From: Solwaraspora sp. WMMA2065
GTDB lineage: Bacteria > Actinomycetota > Actinomycetes > Mycobacteriales > Micromonosporaceae
NCBI RefSeq assembly: GCF_030345075.1
Contig: NZ_CP128361.1
Coordinates: forward strand, 6,634,001-6,698,000
Direction of reading: 5' to 3'
DNA: 64,000 nt
The notes under the pieces were generated by a model. The model had not been told where the DNA came from. It saw only the letters and a list, made by a program, of their open reading frames with translations, and searched no databases. This document shows positions 1 to 64,000 of the stretch, in pieces (the first letter of the stretch is position 1; each line of letters opens with the position of its first letter). A program made the position numbers and the translations under genes.

Positions 1-1
1 G

Positions 2-3000
2 ATGCTCGCCGTGCAGGCCAGCGAGGACGAGGTACGCCCGCTGCTGACCGGCCGGCTGGACCTCGCCGCCGTCAACGCGGCGCAGTCGGTGGTGCTCTCC
101 GGTGCCGAGCAGGAGATCCGGGCCGTCGCCGAAAGGTTCGCCGGGCAGGGCAGGGCGGTGACCCGGCTGCGCGTGTCGCACGCGTTCCACTCGGCGGCGA
201 TGGAGCCGATGCTGGCCGCGTACCGCGAGGTGGTCGAGTCGGTCACCTTCCGGCCGCCCAGGGTGCCGCTGGTCTCCACGCTCACCGGCGCGGCGGCGGA
301 CCCGGAGCAGTTGTGCTCGGCGGAGTACTGGGTACGGCAGGTGCGCGAGCCGGTGCGGTTCCACGACGCGGTCCGCTGCCTCGAACGCGCCGGCGTCACC
401 CGGTTCGTCGAGGTCGGGCCGGACGCCGTGCTCGTCCCGCTGGTGTCGCGCGGCGTCGCCGCGACGGCCACGCCGCCGACGGTCGCGCCGACGATGCGTC
501 GGGGCCGCGACGAGCCGCGCACGTTGCTGGACACGCTCGCCCGGCTGCACGTGTGCGGCGTCGCGGTGGACTGGTCGGCGGTCCTCGCCGACCTTCCGGT
601 GCGCCGGGTACCCCTGCCCACCTACGCCTTCCAACGCCAGAGGTACTGGCTGGACAGTGTCGCGGGTGCCCTCGCTGACCCGTCTGCCGGTGCTCATCCG
701 CTCGTCGACCGGACGGTAGAACTGCCCGGCTCGGGTGGGTTGATGCTGACCGGCCGGTTGTCCGCCGCGACCCACCCCTGGCTGGCCGACCACGTGGTAC
801 ACGGACTGACCGTGCTGCCCGGCGCCGGCCTCGTCGAACTCGCCACCCGGGCCGGCGACCAGCTCGGCTGCGGGCGGATCGAACAGCTCGACTTCGAACG
901 TCCGCTGGTCCTGCCGGCCGGCGACAGCGTCGCCGTGCAGGTGGAGGTCGGTGCCGCCGACGAACGTGGGGCACGGCGTGTCCTGGTGCACTCCCGGGCC
1001 GGATCCGCCGGAACCGACCCGCCCTGGCAGCGGCACGCCAGTGGGGTGCTGGTGCCGGACACCCCGGCCGCCGACCGGCTGGCACCAGACCCGGAGTTCA
1101 CCCAGTGGCCGCCGCCGGGAGCCACCCCGGTGTCGCTGGACGGCTGGTACGACGAGCTCGCCGCGACCGCCGGAATCGCCTACGGCCCGGTCTTCCGCGG
1201 GGTGCGCGCGGTGTGGCGGCGGGCCGACGAGGTGTACGCCGACGTCGCCCTGCCGGCCGTGGCCGGCACTGACGCCGCCGACTTCAACCTGCACCCGGCG
1301 TTGCTGGACGCGGCCTGGCAGTTGGTGGCGCACAGCCCGGTGGCGGCGGCCGGCCCGCTGCTGCCGTTCGCGGTGACCGGGGTGAGCCTGTTCGCCACCG
1401 GCGCCGTCGAGGCGCGGGTGCGCGTACGGGTCGCCGCGCCGGCGACGGTGTCGGTCGAGATCGTCGACGGCGCCGGTGAACCGGTCGCCACCGTCGACGC
1501 GCTCGCGCTGCGCCCCGCCGGTGACCTGGCGCAGGACCTCGACGACGTGGAGGTGTCCGCCGGTGACGGGTCAGCGGCCAGCCGCGACGGCGGAGGTCCG
1601 GGCGACGGGCCAGCGGCGGCGCTGCTGCGGGTCCAGTGGCAGCCGATCGCCGCACCCGACGTGTCGCCGAGCGTCGCCTGGCAGCTGGTCGGCCCGGACC
1701 GCTGGACGCTGGCGGCGCCGCTCACCGCGACCGCCGTACCGGACTTCGACGCCGTCGTCGCGTCGGCGGCCGACGGCGACGGCGAGGACCGGCCGGTGTT
1801 CCTGCTCAGCTGTGGCGGCGGCCCGGACCCGGACGTCGTGCACGGCGAGACCCGGCGGGCGGTCGACGCGTTGCGTACCTGGCTGGCCGACAGCCGGTTC
1901 GACGGGTCGAGGCTGGTGGTGGTGACCGGCGGCGGCGTCCCGGCCGGTGCCGTCGCCGACGTGGACCCGGCCGGTGCCGCCGTCTGGGGCCTGGTACGCA
2001 GCGCGCAGGCCGAGCACCCCGATCGGATCGTGCTGGTCGACGTCGAGCCGGACCGGGTCTCGCCCGCGCTGCTGGCCTCGGCGGTGTCCACGGGGGAGCC
2101 CCAGGTGGCGGTCCGCGACGAAGCCCTGTACGTGCCCCGCCTGGTGCCGAGCGGTCCGCCGCCGCAGGACGCGCCCCCCACGCCCCCGGACTTCGGCTCG
2201 GGCACGGTCCTGGTGACCGGGGCGACCGGCGCCCTCGGCCGGGTGATCGCCCGGCACCTGGTGACCGGTCACGGCGTACGGCATCTGCTGCTGACCAGCC
2301 GGCGGGGCATGGCCGCGCCCGACATGACGCGGCTGCGTACCGACCTGCTCGACCTCGGCGCCCAGGTGACGGTCACGGCCTGCGACGTCACCGACCGCGA
2401 CGAGGTGGCACGGTTGCTCGCCACGGTGCCGTCGGAGCATCCGCTCACCGGCGTCGTGCACGCGGCCGGCGTTCTCGACGACGCGGTGATCGGCTCGCTG
2501 ACCGCCGACCGGATGTCGAACGTGCTGCGGCCCAAGGTGGACGCCGCGTGGCACCTGCACGAGCTGACCAGGGACACGCCGCTCGCCGCGTTCGTGACGT
2601 TCTCCTCCGCCGCCGGGGTCCTCGGCCCACCCGGTCAGGCCAACTACGCCGCGGCCAACGCCTACCTGGACGGGTTGGCCGCCCACCGGCGGGCGCACGA
2701 CCTGCCGGCCAAGTCACTGGCCTGGGGCCTGTGGTCCACTGCCGACGAGGGGATGGGTGGCGCACTGACCGAAGCCGACCTGCGGCGGCTCGCCGAGACC
2801 GGTGTCCACCCGCTCGACGCCGAGACCGGTCTCGCCCTGTACGACCGGGCGGTGGCCCTGCCCGACGCCGTGCTGGTGCCGATCCGGCTCGATCCGGCGA
2901 AGCTGGGGCCGGACCGGCCGGCGTTGCTCGACGGCCTGGCCGCGCCCCCGCCGACGGACGATGGCGCGACCGGGACGCGTCGGCGCTCCGCGCGGGACGC

Positions 3001-3547
3001 GAACGGCGGCGCGCCGACCGGTGGTGGCGGCGGCCGGCTCCGCGAGCAGCTCGCCGGCAAGTCCCGCCCGCAGGCGCAGGAACTGCTGCTGGAGATGATC
3101 CGCAGTGAGGCGGCGAAGCTGCTCGGGCACCCGGGGCCGGAGGCGATCGAGCCGGAGCGGGCCTTCAGCGAGCTGGGCTTCGATTCGTTGGCCGCGATCG
3201 GGTTCCGTAACCGGTTGACCCTGCTCACCGGCCGGCAGCAGCCGGCGACGTTGATCTTCGACTATCCCAACGCCGCCGCGCTGGCCCGGCAGTTCGCCGC
3301 CGACCTCGTGCCGGACACCGTCGACGGCGGCGCTGCGCTGCCCGACGACGAGATCCGGGCGGTGCTGAGCAGCATCCCGCTGGGCCGGCTGCGTGCCGCC
3401 GGACTGCTGGAGAGCCTGCTCGCGCTGGCCGGCGCGCCGACGCACCCGGCCGGCACGCCCCACCCGGCGGGCGGCTCCGCGATTGACGAAATGGACACCG
3501 AGAACCTCATCAGCATGGCCCTGCAGACGGCCGACTTCGGCGAGTGA
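2..3547 (+). CDS. Type I polyketide synthase, 3' part (AT-DH-KR-ACP)
   Basis: This is the C-terminal 1181 residues of a modular PKS whose start lies left of the window. It begins inside an acyltransferase that keeps the malonyl-type HAFH motif (His60 of the visible part). A dehydratase follows with an intact HxxxGxxxxP motif (His264) and a DxxxQ second acid (Asp436). The ketoreductase has a GxGxxG-like start and an LDD motif (B-type), and the ACP carries the phosphopantetheine Ser in GFDSL (Ser1062). There is no enoylreductase, so the module should install a double bond. The tail after the ACP ends in a short acidic helix typical of C-terminal docking domains. The next PKS starts 21 bp downstream on the same strand and has an N-terminal coiled coil, so the two polypeptides probably dock. 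Confidence is high for the family; the number of upstream modules is unknown. Confidence 0.95.
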   Translation: MLAVQASEDEVRPLLTGRLDLAAVNAAQSVVLSGAEQEIRAVAERFAGQGRAVTRLRVSHAFHSAAMEPMLAAYREVVESVTFRPPRVPLVSTLTGAAADPEQLCSAEYWVRQVREPVRFHDAVRCLERAGVTRFVEVGPDAVLVPLVSRGVAATATPPTVAPTMRRGRDEPRTLLDTLARLHVCGVAVDWSAVLADLPVRRVPLPTYAFQRQRYWLDSVAGALADPSAGAHPLVDRTVELPGSGGLMLTGRLSAATHPWLADHVVHGLTVLPGAGLVELATRAGDQLGCGRIEQLDFERPLVLPAGDSVAVQVEVGAADERGARRVLVHSRAGSAGTDPPWQRHASGVLVPDTPAADRLAPDPEFTQWPPPGATPVSLDGWYDELAATAGIAYGPVFRGVRAVWRRADEVYADVALPAVAGTDAADFNLHPALLDAAWQLVAHSPVAAAGPLLPFAVTGVSLFATGAVEARVRVRVAAPATVSVEIVDGAGEPVATVDALALRPAGDLAQDLDDVEVSAGDGSAASRDGGGPGDGPAAALLRVQWQPIAAPDVSPSVAWQLVGPDRWTLAAPLTATAVPDFDAVVASAADGDGEDRPVFLLSCGGGPDPDVVHGETRRAVDALRTWLADSRFDGSRLVVVTGGGVPAGAVADVDPAGAAVWGLVRSAQAEHPDRIVLVDVEPDRVSPALLASAVSTGEPQVAVRDEALYVPRLVPSGPPPQDAPPTPPDFGSGTVLVTGATGALGRVIARHLVTGHGVRHLLLTSRRGMAAPDMTRLRTDLLDLGAQVTVTACDVTDRDEVARLLATVPSEHPLTGVVHAAGVLDDAVIGSLTADRMSNVLRPKVDAAWHLHELTRDTPLAAFVTFSSAAGVLGPPGQANYAAANAYLDGLAAHRRAHDLPAKSLAWGLWSTADEGMGGALTEADLRRLAETGVHPLDAETGLALYDRAVALPDAVLVPIRLDPAKLGPDRPALLDGLAAPPPTDDGATGTRRRSARDANGGAPTGGGGGRLREQLAGKSRPQAQELLLEMIRSEAAKLLGHPGPEAIEPERAFSELGFDSLAAIGFRNRLTLLTGRQQPATLIFDYPNAAALARQFAADLVPDTVDGGAALPDDEIRAVLSSIPLGRLRAAGLLESLLALAGAPTHPAGTPHPAGGSAIDEMDTENLISMALQTADFGE

Positions 3548-3568
3548 CGCGAGAGGTGTGAGATAGAC

Positions 3569-6500
3569 ATGACGCAGGCGGACCAGAGGATCGTCGACGC
3601 TCTCCGCGCGTCGCTGAAGGAGAACGAGCGACTCCGCGAGCACAGCCGCCAGCTCACCGAGGCAGCACACGAGCCGATCGCCATCATCGGCATGGCGTGC
3701 CGGTTCCCCGGTGGGGTGACCAGTCCGGAAGGGCTGTGGCGGCTGCTGGTCGACGAGGTCGATCCGATGGGTGGGTTCCCCACCGACCGGGGCTGGGACC
3801 TGGACCGGCTCTACGACCCCGACGGCACCCGGCCCAACACGACCTACGTACGGCAGGCCGGGTTCCTCTACGACGCGGGCGACTTCGACGCCGACTGGTT
3901 CGGCATCGCCCCCCGCGACGCCCTGCTGATCGACCCCCAGCAGCGGTTGCTGCTGGAAAGCACCTGGGAGGCGTTCGAACGCGCCGGTATCGCCCCGGCG
4001 TCGGTACGCGGCAGCCAGACCGGCGTCTTCGCCGGGGTCATGTACCACAACTATCCCGGCAGTTACGGGTCGTCGGGGGTGGTGTCCGGGCGGGTCTCGT
4101 ACCACTTCGGTTTCGAAGGACCGGCGATCACGCTCGACACCGCCTGCTCGTCGTCCCTGGTGGCGCTCGACCTCGCTGTACAGTCGCTGCGTCGGGGGGA
4201 GTGCTCCCTCGCTGTCGCCGGCGGGTCGTCGGTGATGGCCTCCCCGCAGACCTTCGTCGAGTTCAACCTCGAGGACACCCAGTCGCGTGACGGCCGGTGC
4301 CGTTCCTTCTCCGACGACGCCGACGGGCCGGCCTGGGCCGAGGGCGTCGGGGTGCTGCTCGTCGAGCGGCTGTCCGATGCGCGCCGCAACGGCCACCGCG
4401 TTCTCGCCGTGGTACGCGGCTCCGCGGCCAACTCCGACGGCGCGTCGAACGGGCTGACCGCGCCGAACGGTCCGGCTCAGCAGCGGCTGATCCGGCAGGC
4501 GTTGGCCAACGCCCGCATGTCCGCCGACCAGGTCGACGCGGTCGACGGCCACGGTACGGCCACCGAACTGGGCGACCCGATCGAGGTGCAGGCGCTGCTG
4601 GCGACGTACGGGCAGGGTCGGGACGCGGATCGTCCGTTGTGGTTGGGGTCGTTGAAGTCGAACATCGGTCACGCGCAGGCGGCGGCGGGTGTGGGTGGTG
4701 TGATCAAGATGGTGATGGCGTTGCGGGCGGGGTTGCTGCCCCGGTCGTTGCACGTGTCGGAGCCCTCGTCGCATGTGGACTGGTCGGCGGGTGGGGTGCG
4801 GCTGTTGACCATGGCGCGGCCGTGGCCGGGTACCGACGGACCGCGTCGGGCCGGGGTGTCGTCGTTCGGGTTGAGCGGGACGAACGCGCACGTGATCCTG
4901 GAGGAGGCGCCGGCGGATCTGGCGGCCGGCCCGGTGCCGGCCGACGGCTCGGTCGAGGATCCACCGGCTGTGCCGTTCCAGCGCAAGCGCTACTGGCTGA
5001 CCGCCTCCCCGCTGACCGGTGACCCGGTCTCGATGGGGCTCGCCCCCGCCAACCACCCGCTGCTCGGCGCCGCCGTCATGCTCGCGGCCAACGACGGCAT
5101 GGTGCTCACCGGGCGGCTGTCGGTGGCGAACCAGCCCTGGCTGGCCGACCACCGGGTGGGCGAGACCGTCCTGTTCCCCGGCGCGGGCTTCGTCGAACTC
5201 GCCACACACGCCGGGGAACGGGTCGGCTGCGGCCGGATCGCCGACCTCGTCCTGCAGGCCCCGCTGGTGCTGCCGGCCCGGGACGCGCAGCAGATCCAGA
5301 TCACGCTCGGCGGGCCCGACGACTCCGGAGCCCGGTCGCTGGTCGTGCACAGCAGGACCGACGACGGTACGGACGACAGCCGTTGGACGCCGCACGCGAC
5401 CGGCACCCTGGTGCCGCGTCGGCCGCCCACCGGTGCCGAGCTGACCTCCTGGCCGCCGGACGGCGCCGAGCCGGTCGACCTGGCCGGCGTCTACGACGAG
5501 TTCGCCGAACGTGGACTGGTCTACGGACCGACCTTCCAGGGGCTGCGGAACGCCTGGCGCCGCGACGACGACCTGTACGCCGAGATCAGCGTGCCGGATC
5601 AGGCACGGGGCAAGGTGAACCGGTTCGGGCTGCACCCGGCACTACTGGACGCGGCCCTGCAGGCGGTCGGCCGCAGCGGGTTGGCCGGGCAGGAGGCGGC
5701 CCTGCCGTTCCAGTGGCGCGACGTCGAGGTGTACGCCGCCGGCGCGGCCAGCGCCCGGATCCGGGTCAGCCGCTCGGCCGACGGCGGCGTGTCGATCCTG
5801 CTGGCCGACGGCACGGGTACGCCGGTCGCCTCGGTCGGTTCGCTGGTGCTGCGCCCGGTCGTGGCGGCGGAACTGGCCGCCGCCGACAGTGGGCCGTACC
5901 GCGACGCGCTGTTCACCGTCGACTGGACGCCGGTGGCGCTGCCGGCCGGTGCCCCGGTCACCGTCGCCGACCTGGCCGGCGTGACCGCCGGCGCCGAGGT
6001 CCCGGCGGTGGTGCTGCACCGTCACGCCGCCGTGTCCGGCGCCGGCGCCGGTACGCCCGAAGCGGTCCGCGCCGGCACCGTGGAGGCGTTCACCGCGCTG
6101 CGTACCTGGCTGGCCGAGCCCCGGTTCGCCGGCACCCGGCTGGTGGTGCTGACCCGGCGGGCCGTGGCGCTGCCCGGCGAGGACGTCACCGACCTGGCCG
6201 GCTCAGCCGTGTGGGGGCTGATCCGGTCCGCGCAGACCGAGCATCCGGGTCGGATCGTGCTGGTGGACACCGACGCCGAACAGGACGCGGTGACGCTGCT
6301 GCCGAAGGTGCTGGCGGCCGGGGAGTCCCAGGTCGTGGTCCGGGACGGGGCGGTACGGGTGGCCCGGCTGCGCAGAGCGGACGCGGCTGCGGCCGACGCG
6401 GTACCGGCCGACGTCGCCGCCGGCACGGTGCTGGTCACCGGGGCCACCGGTGGCCTCGGCCGGCTGATCGCCCGGCACCTGGTCACCACGCACGGCGTAC

Positions 6501-9500
6501 GGGACCTGCTGCTGGTCAGCCGGCGCGGTGCGGCCGCCGAAGGCGCCGACGAACTCGTCGAGGAGCTGACCGGGCTGGGCGCCCAGGTCGAGCTGGTCGC
6601 CGGCGACGTCGCCGACCGGGACGCGGCAGCGGCGCTTGTCGCCGGACGCCGGCTCACTGCGGTCGTGCACGCCGCCGGGGTGCTGGACAACGGCACGATC
6701 GACACGCTGACGCCGCAGCGGATCGACGCCGTGCTGCGGCCGAAGGTCGACGCCGCGTGGCACCTGCACGAGCTGACCGCCGGGATGGACCTGGCCGCGT
6801 TCGTGCTGTTCTCCTCCGCCTCCGGCGTGCTCGGCGGGATGGGGCAGGGCAACTACGCCGCCGCGAACACCTTCCTGGACGGGCTGGCCGCCCATCGGCG
6901 GGCCAGCGGCCTGGCCGGGGTCTCCCTCGCCTGGGGCATGTGGGGCACCGGCACCGGGATGGCCGGTCACGTCACCGCCGCCGAACTGCCGCAGGTGGCC
7001 CGTACCGGGTTCGTCCCGATCAGCGGCGCGGAAGGGCTGGCGCTGTTCGACGCCACCTGGATGTCGCCGGAACCGTTCCTCGCCCCCATCCGGCTCGACC
7101 TCACGGTCCTTCGCCGGCAGGGGGACGCGCTGCCGGATCTGTTCCGGGCCCTCGTCCCAGCGCCGCGCCGCGCCGTCGCCGCCCCCGGCGACGCCACCGG
7201 CACGTTCAGTCAACGGTTGGCCGCGATGTCGGTCCAGGACCGGGGGAACACCCTGCGGGAGCTGGTTCGCGCGCAGGTGGCGCAGGCGCTCGGGCACAGT
7301 GCCCCGGAGAGCATCGAGCTGGACCGGGCGTTCCAGGACCTGGGATTCGACTCCCTCACCGCGGTCGAGCTGCGCAACGGGCTCAGTGTCGCCACCGGGG
7401 TCCAGCTGTCGGCGACCCTGGTGTTCGACAACCCGACCCCGATGGCGTTGGTCGACCACCTCGCCGAGGAACTCGTCGGTGACGCGGAGGAACCGTCCGT
7501 GGCAGAGCCCGACCAGGCCCCGGTGTCGGCGGACGAACCGATCGCCATCGTCGGCATGAGCTGCCGACTGCCCGGCGCGGTCAGCTCGCCCGAGGACCTG
7601 TGGCGGCTGCTGACCGCCGGCGACGACGGGATCTCGTCGTTCCCCACCGATCGGGGCTGGGACATCGAAGGATGGTTCAGCCACGACTCCGGCGCGGGTT
7701 CCCGCCAGGGCGGGTTCGTCGCCGACGCCACCCACTTCGACGCCGGCTTCTTCGGCATCAGTGACGACGAGGCGACCGTCATGGACCCGCAGCAGCGGCT
7801 GCTGCTGGAGGCTTCGTGGGAGGCGATCGAGCGGGCCGGCATCGATCCGCGTTCGCTGCGCGGCAGCACCACCGGTGTGTTCGCCGGAGTGATGCAGCCC
7901 GACTACGACCCCGGCATGTTCGGATCGGTGGAACACGCCGCCGCGTTCCGTGGGGTCGGCCTGTCGCAGAGCATCGTCTCCGGCCGGGTGGCCTACCTGC
8001 TGGGCCTGGAGGGCCCGGCGGTGTCGGTGGACACCGCCTGCTCGTCCTCCCTGGTCGCGCTGCACTGGGCTATCCAGGCGCTGCGCCAGGGTGACTGTTC
8101 GCTGGCGCTCGCCGGCGGGGTGACGGTGATCTCGACCCCGGCCACCTTCGTCGACTTCGACCAGCAGGGCGGGCTGGCCACCGACGGGCGCTGCAAGTCG
8201 TTCTCGGCGGCGGCCGACGGGATCGGCTGGGCCGAGGGCGTCGGTGTGCTCGTGGTGGAGCGGCTCTCCGACGCCCGACGCAACGGCCACCAGGTGCTGG
8301 CCGTGGTACGGGGCTCCGCCGTCAACTCCGACGGTGCCTCCAACGGGATGACCGCGCCCAACGGGCCGGCCCAGGAGAAGGTGATCCGGCGGGCGCTGGC
8401 GACCGCCGGGCTACGCGCGGACGAGGTCGACGCGGTCGAGGGCTTCGGCGCCGGCACCCGGCTCGGCGATCCGATCGAGGTGCGGGCCCTGCAGGGCACG
8501 TACGGGCAGGACCGCGACCGGCCGCTGTGGCTGGGATCGGTCAAGTCGAACATCGGCCACACCCAGTCGGCCTCCGGCGTCGCCGGGGTCGTCAAGATGG
8601 TGCTCGCCCTGCGGCACGGCGTGCTGCCGCGGACGCTGCACGCCGACGACCGGTCCCCACACGTGAACTGGGCCGACAGCCAGGTGCGGCTGCTCACCGA
8701 GTCGGTGCCCTGGCCGGCGGGCGAGCGTCCGCGCCGGGCCGCGGTGTCGTCCTTCGGGCGCAGCGGCACCAACGCGCACCTGATCCTGGAGGAGGCGGAC
8801 CCCGCCGTGGCCGGGGCGCAGGCGCACGGTCAGCCGCCCCAACAGGCGCAGCGGCCGGCCGGGCCGATGCTGCCGCTGCTGGTGTCGGCGCGAACCCGGG
8901 AGGCGTTGCCGGACCAGGCTGCCGCGCTGGTCGCAGCGCTGCGTGCCGACCCCGACCTCGACCCGGTCGACGTCGGGTACTCCCTGGCGGCCACCCGGGT
9001 GCCCTTCGACCACCAGGCCGTTGTCGTCGGCGCCGACCGTGACGACCTGCTGGGGGCCCTGACCGACCTGGCCGCCGCGACGCTGTCGCCACGGGTGGTG
9101 ACCGGCCACGTCCGGCCGACCGGCGGTACGGCGTACCTGTTCCCGGGTGCCGGGGCGCAGCGAGCCGGGATGGGCCGGCAGCTGTACGCCTCGTTCGGCG
9201 CCTTCGCCGCCGCGTTCGACGAGGTCTGCGCCAAGTTCGACCGGCATCTCGACCGGCCGTTGCGGGATCTGGTGTTCGCCGAGGAGGGCACGGTGGCCGC
9301 TGGCCTGCTCGACCAGACGAGCTACATGCAGGCCGCACTGTTCACGGTGGAGGTGGCGACGTACCGGCTGCTGGAGTCGTGGGGCCTGCGGCCCGACCAC
9401 GTCGTCGGGCATTCGGCCGGGGCGCTCGCCGCCGCGCACGTCGCCGGGGTGCTGTCGCTGGCCGACGCGGTGAAGCTCTGCGCGACCGGTGGGGAACTGC

Positions 9501-12388
9501 TGCAGGAGCTGCCCGCCGGGGCGATGGTGGCGGTGCGGGCCAGCGAGGACGAGGTGCGGCCCGAACTGGACGGGGACGTCGAGATCGCGGCGGTGAACAG
9601 CCCTGACTGGGTGGTGGTGTCCGGGCCGGACGACGACGTCACCGAGCTGGCCGAGCGGTGGCGGGCAGCGGGACGGTCGGTCAGCCCGCTGCGGGTGCGC
9701 CGGGCGTTCCACTCCTCGGCGGTGGACGATGTCCTGGAGGAGTACTTCGACGTCGCGGACCGGCTCACCTACCACCCGCCGGCCGTCAGCCTGGTCGCGC
9801 ACGTCGACGGCGAGCTGGTCGGTGCCGACGACCTGGCGACCGCCGAACACTGGGAGCGGCAGCTGCGCGCCGAGGTCCGGTTCGTCGACGACGTACGCCA
9901 TCTGGCGGAACTGGGCGTGACCCGGTTCGTCGAGGTGGGTCCGGACGGTGGCCTGGCGCAGATGGTGGCGGCCTGCCTGCCCGACGCCGGCCAGGCGGTG
10001 GTGCCGACGGTGAGCGCGGACCCGGCGGAGGTCGGCGCGCTGTTCGCGGCGGTGGCCCGGCTGCAGGTGACCGGGCATGCCGTGGACTGGTCGCGGCTGT
10101 ACGCCGGTCGGGGCGCGCGGCAGGTGGCGCTGCCCCCGTACTCGTTCCATCGGCAGCGGTACTGGGTCGAGATGGACGCGCTGGCGGTCGGCGAGGTGGT
10201 CGCCGCCGGGTTGGAGGAGACCGGGCATCCGCTGCTGGGTGCGGCGGTGCCGGTCGCCGGTACGCAGGACCTGGTGCTGACCGGCCGCCTGTCGCGGGCA
10301 GCCAGGTCCTGGCTGGACGACCACCGGATCGGGGATGCCACCGTGCTGCCGGCCCCGGCGCTGGTCGAGTTCGCGGTGCATGCCGGGGACCGGGTCGGCT
10401 GCAGCCGGATCGCCCGGCTGACGGAGCTGGCTCCGGTGCCGTTGGATCCGGCCACCGCGACGCAGATCCAGGTGGTGGTGCGCGACGCCGGGGCGGGACA
10501 CGGCGAGCGGGAGTTCGCCGTGTACGCCCGGGCCGAGGACGGTTCCACGGCCTGGTCGCAGTGCGCCGCCGGCCGGCTGGCGGCCGGCCGGGGCGGGCCC
10601 TCGCCGCTGACGGTGGACGACGGGCAGTGGCCACCGGCCGGCGCCGAGCCGGTCGACCTGTCCGGCTGGTACGAGGAGCTGGCCGACCGAGGCCTGTCCT
10701 ACGGGCCGGCGATGCGCGGCCTGCGCCGCGCCTGGCGGGCCGGACAGGACCTGTTCGCCGAGGTCGACCTGCCGAAGAGCGCCGGTACGGGGGCCTTCGC
10801 GATCCATCCCGTCCTGCTCGACGCGGCCCTGCACGCCACCGGGCTGGTTGACGGCGCCGATGGCCGGCCGGGGCGGCCGGTCTCCTGGTCCGGGGTCGAG
10901 CTGCACGCCACCGGCGCCGTCACGGTCCGGGTGCGGCTGCGCGCCGACGGTCGAAGGCTCTCGCTCGCTATGGTCGACCCGGCGGGCAGTCCCGTGCTCA
11001 CGGCGGATTCGATCGAGCTGCGGTCGGGGTCCGAGCGCGACCCGTCGGGCTCGGACACCGAGCAGGTCCCGGCCACCTCGGCCGCCGTTCGGCCCGGCGA
11101 CAACGGTCGGCCGCGTGCGAACGGTGCGCCGGGCCGCCCGGTGGCGGCCGTCGCGGCGACCGGCGACGCGGGGGCCGGCGACGCGGGAGCCGAGACGTGG
11201 CGCCGGCTCGCCGCGCTCGGCGGTGAGCAGCGGGAGCCCGCCGTGCGGGACCTGGTCGCCAGCGCGATCGCGGCCGTGGTGAACACGACTCCGGAGACGA
11301 TCGACTTCGACGGGCACTTCGTCGAGGCCGGATTCACCTCACTGACCGTGACCGAGCTCGGGATCGACCTCGGTACCCGGACCGGTCTCGACCTCAGTGA
11401 GGTGATCTTCCAGTACCCGACACCCAACCATCTCACCCGTCACCTGCTCGACGAACTCGCCGCGAACGGCGCCGGTCAGCAACCGGTTCGTGAGGGCGAC
11501 GAGGGCGGGGAGACGCTGCGCGATCTGTTCCGGGCGGCGGCGCTGGCCGGCCGGCTCGGCGACGGTATCGACGTGCTGAGCGCGGCGGCGCGCCTGCGTC
11601 CCACCTTCGACACGCCGGCCGGTGCGGACCAGCGGATCTCCCCGCTGCGCCTGGCGCAGGGCCCGGCCCGGCCCCGGCTGCTGTTCGTGGAGACCCCGAT
11701 GGCGATGGGCAACCACTACCAGTACAGCCGGCTGGTCGCGCACTTCCAGCAGATCCGTGACGTCGTGTCGCTGCCGGTGCCCGGCTTCACCCGGGGCGCT
11801 CCGCTGCCGGCGACCGCCGAGCTGGTGGTCGAGTTGCTCGCCGACGCGGCGCTGAGCGCCGCCGACGGCGAGCCGTTCGTCCTGGTCGGGTACTCGGCCG
11901 GTGGCATCCTCGCCCAGGCGACTGCTAGCCACCTCGAACGGATGGGCACCGGCCCGCAGGGCGTCGTGTTGCTCGACACCCAGCCGGTGCAGCGGCCGGG
12001 CGACCCCGGCGGCGGCTCCGTCGAGGATGCTTCCGCCGGCGCGGTGATGACCGAGATGGTGCTCGGACTGTTCGAGCTGGAGGCGGCCGCGGGCAAGTTC
12101 GACAGCGCCCAGCTCACCGCGATGGCCTGGTACGTCGACCTGCTGCCCGAGTTCGAGCTGGGGGCCACCGGGGCCCCGGTGCTCTACCTGCGCGGGGCCG
12201 AGCCGATCGGTGCCGCCGTGCCGGCCACGACGGCCGTGTCGTGGCCGTACGCCGACAGCACCGAGACGGTTCCCGGCAATCATTTCACCATGGTCGATGC
12301 GGAGGCGGCGACCACGTCGAAGGCGATCGAGCAGTGGCTGGCGGCAACAGCCGAGCAGCGTGTTCCCGAGCCGACCGTGAAGGGCTGA
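3569..12388 (+). CDS. Type I PKS, AT-less module plus degenerate terminal module with thioesterase
   Basis: A 2939-residue PKS: docking coil (1-32), KS (about 34-445), DH (490-770), KR (950-1130), ACP (Ser1262), second KS (about 1320-1745), AT (1770-2090), DH (2210-2480), ACP (Ser2591), thioesterase (2690-2935). In the first module the KS runs straight into the post-AT motif PFQRKRYWL with no AT between. The second module looks degenerate. Its KS keeps Cys1491 and His1664, but the EAHGTGT motif reads EGFGAGT (Phe1626). Its AT keeps Ser1949, but the catalytic His of HAFH is Arg2045 and the carboxylate-binding Arg is Gly1974. It has no KR, and the ACP reads GFTSL instead of GFDSL. The thioesterase looks active (GYSAGG, Ser2776; His2905). 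This protein should end the assembly line and cyclise the macrolactam. Start is ATG 3569 with GAGAGGTGTGAGA upstream. Confidence 0.96.
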
Positions 12389-12396
12389 GGTGTGAC

Positions 12397-13140
12397 GTGT
12401 ACGAATCCGAGGACGCCGAGATCTACGACCTGATTCACCAGGGGCGGGGCAAGGACTACGCCGCTGAGGCCGCCGAGGTCACCCGACTCGTGCTGGCCGA
12501 CAAGCCGGACGCGGCCTCACTGCTGGACGTCGCCTGCGGCACCGGCGAGCATCTGCAGCACCTCTCGGCGTCCTTCCCGCACGTCGAGGGGGTCGACATA
12601 TCCGCCGACATGCTGCTGAGCGCCAAGGCGCGGCTGCCGCTGGTGCCGTTGCACCAGAGCGACATGCGCTCCTTCGCCCTGGGACGTCGTTTCGACGCGG
12701 TGACCTGTCTGTTCAGCTCGATCGGTCACATGCGTACGACCGCCGAGCTCACCGCCGCGCTGCGCTGCTTCGCCGAGCACACCGTGCCCGGCGGCGTCGC
12801 GGTGGTGGACCCGTGGTGGTTCCCCGACACGTTCCTGCCCGGGTACGTCGCCAGCGACGTGGTCCGGGCGGACGGGCGCACCATCGCCCGGGTCTCCCAC
12901 GCGTCGCAGGAGGGCAACGCAACCCGGATGGACGTGCAGTACCTGATCGCCGACGCGGACTCGGGCATCCGCCACCTCGCGGAAAGCACTCTGATCACCT
13001 TGTTCACCCGCGAGGAGTACGAGGCCGCGTTCCGGGCCGCCGGGTTCACGCCGACCTATCTGGACCAGGGGCCGGGTGCCAGGGGTCTGTTCGTCGCGGT
13101 CCGGCAGGGGCGGCCGGAGCAGGCGTCGGCGGGTACCTGA
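12397..13140 (+). CDS. TylM1/DesVI-type dTDP-aminosugar N-methyltransferase
   Basis: A 247-residue class I SAM-dependent methyltransferase. The SAM-binding motif LLDVACGTG lies near residues 46-54. The opening YDLIHQGRGKDYAAEA, the block VVDPWWFPDTF and the closing GARGLFVAV match the TylM1/DesVI/VinG family, which N-methylates dTDP-3- or 4-amino-deoxyhexoses before transfer to macrolides or macrolactams. GTG 12397 is chosen because it gives the family N-terminus (VYES, where TylM1 has MYEV) and a normal length; it lies 8 bp after the preceding PKS stop, so the gene is probably co-transcribed with it. No sugar synthesis or glycosyltransferase gene is in the window, so the substrate pathway must be outside it, unless the enzyme has been recruited to methylate another amine. 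Confidence 0.88.
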   Translation: MYESEDAEIYDLIHQGRGKDYAAEAAEVTRLVLADKPDAASLLDVACGTGEHLQHLSASFPHVEGVDISADMLLSAKARLPLVPLHQSDMRSFALGRRFDAVTCLFSSIGHMRTTAELTAALRCFAEHTVPGGVAVVDPWWFPDTFLPGYVASDVVRADGRTIARVSHASQEGNATRMDVQYLIADADSGIRHLAESTLITLFTREEYEAAFRAAGFTPTYLDQGPGARGLFVAVRQGRPEQASAGT

Positions 13141-13153
13141 CCGGTACGTGGCA

Positions 13154-13195
13154 CCGGGCGGGCGGTGGAACCGGACGGTCCCACCGCCCGCCCGG
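13154..13195. terminator. Bidirectional hairpin terminator
   Basis: A perfect 15-bp inverted repeat (13154-13168 with 13181-13195, 12-nt loop) lies between the stop codons of the convergent methyltransferase and thioesterase genes. It is very GC-rich with no U-run, as is common for actinobacterial terminators. Confidence 0.8.
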
Positions 13196-13249
13196 ACAGC
13201 ACGGTGCGCCCGGCACCGGACCAGCCGCCGGTCAGACCAGTCGTCGGTC

Positions 13250-14026
13250 TCAGGTTAGCCGTCGGGTGATCAGTTCGAGCACGGTGGCCGCGTGTTCATT
13301 GAGGTAGAAGTGGCCGCCCGGGAAGACCCGTAGCTCGAAGGCGCCGGTGGTGTGGTCCCGCCATGCCTCGGCCTCCGTGACGGTCACCTCGGTGTCCTGG
13401 TCACCGACCAGGGCGAGTACCGGGCTGCGCAGCGGCGGCCCGGGCCGGTGCCGGTAGGACTCGACCGCACGGTAGTCGCAGCGGGTCGCCGGCAGGATCA
13501 TGTTGAGCATGTCCACGTCGTCCAGCAGCTCGCTGCCGGTACCGCTGAGCCGGGCCAGTTCCGCGCGCAAGCCGTGGTCGTCGAGACGGTGCACACTGGT
13601 CTCCCGATGCCGCGACGGCGCGCGTCGACCGGAGGCGATCAGCGCGGCCGGTGTGGTGCCGTCGCGTTCCAACCGGCGCGCGACCTCGTAGCCGACCATC
13701 GCGCCCATGCTGTGCCCGAACAGGGCCAGGGGCCGGTCGCGCCAGTCGGCCAGCTCCGCGGTGACCAGATCGGCGAGTCGTTCGATGTCGTCGATGCCGG
13801 GCTCGTGCCGCCGGTCCTGGCGTCCCGGATACTGGATGGCCAGCACGTCCACCGAGGCTGGTACGCCTCGGGCGACCGGCAGGTAGTACGAAGCCGACCC
13901 TCCCGCGTGCGGGAAGCACACCAGTCGGGTGGCGGCGTCCGGCTTCGGCCGGAACCGGCGGACCCACGAGGTCGTGGCCGAGGTCAAGGGGACTCCGATC
14001 GCCGTACCAGCAAATGGTGTGACCAT
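13250..14026 (-). CDS. Type II thioesterase
   Basis: A 258-residue alpha/beta hydrolase of the editing thioesterase family that clears stalled or aberrant acyl groups from PKS carrier proteins. The N-terminal block LVCFPHAGGSASYY, the nucleophile motif GHSMGA and the C-terminal GGHFYL with the catalytic His are all present. Length matches the family (about 250 residues). ATG 14026 is the first plausible start before the conserved RLVCFPHAG segment; the long open frame upstream is non-coding on this strand. The gene is divergent from the vinJ-type gene and convergent with the methyltransferase, so it is the only minus-strand gene of the cluster besides the stand-alone ACP. With three AT-less modules and one degenerate module in the line, an editing enzyme would have a clear job, but that link is inference. 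Confidence 0.93.
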   Translation of the reverse strand: MVTPFAGTAIGVPLTSATTSWVRRFRPKPDAATRLVCFPHAGGSASYYLPVARGVPASVDVLAIQYPGRQDRRHEPGIDDIERLADLVTAELADWRDRPLALFGHSMGAMVGYEVARRLERDGTTPAALIASGRRAPSRHRETSVHRLDDHGLRAELARLSGTGSELLDDVDMLNMILPATRCDYRAVESYRHRPGPPLRSPVLALVGDQDTEVTVTEAEAWRDHTTGAFELRVFPGGHFYLNEHAATVLELITRRLT

Positions 14027-14050
14027 GACAGGCCGGCGGCGGGGGTGGCA

Positions 14051-14070
14051 ACCCGTGCTCACCCCTAGCG
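14051..14070 (-). promoter_or_regulatory. TAGGGG-type direct repeat in divergent promoter region
   Basis: Read on the minus strand, CGCTAGGGGT is followed directly by GAGCACGGGT, giving two GGGT cores 10 bp apart. The 10-mer CGCTAGGGGT also matches the repeat upstream of the giant PKS (23935-23943 and flanking C). It lies in the 177-bp gap between the divergent thioesterase and vinJ-type genes. It is a candidate site for a cluster regulator not seen in this window. Confidence 0.35.
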
Positions 14071-14203
14071 GCGGTGCGGGGCTGATCTGGGGTTGTCCGG
14101 CGTTCTGGCCGCTGGCACCGTCGGAACCGACACCGTGGGTCCCGGCACCGGCCGGATCCGATGCGGTACGGGGCGGACACGGTGAGGTCGGCGAGGTGTG
14201 AAC

Positions 14204-15121
14204 ATGGCAGTGGCTGCGCACGACAAGGGACTCGTGCCGTTCGGGGAGTACCAGACGTGGTACCGGGTGACCAGACCGGCCGGCGCGGGCCGGCCGGCGC
14301 TGGTCGTGGTGCACGGCGGTCCGGGCAGCACCCACGACTACCTGCTGAACCTGGCCGGGCTGGCCGAACACGGCTGGCCGGTGGTGCACTACGACCAGAT
14401 CGGCAACGGCGGCTCCACCCGCCTGCCCGACCGGGGCGCCGACTTCTGGACCGTCGAGCTGTTCCTCGCCGAGCTGGACAACCTGCTGCGCTCGCTCGGT
14501 GTCGCCGACGACTACGTGTTGTTCGGCCATTCGTGGGGTGGCCCGCTGGTGGCCCGGCACGCGGCGACCCGTCCGGCCGGGCTGCGCGGCCTGGTCGTCG
14601 CCAACGCGCCGGCTTCGTATCCACTGTGGCTGCAGGAGGCGCGACGGCTGCGCCAGGCGTTGCCGGCCGGGGTGAACGAGACCCTGCTCCGCCACGAGCA
14701 GGCGGGGACCACCGACAGCCAGGAGTACTTCACCGCCATGCGGGTGTTCTACGACCGGCACGTCTGCCGGGTCACGCCGTGGCCACGGGACTATCTGGCG
14801 TCGTTCATGGAGATCGCGAACGACCCGACGGTGTACCTGACCATGAACGGCCCGAGCGAGTTCCACGTCATCGGTACGCTGCGGGACTGGTCCGTCGTCG
14901 ACTGCCTGGCCGACATCCGGGTGCCCACCCTGGTGCTGTCCGGCCGGCACGACGAGGCGACCCCGGCGACGTTGCAGCCGTACCTGGACCGGGTGCCCGG
15001 TGCCCGGTGGGTGGTCTTCGAGGAGTCCAGTCACCTGCCGCACCTGGAGGAGCCGGAGCGCTTCGCCGAGGTGCTGCTGGAGTTCCTCACCGAACTGAAG
15101 GGGGAGGGCACGCATGGCTGA
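14204..15121 (+). CDS. vinJ: VinJ-type aminopeptidase (proline iminopeptidase family)
   Basis: A 305-residue alpha/beta hydrolase of the proline iminopeptidase family. The oxyanion region HGGPGSTHDYL, the nucleophile motif GHSWGG (Ser110), an Asp in LSGRHDEATP and a C-terminal His in SSHLPHLEEPE are visible. In vicenistatin biosynthesis VinJ removes the protecting alanine from the N-terminus of the finished polyketide chain so the freed beta-amine can close the macrolactam. ATG 14204 is preferred over GTG 14198 because GAGG sits 7 bp before it. The gene overlaps the VinK-type gene by 8 bp, which suggests translational coupling. The assignment rests on the complete vin-type gene set around it as well as on the family motifs. 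Confidence 0.88.
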   Translation: MAVAAHDKGLVPFGEYQTWYRVTRPAGAGRPALVVVHGGPGSTHDYLLNLAGLAEHGWPVVHYDQIGNGGSTRLPDRGADFWTVELFLAELDNLLRSLGVADDYVLFGHSWGGPLVARHAATRPAGLRGLVVANAPASYPLWLQEARRLRQALPAGVNETLLRHEQAGTTDSQEYFTAMRVFYDRHVCRVTPWPRDYLASFMEIANDPTVYLTMNGPSEFHVIGTLRDWSVVDCLADIRVPTLVLSGRHDEATPATLQPYLDRVPGARWVVFEESSHLPHLEEPERFAEVLLEFLTELKGEGTHG

Positions 15122-16046
15122 GGGGCGTACCGCGCTGGTGTTCCCGGGCATGGGACCCACCGGCTTCGCCGAGGTCGGCCGGTTCATGCTGGCCAACCCG
15201 TACGCGCGGGAGCTGACCGCGACCGCCGACGAGGTCCTCGGATACCCGTTGCTGGAGCGCTACCGCACCGGCGGCGACTACTCGGAGGCCGCGCAGGTGG
15301 CCTTCTTTGTCAACTGCCTGGCGCTGGCCCGCTGGAGCGAGCAGGGCGGGACGGTGCCGGACTTCTGCGTCGGGCCGAGCTTCGGTGAGAAGCCGCTGAT
15401 CGCCTACGTCGGCGCGTTGCCGGTACCGCAGGCCATCTGGCTTACCGCGCAGCTGGCCCGTCGGATGGAGGAGTACTTCGCCACCGAGCACCGTGACGTG
15501 GTGACACACTCGTTCACCCGTACACCGGAGCCGCTGCTGCGGGAGGTGCTCGACGAGCTCGCCGGGCAAGGGGAGTGGCACGAGATCTCCTGCTACGTGG
15601 ATCATGACTTCCACATGCTGTCGCTGCGGGAACACATGCTCGACTGGCTGGCGGCGAGGCTGCGGTCGGCGGGCGGACTCCCGCTCTACACGATGCGTCC
15701 GCCGATGCACTGCGCCGCCTTCGCGCCGTTGCGCGACATCGTGGCGCGGGAGGTGCTCGACGGGCTTGAGTTCGCCGACCCGGCGGTGCCGGTCGTCGCC
15801 GATCAGGACGGCACGCTGGTCACCACCGGAGCGGGGGTGCGCCAGATGCTGCTGGACAGCTTCGTCCGGCCGCTGCGTTGGCCCGACGTGGTCGCATCGC
15901 TTCGTACGCGGGGCGTGCGTGAGGTGCGCGTCTGCGGGCCCGACCGGTTGTTCGGCCGGGTGCGGGCGACCACTGCGGCGTTCGAGGTGGTCGCTGTCAC
16001 GCCCCGGCTTGCCCTGCAGCCGAGACGGTCCACCGCGGCGGTCTGA
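15114..16046 (+). CDS. vinK: VinK-type trans-acting dipeptidyl acyltransferase
   Basis: A 310-residue stand-alone acyltransferase of the FabD/PKS-AT fold. It has a nucleophile in GPSFGE (Ser89) and the catalytic His in MHCAAF (His199), equivalent to the FabD SHCALM motif. The position of the malonyl-carboxylate-binding Arg of FabD (context MRGKFM) reads QLARRM here, placing Leu where Arg is expected by hand alignment. This fits VinK, which moves an alanyl-aminoacyl group from the stand-alone ACP to the PKS loading ACP, and argues against a malonyl donor role. The start ATG lies inside the end of the upstream peptidase gene. A strong hairpin follows the stop. Confidence 0.87.
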   Translation: MAEGRTALVFPGMGPTGFAEVGRFMLANPYARELTATADEVLGYPLLERYRTGGDYSEAAQVAFFVNCLALARWSEQGGTVPDFCVGPSFGEKPLIAYVGALPVPQAIWLTAQLARRMEEYFATEHRDVVTHSFTRTPEPLLREVLDELAGQGEWHEISCYVDHDFHMLSLREHMLDWLAARLRSAGGLPLYTMRPPMHCAAFAPLRDIVAREVLDGLEFADPAVPVVADQDGTLVTTGAGVRQMLLDSFVRPLRWPDVVASLRTRGVREVRVCGPDRLFGRVRATTAAFEVVAVTPRLALQPRRSTAAV

Positions 16047-16107
16047 AACGGCCGGGCCGGCGGTCACCGGTGACCGGGGCGGAGAACCGTCGGCGCTTCG
16101 CCGGATC

Positions 16108-16148
16108 CCGGCCGGATCCGGTGCGGACCGCAACCCGGATCCGGCCGG
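16108..16148. terminator. Bidirectional hairpin terminator
   Basis: A perfect 14-bp inverted repeat (16108-16121 with 16135-16148) with a 13-nt loop that can itself pair. It lies between the convergent stops of the vinK-type gene and the minus-strand ACP gene. Confidence 0.78.
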
Positions 16149-16158
16149 ACCTGGCAGC

Positions 16159-16407
16159 TCAGGCGGCCTGCATCCGGACCGCCGACAGCGTCGTCCAGAG
16201 CACCTCCGGGGTAGCGAACGACTCCATCGCCAACGCCTCGTCGGTGAACCGCACCGTGTACGCCGACTCGATCGCGGCGAGCAGTTCGACGGTCCCGAGT
16301 GAATCGAGACCGAAATCACGCAGCGAGCTTTCCGGCGACAGCTTCTCGTCGTCGCCGATGAATGGCAGGTGTTGGCGGAGCAGTGTCTCGAACTGGTCGT
16401 CCCACAT
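16159..16407 (-). CDS. vinL: Stand-alone acyl carrier protein, VinL type
   Basis: An 82-residue acidic carrier protein with the phosphopantetheine attachment Ser in [10 protein letters not shown] (Ser36). Length and sequence are those of discrete ACPs and not of PKS-embedded ones. In the vin pathway VinL carries 3-methylaspartate, then 3-aminoisobutyrate, then the alanylated dipeptide. ATG 16407 is chosen because GGAG lies 8 bp upstream on the minus strand and residues before it have no carrier-protein similarity. The gene stands alone on the minus strand between the vinK- and vinM-type genes, with a divergent 90-bp promoter region towards vinM and a shared terminator towards vinK. Confidence 0.9.
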
Positions 16408-16459
16408 GATGGCGACTCCGATTGAAGAAATCCTGCTGGTCTGATTGATCCTACCATTT

Positions 16460-16474
16460 CGCATCGACGATGCG
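16460..16474. repeat. Short inverted repeat in divergent vinL/vinM promoter region
   Basis: CGCATC and GATGCG arms separated by GAC lie in the 90-bp gap between the divergent ACP and adenylation genes, which is less GC-rich than its surroundings. It may be an operator or a short mRNA hairpin ahead of the plus-strand gene. No regulator is assigned. Confidence 0.3.
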
Positions 16475-16497
16475 AGCTGAAAAGATGGGGGTAAAAA

Positions 16498-18069
16498 ATG
16501 GACGAAGCTGCCATTGGCGTCTTGTCGGCACGATTCATGCGAGGGCTGGAGACCGCCCCGGACCAGCCGGCGATCCGGATCAATTCCGACACGCTCAGTT
16601 ATGCCGAGGCGCACCGGACGGCACTGCGCTGGGCGGCGGTGCTGACCGAGCACGCCGGGGGGCGACCCGCTCCGGTCGGGGTCCTGGCGGCGGGCAGCAT
16701 TCCGGCGTACGTCGGGATCCTCGCCGCCCTGTACGCCGGCGCCACGGTCGTTCCGCTGCATCCCGACTTCCCGCCGGCCCGTACCCGGGCCATGCTCGAC
16801 GCCGCCGGCGTCACCGTCGTGGTGACCGACGAGCCGGCGGTGGCCGGCCTGCCCGCGTCGCTACCGGCCGGTCGGGACGTCGCGGTCCTGGTCGCCGGGC
16901 AGGACCCGCAGCCCCGGTCGCCGCTGCGGATGCTGCCCGGCCGGTCCGGGCGGCCGCTGCCCGCGCCGCGACCGGTGCTGCCCGGCGACGCCGCGTACAT
17001 GCTGTTCACCTCCGGGTCGACCGGGCGACCGAAGGGGGTGCCGATCACCCATGCCAGTCTGGCCCACTACTTCCGCCTGCTGGACCAGCGCTACGACTTC
17101 GACAGCGCCGACGTGTTCTCGCAGACGTTCGACCTGAACTTCGACTGCGCCATGTTCGACCTGTTCTGCGCCTGGGGAGCCGGAGCACAGCTGCTGCGGG
17201 TACCCGGGCAGGCCTACCGGGACCTGCCCGGCTTCCTCGCCGCTCACCAGGTGTCCGTCTGGTTCTCCACCCCCAGCAGCATCGGGCTGGTTCGTCGCCT
17301 GGGCGGCCTCGGCGCGGGCTCGCTGCCGACGCTGCGGCGCAGCTTCTTCGCCGGTGAGGCACTGCGCTGCCGGGACGCGGCACACTGGCAGGACGCGGCG
17401 GTCAACTCCACCGTGGAGAATCTGTACGGGCCGACCGAACTGACCATCACCGTCACCCGGCACCGCTACGGGGCCGGGTCGCATCAGCTGGCCGTCAACG
17501 GTGTCGTGCCGATCGGGCCACTGCACGACGGGCACCAGCAGTTGCTGGTGGACGAGGCCGGACAGCCGGTTGCCGACGAGGGGGAGCTGTGGGTGAGCGG
17601 GCCGCAACTGGCTCCCGGCTACCTCGATCCGGCCGACGGCGACGGACGCTTCGTCGTCCGCGACGGGCGGACCTGGTACCGCACCGGCGACCGGGTACGC
17701 CGCACCTCCGGCGGCGAACTGCTCTACCTCGGTCGACTCGACGCCCAGGTGCAGGTGCACGGGTGGCGGGTCGAACTCGCCGAGATCGAACACGCGGTAC
17801 GCGGCTGCGTCGGCGTCGACGACGCGGCCGTCCTCGACGTCACGGTGGACGACACGACCGAGCTGGTCGTGTTCTACACCGGGCGACCGGCCGCGGTGGT
17901 CGAACTGACCCGGCAGCTGCGGCAGAGCCTGCCGCAGCGACTGGTGCCCCGGAGCTACGAACACCGCGACGAGCTGCCGCTGAATGCCAACCGCAAGGTG
18001 GACCGACCGGCGCTCCGGGCCCGGGCGAGGGAAATGGTGACCGGATTCCCCAAGCTGGCACCCGCCTGA
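16498..18069 (+). CDS. vinM: Stand-alone adenylation enzyme, VinM type (alanine ligase)
   Basis: A 523-residue ANL-superfamily enzyme. It shows the P-loop-like [11 protein letters not shown] motif (about residues 168-178), the NLYGPTELT motif, YRTGD, and a C-terminal [11 protein letters not shown] with the catalytic Lys. The architecture resembles NRPS adenylation domains and DltA and has no fused carrier domain. In vicenistatin biosynthesis VinM attaches L-alanine to the amino group of the ACP-bound 3-aminoisobutyrate as a protecting group. The choice of VinM over VinN rests on the other adenylation enzyme carrying the 3-methylaspartate signature. The start ATG is preceded by a GATGGGGG purine run. 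It begins a plus-strand series that continues, after a 157-bp gap, into vinN. Confidence 0.82.
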
Positions 18070-18070
18070 G

Positions 18071-18090
18071 TAGGGGCTGGTAGGGGATCC
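18071..18090 (+). promoter_or_regulatory. TAGGGG direct repeat, 10-bp period, upstream of vinN-type gene
   Basis: TAGGGGCTGG is followed immediately by TAGGGGATCC. The gap to the next start (18227) is 157 bp and probably contains a promoter. Similar AGGGG repeats with the same spacing occur ahead of the giant PKS and in the thioesterase/vinJ gap. Confidence 0.4.
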
Positions 18091-18226
18091 CGAAGTCGTC
18101 CACCGGGGGTTATCTTTCTGTCGGCTGATCCCGGTCGGCGGATCCGATCGGCTGATTCGGTCCGGGTGCTGGACAGCAATTCCGCGACGGCGCCTCCAGT
18201 CTTTTCCAGGCGGCAGGAGTGCGGTT

Positions 18227-19723
18227 TTGGACGACGATCTGGTTCACTCGTTGCTGGACGTGGCCGAGGCGGTCGCCCCGACCCGGCCCGCCGTACGCGA
18301 CGCGGTCGGTGCCTGGACCTACGCCGAGCTGCACGAGCACAGCCACGCGGTCGACGCCTGGCTGCACGACCGGGGGGTGGGCCCCGGTGACCGGGTGCTG
18401 GTGCAGGCCCAGACCACCCGCGAGCTGGTCGCGATGTTCTTCGGGGTCTCCCGGCGCGGCGCGACCTTCGTTCCGATCAATCCCGCGACGAAGGCGTTCC
18501 ACCTCGCGGCGGTGGTCGCCAACGCCGAACCCCGCCTGGTGGTCGCCGACCGGGCCAACGCCGAGACGCTGCGCTCGCTCACCCGGCTGCCGGTGCACGA
18601 GACCGGGACGGTGTGGCCACAGGTGCACGCAGGTGCCGGGCGACGGCTCACCCGTACGGCGACGCCGGCGGCCACCGACGCGGCCGCCCTGATCTACACC
18701 TCCGGCAGCACCGCCGCGCCCAAGGCAGTCGTCACCCCGCATGCCCAGACCACGTTCGCCGTACGGGCGTTGCGCGACGCGCTCGGCTACCGCCCGGACG
18801 ACGTGGTGTTCTGCCGCTTCCCGATGTCCTGGGACTACGGGCTGCACAAGGTGCTGATGACCTGTGCGGCGCAGGCCGAGGTGGTGCTCGCCGGCACCGA
18901 GTCGGACCTGGCGTTGCTCGACCGGATGCGGCAGACCGCCACGACCGTGGTTCCGGTGGTGCCGTCACTCGCCGCCATGATCGTCACGCTGGCCCGGCGC
19001 GCCGCCGGACCGCTGCCGCCGGTGCGGATGTTCACCAACACCGGCGCCGCGCTGCCGCAGCCGACGATCGAGCAGCTCCGCGCGGCCTTCCCCGGTGCCC
19101 GGGTGGTCCGCCAGTTCGGCCAGACCGAGTGCAAGCGCATCTCGGTGATGCCCCCGGAACAGGACCGGGAACGCCCCGACTCGGTGGGGCGCCCGCTCGC
19201 CGGCACCGAGGTGCTGATCCTCGACCCGGACGGGCGGAGCGTGCCGCCCGGTGAGACCGGCGAGATCGTGGTCACCGGCCCGCACGTCATGGCCGGCTAC
19301 TGGCGGTCGCCGGAGCAGACTGCCCGGACGTTCCGGCCGGACCCGCGCACTGGGCAAATCCGGCTGCACACCGGCGACTACGGCCGTCTCGACGAGGACG
19401 GCTACCTCTACTTCGCCGGCCGGCGCGACGAGATGTTCAAGCGCAAGGGGATTCGGATGAGCACAGTGGAGATCGAAGCCGCCGCGATGGACGTTCCGGG
19501 CGTGCGGGCGGCCGTCGCGGTGCCGCCCACCCCGCACCGCGACCTCGCCCTCTGCGTGGTCTCCGATCTGGCCCCGCACGTGGTGCTCCGGGAACTGGCC
19601 CGGCGGCTGGAGCCGGCGAAGGTGCCGGCGACCTGCCGGGTGCTCGACGAACTGCCGCTGAACCACCACGGCAAGAACGAGAGAGGGAAGCTCGCCATGA
19701 TCCTGGACGAGGCGCTGTCGTGA
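18227..19723 (+). CDS. vinN: 3-methylaspartate adenylation enzyme, VinN type
   Basis: A 498-residue stand-alone adenylation enzyme with IYTSGSTAAPK, FGQTE, HTGDYG and a C-terminal Lys in LPLNHHGKNERGK. The residues described for VinN substrate binding (Asp230 for the beta-amine, Lys330 and Arg331 for the carboxylate) have equivalents with the same 100-residue spacing: Asp203 in SWDYGL and Lys303-Arg304 in TECKRIS. It should activate (2S,3S)-3-methylaspartate and load it on the VinL-type ACP. The start is TTG 18227, supported by AGGAG 7 bp upstream and by the lack of any in-frame ATG or GTG before the conserved region. The gene overlaps vinO by 4 bp (GTGA). Confidence 0.88.
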   Translation: MDDDLVHSLLDVAEAVAPTRPAVRDAVGAWTYAELHEHSHAVDAWLHDRGVGPGDRVLVQAQTTRELVAMFFGVSRRGATFVPINPATKAFHLAAVVANAEPRLVVADRANAETLRSLTRLPVHETGTVWPQVHAGAGRRLTRTATPAATDAAALIYTSGSTAAPKAVVTPHAQTTFAVRALRDALGYRPDDVVFCRFPMSWDYGLHKVLMTCAAQAEVVLAGTESDLALLDRMRQTATTVVPVVPSLAAMIVTLARRAAGPLPPVRMFTNTGAALPQPTIEQLRAAFPGARVVRQFGQTECKRISVMPPEQDRERPDSVGRPLAGTEVLILDPDGRSVPPGETGEIVVTGPHVMAGYWRSPEQTARTFRPDPRTGQIRLHTGDYGRLDEDGYLYFAGRRDEMFKRKGIRMSTVEIEAAAMDVPGVRAAVAVPPTPHRDLALCVVSDLAPHVVLRELARRLEPAKVPATCRVLDELPLNHHGKNERGKLAMILDEALS

Positions 19724-20946
19724 GCACGGCCACCTGGTACGTGGAACTTGCCGAGCGGTACGGCACCCCGCTGTACCTCTACGACCTGGACCGGATCGAG
19801 TCCGCCCGGCGGGACCTGCTGGCCAGCCTGCCCGAACCGATCGAGCTGTTCTACGCGGTCAAGGCCAACCCGCACCCGCAGGTGGCCGCAGCGGTCGCCG
19901 CGGACCGGGTCCGCGCGGAGATCAGCTCCACCGGCGAGCTGGCGGTCGCCCTCGCCGCCGGCTTCAACGCCGGGCACTGCCTCTACACCGGACCGGGCAA
20001 GACCACCGGTGAGCTGACCGAGGCTATCGGCCGGGGCGTGCGGACGTTCTCGGTGGAATCTCCCGGCGACCTCCGGCGCATCGGTACGGTGGCCAGCCGG
20101 CACGGCGTGGTCGCCCGGTGCCTGCTACGCATCAACAGCGTCACCGCGCGGGCGTCGACGAGTATCCGGATGACCGGGGCGCCGTCGCAGTTCGGTATCG
20201 ACAGCGAGACCCTGCCCGACCTGCTGCCCGAGCTGCGCGAGGTGGCCGGCACCGACATCGTCGGTGCCCACTTCTTCCCGCTGAGCAACGCCCGTGACGA
20301 GGCGAGCCTGATCAGCGAGTTCCAGCACACCGTCACCCTCGCGGCGCAACTGCACGACGAACTCGGCCTGCCGGTGCGGCTGCTGGACATCGGTGGCGGC
20401 TTCGCCGCGCCGTACGCGGTGCCGGGCAGCCGCCCGAGGTACGACAAGGTGCGCGTCGAGCTGGAGAACGCGCTCGATGCCAGCTTCGCCGGCTGGCGCC
20501 ACGGTACGCCGGGCGTCGCCTGCGAGTCCGGGCGCTACCTCGTCGGGGACAGTGGCACCCTGCTCTGCTCGGTGGTCAACCTCAAGACGAGCCGGGGCCG
20601 GCGGTTCGTGATCCTCGACGGCGGAATCAACACCTTCGGCGGCATGTCCGGGCTGGGCCGGCTGCTACCGGTGGCGGTCCAGCTCGACGAGGACGCCCCG
20701 GCCGGTACCGCGAGTCTGGTCGGGCCGCTGTGCACCCCGGGCGACGTGCTCGGCCGCGACGTCGACGTGCCGGAGCTCGCCCCCGGCGACGTGGTGGCGA
20801 TCCCGAACGCGGGTGCGTACGGGCCGACAGCCAGCCTGCTGGCCTTCCTGGGCCGACCGGCCCCGGTCGAGGTGGTCGTCCGGGGCCGCCGGGTCGTTTC
20901 CGTGTCGCGCCTGGAATACCACCGTGACCACGGCCCGTGGACATGA
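19720..20946 (+). CDS. vinO: PLP-dependent decarboxylase, VinO type
   Basis: A 408-residue fold-type III PLP decarboxylase (ornithine/diaminopimelate decarboxylase family). PLP should bind Lys48 in FYAVKANPHP. ESGRYLVGDSG replaces the usual EPGR, and GPLCTPGDVLGRD supplies the active-site Cys-Asp. Like BtrK, members of this branch decarboxylate an amino acid bound to a carrier protein. Here that would convert 3-methylaspartyl-VinL to 3-aminoisobutyryl-VinL. Translation is coupled on both sides, by GTGA overlap with vinN and ATGA overlap with vinI. Specificity is inferred from the vin-type neighbourhood. Confidence 0.87.
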   Translation: MSTATWYVELAERYGTPLYLYDLDRIESARRDLLASLPEPIELFYAVKANPHPQVAAAVAADRVRAEISSTGELAVALAAGFNAGHCLYTGPGKTTGELTEAIGRGVRTFSVESPGDLRRIGTVASRHGVVARCLLRINSVTARASTSIRMTGAPSQFGIDSETLPDLLPELREVAGTDIVGAHFFPLSNARDEASLISEFQHTVTLAAQLHDELGLPVRLLDIGGGFAAPYAVPGSRPRYDKVRVELENALDASFAGWRHGTPGVACESGRYLVGDSGTLLCSVVNLKTSRGRRFVILDGGINTFGGMSGLGRLLPVAVQLDEDAPAGTASLVGPLCTPGDVLGRDVDVPELAPGDVVAIPNAGAYGPTASLLAFLGRPAPVEVVVRGRRVVSVSRLEYHRDHGPWT

Positions 20947-21404
20947 ACCCGGCCGGCCGGGTACGCCAGGCCACCCGGCCCGGACCTCCGACGGTGCTCG
21001 TCAGCGGGCTCTCCTCGGACGCGCACACCTGGAATCTGGTCTTCCTGGAGCTGCTGCTCGCCGAGCTCGGGTACCGGGTGACCAACCTCGGGGCGTGCGT
21101 GCCCGACGAACTTCTCGTCCGCGAGTGCCTGGACCGGGCACCCGAGCTGCTCGTGCTGAGCAGCGTCAACGGGCACGGCCACCTCGACGGGGCGCGGGTG
21201 GTCCGCCGGCTGCGCGGTCTGCCGTCACTGGCGGGCCTGCCGATCGTGATCGGCGGCAAGCTCGGGGTGGCCGGCGGGCTGACCGCCGCGCAGCGCGACG
21301 AGCTGGTCCGGGCCGGCTGCGACGGGGTGTTCGAGGAGAACGCCGAGACCGTCACCGCGTTCCGCCGGTTCCTCGACACGCTGCCCGTCCGGGCGATCCG
21401 GTGA
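20943..21404 (+). CDS. vinI: Glutamate mutase small (cobalamin-binding) subunit, VinI type
   Basis: A 153-residue B12-binding protein of the GlmS/MutS family. SDAHTWN near residues 25-31 contains the cobalt-ligating His28, where the textbook motif is DxHxxG, so the Gly is Asn here. SSVNG and VIGGKLG supply the later parts of the cobalamin-binding fold. With VinH it should isomerise L-glutamate to (2S,3S)-3-methylaspartate, the precursor of the macrolactam starter. ATG 20943 is preferred over GTG 20937 because it forms an ATGA overlap with the vinO stop. The next gene starts in a GTGA overlap. Confidence 0.88.
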   Translation: MNPAGRVRQATRPGPPTVLVSGLSSDAHTWNLVFLELLLAELGYRVTNLGACVPDELLVRECLDRAPELLVLSSVNGHGHLDGARVVRRLRGLPSLAGLPIVIGGKLGVAGGLTAAQRDELVRAGCDGVFEENAETVTAFRRFLDTLPVRAIR

Positions 21405-22741
21405 CCTCGACCGGTTCACCGGTGACGCCGGTGACCACGACCGGTCCACCGGTCGCGGCGACGGCCGGCGACCGGGTCCGGATCGGCCTCGGCGAGTTCG
21501 TCCGCGCCGCGTGGGCCGCCGGGAACCTGGTGGTGCAGCCGAGGATGGGCTTCGGTAGCCCGGAGTCGATGCGCAGCGGGTTGCGGGCCACCAAGGCCGT
21601 GCCGGCGACCACCGTGGGCACGATCACCCTGGACAGTTACACCCGGGTCGGTGACCTCGCCGCCGCCGAGCGGGCCGTCCTCGCCGGCGCGGATCTCAAC
21701 GGCTACCCCATCGTCAGTCATCCGGTGCACGTGACCCGGGCCGTTCTCGACGGGGTACGCGACAGCGGGTTCCCGGTCCAGCTGCGCCACGGCTCGGCGA
21801 CTCCGCAGCACATCTTCGCCGCGCTGATCGCCGCCGGCCTGGACGCCACCGAAGGCGGACCGGTCTCATACTGTCTGCCGTACGGACGGGTGCCGCTGGA
21901 AGAGTCCGTGCGTAGTTGGGCACAGTGCTGTGAGTTCTTCGCCCACCTGCGCGAGCACGCGCCGGTCGAGCCCAACCTGGAGACGTTCGGCGGTTGCATG
22001 CTCGGTCAGCTGTGCCCACCCAGCCAACTGGTGGCGCTCAGCGTGCTGGAGGCGATGTTCTTCCGCCAGTACGGGGTACGCAGCGTGGCGGTCAGCTACG
22101 CCCAGCAGACGAACCCGCGCCAGGACGAGGAGGCAATCTTCGCGTTGCGCCGGCTCTGCGCCGAGCTGCTCGACGACATCGACTGGCACGTGGTCGTCTA
22201 CACGTACATGGGGGTGTACCCGACCACGCCGTGGGGTGCGCGGCGGCTGCTCGCCGAAGCCGTGGCGCTGGCCCGGGCCACCGGGTCCGAGCGGCTGATC
22301 GTCAAGACGGTCGTGGAGTCGCAGCGGATCCCGACCATCGCCGAGAACGTCGACGCGCTCGAATTCGCCGGTGCCGCCGCCCGCACCCGACCCGCACCGC
22401 GGCCGGGTGTCGACCCGGCCGCCGACTCGCAGACCTACCAGGAGGCGCGCGCCATGGTGGAGGCGATCAGCGACCTCGACGGCGACCTCGGTCGTGCGTT
22501 GCTGCACAGCTTCAAACGCGGCTACCTGGACATCCCGTACTGCCTGCATCCGGACAACCTCGGCCGGACCCGCAGCTACCTGGACGTGGACGGGGCCCTG
22601 AGGTGGGCGGACACCGGGCTGCTTCCGATCGGTCATCTGGTGCCACGCCGGCAGCGGCGGCAGGTGAGCTCGGCCGGGCTGCTGGACGCGCTCGGCTACG
22701 TGCGACGCAAGTACGACACGGCAGGAAGTGAGTTGCGATGA
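21401..22741 (+). CDS. vinH: Glutamate mutase large (catalytic) subunit, VinH type
   Basis: A 446-residue protein of the glutamate mutase E subunit family, a TIM-barrel radical enzyme that works with adenosylcobalamin bound by the small subunit. Conserved-looking blocks include VQPRMGFG, HGSATPQHIF, the acidic EPNLETFGGCMLGQLCPP and VSYAQQTNPRQDEEA. It partners VinI to make 3-methylaspartate. The start is GTG 21401, in a GTGA overlap with vinI; the first roughly 25 residues are Thr/Pro-rich and look like a non-conserved extension. The end overlaps the P450 start by 4 bp. The tight coupling suggests equal expression of the two subunits. Confidence 0.9.
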   Translation: MTSTGSPVTPVTTTGPPVAATAGDRVRIGLGEFVRAAWAAGNLVVQPRMGFGSPESMRSGLRATKAVPATTVGTITLDSYTRVGDLAAAERAVLAGADLNGYPIVSHPVHVTRAVLDGVRDSGFPVQLRHGSATPQHIFAALIAAGLDATEGGPVSYCLPYGRVPLEESVRSWAQCCEFFAHLREHAPVEPNLETFGGCMLGQLCPPSQLVALSVLEAMFFRQYGVRSVAVSYAQQTNPRQDEEAIFALRRLCAELLDDIDWHVVVYTYMGVYPTTPWGARRLLAEAVALARATGSERLIVKTVVESQRIPTIAENVDALEFAGAAARTRPAPRPGVDPAADSQTYQEARAMVEAISDLDGDLGRALLHSFKRGYLDIPYCLHPDNLGRTRSYLDVDGALRWADTGLLPIGHLVPRRQRRQVSSAGLLDALGYVRRKYDTAGSELR

Positions 22742-23928
22742 CGGCAGTCGACCGGCAGGTCCGCCGGTATCCGTTCCCGATGCAGCGCACCGAGGTGTCG
22801 CCGATGTACGCGACACTGCGCCGCAGCGAACCCGTCAGCCGGGTGCAGCTGCCCTACGGTGAGCCGGCCTGGTTGGCCACCCGGCACCGGGACGTCAGGA
22901 CCGTACTGTCCGATCCGCGGTTCAGCCGTGCCGTCGCACAGGGCCTCGACCAGCCACGGATGCGGGTCGAGAACATGAACGACGGCATCATGGGGATGGA
23001 CCCGCCGGACCACACGCGACTGCGCCGGCTGGCGATGAAGGCGTTCACCGCCCGGCGGGTCGAGAAGATGCGCGTCACTGTCGAGCGGATCACCACCGAG
23101 CTGCTGGACGCGATGGTGGCCGGCGGCCAGCCGGCCGACCTGGTGACGCACTTCGCGCGGCCGTTGCCGGTGACCGTCATCTGCGGGTTGCTCGGGGTGC
23201 CCTTCGAGGACTATCCGAAGTTCACCCGTTGGACCGAGGCGTTCACCAACGACGAGTCGGCGTCGACCGGTGTTCTCGCCACGGTCGGCCCGGAGATGGA
23301 CGCCTACTTCGCCGAGCTGGTCGCCCAGCGTCGTCGGCGGCCTACCGACGACCTGCTGGGCGCCCTGGTCCGGGCCCGCGACGACGGTGACAAGCTGACC
23401 GAGACCGAGCTGATCGACCTGGCCGGTGCCGGCCTGCTCACCGCCGGCACCGAGACGGTCTCCTGCGGACTGCCGAGCTTCGTCTACACGCTGCTGCGGC
23501 ATCCGCAGGCGCTGGCGCGGCTGCGCGCCGAGCCGGACCTGATGCCGTCGGCGGTCGAGGAGCTGCTGCGGTTCGTGCCGATCAACACGGCGGCGATGTT
23601 CGCCCGCTACGCGCTGGAGGACGTGGAGCTGTCCGGTGTCACGGTACGCGCCGGTGAACCCGTCCTGCCGTCGTTGGCGGCGGCCAACCGTGACCCGGAC
23701 GTGTTCACGGATCCGGACCGCCTCGACCTGACCCGGGCGACGAACCCGCACGTGACATTCGGCTACGGGCCACATCTGTGCATCGGGGCGCAACTGGCCC
23801 GGTTGGAGTTGCAGGTCGCCCTGCGTGCCCTGCTCGACCGGTTCCCACGACTCGACGTCACCGACGATCTGGAGTGGAAGTTCGGCGTGATCGTACGCGG
23901 TCCGGCCACTCTGCCGATCACCTGGTGA
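22738..23928 (+). CDS. Cytochrome P450
   Basis: A 396-residue soluble bacterial P450 (CYP105/107-like size). The heme-binding motif FGYGPHLCIGAQLA has the axial thiolate Cys348. The I-helix oxygen-activation motif reads LLTAGTETV, and an ExxR-type Glu and Arg (EELLRF region) are visible. It is the last gene of the vinN-to-P450 coupled series, linked by an ATGA overlap to vinH. It most likely oxidises the macrolactam (hydroxyl or epoxide) or its sugar; the position cannot be read from the sequence. The electron-transfer partner is not in the window. Confidence 0.93.
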   Translation: MTAVDRQVRRYPFPMQRTEVSPMYATLRRSEPVSRVQLPYGEPAWLATRHRDVRTVLSDPRFSRAVAQGLDQPRMRVENMNDGIMGMDPPDHTRLRRLAMKAFTARRVEKMRVTVERITTELLDAMVAGGQPADLVTHFARPLPVTVICGLLGVPFEDYPKFTRWTEAFTNDESASTGVLATVGPEMDAYFAELVAQRRRRPTDDLLGALVRARDDGDKLTETELIDLAGAGLLTAGTETVSCGLPSFVYTLLRHPQALARLRAEPDLMPSAVEELLRFVPINTAAMFARYALEDVELSGVTVRAGEPVLPSLAAANRDPDVFTDPDRLDLTRATNPHVTFGYGPHLCIGAQLARLELQVALRALLDRFPRLDVTDDLEWKFGVIVRGPATLPITW

Positions 23929-23945
23929 GGGGTCGCTAGGGGTCC
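23928..23945 (+). promoter_or_regulatory. AGGGGTC direct repeat, 10-bp period, upstream of giant PKS
   Basis: AGGGGTC occurs at 23928-23934 and exactly again at 23938-23944, the first copy beginning at the P450 stop. The short P450-PKS gap (93 bp to ATG 24022) could hold a PKS promoter controlled here. The second copy, in context CGCTAGGGGTC, matches the thioesterase/vinJ site over 10 bp. Confidence 0.4.
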
Positions 23946-24021
23946 TGCGGTGGACTGCCCGTCACTAGCATCGAGCCAAGTCCTCGCATTCGCTTTGCCG
24001 CTTCAGTTGTGGAGTGCCCGG

Positions 24022-27000
24022 ATGAACATCCAGCCCGAGAGCGTCGTCGACGACACCACCGGCAGCTCGGGCGGTGTCGCCGGGTTCCGTACCCGGTTGG
24101 CCGGGTTGCCCCCGGTGGAGCAGCACCGCCTGGTGCTCGAGCTGGTGTGCGTCGCGACCACCCAGGTCATCTCGCAGGTCCAGCCCGATGCGCCGGCCGA
24201 GGTGGACCCGGTGCTGCCCTTCCAGGACCTCGGGTTCGACTCGCTCGCCGCGGTCGAGCTGCACGAGCGGCTGACCGCCGCCACCGGCCTGGCGCTGCCG
24301 GTGACCCTGGCGTTCGACCACCCGACCCCGCAGGCCGTCGCCGATCTCGTGGTGCGGCAGCTGGTCGGCGCGCCCGTCGACGCCCGGCCGGTACGCCCCC
24401 GACGCGACGGCGCGGACGAACCGATCGCGATCGTCGGCATCGGCTGCCGCTACCCCGGCGGGGTGTTCTCCGCTGCCGACCTGTGGCAGCTTGTCGCCGA
24501 CGGCCGGCACGTGATCGGGGAGTTCCCGACCGACCGGGGCTGGGACCTGGCCGGACTGTTCGACCCGGACCCCGACCGGCCGGGTACCAGCTACGTGCGC
24601 CACGGCGCCTTCCTCGACACCGCCGCCGAGTTCGACGCCGACTTCTTCGGCATCGGCCCGCGCGAGGCGTCGGCGATGGATCCGCAGCAGCGGCTGGTGC
24701 TGGAGACGTCGTGGATCGCGCTGGAACATGCCGGGATCGACCCCATGTCACTGCGCGGCAGCCGGACCGGGGTGTTCGTCGGCGCCGAGCCGCAGGAGTA
24801 CGGACCACGACTGTACGAGGCCCCGGCCGGGCTGGACGGCTACCTGCTCGCCGGCAACGCGCCGAGCGTGGTCGCCGGGCGGGTGGCGTACACCCTGGGG
24901 TTGCACGGCCCCACCCTGACCGTGGACACCGCCTGCTCAGGGTCCCTGGTCGCGCTGCACCTGGCCAGCCAGGCCCTGCGCACCGGCGAGGCGTCGCTGG
25001 CGCTGGCCGGCGGGGTCGCGGTGATGGGCAGCCCCGGCACCTTCACCGCGTTCAGCCGCCAACGCGGCCTGGCCCCCGACGGCCGCTGCAAACCGTTCGC
25101 CGACGCCGCCGACGGCACCGGGTTCGCCGAGGGCGTCGGGATCCTCGTCCTGGAACGGCTCGGTGAGGCGCGCCGCCGTGGACACCGGGTTCTCGCCGTG
25201 CTGCGCGGCTCGGCGGTCAACTCCGACGGGGCGAGCAACGGGCTGACCGCCCCCAGCGGGCCCGCGCAGCAACAGGTGATCGCGGCGGCGCTGGCCGACG
25301 CCGGACTCGTCCCGGGTGACGTCAACGCCGTCGAGGCGCACGGCACCGGCACCAGGCTCGGCGACCCGATCGAGGCCCAGGCGCTGCTCGCGGCGTACGG
25401 TCAGGAGCGGGACGAACCACTGTGGATCGGTTCGCTCAAGTCCAACATCGGCCACACCCAGGCGGCGGCCGGGGTGGCGGGCGTGATCAAGATGATCATG
25501 GCCCTGCGGCACTCGCTGCTGCCCGCGACCCTGCACGTCGACCGCCCTACGCCGCGGGTGGACTGGACCGCCGGCGCGGTCGCGCTGCTGACCGACGCCC
25601 GCCCCTGGCCGGCACTGCCCCGTCCGCGCCGCGCCGGGATCTCCTCGTTCGGTGTGAGCGGCACCAACGCCCACGTCATCGTCGAAGAGGCCGACGCCGA
25701 GACCGCCGAGGCCGGTGAGGCCGGCGAGACCGGCGAGACCGGTGAGGCCGGCGAGACCGGTGAGGCCGGCGAGACCGGTGAGGCCGGCGAGACCGCCGGG
25801 GCGGGCGAACCGGCGGGCCAGGAAGCGCCCACGGTGCTGCCCCTGGTGCTATCGGCCCGCAGCGCGCCGGCGTTGCGGGCGCAGGCCGGTCAGCTGCTGC
25901 CGTTGCTGCGGGCCGGGACATCGCTGCCCGACACCGCGTACGCGCTGGCCACCACCCGCGCCGCGCTGGAACACCGGGCCGTGGTGCTCGCCGCCGACGC
26001 GCCCGAGGCGGTACGGGGCCTGGAAGCGTTGGCCACCGGCGAGACGACCGGCTCCGGAGTCTATGTCGGACGGACGATCGGCGGCCGGGTCGCGTACCTG
26101 TTCACCGGTCAGGGTGCCCAGCGCCTCGCCGCCGGGCAGGCCCTCGCCCGGCGGTTCCCCGCGTTCGCGCGGGCCTTCGCCGACGCGGCCGACCAGGTCG
26201 ACGTCCACCTGGACCGACCGCTGCGCTCCATCCTGACCGGCGACGACCGGGCCCTCCTCGACCAGACCCGGTACGCCCAGGCCGCGATCTTCGTCACCGA
26301 GGTGGCGTTGTACCGGCTGCTGGAGTCGTGGGGGCTCCGCCCCGACTACGTACTGGGCCACTCGGTCGGCGAGCTGGCCGCCGCCCACGTCGCCGGGGTG
26401 CTCACCCTGGCCGACGCGGCGCTGCTGGTGACCGCCCGGGGCGAGCTCATGCAGGCGTTGCCCGTCGGCGGAGCGATGGTCGCCATCGAGGCGGCACCCG
26501 ACGAACTGCCCGAGCGGCTGCCCGCCGACGTGAGCGTCGCGGCCGTCAACGGTCCGCGCTCGCTGGTCATCTCCGGCGACGAACGGACGGTCACCCAGGT
26601 TGCCGAAACCTTCGCCGCACAGGGCCGCCGGATCCACCCGCTGCGGGTGTCACACGCCTTCCACTCCGCCCGGATGGACCCGATGCTCGCGCCGTACCGC
26701 CAGTTCGCCCAGGTGGTCGACTTCGCGCCGGCCCGGATCCCGATGGTGTCGACGGTGACCGGCGCGCTGATCGGCGACGACGAACTGGCCGACCCCGAGT
26801 ACTGGGTACGGCAGGTGCGTCAGAGCGTCCAGTTCGCCGATGGCATGGCCGCGCTGGCCGCCGCCGGGGTGCGCACCTTCGTCGAACTCGGCCCGGACGC
26901 GGTGCTCAGCGCGCTCGGCCCGGCCTGCCTGCCCGACGGCCGCGACGACGTCTCCCTCGTCGCCACCCTGCGGCCGGGCCGCGACGAGGTCCGAGACCTG

Positions 27001-30000
27001 GTCGGGGTGCTCGCCCACCTGCACCAGCGCGGTGCGTCGGTGGAGTGGCCGGCCGTGTTCGGTGGGCAGGTGAACCACCGGGTCGAGCTGCCCACGTATC
27101 CGTTCCAGCGTCGCCGGCACTGGCTCACGCCACCCGGCCCGCGCCGTGACGCGGCCGCACTCGGCCAGGCCGACGCCGAACATCCGCTGCTCGGCGCGGC
27201 GGTCCGGCTCGCCGACAGCGACCGTACGCTGCTCACCGGCCGGATCTCGGCGCAGACCCATCCCTGGTTGGCCGACCACGTCGTCGCCGGTGCGACCCTG
27301 CTGCCCGCCACCGCCTTCGTCGAACTCGCCGGACACGCCGGCGCGCTGCTGGGCAGCCCGACGGTGGCCGAACTGACCCTGCACGCGCCGCTGGTCCTGG
27401 CCGACGGGGCGGCAACCGCACTGCAGATCATGGTCGGTCCCGACCAGGGTGACGGCCGGCGTAGCGTCACGATCCACTCCTGCGGCGAAGCCGTGACCAG
27501 CGGCAGCCGCTGGCTGCAGCACGTCAGTGGCACCCTGGCGGCGGCCGCGCCGGACGCACCCACCGAAGCCGACTGGGCGGTGACGTGGCCACCGCCCGGT
27601 GCCGAACCGGTCGACCTGTCCGACTGGTACGAGCGGCTCGCCGCCCAGGGCTACCAGTACGGCGACAGCTTCCGTGGGCTGCGGGCCGCCTGGCACGCGG
27701 CAGGCGAGGCGTTCCTGCACGTCGAGCTTCCCGAGCCGGTCCACGCCGAGGGCTACCGGCTGCATCCGGCCCTGCTCGACGCGGTGCTGCAGGCCACCGA
27801 GCTGGCGACCGAGCCGCCTACCAGATCGCCCAACGAACCGGCGACCGAGCCGCAGGCGGCCCAGCCGGGCGGTGCCGGGCAGATCCGGTTGCCGTTCGCC
27901 TGGCGCCACGTGTCCGCCCTGACCACCGGCGCGCGCGCCCTGCGGGTGCGGGTCACCTCGGCCGGCGAGCACGGCGTGTCGATCGAGGCCGTCGACGCCA
28001 CCGGCGCGCCCGTGGCGAACGTCGGGTCCTTCGTCACCCGTCCCGCCGACCCCGCCCGGCTGGCCGTACCGACCGGCGGCGGCCAGCTCTACCGGGTGAA
28101 CTGGATTCCGGTCGGCCCGGCGCAGCGGCCGCTCTCGTACGTGGTGCTCGACCAGGTCCGGCAACTGCCCGACGTGCTGCCGCAGGTCGTGGTGCTGCCG
28201 GTGCGCGCCGCCGGCATCGGAGCCGAGGCGGTCCGCACCGCCTGCGACGAGACGCTGGCGGTGATCCGGTCGTGGCTGGCCGACCCCCGTACGGCCGGAT
28301 GCCGGCTGGCCATCGTGACCGCCGGCGGAAACAGCCTCGACGGTGATCCCACCGGCACCGTCGACCCTGCCCACGGTGGCGTGCACGGCCTGGTCCGTGC
28401 GGCCCAGGCCGAACACCCCGGCAGGTTCCTGCTGCTCGACGTCGTCGCCACCGACGCCAGCGGCCTGGCCGCCGCGCTCGCCGCCGCCGTCGCCGCGGAC
28501 GAACCTCAGGTCGCGGTTCGCGCCGGCGCGGTGCTGGCGCCCCGGCTGGCCCTCGCTCCACCGGCGGAACCACTCCCGTCCGTTCCGACCGTCGGAGCCG
28601 CCCCCGCTGACGGCGCCGTCCGCAACGGTCGGTCGGGCCGGCTCGATCCGGCCGGCACGGTGCTGATCACCGGTGGCACCGGCGGTGTCGGGGCCGTCCT
28701 CGCCGAGCATCTGGTCCGTGCGCACGGGGTACGGCACCTGCTGCTGGTCAGCCGGAGCGGCCCACAGGCCGCCGGAGCCGGGGACCTGACCGCCAGGCTG
28801 GCCGAGTTGGGCGCCAGCGCGCACGTCGCCGCCTGCGACGTGTCCGACCGGTCCGCCCTCGCCGCGCTGCTCGACGGCATCGCCCCCGAGCACCCACTGA
28901 CCGCGGTGGTGCACGCCGCCGGCGTGCTCGACGACGGGCTCGTCGACACCCTCACCGGGCAGCGGATGGAGGCCGTCGCCGCCGCGAAGGCGTACGCCGG
29001 CTGGCATCTGCACGAGCTGACCCGGGAGCTGCCGCTGGCCTGGTTCGTGCTCTGCTCGTCGGCCGCCGGTCACCTTGACGGTGCCGGCCAGGCGAACTAC
29101 GCGGCCGCGAACGCCGCGCTGGACGCCCTCGCCGCCTACCGTCGTGACGCCGGCCTGCCCGCGCTCAGTCTGGCGTGGGGGCTGTGGGCACAGGCCGGTG
29201 GCATGGGGGACCGGCTGGACGACGCCGCCCGGCGACGTATCGAACGGTCCGGTCTGCCCGGCATGTCCATCCAGGACAATCTAGAGCTGTTCGACGCGGC
29301 GTTGCGCGTACCGGCGGCGACGCTGCTGCCGCTGCGGCTCGACCCGGCCGCGCTGCGGGCCAGGCCGGACGGTGTGCCGCCGCTGCTGCGTCAGATCGTC
29401 CCGGTGGTCCTCCCAGGCGGGAACCGGTCGACAGCCGCGACCGGCGCCGTGGCGTCCGGCACCGCGACGCCGGACGGGCGTCCGGCACCGAACGGAGTCG
29501 CGGCCGACTGGGCACGGCTCGCCCCGGCCGAGCGGCAGCGCGCCGTACTCACCCTGGTCCGACGCCTCGCGGCCGCCGTCCTCGGGCACAGCGGTGCCGA
29601 GGCCGTCGAGCCCGACCGGCCGTTCAGCGAGGTCGGGTTCGACTCGCTGGCCGCCGTGGAGCTGCGCAACCTGCTCACCACCGAGACCGGGTTCACCCTG
29701 CCGGCCACGCTCGTCTTCGACTACCCGACCCCTCAGGCGCTGGCCGTCTACCTGGTCGACAAGGCGGTGCCGGTCGCCGACGCGCCGGCAGCCGCGCCGG
29801 ACACCGTCACCGCCGCCACCGACGAGCCGATCGCGATCGTCGCGATGGCGTGCCGGTATCCGGGCGACGTGGCGTCACCGGAGCAGCTGTGGCGCCTGGT
29901 CGCCGACGGGGTGGACGCGGTCAGCGAGTTCCCCACCGACCGGGGGTGGCAGCTCGAGCAGATCTACCACCCTGAGCCGGGGCAACCTGGCCGCAGCTAC

Positions 30001-33000
30001 GTCAACCAGGGCGGATTCCTGCACGACGCGGCCATGTTCGATCCGGAGTTCTTCGGGATCAGTCCGCGGGAGGCAGCCGCGATGGATCCGCAGCAGCGCC
30101 TGCTGCTGGAGATCACCTGGGAGGCGGTCGAACGCGCCGGGATCAACCCGCACTCGTTGCGCGGATCCCGTACCGGGGTGTTCGCCGGCGTCATGTACCA
30201 CGACTGGGGCACCCGGCTCGGGCAGGTCTCCGAGGAGATCGCGGGCTACCTGGGCAACGGCAGCCTGGCGAGCGTGGTGTCCGGCCGGATCGCGTACACC
30301 TTCGGCTTCGAAGGGCCCGCCGTCACCGTCGACACCGCCTGCTCCTCGTCGCTGGTCGCGCTGCACTGGGCGGCGCGGGCGCTACGGCAGGGGGAGTGTA
30401 CGTTGGCCCTGGCCGGCGGGGTGACCGTCATGTCCACACCCGACACATTCATCGACTTCAGTCGTCAGCGCGGGCTGGCCGGCGACGGCCGCTGCAAGTC
30501 GTTCGCCGCGGCGGCGGACGGCACCGGCTGGGGCGAGGGCGCCGGTGTGCTGCTGCTGGAGCGGTTGTCGGACGCCCAGCGCAACAACCATCCGGTGCTG
30601 GCGGTCATCCGAGGTTCGGCGGTCAACTCCGACGGCGCCAGCAACGGACTGACCGCGCCGAACGGCCCGTCCCAGGAACGGGTGATCCACGACGCGCTGA
30701 CCAGTGCCGGGCTGAGCCTGGTGGACGTCGACGCCGTCGAGGCACACGGCACCGGCACCACCCTGGGCGACCCGATCGAGGCGCAGGCGCTGATCAAAAC
30801 CTATGGGCAGCACCGGCGCGACGACCGGCCGCTGTGGCTCGGCTCGATCAAGTCGAACCTCGGCCACACCCAGGCGGCCGCCGGCGTCGCCGGGGTGATC
30901 AAGATGGTCCAGGCGATGCGGCACGCCGAACTGCCGCGGACCCTGCACGTGGACCAGCCGTCGGCACAGGTCGACTGGTCGGCGGGCGAGGTGCGACTGC
31001 TGGCGCGGGCGCGCCCGTGGCCGGCACCGGACGGCCTGCGGCGGGCGGCGGTGTCGTCGTTCGGTATCAGCGGCACGAACGCCCACGTGATCCTCGAGCA
31101 GGCGCCGGCGCCGGTGCCGGCACCCGCGTCGGCCGACCCGGGACCAGCTCACGCCGGGGTGGTGCCGCTGGTGCTGTCCGCGCGTGACTCCGCCGCGCTG
31201 CGGGAGCTCGCGCGGCGGCTGGTGCCCGTGGTGGAGTCCGGTGTGCCACTGACCGACGTGGCTCGGGCGCTGGCCGGTACGCGGGCGGTGTTCCCGCACC
31301 GGGCCGTGGTACTGGCCGAGAACCCGGCGGACGCCACCGCCGGACTACGGGCGGTCGCCACTGGCGGAACCGCCGCACAGGTGGTCGTGGGTTCGGTGAC
31401 CGGTGCCGGCGAGGTCGGCTTCGTGTTCCCCGGCCAGGGTTCGCAGCGGCCGCGGATGGGCCGTGGGCTGTACCACCGGTTCGATGTGTTCGCGGCGGCG
31501 TTCGACGAGGCGTGCGCGGTCTTCGACGAGCTGGGGCTGCCGTTGCGTGACGCACTGCTCGGCGAGACGGACGACTGGCTGGACCAGACCGCGTACGTAC
31601 AGCCGGCGCTGTTCGCGGTGGAGGTGGCGCTGAGCCGGCTGCTGCGTTCGTGGGCGGTGCACCCGGACGTGGTGCTGGGCCACTCGGTGGGCGAACTGGC
31701 GGCGGCGGTGGTCTCCGGCGCGCTGTCGCTCACCGACGGCTGCCGGGTGGCGGCGCACCGGGGCCGGTTGATGCAGCGGCTACCCGAGGGCGGAGCGATG
31801 GCGGCGGTGGGCACCGCCGAGGACGTGGTGCGACCGTTGCTGGACGACGGCGTGTGGCTGGCGGCGGTCAACGGGCCATCGGCGGTGGTGCTGTCCGGGT
31901 CACGCCCGGCGGTGGAGTCGGCCGTGGAGCGACTGCCGGCGGGGACCCCGGTCTCCTGGCTGCGGGTGTCCCACGCCTTCCACTCCGGACTGATGGAACC
32001 GGTTCTGGCTGACTTCCGGCAGGTCGTGGCGCAGGTGGCAAGCCGACCGCTGACGGTGTCGGCGGTGTCGTCGGTCTCCGGCGTCGCGGTCGACGACCAG
32101 TGGGGCGAGCCGGACTACTGGGTCGACCAGATCCGGCGGCCGGTACGGTTCGGCGACGCGGTGACCAGCGCGGTCGACACCGGCGTCGCGACGTTCGTGG
32201 AGGTCGGACCCGGTGCGGCGCTGTCCGGTCTGGTCGCCACGATCGCCGCCGGCGCCGAGGTGGTGCCGGTGCTGCGTACCGGGGCCGACGAGGTGGAGTC
32301 GGTGCTGTCCGGCGTCGCCCGGCTGTGGGTACGCGGTGCCACGGTCGATTGGGACGCGGTGCTGCCGCCCGGGGCTGACACCGGCAGCGGCCGTGGACCT
32401 GTCGACCTGCCCACCTATCCGTTCCAGCGCAAGCGTTACTGGTTGACGGCCAGCACCGACCCGACCGGCGTGGGCCAGACCCCGGTGCGGCACCCGATGC
32501 TCGCGGCGGTGCTGCCGCTGGCCGGCGCGGGTGTCGTACTGACCGGGCAGCTGGACCCGGCCATGCAGCCGTGGCTCGCCGACCATCAGGTACTCGACAC
32601 CGTGCTGCTGCCCGGCACGGCGTTCGTCGAACTCGCGCTGCGCGCCGGGGCGCAGGTGGACCATCCGGTCCTCGGTGAGCTGACCCTGCAGGCACCGCTG
32701 CCGCTGAACGGAGCCGACGGTGCGGTCGTCCAGATCGTCGTCGACCGCCCCGGGTCCGACGGGTGCTCGATATCCATCCACTCGCGCCCCGCCAACGCTG
32801 CCGCTGACGCCACCTGGACCCGGCACGCGACCGGGACCATGCGGCCCGCGACGACCGCAACCGGCGGCGGTGCCACCGGTGCCGCGCTGACCGAGTGGCC
32901 GCCCGCCGGGGCCACCGCGATCGACGTGACCGCGGCCTACGATCAGCTCGCCGACCGCGGCTACGACTACGGGCCGGCCTTCCAGGGACTGCAGGCCGCG

Positions 33001-36000
33001 TGGCGGCGCGGCGACGAGATCTTCGCCGAGGTCACCCTCCCCGCCGACACCGCCAGCACCGGTTACGGACTGCACCCGGCGCTGCTGGACGCCGCGATGC
33101 ACGCCGACCTGCTCGCGGGTGGACCGACCCTGCTGCCGTTCGTCTGGAACGACGTCGTGCTGCACCGGTCCGGCGCGTCCGAACTGCGGGTACGCATCAC
33201 CCGCCTGCGCGGCGACGAGCTGTCCTCGATCGACGTCGCGGACGTCACCGGCCAGCCGGTGGCGAGCATCGGCACCCTGGTTTCTCGACCCGTCGCGCCG
33301 GCCCAGCTGGCCGCACCGGCCGGTCAGCAGCTGCACACCGTCGAGTGGACAACGGTGTCCGGCGGGGATCCGGTCCCCGACGACGGATGGCACACGATCG
33401 GCGTGCCGTACGGCACCGAACCGGCCTGGCCTGATCCGGCAGCCCTGCTGGCGGCGGTCGACGACGGAACCCCGGCACCCCGGATGCTGGTGCTGCGCGT
33501 ACCCGACCGGGACGGGGCGGGCCTGATGCCGCAGGCGGCCCGGGCAGCGGTCGGGACGACGCTGGCCGTCGCGCAGGCGTTCGTCGCCGACCACCGGTTC
33601 GACGCGACCCGGTTGACCGTCGTGACCGACAGGGCGGTGCGGCTGCCCACCGACGCCGACCCGGCGCTGACCCACGCCGGGGTGTGGGGGCTGGTCCGGG
33701 CGGCGGCGCAGGAGCAGCCGGGCCGGTTCCAGCTGATCGACCTGGACAGTGGGGACGCGACGGCCGTCGCTGGACTGCGGGCGGGGCTCGCCGGCGACGA
33801 GCCGGAGCTGGCGGTACGGGACGGGCGCTGTTTCGTGCCCCGGTTGAGCCGCTACCCGGCTGGTGCCGCCGCCACGGCGACCTGGGATCCCGATGGCACG
33901 GTGCTGGTCACTGGTGGTACGGGTGGTCTGGGTGGTCTGGTGGCGCGGCATCTGGTGCGGGTGCACGGGGTGCGGCATCTGGTGCTGGTGGGTCGGCGTG
34001 GGTCGGGTGCGCCGGGTGTGGGGGAGTTGTGTGCTGAGTTGTCGGGGTTGGGGGCGCGGGTCAGGGTTGTCGGGTGTGATGTGGCGGACCGGGGTGCGGT
34101 GGCGGGTGTGTTGGCGGGGATCGATGTTGATCATCCGTTGACGGCGGTGGTGCACGCCGCCGGTGTCGCTGACGCCGGCACGCTGACCACCTTGACCCCG
34201 GACGCGGTGTCCGCCGTGTTCGGCCCCAAGGTGGACGCCGCCTGGCACCTGCACGAGCTGACCCGGGAGCTGCCGCTGGCCGCGTTCGTGCTGTTCTCTT
34301 CCGCTGGCGGGCTGGTGCTGGCCGCCGGTCAGGGCACCTACGCGGCGGCCAACACGGTCCTCGACCAGCTGGCGGAGTACCGGGCGGCGCACGGGCTGCC
34401 GGCGACGGCGATGGCCTGGGGGATGTGGAACGAAGCCACCGGGATGGGCGCGCCGGACCAAGCCGCCCTGCACCGGATGTCCCGGCTCGGGATGCCCGCG
34501 CTGGACCGCGGTGACGCGCTGGCGCTGTTCGACGCCGCGCTGGCCGCCGGCGTGCCGGCGATCGTTCCGCTCCAGGTGGACCGGGCGGCGCTGCGCGCCA
34601 GGTCCGAGGTGCCGGCGCTGCTGCGTAACCTGGCCGGGCGATCCGTTCACGACGGTGACCGACCGTCGGCCCGCCGTGGCGTTTCCCGACTCGCCGAGCT
34701 ACCCGCCGAGCAACGCGAGCAGGCGTTGCTCGACCGGGTCCGGGTGGAGGTCGCCGGAGTGCTCGGGTACGACGGCCCGGACGCCGTCGCGCCCGGCCGG
34801 GCGTTCCGCGATCTGGGGTTCGACTCGCTCGCCGCGGTCGAGCTGCGTAACCAGCTCGCCACGGCGACCGGGCTGACCCTGCCGGCCACCCTGGTGTTCG
34901 ACCACCCCACTCCCGCCGCCGTGGCGCGGTTGCTGGCGGACAGGCTCACACCCGTCGACCAGCCGCCGACGGACCCGTCGACCGCCGACGGCGCACCGGC
35001 CGACACGACCACGGCGTCGCCGGTCGCCGGCGCCCCGACCACCGTCGAGGATCCGATCGTGATCGTGGGGATGGCCTGCCGCTACCCCGGCGGGGTGAAC
35101 TCGCCGGCCGACCTGTGGCGGCTGGTCGTCGACGAGGTCGACGCGATCGCGCCGCTGCCCACCGACCGGGGCTGGGACGTCGACGGCGTCTACCACCCGG
35201 AACCGGGCACACCGGGCCGCAGCTACGTGCGGGAAGGTGGCTTCCTGGACGACGCGGCCGGCTTCGATCCGGACTTCTTCGGCATCGGCCGTCGTGAGGC
35301 GATCGCCATGGATCCGCAGCAGCGCCTGCTGCTGGAGACCGCCTGGGAGGCCGTCGAACGCGCCGGGATCGACCCCCGTGCCCTACGGGGCAGCGCGACC
35401 GGCGTCTTCGCCGGCGTGATGTACGACGACTACGGCACCCGGTTGCACAACCCACCCGAGGACGTCGTGCCGTACCTGACCAACGGCAGCTCCGCCAGTG
35501 TGCTGTCCGGTCGGGTGGCGTACCACCTGGGTCTGGAGGGACCGGCGGTGTCGGTGGACACGGCGTGTTCGTCGTCGTTGGTGGCGTTGCATCTGGCGGT
35601 CAACGCGTTGCGTTCGGGTGAGTGCGAGCTGGCCCTGGCCGGCGGGGTGACGGTGATGTCCACCCCGGAGGTCTTCGTCGACTTCAGCCAGCAGCGTGGG
35701 TTGGCGCCGGATGGGCGGTGCAAGTCGTTCTCGGATGACGCGGACGGGACGGCGTGGTCGGAGGGGGTGGGTGTGTTGGTGGTGGAGCGGTTGTCGGATG
35801 CGCGGCGTCGTGGTCATGGGGTGTTGGCGGTGGTGCGGGGTAGTGCGGTGGGTTCGGATGGTGCGTCGAACGGGTTGACGGCGCCGTCGGGTCCGGCGCA
35901 GGAGCGGGTGATTCGGCGGGCGTTGGCGGTGGCGGGTGTGTCGGCGGGGGGTGTGGATGTGGTGGAGGCGCATGGTACGGGGACGCGGTTGGGGGATCCG

Positions 36001-39000
36001 ATCGAGGCGCAGGCGTTGCTGGCGACGTATGGGCGGGGTCGGGACGCGGATCGTCCGTTGTGGTTGGGGTCGTTGAAGTCGAACATCGGTCATGCGCAGG
36101 CGGCGGCGGGTGTGGGTGGTGTGATCAAGATGGTGATGGCGTTGCGGGCGGGGGTGTTGCCGCGGTCGTTGCATGTGTCGGAGCCGTCGTCGCATGTGGA
36201 CTGGTCGGCGGGTGGGGTGCGGCTGTTGACCATGGCGCGGCCGTGGCCGGGTACCGACGGACCGCGTCGGGCGGGGGTGTCGTCGTTCGGGTTGAGTGGG
36301 ACGAACGCGCATGTGATCGTGGAGGAGGCGCCGGGGGATGTGGCTGTGGGTTGGGGGGTGGAGCCGCCGACGCACCACTTCGACCACCAGCGGCTGTGGC
36401 TGGAGGACGGCCCCGGCAAGAGCGACTTCGGTGCGGCCGGACTGGAACCGCTGAACCATCCGCTGCTGTCGGCCGTGGTGGCGATGCCGGACACCGGCGG
36501 GCTGACGCTGACCGGACGGATCTCCGTTGCCGGCCAGCCCTGGCTGGCCGACCATCGGGTGCTCGGCAGGGTACTGCTGCCCGGCACCGCCTTCGTCGAA
36601 CTCGCCACCCGGGCCGGCGACCAGGTCGGCTGCGCGTACCTGGAGGAACTGACCCAACTGGCGCCGCTGGTGGTGCCCGACGGCGCGGCCCTGGCCCTGC
36701 GGGTCGTGCTCGGCGCGGCCGACGACACCGGTCGCCGGCCGGTGTCGGTGTACTCCCGGCCGCAGCGGCCCGACGCGTCCGACGGGTGGACCAGGCACGC
36801 CACCGGGACCCTCGCCCCGGACGCCCCGCCCACCGTGACCGCACCCGACCAGTGGCCGCCGACCGGTGCCCGGCCGGTCGATCTGGACACCGTGTACGAC
36901 GACTTCGCCTCCCTGGGGTACGGGTTCGGGCCCACGTTCCGGGGACTGCGCGCACTGTGGCGGCGCGACGCCGAGGTCTTCGCCGAGGTCGTGCTGCCCG
37001 ACAGCGCGGACGCCGGGGCGTTCGGGCTGCATCCGGCGCTGCTGGACGCCGCCGTGCAGGCCGCGGACTTCCTGGTCGAGGGCGGACCCCGGGCGATCAC
37101 CCAGACCCGGGTGCCGTTCGCCTGGACCGGCGTCGCGGTGCACGCCGCCGGAGCGGGCGCGGTGCGGGTGCACGCCCGCGCCCTGCAGCCGGACGGCGTT
37201 GTGGCGCTGGACGTCACCGACCTCGCCGGCCAGCCGGTGGCGGCGGTGGGGGCGCTGACCCCCCGGCCGTTGACGCCGGAGCAACTCACCGACGGCGACG
37301 AGCCACTGTACGACCTGGTGTGGCGGGGTTGTGAGCCGCCGGCAACCGGTGGTGGTCGGCGGGTGGTGCTCGGTGCCGACCAGCCTGACCTGGATGCCCT
37401 CGCTGCGGTGATCGACGCCGGTGAGCCGGCACCGGATCTTGTCGTGCTGACCTGCCGGGCGGGCGACGACGGCGCCGTACCGCAGCGGGTCCGTGAGGTG
37501 ACCCACCGGACACTCGCCACGGTCCAGCGGTGGCTGGCCGACGAGCGTTTCGCCGGGGCCAGGCTGGTGGTACTCACCCAGGGCGCCGTCGAACCGGTCA
37601 CCGACCTGGCCCAGGCGCCGGTGTGGGGCCTGGTCCGGGCCGCACAGGCGGAGAATCCGGACCGGTTCGTCCTGGTCGACAGTGACTCCGGCGAGCTGCC
37701 GGCCCTGCCGTCCGACGAACCCGAGTTGCTGGTACGCAACGGCGAACTGCGGGTACCGAGGCTGGCACGGGCCGAGGTGGGTGACGCGACCGCGGCCTGG
37801 CCGAGGCACGGCACGGTCCTGGTCACCGGTGGCACCGGAGCCCTGGGAGCGCTGGTCGCACGTCACCTGGTCACCCGGCACGGCGTGCGCCGCCTGCTGC
37901 TGACCAGCCGCCGTGGCCGGCAGGCGCCCGCGGCGAACCGCCTTGTCACGACCCTCACCGAGCTCGGCGCAGAGGTGTCGGTGGTGGCCTGCGACGTCGC
38001 CGACCGCGATGCGCTGGCCGACCTGCTCGCCCAGATCCCGGCCGCGCACCCGTTGACGGCCGTGGTGCACACCGCCGGTGTGCTCGACGACGGGGTCGTC
38101 ACCGGCCTCACCCCGCAGCGGATCGACGCTGTTCTCCGTCCCAAGGTCGATGCCGCGTGGCACCTGCACGAGCTCACCGCCGACCGGGACCTGTCGGCGT
38201 TCGTGTTGTTCTCCTCGGCCTCGGGCGTGCTGGACGGCGGCGGCCAGGGCAGCTACGCGGCAGCCAACGTGTTCCTCGACGCGCTCGCCCGGCTGCGTCG
38301 GTCCCATGCACTGCCCGCAGTTTCGGTCGCCTGGGGACTGTGGGCGGACGATTCCGAACTGGCCTCCAGCGCGATGACCAGCCAGCTGGCCGCCGGCGAC
38401 ATCGAGCGGCTGCGTCGACTCGGCGTCACCGCGATCGCCCCGGCCGACGGGCTCGCGCTGCTGGACCGCGCGGTCGCCGCTGCCCGGCCGGTGGCGGTCG
38501 CCGTGCAGTTGGACACCGCCGCCGTACGGGCCCGTGCCGCTGACGTACCGGCGGTGCTGCGTGATCTGGCCGGCCCGGCCGCCCGCCCGGTCCCGGCTGC
38601 CGCAGCCGACGTACCTCTGCGGCAGCGGCTGGCGGCGATGGGCGCCGCCGACCGGGAGCGGAGCATGCTCGACCTGGTCCGGTCCCACGTCGTCGCCGTT
38701 CTCGGCCGATCCGACCCGCGCACCGTCGACCCGGACAAGGGGTTCCTCGACCTGGGACTGGACTCGTTGGCCGCGCTCGAACTGCGTAACCGGCTCGCGA
38801 CGGCCACCGGCCAGCGGCTGCCGGCGACGTTGGTGTTCGACCAGCCGACCGCGAACCTGCTCGCGGCGTACCTGCGCACTGAACTTCTCGGCGCCGAGCC
38901 CGAGCCCGCCGACGGTCCGGACCCGGACGAGGAACGGTTGCGGGCGGCCCTGGCGGCGGTCCCGCTGGCCGCGATCCGTCAGGCGGGGATCCTCGACACG

Positions 39001-39216
39001 CTGCTCGCGCTCGCCGGCACCGCAGCCGCGCCGGGCACCGCCGGTCCGGCCGGCAACGGCAACGGTTCGCTCCGCGACGGCGGCGTACCGCACGACACCG
39101 GCCGCGACGCGGCCGAGCGGTCCGCGATCGACGCCGAATCGATCCGGGCCATGAACGTGGACGACCTGGTACGCGCCGCGCTCGGTCGGGGCGATGCCGG
39201 CAACTCGGAGGGCTGA
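24022..39216 (+). CDS. Type I PKS, loading ACP plus three modules (third lacks AT)
   Basis: A 5064-residue PKS. Order: loading ACP (Ser74); KS (Cys305)-AT (Ser781, His878)-DH (His1086)-KR-ACP (Ser1875); KS (Cys2107)-AT (Ser2555, His2651)-DH-KR-ACP; KS (Cys3849)-no AT-DH-KR-ACP; C-terminal docking tail. An N-terminal ACP with no loading KS or AT fits a line primed by the VinK-type enzyme. Both ATs have HAFH (malonyl). The first KS active site reads TACSGS instead of TACSSS. The second DH motif has Asp for Gly ([10 protein letters not shown]), and the second KR reads VADAG where the others read VLDDG. In the third module the KS ends at [10 protein letters not shown] and reaches the post-AT motif PTHHFDHQR within about 20 residues. 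ATG 24022 is chosen over GTG 23950 because GGAG lies 7 bp before it. Confidence 0.95.
25714..25794 (+). repeat. 18-bp tandem repeat in KS-AT linker of PKS
   Basis: Four full copies and one half copy of GGTGAGGCCGGCGAGACC encode a GEAGET repeat in the linker between the first KS and its AT. The frame is kept and the insert is acidic and probably flexible. Copy number may vary between strains. Confidence 0.9.
33895..34185 (+). repeat. KR-encoding repeat, copy 1
   Basis: This 291-bp stretch encodes the NADPH-binding half of the second-module KR of the giant PKS. It matches 43537-43827 in the next PKS gene with only two differences noticed by eye. Third codon positions are rich in G and T, unlike the C/G-rich flanks, so the tract looks recently copied. 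Confidence 0.88.
35691..36392 (+). repeat. KS/AT-deletion-junction repeat, copy 1
   Basis: This 702-bp stretch covers the 3' half of the third KS and runs across the junction where the AT is missing, up to the post-AT linker. It matches 45273-45974 with a single difference seen (36019 C, 45601 T). A shorter, more diverged relative with about twelve differences over 312 bp lies at 4601-4912. The tract uses G/T-ending codons unlike its flanks. Confidence 0.92.
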
Positions 39217-39222
39217 GGCACC

Positions 39223-42200
39223 GTGGAAGCATCTGTCGCAGAAATCGTCGAGGCCCTCCGGAAGTCCATGCTGGACAACGACCGGTTGCGTCGGGAGAAC
39301 GAGGCGATCACGGCCGCCGCCGCCGAGCCGGTGGCCATCGTCGGTATGGGCTGCCGCTACCCGGGTGGCGTCGGCTCGCCCGCACAGCTGTGGGATCTGG
39401 TCGCCGCCGGGCGGGACGCGATCGGCCCGTTCCCCACCGACCGGGGCTGGGACGTCGAATCGCTCTACCACCCCGAACCCGGCAAGCCGGGGCGTAGCTA
39501 CACCCGCTCGGGTGGCTTCCTGTACGACGCCGCCGGCTTCGACGCCGACTTCTTCGGCATCAGCCCCCGCGAGGCCACCGCCATGGACCCCCAGCAGCGG
39601 CAGTTGCTCGAAGTGTCCTGGGAAGCCCTGGAGAACGCCGGCATCGACCCCCGCTCGCTGCGGGGCGGCCGCACCGGTGTCTTCGCCGGCGTGATGTACC
39701 ACGACTACGGCGCCGGTGGCAGCGACGGGAGCCTCATCAGCGGCCGGATCGCGTACACGCTGGGGTTGGAAGGGCCGGCCGTCACCGTCGACACGGCCTG
39801 CTCGTCCTCGCTGGTCGCGCTGCACTGGGCGATCCAGTCGGTACGCCGGGGCGAGTGCCCGCTCGCCCTGGTGGGCGGGGTCACGGTGATGGCGACGCCG
39901 GAGACGTTCATCGAGTTCAGCCGGCAGCGCGGACTGGCGGCCGACGGCCGGTGCAAGTCGTTCTCCGACGACGCCGACGGCACCGGATGGGCCGAAGGTG
40001 CCGGGGTGCTGGTCGTCGAGCGGCTCTCTGCGGCCCGCCGCAACGGCCACCGGATCCTCGCGGTGGTGCGGGGCAGTGCGGTCAACTCGGACGGGGCCAG
40101 CAGCGCGTTGACCGCGCCGAACGGGAGCGCCCAGCAACGCGTCATCCACCAGGCCCTGGACAGCGCCGGTCTGCGCCCCGACGACGTCGACGTGGTCGAG
40201 GCGCACGGCACCGGCACCACCCTCGGCGACCCGATCGAAGCCCACGCGCTGCTCAGCACGTACGGCCGCGGCCGACGACGGCCGCTGTGGCTCGGCTCGT
40301 TGAAGTCGAACATCGGCCACACGCAGGCCGCCGCCGGGGTCGGCGGCGTCATCAAGATGGTCGAGTCGATGCGCCACCGGACGCTTCCCCGTACCCTGCA
40401 CGCCGACCGCCCCAGCCGGCAGGTGGACTGGTCGGCCGGGCCCGTCCAACTGCTCACCGAGGCGCAGGACTGGCCTGCCGGCGAACGGCCGCGCCGCGCT
40501 GCGGTCTCCTCCTTCGGTATCAGCGGCACCAACGCCCACGTGGTGATCGAGGAAGGCGACCCGGATCCGGCGCCGGCCGCGGACCGCCCGGCCGAAGGAC
40601 CGGTCGCGGTGCCGCTGTCGGCCCGGTCGGCGCAGGCGGTACGGGAACAGGCGGCACGGCTGCTCGACCGGCTCGACGCCGTGCCGCAGGAGTCACCGGC
40701 CGCTGTCGCCACCACCCTGGCCGCCGCGCGTACCGTGATGGATTACCGGGCGGCGCTCGTCGTCACCAGCCGTGCCGACCTCGTCGACGGCCTGCGCCAG
40801 CTGGCCGACGGCCGCGGCGGCCCCGGTGTCTGGCAGGGCGAGAACACCGCAGGCGGCACCGCGTTGCTGTTCACCGGACAGGGCTCGCAGCGCCTCGGCG
40901 CCGGCCGCGAGCTGTACCAGCGGTACGCGCCGTTCGCCGTCGCCCTGGACGAGATCTGCCAACTGCTCGACCCCCAACTCGACCGGCCGTTGCGCTCCGT
41001 CATGTGGGCCGAGCCGGGCAGCGCCGAGGCGGCCCTGCTCGACCAGACGGCGTACACCCAGGCCGCGGTCTTCGCCATCGAGGTGAGCCTCTACCGGCTG
41101 CTCGCCGCCTGGGGCGTACGGGCGGACTTCGTCTGCGGACACTCCATCGGTGAGATCGCCGCCGCGCAGGTGGCCGGCGTACTGACGCTGCCGGACGCGT
41201 GCCGCCTGGTGGCGGCCCGGGGGCGGCTGATGCAGGCGCTGCCCCCTGGCGGGGCGATGGTCGCCGTGTCCGCCGCCGCCGGGCAGGTGGAGCCGCTGCT
41301 GGTCGACGGCGCGTCGCTGGCCGCCGTCAACGGGCCGGCGTCGGTGGTGGTCTCCGGGCAGGAGTCCGCCGTCCTGGCGACGGTGGCCCAATGCGAGAAG
41401 CTCGGACACCGGACGATCCGGCTGTCGGTGTCGCATGCGTTCCACTCGCCGTTGATGGAGCCGATGCTGCCCGCGTTCGCGCGCACCGCCGCCGCACTCG
41501 ACTACGCCGAGCCGGACATCGCCCTGGTCTCCACAGCGACCGGCGCGTTGGCCGACGGCTCGGTGTTGGGCAACGCCGAGTACTGGGTACGCCAGGTGCG
41601 CGGCACGGTGCGTTTCCGTGACGCCGTCGGGGCACTGGTCGAGGTCGGTGCCACCACTTTCGTCGAGATCGGGCCCGACGCGGTGCTGGCGCCGCTGGCG
41701 ATGCGCTGTGTCGAGCCGACCGGGCGGACGTTCGCCGCCACGATGCGCCGCGCCCGGCCGGAGCCCGAGGAACTGCTCGGCGCGCTCGCCCGGTCCTACG
41801 TCAACGGATGCCCGGTGGACTGGTCGGCGGTGCTCGGCGCGGACCGGCGCCCTGGGGTGCCGCTGCCCACCTACCCGTTCCAGCATCAGCGTTTCTGGCT
41901 GCCACCCCGCGACACCACGCCGACCGACGTCGAGTCAATCGGGATGACCCCGCTGGCGCACCCGCTGCTGTCGGTCGTGGTACCCGCGCCGGACGCCGAC
42001 AGTGTCGTCCTGTCCGGACGGCTCTCGCCGACGCGGCAACCCTGGCTGGCCGACCACGAGGTGCTCGGCACCGTCCTGGTGCCCGGCAGCGCGTACGTCG
42101 AACTCGCCCGACGGGCCGGCGAGCACGTGGGTTGCGATCTGTTGCGGGAGCTCGCGCTGCAGACACCGCTGGTGTTGCCGGCCGGCAGCGGCGCGGCGCT

Positions 42201-45200
42201 GCAGGTGCTGGTGGGGGCGGCGGACCACGCCGGGATCCGGTCGGTGCAGATCTTCTCCCGGCTCGACGACACCGGTGCCTGGACCCGCCATGCCGTCGGC
42301 TCGCTCGCCCCGGCGGCCGCCGGGATCCCGAACGGCGTCGGGACGTCCGCATCGGATTCGTCTGCATCGGATCTGACTACGACGGATCGGTCCACGTCGG
42401 ACCTAGTCACGTCGAACCCGTCCAGGTCGGACCTGGCCGGCGTGACCCGGGCCACCGAGCACGGCCAGCCGGAGTGGCCGCCGCCGGGTGCGACCGCGCT
42501 GCCGGCGGCCGAGGCGTACGACCGGCTCGCCCGCCGGGGCTACCGGTACGGCCCGGCGTTCCGCGGTCTCACCGCCGCCTGGAGACGCGGCGACGAGCTC
42601 TTCGCCGAGGTGTCCCTGCCGGAACCGGCCGCCGGATACGGCCTGCATCCCGCGCTGCTGGACGCCGCGTTGCACGTCGGGCTGCTCGTCGACGACGACC
42701 AGGACGTGGCGCTGCTGCCGTTCACCTGGTCGGACTTCAAGCTCGCCGCGGTCGGCGTCCGGGCGGTCCGGGTCCGGCTGACCAGGGTTCGCGGTGACGT
42801 CGAGACGAGACTCGTCGTCACTGACACCGACGACCGCCCGGTCGCGTCGGTGCGGTCCATCATCGCCCGGCCGGTGTCCCGTGACCAGTTGGCGGCGACA
42901 CACCCGGCAGTGGGGGACGCGCTGTTCACGATCGGCTGGCGGCCGGCCGCGGCCGGTCACCGTGACGAGCCGCTGCCCGGGCGGGTGGACGCGATCGGCG
43001 ACGATCTCGACCTGGGCGGCCACGTGCACCCCGACCTGGACGGTCTGCTGGCGGCCGTCGCCGCTGACGACGTCGACATCGCCGGCGCAGACGCTGCCGA
43101 CGGCTTCCCGGGTGCGGCGGCACCGATGATCGTGTGCGTGCGCGTCGAGACGCTCACCGCGACGTCGGGCGGCACGCTGCTGCCACGGCTCCGGTCCAAC
43201 GTCACCGGGTTGCTCACCGTACTGCGTCGGTGGTTGACCGAACCCCGGCTGGCCGCGACCCGCCTGGTGGTGCTGACCACCGCGGCGGTGCCCACCACCG
43301 CCGGAGACGGGGTCGGTGATCTGGCTGTCGCCCCGCTGTACGGGCTGTTGCGCGCCGCACAGGCCGAGCACCCCGGCGCGATTCAACTGATTGACGTGGA
43401 CGGACATGTCGACGGCGCGACGCTGCGTCGGGCCATCGCCACCGATGAGCCGGAGCTGGCCGTACGCGGCAACCGGATTCTGTCCCCCCGACTGGTTCCC
43501 ACGCCCCCGGCCGCGCCACCGGGCTTCGCCAGCGACGGCACGGTGCTGGTCACTGGTGGTACGGGTGGTCTGGGTGGTCTGGTGGCGCGGCATCTGGTGC
43601 GGGTGCACGGGGTGCGGCATCTGGTGCTGGTGGGTCGGCGTGGGTCGGGTGCGCCGGGTGTGGGGGAGTTGTGTGCTGAGTTGTCGGGGTTGGGGGCGCG
43701 GGTCAGGGTTGTCGGGTGTGATGTGGCGGACCGGGGTGCGGTGGCGGGTGTGTTGGCGGGGATCGATGTTGACCATCCGTTGACGGCGGTGGTGCACGCC
43801 GCCGGTGTCGCCGACGCCGGCACGCTGGAGACCCTCACCGGTCGACAGATGGAGTCCATGCTCGCGGCGAAGGTCGACGGGGCCTGGCACCTGCACGAGC
43901 TGACCCGGGAGCTGCCGCTGGCCGCGTTCGTGCTGTTCTCGTCGGCGGCCGGTACGCTGCTCGCCGCCGGCCAGGGCGGCTACGCCACGGCGAACGTCTT
44001 CCTGGACGCGCTCGCCGCGCACCGCCGGGCCGAGAACCTACCGGCGGTCAGCCTCGCCTGGGGGCTGTGGGACACCGCCACCGGCATGGGCGCCGCGCTC
44101 ACCGAGGCCGACCGCCGCCGGATGACCCGGCTCGGGCTGCCGGCGCTGCCGGTCGACGACGGGCTGGCGTTGGCCGACGCATCCTTCGCCGCCGACGCCG
44201 CGCTGGTGCTGCCGGTGCGGATCGACCAGCGCGCGCTGGCCGCCCGTACCGATCAGGTGCCGGCGCTGCTGCGGGATCTGGCCGCCACCGGTACCGGCGC
44301 GGGCCTCGAGCAGCGCTCATCGGCAGGGCCGTTCACCGACGTCAGCGGTGCCGACCGCGACCGGCGGCTGCTCGACCTGGTACGCCGCCACGTCGCCACG
44401 GTGTTGGGACACGCCGGACCGGAGCAGGTCGCCCCCCGGCGGGCGTTCGCCGAACTCGGCTTCGACTCGCTGAGCGCGCTGGAACTGCGTAACCAGCTCG
44501 AAGGCGCCACCGGGGTCAGGTTGCCGGCGACCCTGGTGTTCGACCATCCGAACAGCCAGTCGGTGGCCGACTTCCTCGGCACCGAACTCGACCGCCACGC
44601 CGGCGTCAGCCCGGCCGCCCTGACCGGACCCGCCGGTACGGCCACCGCGGCCCCGGCCGACGCACCGGAGGACGACCCGATCGCGATCGTGGGGATGGCG
44701 TGCCGGTTCCCCGGTGGGGTGGTCTCGCCGGAGGGGTTGTGGGATCTGGTGGTGGGTGAGGGGGATGCGACTGGTGAGTTTCCGGTGGACCGGGGGTGGG
44801 ACACGGAGGCGTTGTTCGATCCTCGGCCGGGTCGGGTGGGGCGGTCGTATGTGCGTCGTGGTGGGTTCCTGTATGACGCGGCGGGGTTCGATGCGGGGTT
44901 CTTCGGGGTGGGTCCGCGTGAGGCGCGGGAGATGGATCCGCAGCAGCGGTTGTTTCTTGAGGTGTCGTGGGAGGCGTTGCGGCGGGCGGGGGTGGAGCCG
45001 GCGTCGTTGGCGGGTAGTCGTACCGGTGTCTACGCCGGGGTGATGTACCACGACTACGGCCCGACCGGCAGCGCCGGCAGCGTGGTCTCCGGTCGGGTGG
45101 CGTACCACCTGGGTCTGGAGGGGCCGGCGGTGTCGGTGGACACGGCGTGTTCGTCGTCGTTGGTGGCGTTGCATCTGGCGGTCGACGCGTTGCGTTCGGG

Positions 45201-48200
45201 TGAGTGCGAGCTGGCCCTGGCCGGTGGGGTCGCTGTCATGGGGACGCCCAGCATGTTCGTCGAGTTCAGCGAGCAGCGTGGGTTGGCGCCGGATGGGCGG
45301 TGCAAGTCGTTCTCGGATGACGCGGACGGGACGGCGTGGTCGGAGGGGGTGGGTGTGTTGGTGGTGGAGCGGTTGTCGGATGCGCGGCGTCGTGGTCATG
45401 GGGTGTTGGCGGTGGTGCGGGGTAGTGCGGTGGGTTCGGATGGTGCGTCGAACGGGTTGACGGCGCCGTCGGGTCCGGCGCAGGAGCGGGTGATTCGGCG
45501 GGCGTTGGCGGTGGCGGGTGTGTCGGCGGGGGGTGTGGATGTGGTGGAGGCGCATGGTACGGGGACGCGGTTGGGGGATCCGATCGAGGCGCAGGCGTTG
45601 TTGGCGACGTATGGGCGGGGTCGGGACGCGGATCGTCCGTTGTGGTTGGGGTCGTTGAAGTCGAACATCGGTCATGCGCAGGCGGCGGCGGGTGTGGGTG
45701 GTGTGATCAAGATGGTGATGGCGTTGCGGGCGGGGGTGTTGCCGCGGTCGTTGCATGTGTCGGAGCCGTCGTCGCATGTGGACTGGTCGGCGGGTGGGGT
45801 GCGGCTGTTGACCATGGCGCGGCCGTGGCCGGGTACCGACGGACCGCGTCGGGCGGGGGTGTCGTCGTTCGGGTTGAGTGGGACGAACGCGCATGTGATC
45901 GTGGAGGAGGCGCCGGGGGATGTGGCTGTGGGTTGGGGGGTGGAGCCGCCGACGCACCACTTCGACCACCAGCGCTACTGGATCAGCAGCCGGAGCTGGG
46001 CGAGCGACCCCGCCGCGATCGGCCTCGACGCGATCGGCCACCCGGTGCTCGGCGCCGGACTGAGCACCCCGGAGCCGGGCGTGAAGCACTTTACCGGCAG
46101 GCTGGCCCTGGCCAGCCAGCCCTGGCTGGCCGACCACCGGGTGGACGGGCAGGTGCTCTTTCCCGGCGCGGGCTTCATCGATCTGGCCCTGTCCGCCGCG
46201 GCCGAGATCGGCTGCGCGCGGATCGACGAGCTCACCGTGCACGCGCCACTGACCCTCGGCGAGGGCGGCGTGGACGTCCAGGTAGTCGTCACCGCAGCCG
46301 ACCCGGCCGGGGTACGGCAACTGAGCATCCACTCCCGGGACCGCAACGAAGCGCGCGACGCCGTCTGGCGCCAGCACGCGTCGGGCAGTATCCGGCCCAC
46401 CGGTCCGTCGGACAGCCCGCCGCCGGGGCCACGGCTGGACGAATGGCCGCCACCCGACGCCGTACCGCTGCCGATCGACGCCCTGTACGGGCGGCTCGCC
46501 GAGCGCGGCCTCGGATACGGCCCGTCGTTCCAGGCGGTACGGGCGGCATGGCGCCGGGGCACCGAGGTCTTCGTCGAGGTGTCCGTGGCCGACGCGGCCA
46601 TGGACCGGTTCACCCTGAACCCGGCCGTGCTCGACGCGACCACCCACGTCCTGCTCGACGGTGACGGGCCGGTGGAGGTGCCGTTCAGCTGGCGGGGGGT
46701 CACCCTGCGGCACGCCGGTGTCGAGACGGTACGGGCGCGCATCGCCCCCGTCGGTGAACGCGATCTGTCGCTGACGCTCGCCGACGTGGCGGGAGAGCCC
46801 GTCGCCCAGATCGAGACGATCGTGGCCCGGGCGCTGCCGTCGACCAGCGAGCCGGCCGGGGCCGTCCACGAACTGCGGTGGCAGGCCGGGCCCCGGTCGG
46901 CGCCGGACGCCGCACCGTACCTCGAATGGGACGCCCGCCCACCCGGACAGCTCGATCCGGTGCCGGTCGTGCTGCGGTGCGCGTCCGCCGACGAACTGCC
47001 GGCGGATGATCCGGTCGCCGCGACCCACCAGAGCGTGACACGGATCCACGACGCGTTGTGTGACTGGCTAGCCGACGAACGGTACGCGGCAGCCAAGTTG
47101 GCCATCGTCACGCGCGGCGCGGTGAGCGTACGGGCAGGTGGTGGGGCTGTCGCGGGTGGGCCGGACGATCCTGACGTCGACCTCGCCGCCGCTGCGGTGT
47201 GGGGTCTGGTCCGCGCGGCGCAGGCGGAGAACCCCGACCGGTTTCTCCTGGTCGACCAGGACGGGCGGGCCGAGTCCGCACAGGTGCTCCCCGCCGCCCT
47301 GGCCAGCGGGGAGACCGAGCTGGCGATCCGGGGCGGGGAGCTGCTGGTGCCCCGGCTGACGGTGGCACCGGTGCCACCGTCGCCCGCGCGGCGCGCCCTG
47401 CCGCCGGACGGGACGGTGCTGATCACCGGCGGCACCGGTGGTCTCGGCGCGGTCGTGGCCCGCCACCTCGTCGCCACGTACGGCGCACGGCGTCTGCTGC
47501 TGGTCAGCCGTCGGGGAGGTCAGGCGCCGGGCGCCGCCGAGCTGGTGGCCGAACTGACCGGCATGGGGGCCGAGGTCGCGGTCGTGGCCTGCGACGTCGC
47601 CAATCGCGACGCGGTCGGCGAGCTGCTGGCCGGTGTGCCGGCCGCGTACCCGCTGACCGCGGTCGTGCACGCGGCCGGCCTGCTCGACGACGGGGTGCTG
47701 ACGGCGCTGACCCCGCAGCGGATCTCCGCCGTCCTGCGGGCCAAGGTGGACGCCGCCTGGCATCTGCACGAGCTCACCGCCGACTCCGAACTGTCCGCGT
47801 TCGTGCTCTTCTCGTCGGTCGCCAGTGTCGGCGGCGCGGCCGGGCAGGCCAACTACGCGGCGGCCAACGCGTTTCTCGACGGGCTCGCCCAGCATCGGCA
47901 CGCACGCGGGCTGACGGCACAGTCGCTGCTGTGGGGTCGGTGGGCGACCGGAGACGACATGGCAGCTCGACTGTCCACGGTCGATGGCGGTCGGCTCTCC
48001 CGGTCCGGACTGCTGCCGCTGTCGGCCGAGGAAGGGCTCGCGCTGCTGGACACCGCGCTCGCCAGTGACGCCGACGTGCTCGTGCCGGCCAAGTTCGACG
48101 TCGCGGCGCTGCGTGCCGAAGGCTGGGCGACGGCACCGGTGTTCCTCGGCCTGACCGGCCCGGTCACGCCGGTGCCGGCCGGACCGCTCGCCGCCTCGAC

Positions 48201-48792
48201 GACGTCACCTGCGGGTGCCTCGCCCACGGGCGCGGGTGTCCCGGCCGGTGCGGGTACCGCACCGGTGGCTACCGACGGTGCCGATCGGCTCGCGGACCTG
48301 CCGGCGACAGAGCGCCGCGCCGTGCTGCTCGAGCTGGTGCGGGCACATGCGTCGGCGGTGCTCGGCCATGATCGAGCCGACGCGGTCTCCGCCGAGCAGG
48401 GGTTCCTCGACATCGGATTCGATTCGTTGACCGCGCTGGAGCTGCGCAACCGACTGACCGGTGCAACCGGGCGGAAGCTGCCGGCCACGCTGATCTTCGA
48501 CTATCCGAGTGTCGCCGCCGTCGCGGACCATCTGACCGCCGAGTTCGGCGCCGACGAGTCCCGCCGGATCGGCGAGCACTTGGCGACCCTCGAAGCGACC
48601 CTGGAAGCGGCGCTCGCCGGGGTCGGTCCCGGCGACGAGCAGCGCCTGGCGTTGGCGGCACGCCTGCAGGCGTTGGCGGGACGGCTGGCTCCACCTCCAG
48701 ACAGGACGGGGTCGACCGCCGACGAGTTGGGTTCGTCGAGCGCCGAGGAGTTGTTCGAGCTGTTGGACGGGGAACTCGGCCGGTCCCGCTGA
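39223..48792 (+). CDS. Type I PKS, two modules (second lacks AT)
   Basis: A 3189-residue PKS starting 7 bp after the giant PKS. Order: docking coil (1-34); KS (Cys193)-AT (Ser641, His738)-DH-KR-ACP; KS (Cys1976)-no AT-DH-KR-ACP; C-terminal docking helix ([16 protein letters not shown]). The AT has HAFH (malonyl). The first KR carries the VADAG variant and the second the usual LDD. The first DH has a Ser/Asp-rich insert near residues 1042-1072. The second KS passes from [15 protein letters not shown] straight to [11 protein letters not shown]. The start is GTG 39223 with CGGAGGG 10 bp upstream. There is no thioesterase, so the chain must pass to a PKS encoded outside the window before reaching the terminal protein at the left end. 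Confidence 0.95.
43537..43827 (+). repeat. KR-encoding repeat, copy 2
   Basis: Second copy of the 291-bp KR tract (see 33895-34185). Both copies encode VADAG in place of VLDDG, and both stand out by G/T-ending codons. Confidence 0.88.
45273..45974 (+). repeat. KS/AT-deletion-junction repeat, copy 2
   Basis: Second copy of the 702-bp KS tract spanning the AT-deletion junction. Upstream similarity with copy 1 continues, with more differences, back to about 45089. In this gene the whole KS from about 44690 uses the same atypical G/T-ending codons, so the imported tract is longer here. Confidence 0.92.
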
Positions 48793-49064
48793 GGTCTTCG
48801 TCGGTGGGTCGCTGGCCGGTGACGCGCCCTACGAGTGAGATCCTTGGCTGGTTCGACCGGCCGCAGGTGGTGCCCCGTCGCGGTGGGTCGCGGGTTCCAC
48901 CGGGACCGGGTCGAGCCGGCGGCCCCCCTTCGCCGGCGAGGGAGTGCGACACTGTCAAAGTCGGTGAGTGTGACGGGCCCGGCTCCGGCGGCAGCGGTTG
49001 GTCCGGACGAGTTCGGTGGTCGACGGCCGGTGGTGGCCGAGGTGGTTCGGTAGGAGGAGTTGGC
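48793..49064. other. Intergenic region ending the PKS block
   Basis: A 272-bp gap between the last PKS gene and the cold-shock-domain gene. I see no convincing hairpin terminator and no coding sequence of my own choosing. An AGGAGGAG ribosome binding site occupies its end (49052-49059). It is the likely right boundary of the macrolactam cluster. Confidence 0.5.
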
Positions 49065-49484
49065 ATGGGTGTCGGTCGGGTGGTGCGGTTCGACGAGGGC
49101 CGTGGGTACGGTTTCATCGCACCGGACGACGGTGGCGACGACGTCTTCGTCCACGCCGGGGAGTTGACCCAACGGGGAATCCGGGTGGCTACCGGCACCC
49201 GCGTGTCGTTCAAGGTGATCGACGGCGGCCGGGGGCCGAAAGCGTACGACGTCGAGATCATCGATGATGCCACCGCTCCCACCGGGGGCCCGGGCGGTCG
49301 TACGGCGGGCGCTTCCGGCGAGGGCGGCGACGACGAGCTCTGCGAGATCTTCTCCGAGCCGGAGTACCTGCAGCGGATCACCGAGCTGTTGCTGTCCGAC
49401 GCGTCGTACCTCACCGGTGCGCAGATCGTCGAGTTGCGTGGGCACCTGCTGCGGTTCTCCCGCAAGTGCGGCTGGGTCGACTGA
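49065..49484 (+). CDS. Cold-shock-domain protein with C-terminal extension
   Basis: A 139-residue protein. The first roughly 68 residues form a cold-shock domain with an RNP1-like motif RGYGFI and RNP2 VFVHA, which bind single-stranded RNA or DNA. A Gly-rich linker and a helical C-terminal part follow (ELCEIFSEPEYLQRITELLL onward). Two-part cold-shock proteins of this size are common in actinobacteria, whereas the classic Csp is about 67 residues. ATG 49065 is preceded by AGGAGGAG at 5 bp, so the long open frame upstream is not used. It is probably housekeeping and unrelated to the PKS cluster. Confidence 0.9.
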   Translation: MGVGRVVRFDEGRGYGFIAPDDGGDDVFVHAGELTQRGIRVATGTRVSFKVIDGGRGPKAYDVEIIDDATAPTGGPGGRTAGASGEGGDDELCEIFSEPEYLQRITELLLSDASYLTGAQIVELRGHLLRFSRKCGWVD

Positions 49485-49575
49485 CTTCCCGACCACCCGC
49501 TACCGCCGAGCACGGCCGACAAGGAGCAGGGGCGAAAAGCAGGTTTGCCCCGCGCAGGTCGGGTAGACAGCCCGG

Positions 49576-50442
49576 ATGACCGGGTCCGAGCCTCCGGCGT
49601 ACAGCCCCGCGGCAAGCCCGAGCGCCGCGCGACCGGCGCTGCCCGTGCTGATGTACCACTCGATCACTTCGGCGGCCCGGGGGCCGCTGCGGTCACTCGC
49701 CGTCGGGCCGGCCCGGTTCGCCGAGCAACTCGCCGCGCTCGCCGACGCCGGATATCGGATGGTAGGCCTCAGCGAGGCGCTCGACCTGCTCGACGACGCG
49801 GCGATCGACCGCAACCGGCCGGCTCCGTCGATGGTCGCGCTCACCTTCGACGACGGGTACGCCGATTTCCTCACCCGCGCGCTGCCGCTGCTGGACGCCG
49901 CGAACGCCCGGGCCACCCTCTACCCGTCGGTCGGGCACCTCGGGCAGTACGCCGACTGGCTGGGCCAGTGGGCCGACGAGTTCGGCCCGCTGCTGGACTG
50001 GACCCAGTTGGACGAGGTGGCCGGGTCGGGCCGGGTCGAGATCGGCTCGCACGGTCTGCTGCACCATCCGCTCGACGTCCTGCCGCCGCAGCGGGCGGCG
50101 GACGAGATCGTCGTCGCCCGGGACCGTCTCGAACAGCGGTTCGGCATCCCGGTCCGGTCGTTCTGCTACCCGCACGGCTACCACGACTGGCGGGTCCGGG
50201 CGGCGGTCCGCCGGGCCGGGCACGACAACGCGTGCGAGGTGGGCCGACGGCGGTACCGGCCGGGCGACCGGCGGCTCGCCGTACCCCGGCTGCTGCCGAC
50301 CGGTGACCACGACGGCACCGCGCTGCTCGACCTGGTCCGCACCGGCGGACCTCGGATGGTGCCGCAGGCGAAACGACTGGCCCAGCCCGCCTGGCGGTTG
50401 ACCCGGCGGGTGGCCCGGCGGGCCGGCCGGCAGTTGACGTGA
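49576..50442 (+). CDS. Polysaccharide deacetylase (NodB homology)
   Basis: A 288-residue carbohydrate esterase family 4 protein. The metal-binding and catalytic motif LTFDDGYADF lies near residues 91-100, and the second motif GSHGLLHHPLDV supplies the His pair. LMYHSI near the N-terminus and YPHGYHD further on are typical of the family. It removes N- or O-acetyl groups from a surface polysaccharide or peptidoglycan. No clear signal peptide is visible; the first 20 residues are Pro/Ala/Ser-rich. It overlaps the GH16 gene by 4 bp (GTGA), and the pair faces the glycosyltransferase operon, which suggests a shared glycan. Confidence 0.9.
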   Translation: MTGSEPPAYSPAASPSAARPALPVLMYHSITSAARGPLRSLAVGPARFAEQLAALADAGYRMVGLSEALDLLDDAAIDRNRPAPSMVALTFDDGYADFLTRALPLLDAANARATLYPSVGHLGQYADWLGQWADEFGPLLDWTQLDEVAGSGRVEIGSHGLLHHPLDVLPPQRAADEIVVARDRLEQRFGIPVRSFCYPHGYHDWRVRAAVRRAGHDNACEVGRRRYRPGDRRLAVPRLLPTGDHDGTALLDLVRTGGPRMVPQAKRLAQPAWRLTRRVARRAGRQLT

Positions 50443-51371
50443 CGGCCCGCCGTTGGTGGCGGCGCGGCGGCCTGCTGGCGGTCGCGGCCGGCCTTGCCAC
50501 GCTGGTCCTGACCCTCGGTGTGCTGGTTCCGCTACTGCAGCACCGTGCCAACCAACCCGACCAGCCCGACCAGACCAGCCAGCCTGGTCAGCCCGACGGG
50601 ACCGGTCAGCCGGACTCCGGCGGCGGACCGCCGCCGGCCGGGCCGCCACCCACCACGGCCGGCGGCGACCGGACGACGAACCCGTCCGGGATCGCCCTGC
50701 CCACCGGCGATCTGCCCGGCTGGCGGCAGATCTTCGTCGACGACTTCGACGGCACCGAGCTGAGCGACGACTGGTTCGCCTACTCCGGGCAGCCGGACGG
50801 TGATCCGGGCGGCTGGTTCGACCCCGGCCACGTGTCGGTCGGCGCCGGCATGCTCACCATCGGCGGCTGGCGGGAAGCCAGCCGGGACAACATCTACGTC
50901 ACCGGCGGGGTGTCCAATCGGCGGGCGGTGACCCGCAGCTACGGCCGGTACGACATCCGGTTCCGGATGGACCAGGGCACCGGGATCGCGTACGCGCTGC
51001 TGCTCTGGCCGGGCGACAACGTCTATCCGCCGGAGATCGACATCGCCGAGGACAACGGCAAGGGCCGGGACCGGATGTACGGGGTGCTGCATCCGGTGAC
51101 CGGCGACCAGATCGGGCATGACGTCGGCGGCGACTTCACCCGCTGGCACACCGCCGGTCTGGAGTGGACGCCGGACCGGCTGGTCTACACCCTGGACGGC
51201 GAGCCCTGGGCGACGGTCACCGGCGCACAGGTGCCCGACGAGCCGATGGCGCTCGCTCTGCAGAGCCAGGCGTGGTACTGCGGGCACACCTGGGAGGCCT
51301 GCCCGGACGAGACGACACCGGACGTGGTCAACCTCCAGATCGACTGGGTCGCCATCTACGCTCCGGCCTGA
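50439..51371 (+). CDS. Secreted or membrane-anchored GH16 family glycoside hydrolase
   Basis: A 310-residue protein with a basic N-terminus and one hydrophobic segment (about residues 11-32, signal peptide or anchor), then a Pro/Gln/Gly-rich linker of about 50 residues and a GH16 jelly-roll domain. The catalytic EIDIAE motif gives nucleophile Glu199, Asp201 and acid/base Glu204. GH16 enzymes cut or transglycosylate beta-1,3/1,4-glucans, agar-like or related polymers; the exact substrate is not visible. It starts GTG 50439 in overlap with the deacetylase. Its stop is 30 bp from the end of the convergent membrane-protein gene. Confidence 0.92.
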   Translation: MTARRWWRRGGLLAVAAGLATLVLTLGVLVPLLQHRANQPDQPDQTSQPGQPDGTGQPDSGGGPPPAGPPPTTAGGDRTTNPSGIALPTGDLPGWRQIFVDDFDGTELSDDWFAYSGQPDGDPGGWFDPGHVSVGAGMLTIGGWREASRDNIYVTGGVSNRRAVTRSYGRYDIRFRMDQGTGIAYALLLWPGDNVYPPEIDIAEDNGKGRDRMYGVLHPVTGDQIGHDVGGDFTRWHTAGLEWTPDRLVYTLDGEPWATVTGAQVPDEPMALALQSQAWYCGHTWEACPDETTPDVVNLQIDWVAIYAPA

Positions 51372-51401
51372 TGCCCGGCAGGGCGTCCGCTGTCGGCACC
51401 G

Positions 51402-53732
51402 TCACCCGGCGTACCGGTAGACGGTGACGTCGTCGCTGCGCTGGAAGACCGACCAACGGTCCCGGCCGTCGAGCAACCGCTCCAGGCGGTCCAACGACCC
51501 GGGCGCAAAGTAGCCGAAGTAGTCGGACTGCCGCCGCATACCGTCGCTGACCACCAGGTACGCCGGGTCGCCGGCGAACGAGCCGAGGAACTCTTCGATC
51601 GTCGGCAGGTGCTCGCCGTCCAGCGCGGCGCCGCGCAGTTGCGCCCCGACCACCAGGTCCGGCTCGCCAGCCGGCACATCGGTGTTGAACCCCGGATACG
51701 CCGCCGTCAGCCGACTGGGAAAGTTGGACGTGGCAACGGCGATGGTGGCACCGGGCTCGGCGGCGGCGTACAGCTGGCGGGCGGCGGCCACCTCGTCGGC
51801 GGTCTGCCGGTCCACGGCCAACTGCCCGTGCCGACCCTGCACCGTACCGAGGGCGAAGCCGCCGAGCGCCACAGCGACCGCCACCGCCGCGACCGGCCCC
51901 AGCCACCGCCGACGCCGGCCAACCCGACGCAGGTCGGCGCGGTCAACCCGACGCAGGTCGGCCCGGTCGACAACCGCGCGGGCGATCAGGAAGGCGCACC
52001 ACGGCGCGGAGAACAGGAACACCCGGTAGATCGCCTCGCCGCCGTAGCTCTGCGCCGCGAGCAGGACGAACGGCGTGGCGGCCAGCAGCGCCGGCACCAG
52101 CACGGTACGCAGCCGGCGACGGTACGCCAGCACCGCCAGCACGGTCAGCGCCCAGACGGTCAGCGCGAGCGTACGGACCACGATCGCCGAGAACGCCTGC
52201 CCGGTCGAACCCCAGCTCTCGGCGTTGCCGGCGGCGTTGGCGAAGATGTCGAACCCGTCGAAGACGCCGAACGCCTCCGACACGAACCCGAACCGGGGCA
52301 GCAGGTAGCCGAGCACGACCGCGCCCATCGCCAGCGGCAGCCAGCGGGGCCGGACCAGCCGCAGCGCGGCCAGCACGGCCACCTGCGCCACCACCAGGTA
52401 CGGCGACAGCTGGTGGGCGGCGGTGAGCACGGCCAGCAGCGCCAACGCCGCCACTGTCGCCCAGCCCCGGACCCGGCGGTCCGGTCCATCTCGGCGGTCC
52501 GATGCGCTGCCACCGGTCGGCGAGCGCAGCCAGGTCAGCACGATCAGCAGCACCCCGAGGCTGAGCAGGAAACCGAATGCCTGCGGGGACAGGTAGTCCT
52601 CTTCCACCCAGTTGACCGCGAAGAACCCGAACACGGTCAGGTACGCCACCCGCCGGTCGTCGGCGAGGGTACGGGCGATGGCGTACAGCACCGGGGCGGC
52701 GGCCAGGTTGAAGAAGACCGGCGACCAGTCGGCCAGCGCCGCCGGGGCGATGCCACCGGCCGCGCCGAGCTGGGCGGCACCGGCGAACAACGCCGGCCAC
52801 TGCTGGTAGATGTCGGTCGCCGAGTCGACCGGGTTGCCGGCTGCGATGAGGTCGATCACCCCTAGGTGCTTGTACGTCCAGGCGTACTGCGGTTGGTCCA
52901 GCAGCAGCGGGGTGGTGCCGTGCAGCAGCACGACCAGCAGCACCAGGTAGCCGGCGGCAGCCAGCCCGCGCCCGGTGGCCCGGTCGGCGGCGGTAGGCCG
53001 GTCGGCGGTGGGCCGCAGCCCGGCGAGCGCGGCGACGAAGCCGGCGACGGTGAGCGCCAGCGCGGCCAGGAAGACCGGACTGACGGCGCCGAGCAGCCCG
53101 AAACCGCCCACCTGCGCCACATCGGTGCGGGACACCGCGATCCACCACAGCGCCAACGCCGCACCGATCACCACGGCATGCGCCAGCAGCGGCCGCCGTG
53201 CGACAGCCGGGCGCCCGGCGAGGCCCGCCCGCCGGGCGTACGGCCACCGTCGGACCGGCCCGGGGCGGGAACCGTGGCCGTGGCCGGCCCGCGTGATGCG
53301 GAGCAGGCCGGCGGCGCTGACGGCCGCCACCGCCACCGCCAGCGCGCCGACGGCCAGCCTGGGCTGCCACCAGCCGGCCCAGACCGATCCGGTGGCCACG
53401 GCTGCGTAACCGGCCAGGCTGGCCAGTACGGTCGTCGCCCACCGGGTCGCCGCCGGCCGGACGGTCAGGTGACTGAGCAGCGCGGCACCGGGGCCCAGGG
53501 CGGCGAACGCGACCGCAGTCGGGGCCTGCCACGGGCCGCCGGCTGCCAGACCGAGCAGCGCCAGGACCGCGACGACCAGACCGGTGCCCGCCTGACCGGT
53601 CCGGCCGGCACGCGGGTCGGGTGCGGTGTCGACAGCTGGCGCGGTGTGGACACCAGGCGCGGTGTCGACGGCCGGCCCGGCTGCCGGTGCCTGGGGGAGC
53701 GGGCGGACGGGGCGCAGGGCGAGATAGGTCAT
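51402..53732 (-). CDS. Large polytopic membrane protein, GT-C-like, of surface glycan operon
   Basis: A 776-residue integral membrane protein with well over ten hydrophobic segments spread from about residue 50 to 620, and a soluble C-terminal region of about 150 residues. The size, segment pattern and an extracytoplasmic-looking tail resemble GT-C glycosyltransferases or polymerases of exopolysaccharide loci, but I see no diagnostic catalytic motif and the function is inferred from position. A short direct repeat encodes two VDRADLRR units near the end of the membrane part. It is the last gene of a five-gene minus-strand operon and overlaps the flippase gene by 4 bp. Confidence 0.8.
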   Translation of the reverse strand: MTYLALRPVRPLPQAPAAGPAVDTAPGVHTAPAVDTAPDPRAGRTGQAGTGLVVAVLALLGLAAGGPWQAPTAVAFAALGPGAALLSHLTVRPAATRWATTVLASLAGYAAVATGSVWAGWWQPRLAVGALAVAVAAVSAAGLLRITRAGHGHGSRPGPVRRWPYARRAGLAGRPAVARRPLLAHAVVIGAALALWWIAVSRTDVAQVGGFGLLGAVSPVFLAALALTVAGFVAALAGLRPTADRPTAADRATGRGLAAAGYLVLLVVLLHGTTPLLLDQPQYAWTYKHLGVIDLIAAGNPVDSATDIYQQWPALFAGAAQLGAAGGIAPAALADWSPVFFNLAAAPVLYAIARTLADDRRVAYLTVFGFFAVNWVEEDYLSPQAFGFLLSLGVLLIVLTWLRSPTGGSASDRRDGPDRRVRGWATVAALALLAVLTAAHQLSPYLVVAQVAVLAALRLVRPRWLPLAMGAVVLGYLLPRFGFVSEAFGVFDGFDIFANAAGNAESWGSTGQAFSAIVVRTLALTVWALTVLAVLAYRRRLRTVLVPALLAATPFVLLAAQSYGGEAIYRVFLFSAPWCAFLIARAVVDRADLRRVDRADLRRVGRRRRWLGPVAAVAVAVALGGFALGTVQGRHGQLAVDRQTADEVAAARQLYAAAEPGATIAVATSNFPSRLTAAYPGFNTDVPAGEPDLVVGAQLRGAALDGEHLPTIEEFLGSFAGDPAYLVVSDGMRRQSDYFGYFAPGSLDRLERLLDGRDRWSVFQRSDDVTVYRYAG

Positions 53733-55084
53733 CCGGCACCTCCGGTGTCGGCGGTAACGGTCTCGGACTCGGCGGTACGTCGGGCCCAGGCCGGGGCGCT
53801 CGTCGCGTCGCCGGTCGCCCGGTACCGGCGGATCAGCCCGGGAAGCAGCACGATCGCCACTGCGGCCTGTGCCGTACACAGCGCGGCCGCCGGCGCGATG
53901 ATTCCGACCCGGGGCAACCCGACCCAGCTGACCAGCAGGAACGCGGCGATGCCGACCGACTGCACGGTCACCACCGGCCACATCCGCTTCTCCATCATCG
54001 CGAACGCGCAGTAGAGCAGGATCACCCCGGTGAACGGCAGTGACAGCCCGATCAGTCGCAGCGTGTCGGCACCCTCGGCGGCGTACTGCCCGCCGAGCAG
54101 CCGCAGCAGCGGCCCGGCCGCCCCGGCGAGCACCGCCGCACCCGGCAGCACCACCGCGGCGACCAGCAGGACCGCCCGGTCGACGTGCGCCCGGGCCGCC
54201 GCCGCGTCGCTGGACGCGGTGACCACGAACGAGGTGACGACGTTCCACAGCAGGGTGCTGCCGGCCACCCCGATCACCCACGGGATGTAGAAGTAGGCGC
54301 TGGCGGTGGCGCCCAGCACGCTGGCCACCAGCACCGGCGGCAGGTACGCGACCGCGTTGGTGAGCAGCCCGTTGACGTACTCGGCGGAGGCGAAGCCGAG
54401 CAGCTCCCGCCGGGCCGGAGCCGGCGCCTCCGGAGCGCTTCGGGCGTGCGCCGGGGCGAGCCGGGCCAGCACCCACCAGTTGACCCCGAGCATGGTCGCC
54501 AGCATCGGCGCCGACCAGGCGAGCAGCATCCCGTCACCGGCGGCGGTGCCGGCCAGCAGCGGCAACAGCGCAACCTTGGCGGTGGACGCGATCACGTTCT
54601 TCGCCGGTACGCTGCCGGCCCGCCGCAGCGCGGTCAGCACTCCGTCGGTGATGAAGAAGATCGCCGTGCCGACCACGGCGGCGACGAAGAGCAGCCGCTG
54701 CGTCGGTGCCGGGCCGATGATGCCGGTGCCCATGCCGAGGGCCAGGAACCCGCCGCTGAGCAGCAGGGACATCGCCGCCGACGCGGCGTATCCGGCGAGC
54801 ACCAGCCGGCGGGTGTGCCGACCGGCGCCGGGCAGGAACCGCGCGTACAGGTTGATCAGGTTGAGTTGGGCGAGCCCGGCCAGCAGCGTCATCGCCGACA
54901 CCGCCGCCGATGCCCGGCCGACCGCCTCCGGCGCGAACCAGCGGGCGGCCACCACCCAGAACACGAACCCCAGCGCGGCGCTGGCCACCGTCGAGGTCAT
55001 CAGCGCCGCCGCGCTGCGCAGCAGTGCCGGCCGGCGGACCATCACCGCCGCCGTTGGCGGGACGGTCGTGCCGGCGGCGGTCAC
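53729..55084 (-). CDS. Wzx-like polysaccharide flippase
   Basis: A 451-residue protein with about 12-14 hydrophobic segments and the layout of the polysaccharide-specific MOP (Wzx/RfbX) transporters. The first helix region AALGFVFWVVAARWFAPEAV is typical of the family. It should move lipid-linked glycan units across the membrane. The start is GTG 55084, overlapping the upstream glycosyltransferase by 4 bp; its stop overlaps the next gene by 4 bp. Such coupling to three glycosyltransferases supports the flippase role. Confidence 0.86.
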   Translation of the reverse strand: MTAAGTTVPPTAAVMVRRPALLRSAAALMTSTVASAALGFVFWVVAARWFAPEAVGRASAAVSAMTLLAGLAQLNLINLYARFLPGAGRHTRRLVLAGYAASAAMSLLLSGGFLALGMGTGIIGPAPTQRLLFVAAVVGTAIFFITDGVLTALRRAGSVPAKNVIASTAKVALLPLLAGTAAGDGMLLAWSAPMLATMLGVNWWVLARLAPAHARSAPEAPAPARRELLGFASAEYVNGLLTNAVAYLPPVLVASVLGATASAYFYIPWVIGVAGSTLLWNVVTSFVVTASSDAAAARAHVDRAVLLVAAVVLPGAAVLAGAAGPLLRLLGGQYAAEGADTLRLIGLSLPFTGVILLYCAFAMMEKRMWPVVTVQSVGIAAFLLVSWVGLPRVGIIAPAAALCTAQAAVAIVLLPGLIRRYRATGDATSAPAWARRTAESETVTADTGGAG

Positions 55085-56394
55085 GGCCAGCCCCGCATCC
55101 GACGGCGCAGCCGCCGGGCGGCCATCCGGCTGCGCAGGTACGCGACCGGCCCGGCGAGCAGCCCGCGCCGGTTGGCGCCGACCAGCTCGCGGGGGAAGTC
55201 GTCGCGCAGCCCGGCCAACCGCTGCCCGTCACCGCCGCCGAACGTGTCGCGCAGCGCGGTCGGGGCCAGCCGCAGCAGCGGTCCGAGCAGCCGAGGTTCG
55301 CGCAGTAGCAGGCTGGTGTAGGCGGCGGTCAGTCCGGTGCCGTAGCCGACCAGTTGGTTGCGCAGCCCGGCCAGGTCCCGGCGGTGGTGGTGCCAGACCA
55401 GGGCGCTGGGCTGGTAGGCGACGGTGCCGTCGGCGACCAGCACCTGCATCAGGGCCAGGGTGTCCTCGGAGCCCATCGCGGGGGTGCCGGCGCCGAGCGC
55501 GGTGTCGAAGCCGCCGATGCGCTCCAGCACGCCGGGTCGGAAGGCCATGTTGCCGCCGGCGCCGAACGGCGGCAGCGGGTAGAGCGGACTCTGCCGGTGC
55601 GCGGTGGCCGGGGAGAACAGGTCCGGTGTGAAGCCACGGCCCTTGCTGTGCCCGCCGTACTGTTCGAACCACAGCTGCGCGTCGGTGGCCAGTTCGGCCG
55701 GCGCGATGGCTCCGGTGACCGCGTCGGCCTGCGGGTGGTCGGCCAGGGCGCGGGCGATCTCGGCGAGCCAGTGCGGGTCGGCCTCCTCGTCGTCGTCGAT
55801 CCAGGCGACGATCTCGCCGACGGTGGCGCGCAGCGCCCGGTTGCGGGCGTGCGACAGCCCGGGCCGGGGTTCACGGATGTAGTCAACTGGTGTTCCGTTG
55901 CCGTCGGCGGTCGCGCCGCCACCGTCGGCGGCCCGGGCGACGACCTTGACGGTGGCGTCGCTGACCGGCGCGTTGTCCACCACCAGCACCCGGAACCGGG
56001 GGTACTGCTGGGCCAGCACGCTGTCCAGGGTGCGGGCCAGCCCGGCGGGCCGTTCCCGGGTGCAGACGACCACGGTGATGCGCGGCGCGTCGTCGAGCAC
56101 CTCGGCCCGCCGGGTCAGGTAGCCGGGTTCGGGCCGGTCGGCCGGGGGGATCTCCCGGTCGACGGCGGCGGCGAGGTCCGCGCCGGTCAGCCCGTGCGGC
56201 GGTACGTCGAGCAGCAGCGCGCCGATCGGCTGGGTGAACTGCCGGACCAGCAGCCAGGCGCGTTCCACCCGGCGGCCGGCCGGGTCGGTCCCGGGGACGT
56301 CCGGGAACCGGTCGGTGACTTCCAGGTCGATGACGGTGGCCGGGATCCGGTCCGCGGTGCCGGCCGGGAGGTGCACGGAGGTACGCGGGTTCAT
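55081..56394 (-). CDS. GT2 family glycosyltransferase
   Basis: A 437-residue protein. An N-terminal domain of about 100 residues of unknown role precedes a GT-A fold beginning TVVVCTRERPAGL. The nucleotide-sugar and metal site AWIDDDEE, a second acid in GAGGNMAFR with GFD, and the GSEDTLAL motif are visible. It transfers a sugar from an NDP-sugar in the cytoplasm to a glycan acceptor. ATG 56394 is chosen because it overlaps the previous stop (ATGA); the open frame runs further upstream but there lies antisense-frame to the preceding gene. Donor and acceptor are unknown. Confidence 0.9.
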   Translation of the reverse strand: MNPRTSVHLPAGTADRIPATVIDLEVTDRFPDVPGTDPAGRRVERAWLLVRQFTQPIGALLLDVPPHGLTGADLAAAVDREIPPADRPEPGYLTRRAEVLDDAPRITVVVCTRERPAGLARTLDSVLAQQYPRFRVLVVDNAPVSDATVKVVARAADGGGATADGNGTPVDYIREPRPGLSHARNRALRATVGEIVAWIDDDEEADPHWLAEIARALADHPQADAVTGAIAPAELATDAQLWFEQYGGHSKGRGFTPDLFSPATAHRQSPLYPLPPFGAGGNMAFRPGVLERIGGFDTALGAGTPAMGSEDTLALMQVLVADGTVAYQPSALVWHHHRRDLAGLRNQLVGYGTGLTAAYTSLLLREPRLLGPLLRLAPTALRDTFGGGDGQRLAGLRDDFPRELVGANRRGLLAGPVAYLRSRMAARRLRRRMRGWP

Positions 56395-57353
56395 CGTGCG
56401 GCTCCGATCGGTGGGGGTGGGGACGGAGTCTGGGTGGCGCGGCCGGCGAGTCCGGTCAGCGCGCCGGTGGCTGCGGCGGCGGTGCCGGCGAGGATGGCGC
56501 CGGCCCGGGCGACGTGCCGGTGGCCGCGCCCGCGCAGGGTCGCGCCGATCTCCCGACGTAGCGCGGCGGGCAGCGTACGGCGCAGGTAGTCCTGCTCGGC
56601 GCCGAGGCTGGGCGCGCCGTCGAGTAGCCCGGCCATCATGACCTTGCCGCGGCCTTCGGCGAAGCAGCGGCGCAGGAAGTAGCGGAAGGTGCTGTGCGTG
56701 GCGGGTACGCCGTGCGAGATGACCGCCTGCGGCACGTACCACCACTGCCCGCCGGTGACCGCGGCCATCCGCAGGCAGAGCTCGGTGTCCTCGGGCCGTG
56801 CCCGGTTGCTGACCTTGCCGAAGCCGGTGCGGAAACCGCCGGCGGTGAGAAACGCGTCGCGGCGTACCGCCATGCTGGCCGACCAGACGTTGCGCACCGG
56901 TCCGGGTCGGACCGGCTGGCCGGCGTACGAGCCGCCGACCGCCCACCGGAACTCGGCGGGGAACCAGCCTGGCTGGTGCCGTTCCCAGGCGGGTTCGATG
57001 GCGCCGCCGGCCCCGACCACCGTCGGGTCGGTGAACGCGGCGACCAGTCCGGCCAGCCAGCCGGGGTGGGCGACGACGTCGTCGTCGAGGAACACCACGA
57101 GGTCGCTGCCGGCGTGCCGGGCGCCGGTGTTGCGGTTGCCGGAGACGCCCCGCTGGTACGCGTTGCCGAGCACGGTGACCGTGGGCAGCTCCCGCCTGAT
57201 CCGGTCGGCGAGCGCGGGGTGATGGTCGACCACCACGATGATCTCGGCCGGCTCGAGATCCTGCCGGCGGACGGAGTCGACGGCGCTACGCAGCCCGGCG
57301 AGCCGGTCCGGGTGGTGGGTCGGGACCACCACGCTGACGGTCGGTGGACGCAT
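56391..57353 (-). CDS. GT2 family glycosyltransferase
   Basis: A 320-residue GT-A glycosyltransferase with VSVVVPTHHPDR at the N-terminus, the metal-binding VFLDDDVV, and a later RPEDTELCLR motif with the catalytic-type acidic residue. A hydrophobic Ala/Gly-rich stretch near the C-terminus (about residues 282-303) may anchor it to the membrane. It overlaps the following glycosyltransferase by 4 bp and lies 3 bp after the previous gene, so it is part of a tightly coupled operon. Confidence 0.9.
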   Translation of the reverse strand: MRPPTVSVVVPTHHPDRLAGLRSAVDSVRRQDLEPAEIIVVVDHHPALADRIRRELPTVTVLGNAYQRGVSGNRNTGARHAGSDLVVFLDDDVVAHPGWLAGLVAAFTDPTVVGAGGAIEPAWERHQPGWFPAEFRWAVGGSYAGQPVRPGPVRNVWSASMAVRRDAFLTAGGFRTGFGKVSNRARPEDTELCLRMAAVTGGQWWYVPQAVISHGVPATHSTFRYFLRRCFAEGRGKVMMAGLLDGAPSLGAEQDYLRRTLPAALRREIGATLRGRGHRHVARAGAILAGTAAAATGALTGLAGRATQTPSPPPPIGAAR

Positions 57354-57356
57354 CGC

Positions 57357-58214
57357 TCAGCCCTCCTCGACGGTCACCGGTACGGTGGCGGTCCGCTGCC
57401 GGCGGTGCTGCCGGCGGGTCCGGCGCAGTCGGCGTTCGCGGCCGAACTCACTGAGGATGGTGCGCAGCACCCGGGTGCCGTCGCGCACCGTGTCGAGGTT
57501 GCTCTCGCCGTGAATCCGCAGGTGCTCGATGCTGGGCACCTCGGTGATCCGCAGCCCGTGGGCGGCGACCCGGACGTTGATCAATGTTTCGATCTCGAAA
57601 CCGTCGCCCCACAGCTTGCTGCCGTCGGCGGGCCGGGGGGTGGTCGGGTCGGGCAGGTCCAGCGCTGGGACCACCCGTCGCCAGAAGGCGTTGTAGCCGT
57701 AGCACAGGTCGGTGAACCGGGTGCCGAACAGCAGGTTGACCATGCCGTTGAGGCCTTCGTTGCCGAGCCGGCGCAGCGGGGTGATGTCGTGGCTGCCGCC
57801 ACCGGCGCGGAAGCGGGAACCCTTGGCGAAGTCGGCTCCGGCGAGCAGCGCGGCGACGAAGCGTGGGATCTCGGCCGGGTCGGTCGACCCGTCGGCATCG
57901 ATCATGACCACGATGTCGCTGGTTGCGGCGGCGAACCCGCAGGCGAGAGCGTTGCCCTTGCCGGTACGGGTCTGCTGGACGATCCGCACCGCAGGCCAGA
58001 GTGCCCGGGCGACCTGCACCGTGCGGTCGACCGAGCCGCCGTCGACGACGACGACCTCGTCGACGTCACGGGGGAGCCGGGCGAAGACGTGCGGCAGGTT
58101 CCGTTCCTCGTTGATGGTGGGGATGACGACGGTCACCGACGGCAGGTGCGGGCCGTGCCGGGTCGGCGGTGCGGGCGGTGTCGGGTGTACCCGGGTGCTG
58201 GCGTAGACGGACAT
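57357..58214 (-). CDS. GT2 family glycosyltransferase, dolichol/polyprenol-phosphate mannosyltransferase-like
   Basis: A 285-residue GT-A enzyme. VTVVIPTINEERNLP and the metal-binding VMIDADGSTDP match the polyprenyl-phosphate mannose/glucose synthase group, as do KGSRF and the FEIETLINV segment. No C-terminal membrane helices are present. It probably makes a lipid-linked sugar donor or starts glycan assembly. It is the first gene of the minus-strand operon, with GGAGGAC upstream of ATG 58214, and diverges from the cellulase gene across a 473-bp gap. Confidence 0.88.
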   Translation of the reverse strand: MSVYASTRVHPTPPAPPTRHGPHLPSVTVVIPTINEERNLPHVFARLPRDVDEVVVVDGGSVDRTVQVARALWPAVRIVQQTRTGKGNALACGFAAATSDIVVMIDADGSTDPAEIPRFVAALLAGADFAKGSRFRAGGGSHDITPLRRLGNEGLNGMVNLLFGTRFTDLCYGYNAFWRRVVPALDLPDPTTPRPADGSKLWGDGFEIETLINVRVAAHGLRITEVPSIEHLRIHGESNLDTVRDGTRVLRTILSEFGRERRLRRTRRQHRRQRTATVPVTVEEG

Positions 58215-58687
58215 GCCGGTGTCCTCCGGGGGGTGGGGGGAGGGTGCGGGACACCAGACGACGCGGGGCCGTTCGCGCGCCGCCCGGACTGACTTAGCGG
58301 TCCATCACCGGGGGTCAACAACCTGATATGCCGGTTATTTCGGGCGCCGCGCGGGTCGGTGGGCCGGGTCACATCCGCCGTTGCGTAGTTGGTTCGACTA
58401 GAGCCGGCACCAGGTGATGTCGGGCGTGTGCGCTGAGCCGCGCCGGGCGGGGAACCATCACCAGCAGGTTTCCGGGCGGTTGCGGTGGGAGCGTTCCCAT
58501 GGCATGATGATGATCGATTGGCGCTGCGGAGCCAGCCAAGCACACCTGTTTCGCCGAGGGCAACCGGATCTTCCGGCCGGCGATCCGACCGCCGAGTCGT
58601 CCGTCCGACGACAGGTGGTGCACCGACCTCACCAGGGTCCCGGCCGATGCGCCGGCGACCAGTTATGTCGCGAGGAGACAACTCCGC
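58215..58687. other. Divergent intergenic region between glycan operon and cellulase
   Basis: A 473-bp stretch without a convincing gene. It holds the promoter region of the minus-strand glycosyltransferase operon, the predicted cellulase promoter and operator at 58480-58508, and a leader of about 170 bp before the cellulase start with GAGGAG at 58672-58677. Short open frames here lack ribosome binding sites or recognisable products. Confidence 0.6.
58480..58508 (+). promoter_or_regulatory. CelR/CebR-type operator inside predicted cellulase promoter
   Basis: TGGGAGCGTTCCCA at 58486-58499 differs by one base from the palindrome TGGGAGCGCTCCCA bound by CelR, the LacI-family cellulose regulator of Thermobifida. 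It fills most of a 17-bp spacer between TTGCGG (58480-58485) and CATGAT (58503-58508), which resemble -35 and -10 boxes. A repressor bound here would block RNA polymerase, with cellobiose expected to release it. The operator match is clear; the promoter boxes are a weaker call. Confidence 0.8.
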
Positions 58688-60487
58688 ATGAACCTGAACC
58701 CACTACGCGGCGCCGGGCGCTCGCGGATGCGCCGCGGGCTGTCCGCGGCCGCCGCGGTCGTACTCGGCTCCGGTGTACTCGTCGTCGCGGCCACCCAGGC
58801 CAGCGCCGCCGCCGGGTGCCGTGTCGACTACTCGGTCAACCAGTGGAACACCGGATTCACCGCCAACCTGACCGTCACCAACCTCGGTGACCCGCTGAGC
58901 AGCTGGACCCTGGAGTGGGACTACTCCGGCAACCAGCGGATCACTCAGGCGTGGAACAGTGAGTTCACCCAGAGTGGCACCCGGGTGACTCTTCGGAACG
59001 CCCCGTGGAACGGTTCGCTGGGCACCAACGCCAGCGTCAACCCCGGCTTCAATGCAAGCTACTCCGGCACCAACACCGCGCCCACGGTGTTCCGCCTCAA
59101 CGGGGTGGCGTGCAACGGTGGCACCACGCCGACGACCGCCCCGCCCACCACGGCGCCGCCGACGACCGCCCCGCCTACCACCGCGCCGCCGCCGACGACG
59201 GCGCCCCCGACGTCTCCGCCGCCGGGTGGGCCGCGGGTGGACAACCCGTACGTGGGCGCGGATGTGTACGTGAACCCGATCTGGAGTGCGAACGCGGCGG
59301 CTGAGGCGGGTGGTAGCCGGATCGCGGACGAGCCGACGGGTGTGTGGCTGGACCGCACGAGCGCGATCTACGGCAACAACAGCCCGACGACGGGTGACAT
59401 GGGTCTGGCCGACCATCTGGACGAGGCGGTGCGGCAGGACGCGGCGAACGGTAGCCGTCCGCTGGTCTTCCAGGTGGTGATCTACAACCTGCCGGGTCGC
59501 GACTGTGCGGCGTTGGCGTCCAACGGTGAGTTGGGTCCGACGGAGATTGGCGCGTACCGGACGGAGTACATCGATCCGATCGCGGAGATCGTGGGTCGGG
59601 CGGCGTACCGGAATCTGCGGATCGTGGCGGTGATCGAGATCGATTCGCTGCCGAACCTGATCACGAACGTGGGCAGCCGGCCGACGGCGACGCCTGAGTG
59701 TGACGTGATGCTGGCGAACGGCAACTACGTGACGGGTGTCGGTTACGCGATCTCGCAGCTGGGTGACGTGCCGAACGTGTACAACTACATCGACGCCGGG
59801 CACCACGGCTGGATCGGCTGGGAGGACAACTTCGGTCCGACGGCGCAGATCATCGCGCAGGCGGCGAACGCGTCGGGTGCGTCGCCGTCGGATGTGCACG
59901 GGTTCATCACGAACACGGCGAACTACTCGGCGTTGCGGGAGCCGTACATCACGGTGGACAGCAACACTCGCCAGTCGTCGTGGATCGACTGGAACAACTA
60001 CAACGACGAGCTGTCGTTCGCGCAGGCGTTCCGGCAGCGGTTGGTGCAGGCTGGGTTCCCGTCGGGTGTCGGCATGCTGATCGACACGTCGCGTAACGGT
60101 TGGGGTGGTTCGGCGCGGCCGACCGGTCCGAGCAACGCCACCGATGTGGACACCCGCGTCGACGAGTCGCGGATCGACCGGCGGTTCCAGAAGGGCAACT
60201 GGTGCAACCAGTCGGGTGCCGGTCTGGGCGAGCGTCCGACCGCGGCGCCCGCTTCGGGTATCGACGCGTACGTGTGGATCAAGCCGCCGGGTGAGTCGGA
60301 CGGGTCGAGCCGGGAGATCCCGAACGACGAGGGTAAGGGTTTCGACCGGATGTGTGACCCGACGTACACGGGTAACCCGCGGAACAACAACAACATGAGT
60401 GGTGCCCTGCCGAACGCGCCGGTTTCCGGGCACTGGTTCTCGGCTCAGTTCCAGGAGCTGATGGCGAACGCGTACCCGCCACTGTGA
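58688..60487 (+). CDS. Secreted CBM2-GH6 cellulase (exoglucanase-like)
   Basis: A 599-residue secreted cellulase. A signal peptide (about residues 1-40, ending ASAAA) is followed by a family 2 cellulose-binding module (about 42-142, with the terminal Cys pair in GCRVDYS and GVACNGG), a TTAPP-repeat linker (145-178) and a GH6 catalytic domain. The GH6 signature VIYNLPGRDCAALASNG is complete, and EIDSLPNL and DAGHHGWIGW are present. EIDSLP, where endoglucanases usually have EPD, resembles bacterial GH6 exoglucanases such as Thermobifida Cel6B. It hydrolyses cellulose, releasing cellobiose. ATG 58688 follows GAGGAG at 10 bp. Expression is probably controlled by the CelR-type operator upstream, and a strong hairpin follows the stop. 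Confidence 0.96.
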   Translation: MNLNPLRGAGRSRMRRGLSAAAAVVLGSGVLVVAATQASAAAGCRVDYSVNQWNTGFTANLTVTNLGDPLSSWTLEWDYSGNQRITQAWNSEFTQSGTRVTLRNAPWNGSLGTNASVNPGFNASYSGTNTAPTVFRLNGVACNGGTTPTTAPPTTAPPTTAPPTTAPPPTTAPPTSPPPGGPRVDNPYVGADVYVNPIWSANAAAEAGGSRIADEPTGVWLDRTSAIYGNNSPTTGDMGLADHLDEAVRQDAANGSRPLVFQVVIYNLPGRDCAALASNGELGPTEIGAYRTEYIDPIAEIVGRAAYRNLRIVAVIEIDSLPNLITNVGSRPTATPECDVMLANGNYVTGVGYAISQLGDVPNVYNYIDAGHHGWIGWEDNFGPTAQIIAQAANASGASPSDVHGFITNTANYSALREPYITVDSNTRQSSWIDWNNYNDELSFAQAFRQRLVQAGFPSGVGMLIDTSRNGWGGSARPTGPSNATDVDTRVDESRIDRRFQKGNWCNQSGAGLGERPTAAPASGIDAYVWIKPPGESDGSSREIPNDEGKGFDRMCDPTYTGNPRNNNNMSGALPNAPVSGHWFSAQFQELMANAYPPL

Positions 60488-60510
60488 CAAGGCTGGACGC
60501 TCGACACTGA

Positions 60511-60546
60511 GCGGGGCCCGGTGCCGGACACGGCACCGGGCCCCGC
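60511..60546. terminator. Strong hairpin terminator
   Basis: A perfect 16-bp stem (60511-60526 with 60531-60546) and 4-nt loop lie between the cellulase stop and the end of the convergent small gene. It can act in both directions. Confidence 0.88.
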
Positions 60547-60600
60547 CCCATTTCGGCCGTTGCCCCTGACGGGTCAGCGCCCAGGTCAGGGCACGGCAGG

Positions 60601-60912
60601 TCAGGGTACGGTGCGTTCGATCGCTGCGGCACCGTCGTGTTCCAGCTCCTGGCGCGCCCGGTCCACCTGCTCCGGACTGCCGTCGCCACCCTTGGCCACC
60701 GCGAGGTCCTCCGCGTCCCACGGCTGCTCGGCGCCGGTCCGTACTCGTGCCGGACCGGACTGGCCGATCGGGGGTTGGAAGTCCGGACTGTCCTGCTCGG
60801 TGTCCGGGTCGGTGACCAGCAGCGGTACGGTGGTGTCGTCCTCGACCGCTGCGGCCACTGCTGGTTCCTCCTCCAGCGGCACCCGGCCGATCGCATCCTC
60901 GCGGTCCGTCAT
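60601..60912 (-). CDS. Small acidic hypothetical protein
   Basis: A 103-residue protein that I do not recognise. It is acidic and Pro/Glu/Asp-rich, with no signal peptide or membrane segment, so it is likely disordered and cytoplasmic. ATG 60912 is supported by GGGAGGGG 8 bp upstream on the minus strand. It lies downstream of two other small minus-strand genes but is separated from them by a terminator-like hairpin, so it may have its own promoter in the 151-bp gap. Codon use agrees with coding sequence, but the call rests mainly on the ribosome binding site and clean boundaries. Confidence 0.65.
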   Translation of the reverse strand: MTDREDAIGRVPLEEEPAVAAAVEDDTTVPLLVTDPDTEQDSPDFQPPIGQSGPARVRTGAEQPWDAEDLAVAKGGDGSPEQVDRARQELEHDGAAAIERTVP

Positions 60913-60998
60913 GGCCGTCCCCTCCCGTCCGAACCGTGGATTCACCGGGTACCCGCGACCGAGGCGGATATGCGCGGATACCGGCCGGCGGAAAACGC

Positions 60999-61031
60999 GT
61001 GACCTCCGGCGCAACTGGCACCGGAGGTCAC
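60999..61031 (-). terminator. Hairpin terminator downstream of minus-strand gene
   Basis: An 11-bp perfect inverted repeat (60999-61009 with 61021-61031, 11-nt loop) lies 32 bp after the stop of the minus-strand gene at 61064-61666. Confidence 0.7.
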
Positions 61032-61063
61032 AGAGATCGGTAGGGTCAGGTTCTGGCGACGGC

Positions 61064-61666
61064 TCAGTTCGACAGCACCCGGTCCAGCAGATCCCGGTAG
61101 CGGCGGACCGCCATCCGCAGTTGCTCGGTGTCCTCCGGACCGGCGTCGGTCCACCCGCCGAGTTCGTCACGCTGCGCGGTCAACGCCACAGTGAGCGCCT
61201 CGACGGCCTCGGTCACCAGGTTCTGTGCCTCGTCCGCCGCGGCGTGCGGGTCGTCGACGAAACGCAGCTGCACGTCGCGCCAGCGGTCCCGGAACGCGTC
61301 CGCCTGCTCCGCCGCGAAGATCCCCGCCGGCTCCGGCTGCCCGGTCTGCTGCGCTTCGCCGCCGTCGCCCACCCGTACGGTGTCGTCGTCGCTGGGGTCG
61401 CGCGGCTCGTGCAGGCGCTCCGGGCCGGCCATGGCGGAGGCCGCGACCGCGCCGCCGACGGTGGCGGCGCCGAACGCGGTCGGCTGTTCGACCGGCTCGT
61501 GGTGGACCGGCTCGTCCCGGTCGGGCGTCGCTATGCCGGAGACGACCTCGGTACGGTCCGGGTCCACGTACCCGTCGCGGTCGTGACCGGCGTCCGGACG
61601 GCCCGGTCCGCCGTGCGGGGTGATGACCTCGGTACGTTCGTCGTGCCACTGATCGGTGCGGGTCAT
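61064..61666 (-). CDS. Conserved-type hypothetical protein with WxDVQxRFVD domain
   Basis: A 200-residue protein without signal peptide. The first half is acidic and low-complexity. The second half (about 125-200) is helical: RWRDVQLRFVDDPHAAADEA, then an LVTEAVEAL segment, then EQLRMAVRRYRDLLDRVL. The same arrangement ends the neighbouring gene 61678-62292, so the two share a domain. I associate this W-x-D/x-I/V-Q-x-x-FVD pattern with an uncharacterised actinobacterial family. ATG 61666 has GAGGAGAG upstream. The two genes lie 11 bp apart and are probably co-transcribed. Confidence 0.82.
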   Translation of the reverse strand: MTRTDQWHDERTEVITPHGGPGRPDAGHDRDGYVDPDRTEVVSGIATPDRDEPVHHEPVEQPTAFGAATVGGAVAASAMAGPERLHEPRDPSDDDTVRVGDGGEAQQTGQPEPAGIFAAEQADAFRDRWRDVQLRFVDDPHAAADEAQNLVTEAVEALTVALTAQRDELGGWTDAGPEDTEQLRMAVRRYRDLLDRVLSN

Positions 61667-61677
61667 GATGTCTCTCC

Positions 61678-62292
61678 TCAGCGGGTCGAAGCTTCCGTCG
61701 GGGTCGAGGCTTGCTCGGTCGGGGTCGAGGCTTGCTCGGTCGCGGTCGAGGTGGGCACGGGGTCCTCCCCGAGCAGTTCGGCGAAGAGCGCCCGGTAGTG
61801 CACCACGGCCTGACGCAACTGCTCTGTGCTCGCCTCCCCGCGCTCGTTGGCCAGATGGATCTCGTGCGCCTCGCGGTACCTGCCGAGCGTACGGGCGTGC
61901 TCCACGGAGAGCTGAGCCACCTGCTCGTCGTAGTCCCCGGTCGGGTAGCCGAGCTCGGCGATCAGCCGGGTGAGCAGTTCGTCGGCGTCGCCGACCGCGG
62001 CGCCGGGTGCGTCGACGAACCGGGTCTGTACGTCGGCCCAGGCGGCGGCGTAACGGGCGCGGGACGTCTCAGCCAACGGGGTCAGGGTCAACTCGGCGTG
62101 CCGGCGTTCCCGCTGCCGGAGCTCGCGTTCGGCGGCGCTGCGGCTGTCCTGCTCGGCGACGACCCGGTCGTACTCCGGACCGAAGGTGCCACGCAGGTCG
62201 TGGCGCCGCCGCCACCGGGTCCCGAGCAGGGCGAGCGCCGCGAGCGCGACGAGAAGTACGGCGGCGATGAGGACGATCTCGATGGGCGACAT
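61678..62292 (-). CDS. Membrane-anchored hypothetical protein with WxDVQxRFVD domain
   Basis: A 204-residue protein with one N-terminal transmembrane helix (about residues 4-24) followed by basic residues, which suggests a single-pass protein with its bulk in the cytoplasm. A charged helical region rich in Arg/Glu comes next, then AWADVQTRFVDAPGAAVGDA and EQLRQAVVHYRALFAELL, the pattern shared with the next gene. The C-terminus has a TEQASTP repeat. ATG 62292 follows AAGGAGGA, a strong ribosome binding site. It is first in a minus-strand pair and divergent from the sensor kinase. Function is unknown. Confidence 0.84.
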   Translation of the reverse strand: MSPIEIVLIAAVLLVALAALALLGTRWRRRHDLRGTFGPEYDRVVAEQDSRSAAERELRQRERRHAELTLTPLAETSRARYAAAWADVQTRFVDAPGAAVGDADELLTRLIAELGYPTGDYDEQVAQLSVEHARTLGRYREAHEIHLANERGEASTEQLRQAVVHYRALFAELLGEDPVPTSTATEQASTPTEQASTPTEASTR

Positions 62293-62617
62293 GGTTGTTC
62301 CTCCTTCTCACCCTGGTATTCCCGCTCGACCCGGAATCTCAATCCAGGTTTGTCACATTTCCTTGACGATCTCGTCGGCATCTGATCCGGATCGCTCGCC
62401 GGGATGGTCCGCTGCAGGTCGCGACGACGATCGTGGATGCTGCCGCTTTCGGTACGCTCCGTGCCCACAATCGACCGCTGAGTGCCTCTGGTAGTGCCTG
62501 AGCCGTTAATTACGTATCCTTCCGGAGGCGCCGGACACGACTGACCTTCCGCTTACCCGGATCGGTCGGTTCGCATCCGCCGCGCCAGCTCAGCCACCAC
62601 CGCGCCGGCGAGGTCTG
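62293..62617. other. Divergent promoter region of hypothetical operon and sensor kinase
   Basis: A 325-bp gap without a gene. It should hold promoters for both directions. A short AT-rich patch around 62506-62517 (TTAATTACGTAT) contains the best -10-like sequence for the kinase, but no good -35 box is seen at the right distance. No riboswitch or strong hairpin was recognised. Confidence 0.45.
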
Positions 62618-64000
62618 ATGAATACCCGCAACTGGTCGATCCGCTCGAAGATCGTTGCGCTGGTCGCTGTCCCGATCGCCGCGCTGCTGGCGCTGTGGAT
62701 CTTCGCGACGTCGTTGACCATCGGCCCGGCGCTGAGCCTGCTGGGCGCCCAGGCACTGCTCGACGACGTCGGCCGCCCCGGTGAGGCGGTGGTGGCCGAG
62801 TTGCAGCGGGAACGCCGGCTCTCCGTGGTGTATCTGTCCCGCGCCGAGGGGCAGAACGCGCTGCGCGCCGGTGACCTGCAGCAGTTGCGCGACCAGTGGG
62901 AGGCCACCGACGCGGCGGTCGACGAGTTCCGGCGCTCCGCTCGCGGCGACGAACCGCCGGCGGATCCGGCTGTGCTGGACGAGCGGATCGCGGCGACCCT
63001 GTCCGAGTTGGAGCTGCTGCCGTCCGGCCGGGGGTTCATCGAGCGTCGGGAGATGGACGCAGCCGGCGCGCTGGGCCTCTACAGCGGCATCGTCGACACC
63101 GCGTTTCAGATGTTCGGGGCGTTGGCCGGGCTGCCGGACAACGAGATCAACCGCCAGGCGCGGGCGTTGACCGACATCGGGCTGGGCCGCGACCTGCTCG
63201 GCCGGACCGATGCCCTGCTCGCCGGGGCCTTCGCCGCCGGTGAGCTGACCTCCGCCGGCCACCTGCAGTTGGTGCAGACCGTCGCCAACCAGCGGTTGCT
63301 GTTCGACCGGGCGGTGGCCGAGCTGCCCGACCCGGACAGCCGGGCCTACCACCAGCTCGCCGCCGGCGACGACTACACCGGGCTACGGCAGATGCAGGAC
63401 ACGCTGATCGCCGGTGGGCCCACTGAGGACGGGCTGCCGGTATCCGAGTCCCGCTGGCGGGGCAGCTACCAGTTGGTCCAGGAGCAGCTGCGCGACTTCG
63501 AGCTGCTCGCCGCCGACGCGCTGGCCGAACGCAGCATGCCGACCGCGATCGCCATTCTGGCCCGACTCGCCGGGGCCGGCCTGGTCGGCCTGGCCGCGGT
63601 GATCGTCTCCGTGGTGATCTCGCTGCGGGTCGGCCGGTCGCTGATCCACCGGTTGACCGGGCTGCGCGCCGCCGCTCTGGAGCTGGCCGGCGAGCGGCTG
63701 CCCGGGGTGGTCGCCCGGCTACGCCGTGGCGAGGACGTCGACGTGGTCACCGAAGCCCCACCGCTGGAGTACGGCACCGACGAGATCGGCCAGGTCGGGC
63801 ACGCGTTCAGTGAGGTGCAGCGAACCGCCGTACGGTCGGCCGTCGAGGAGGCGGCGCTGCGTCGTGGGCTGAACGAGACGTTTCTCAACATCGCCCGACG
63901 CAGCCAGACGCTGCTGCACCGGCAGCTGGCCGTACTGGACCGGATGGAACGGCGCAGCACCGACCCGACGGAGCTGGAGGACCTGTTCCGGGTCGACCAC
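62618..64000 (+). CDS. NIT-domain sensor histidine kinase, CvnA-like, 5' part
   Basis: The first 461 residues of a gene that runs off the right edge. A transmembrane helix (about 12-32) is followed by an extracytoplasmic helical region of about 270 residues of the nitrate/nitrite-sensing (NIT) type (ELQRERRLSVVYLS near the start), a second transmembrane helix (about 308-332), a HAMP-like linker, and the start of the dimerisation region (FLNIARRSQTLLHRQL, then DPTELEDLFRVDH). This layout and the LFRVDH end match the sensor kinases that begin actinobacterial conservons, where roadblock, DUF742 and Ras-like GTPase genes usually follow. Those would lie right of the window. ATG 62618 has GAGG just upstream. 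Confidence 0.85.
   Translation, partial: MNTRNWSIRSKIVALVAVPIAALLALWIFATSLTIGPALSLLGAQALLDDVGRPGEAVVAELQRERRLSVVYLSRAEGQNALRAGDLQQLRDQWEATDAAVDEFRRSARGDEPPADPAVLDERIAATLSELELLPSGRGFIERREMDAAGALGLYSGIVDTAFQMFGALAGLPDNEINRQARALTDIGLGRDLLGRTDALLAGAFAAGELTSAGHLQLVQTVANQRLLFDRAVAELPDPDSRAYHQLAAGDDYTGLRQMQDTLIAGGPTEDGLPVSESRWRGSYQLVQEQLRDFELLAADALAERSMPTAIAILARLAGAGLVGLAAVIVSVVISLRVGRSLIHRLTGLRAAALELAGERLPGVVARLRRGEDVDVVTEAPPLEYGTDEIGQVGHAFSEVQRTAVRSAVEEAALRRGLNETFLNIARRSQTLLHRQLAVLDRMERRSTDPTELEDLFRVDH

Follow-up and report, generated by a model that had tools for sequence, protein, structure and literature searches.

Five of the eleven modules of a putative macrolactam PKS line lack the AT and the KS-AT linker domain

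In a type I PKS line encoded by six genes, five of the eleven modules carry neither a KS-AT linker domain nor an AT. Three of them, E3, F2 and D1, lie in the window (the whole stretch of DNA that was analysed, 64,000 nucleotides, positions 6634001-6698000 of a genome that is a single contig of 6.74 Mb), and two, A1 and C1, are encoded upstream of it. An AT in every extension module characterizes modular cis-AT type I PKSs; here, 5/11 modules were found without one. A preliminary description of this DNA had presented E3 as AT-less. The in-frame absence of both domains from E3 was confirmed by translation, motif distance and HMMs built from the line's own domains, but four more AT-less modules, two of them inside the window, had been overlooked. 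The architecture is probably real, and the modules are probably functional and loaded in trans by a malonyl transferase.

Results

Organization of the PKS line and its cluster

The own-line HMMs delineated one assembly line of 11 modules encoded in the order E-F-A-B-C-D (Table 1), with an AT in E1, E2, F1, B1, C2 and D2 and none in E3, F2, A1, C1 and D1. Gene E was placed first and gene D last because the former starts with an ACP and the latter ends with an apparent thioesterase (we take the GYSAGG motif in its C-terminal region to mark a putative TE). The gene E ORF encodes three modules in 5088 aa without internal stops. Since the start of gene A overlaps a glycosyltransferase ORF, its true start is probably further in. 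Module E1 contains a low-complexity GET/GEAGE repeat (~25690-25825) after the KS and before the KS-AT linker domain.

Genes for a VinK-type acyltransferase, two AMP-binding enzymes, a decarboxylase, a mutase and a cytochrome P450 are located between the two PKS blocks; the true start of the mutase is internal to its ORF. Such a gene set has been described for vicenistatin (available text of PMC11284099). With the VinK-type, adenylation, decarboxylase and mutase genes found beside a PKS that has a loading ACP, the cluster is assigned by its gene content to the vicenistatin-type beta-amino-acid macrolactam PKSs. Four EryCIII-like glycosyltransferases, an NDP-hexose 2,3-dehydratase and a C-methyltransferase are encoded upstream, which suggests a glycosylated product. 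Past the PKS genes, at 58688-60487, lies a GH6 glycoside hydrolase with a CBM2 cellulose-binding domain.

Table 1. Positions of the main features (window coordinates unless marked as genome)
Feature	Position	Strand	Basis or remark
PKS gene A	genome 6618694-6623208		A1 (no AT); upstream of window
PKS gene B	genome 6623209-6627972		B1 (AT)
PKS gene C	genome 6627972-6637547; 3' end in window 2..3547	+	C1 (no AT), C2 (AT)
PKS gene D	3569..12388	+	D1 (no AT), D2 (degenerate KS and AT), C-terminal region with GYSAGG
AT-less junction of D1	4880..4996	+	linker different from E3/F2
KS of D2	7538..8782	+	GFGAGT in place of HGTGT; presumed terminal module without extension
VinK-type acyltransferase	15114..16046	+	PF21124, 7.4e-31
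AMP-binding enzyme (VinM/VinN type)	16498..18069	+	type by gene set
AMP-binding enzyme (VinM/VinN type)	18227..19723	+	type by gene set
PLP-dependent decarboxylase (VinO type)	19720..20946	+	type by gene set
ORF with methylaspartate mutase E chain (MutE) match	20813..22741	+	match at residues 229-620
Cytochrome P450	22738..23928	+
PKS gene E	23950..39216	+	loading ACP, E1 (AT), E2 (AT), E3 (no AT); own-line HMM
KS of E3, up to TNAH	35053..36300	+
GRINS over E3 KS end	35454..36443	+	mean identity 0.96; skew GC 0.38, TA 0.35
E3 copy of tract shared with F2	35690..36392	+	703 nt, 1 mismatch
AT-less junction of E3, TNAH to post-AT motif	36301..36399	+	translation, motif distance
DH of E3	36433..37299	+	own-line HMM
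KR of E3	37810..38361	+	own-line HMM
ACP of E3	38635..38874	+	own-line HMM
PKS gene F	39223..48792	+	F1 (AT), F2 (no AT); own-line HMM
GRINS over F2 KS end	44664..46013	+	mean identity 0.96; skew GC 0.39, TA 0.37
F2 copy of 703-nt tract	45272..45974	+
AT-less junction of F2	45883..45981	+

Architecture of the AT-less modules

Module E3 reads KS-DH-KR-ACP, with no AT in between. The TNAH that ends its KS (from 36301) is followed by [18 protein letters not shown], by the post-AT motif [11 protein letters not shown] at 36367-36399 and then by the DH. From TNAH to the F of this motif there are 24 (A1), 29 (C1), 32 (D1), 26 (E3) and 26 (F2) residues, against 443-480 in the line's six AT-bearing modules. 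The linkers of A1, C1, D1 and E3/F2 are unlike in sequence and length, those of E3 and F2 being identical, and at all five junctions F-x(3)-R-x-W is retained and the reading frame is intact. Comparison of the translations revealed no LSAR-like start of a KS-AT linker domain at any of the five junctions, nor, in the 24-32 residues between TNAH and the motif F, a flanking subdomain of the kind that follows the KS in trans-AT lines. The preliminary claim that E3 differs in this respect from classic trans-AT PKSs thus held, with 26 residues at its junction and a KS nearest to cis-AT KS.

When the E3 KS was compared with PDB entries, DEBS entries scored 501-687 bits, other AT-bearing PKSs (GfsA, PikAI, CurL, CalA3) 321-466 bits and single-KS trans-AT entries at most 334 bits; 7zma, presumably a trans-AT bimodule, reached 608 bits as a sum over two matched stretches of one chain. 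By these match scores, the E3 KS most resembles cis-AT KS. An AlphaFold model of the E3 KS-DH, from a 42-row alignment that includes AT-bearing homologues, had a mean pLDDT of 89.4 and a pTM of 0.68, with pLDDT 88 for the motif block (441-450) and 57 and 52 for the linker blocks on either side. In VIA-align, E3 residues 1-451 matched residues 39-913 of the Lsd14 KS-AT (Z 62.7, rmsd 1.4, 441 aligned; these ranges give the first and last aligned residues only). Residues 1-451/452 similarly matched DEBS didomains up to the post-AT end, and trans-AT KS were also matched (Z 52-56). As the KS ends well before residue 913 of Lsd14, the post-AT motif appears in the model to sit in its normal position on the KS despite the missing linker domain and AT.

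Repeats and gene conversion at the junctions

Modules E3 and F2 share a tract of 703 nt that runs from 611 nt 5' of TNAH to 91 nt 3' of it and ends within the post-AT motif. Since this near-identity spans the junction, the AT-less junction itself was copied between the two modules by gene conversion. The preliminary reading of the E3 junction as a loss stands, but it had missed this converted copy in F2 and the AT-less module in the orthologous line of genome G316 (see below). The tract ends at the site where module junctions of trans-AT lines fall, LPTYPFxxxxxW (PMC6941969, in the part available).

All five AT-less modules share a skewed core at the 3' end of the KS. Over its alignment columns 990-1230, they have a mean identity of 95-98%, a mean GC skew of 0.33-0.39 and an AT skew of -0.36 to -0.45, whereas the six AT-bearing modules are 68-77% identical to one another with skew near zero. 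The skewed core is thus present in 5/5 AT-less and 0/6 AT-bearing modules (p = 1/462, Fisher, by hand, assuming independent modules, which converted modules are not). GRINS are defined as stretches of at least 500 nt that combine intense GC and TA skew with more than 80% identity to a second part of the PKS (PMC9899208, as far as available). An ungapped version of that method placed GRINS at the KS end of A1, C1, E3 and F2 and at none of the six AT-bearing modules; D1 falls outside the formal definition because its shared stretch is too short. GRINS were rejected as a sufficient cause of AT loss (G316 has such skew in 7/10 AT-bearing modules) and as a necessary one (D1 is below the formal definition, and AT-less modules of genomes G142, contig C34, and G1097 lack the skew).

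Orthologous lines

Genome G154 carries an orthologous line: BLAST matched genes A, B, D, E and F, and DH comparison identified C1 and C2, on two contigs. Each of the five AT-less modules has its reciprocal-best DH partner there in an AT-bearing module (identity 57% for A1, 56% for C1, 58% for D1, 64% for E3 and 49% for F2); for the D1 orthologue, the contig starts within the AT. As these orthologues carry an AT, the ATs were most simply lost en route to the present genome. In G316, a single-contig genome of a different genus, the A1 orthologue is AT-less and the other ten modules show an AT, that of F1 being divided between two ORFs. The loss from A1 is perhaps earlier than the others, or independent in G316.

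Function of the AT-less modules and extender loading

All five AT-less modules retain the KS Cys and both His, the DH His/Asp, the KR Tyr/Asn and the ACP Ser, with variants in the Rossmann motif of the C1 KR (GGPGSLG) and in the F2 DH (LNPAVLD); for E3, the intact motifs agree with the preliminary description. Conservation of the KS 3' half could be passive, through conversion, but the DH, KR and ACP are located outside the E3/F2 tract. Both the motifs and their location argue against a reading in which AT-less modules do not extend and the chain passes from KS to ACP, the product being built by the AT-bearing modules alone. Moreover, with five such skips, a line that is otherwise orthologous would lose half its length. 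We consider skipping rather unlikely, even with a precedent for macrolactam PKS modules reported as non-functional for missing domains (accessible part of PMC10662134). The trans loading of E3 put forward in the preliminary description is a reasonable proposal, to which pass-through without extension is a less likely alternative.

One module of the line does look non-extending, which favours skipping. In D2 (7538-11062) a KS His is lost, the AT motifs are decayed and no KR was found with the own-line HMMs; its orthologue in G154 is decayed too. Nor was D2 accepted as a donor of AT activity: neither the GQGxQ Gln nor the Arg of the ARG motif, which we take to be functional AT motif residues, is left in its AT, and its KS lacks the HGTGT His.

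Since five modules are without a loading domain, another enzyme probably loads them. Gene A lacks any AT and gene D has only a decayed one, so malonyl would come from another polypeptide if their modules extend. Genome-wide, PF00698 gave 15 matches, four of which form two contig-end duplicate pairs. Only one match stands alone, a short FabD-like ORF far from the cluster (genome 2737674 onward), assigned as FabD because it adjoins an ORF that reads as FabH-like; it has a C-terminal extension of ~90 residues. The scan of cluster ORFs revealed no dedicated malonyl trans-AT, which would also fit skipping, and the sole free-standing AT among the ORFs scanned is the VinK type. PF00698 passed over this VinK homologue, so divergent ATs can be missed. 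Complementation in trans has a precedent in the auroramycin PKS, where a malonyl-specific trans-AT rescued inactivated (Ser-to-Ala) AT6 and AT9 in vivo, while AT10 rescue gave less than 5% of the auroramycin yield and, together with the expected product, a methylmalonyl one (PMC6943886, in part). There, however, the AT fold and linker domain are kept; in the present line both are gone.

Assembly of the region

Bases 1-24231 of the contig exactly repeat 6618753-6642983, which is the A-D part of the cluster, and are joined to 6715921 without microhomology. This copy seems to be either a contig end that was misjoined or a deletion variant of 73 kb. A contig start that is chimeric within this very cluster raises the question of whether assembly omitted or merged near-identical GRINS ATs in five modules, as does a macrolactam PKS that was published incomplete and later corrected with long reads (PMC10662134, partial text). 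The duplication leaves the E3 junction untouched, and E3 and F2 were both resolved across their near-identical 703-nt tract. The AT losses coincide with repeats, as a collapse would also give, but it should leave one skewed AT copy, and none was seen among the ATs measured: the line's six ATs have no skew over the 300 nt after the KS, and six further PF00698 loci (FabD being outside this set) have a GC skew of at most 0.06. In the relatives G316 and G299, the skew does continue past the KS into the AT side, which favours a collapse. Four distinct linkers, every one in frame with the motif retained, the lack of any remnant of the LSAR start and the AT-less A1 orthologue in an independent single-contig genome (G316) all argue for genuine junctions. 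Assembly collapse is therefore unlikely, and we give it little credence. Recruitment of the VinK-type enzyme to load malonyl onto the AT-less modules, in addition to its role with the starter, is suggested by its being the sole free-standing AT among the cluster ORFs scanned. It is very improbable, because VinK takes dipeptidyl groups from VinL and passes them to the loading ACP, with a large cavity to fit (available text of PMC11284099), and because a VinK homologue occurs in 40/354 family genomes while AT-less modules in the homologous line were found in 2/40.

Distribution of AT-less modules

Contiguous AT-less junctions were found in 3/40 VinK-bearing family genomes (the present one, G316 and, in another cluster, G142) and in 1/392 Streptomyces genomes (G1097), counts that are lower bounds because scoring and reading covered some of the candidates only. 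With junction model A1, 118 of 354 family genomes matched at 1e-42 (best 9-10 candidates per genome scored); among the listed matches starting at model position 21 or lower, G316 was AT-less besides the present genome. Nine other genomes with such matches, and a near full-length match in a tenth, all carry an AT, and a regex scan of G270 found no AT-less junction. Across the class, with the same number of candidates scored, 1/394 genomes matched at 1e-53, namely the present one, a match such as that of G316 (2.2e-48) being too weak for this threshold; in Streptomyces, 4/392 matched at 1e-55, all on the DH side only.

Model A2, applied to the 40 VinK-bearing genomes, gave at-least counts: the eight other long matches that were read carry an AT, ten genomes have further matches reaching to about position 186, and matches were listed down to 1e-66. 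In Streptomyces, 9 of 392 genomes matched model A2 at 1e-72 (best 7 candidates per genome scored); of the eight besides G1097, two long matches carry an AT and the rest reach the KS side only. The G1097 module has its AT deleted in frame, with both ends of the AT region retained and no skew. In G142, contig C34 (78.5 kb) encodes a loading module of KSQ-AT-ACP type, then four extension modules that are all AT-less and whose KS is directly joined to DH or KR; it has no other AT match and no GRINS skew.

In GTDB loci (80 of more than 580 relatives), 171 KS had two further domains, and the one not followed by an AT was masked. A plasmid search matched 124 records, with more than 80% of the query covered in 20; among the 60 matches listed, seven records with a match to the KS side or over more than 80% were opened, and all carry an AT.

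Discussion

We hold it to be reasonably likely that the linker domain and AT were excised from five modules, that the junction was spread by conversion and that FabD or neighbouring ATs load the modules in trans. A cis-AT macrolactam PKS of 11 modules would have lost the whole KS-AT linker and AT block, in frame, from E3, F2, A1, C1 and D1. The KS end would thereby be joined to the C-terminal post-AT motif, seated on the KS as usual according to structure prediction. In this line, the loss accompanies a GRINS-like repeat at the 3' end of the KS. Gene conversion has copied the AT-less junction between modules, E3/F2 being the pair in which this is directly seen. The five emptied modules, their catalytic motifs retained, would presumably go on extending the chain, their ACPs being malonylated in trans by FabD or by the ATs of neighbouring modules. 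The junctions, the shared tract and the AT-bearing orthologues are directly visible; from them we infer loss by deletion, activity and the identity of the loader.

More tentatively, a cis-AT line may here be turning into a trans-loaded one: conversion between GRINS repeats would spread the excision, and FabD or the remaining ATs would serve with no dedicated trans-AT. Such a route to AT-less lines could be separate from the known trans-AT lineage, with the G142 line as a possible end state. Related lines with none (G154), one (G316) and five (here) AT-less modules of the same module set make a cis-to-trans transition testable, and may illustrate a path from one class of such enzymes to another. 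If the modules work, their KS can do without both an AT and a KS-AT linker domain in cis, with consequences for extender delivery to ACPs and for PKS cut sites in engineering; the natural seam at the post-AT motif is the module junction of trans-AT lines too.

The line shares with vicenistatin and auroramycin the VinK type, two adenylation enzymes, decarboxylase, mutase and a loading ACP placed first. The vicenistatin PKSs are, however, described as typical type I (PMC11284099, in the text available), whereas 5/11 modules lack an AT here. The G142 contig C34 PKS likewise joins KS to DH or KR without a linker domain, but it belongs to another cluster, all its extension modules are AT-less and it has no skew. 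Trans-AT PKSs such as those of bacillaene and isomigrastatin are alike in having AT-less modules with a post-AT type motif; their KS, however, keep the flanking subdomain and score far lower against the E3 KS, while the linker here is ~20 residues. AT-less modules have reportedly been found in the simocyclinone PKS as well. Because neither a flanking subdomain nor, among the cluster ORFs scanned, a dedicated malonyl AT was found, we do not class the present line as a trans-AT PKS. In the literature covered, as available and mostly without subscription journals, we found no description of AT-less, linker-domain-less modules in a macrolactam line. A catalogue of 8799 contains 122 PKSs and 351 PKS-NRPS hybrids of mixed cis-/trans-AT type (PMC10394414, in part), among which the present line may have been counted. 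It resembles these in combining AT-bearing and AT-less modules in one line and differs in that no dedicated malonyl trans-AT gene was found, no flanking subdomain is present and the KS is of cis-AT type. On its sequence, it appears to be a variant of mixed cis-/trans-AT lines not described before.
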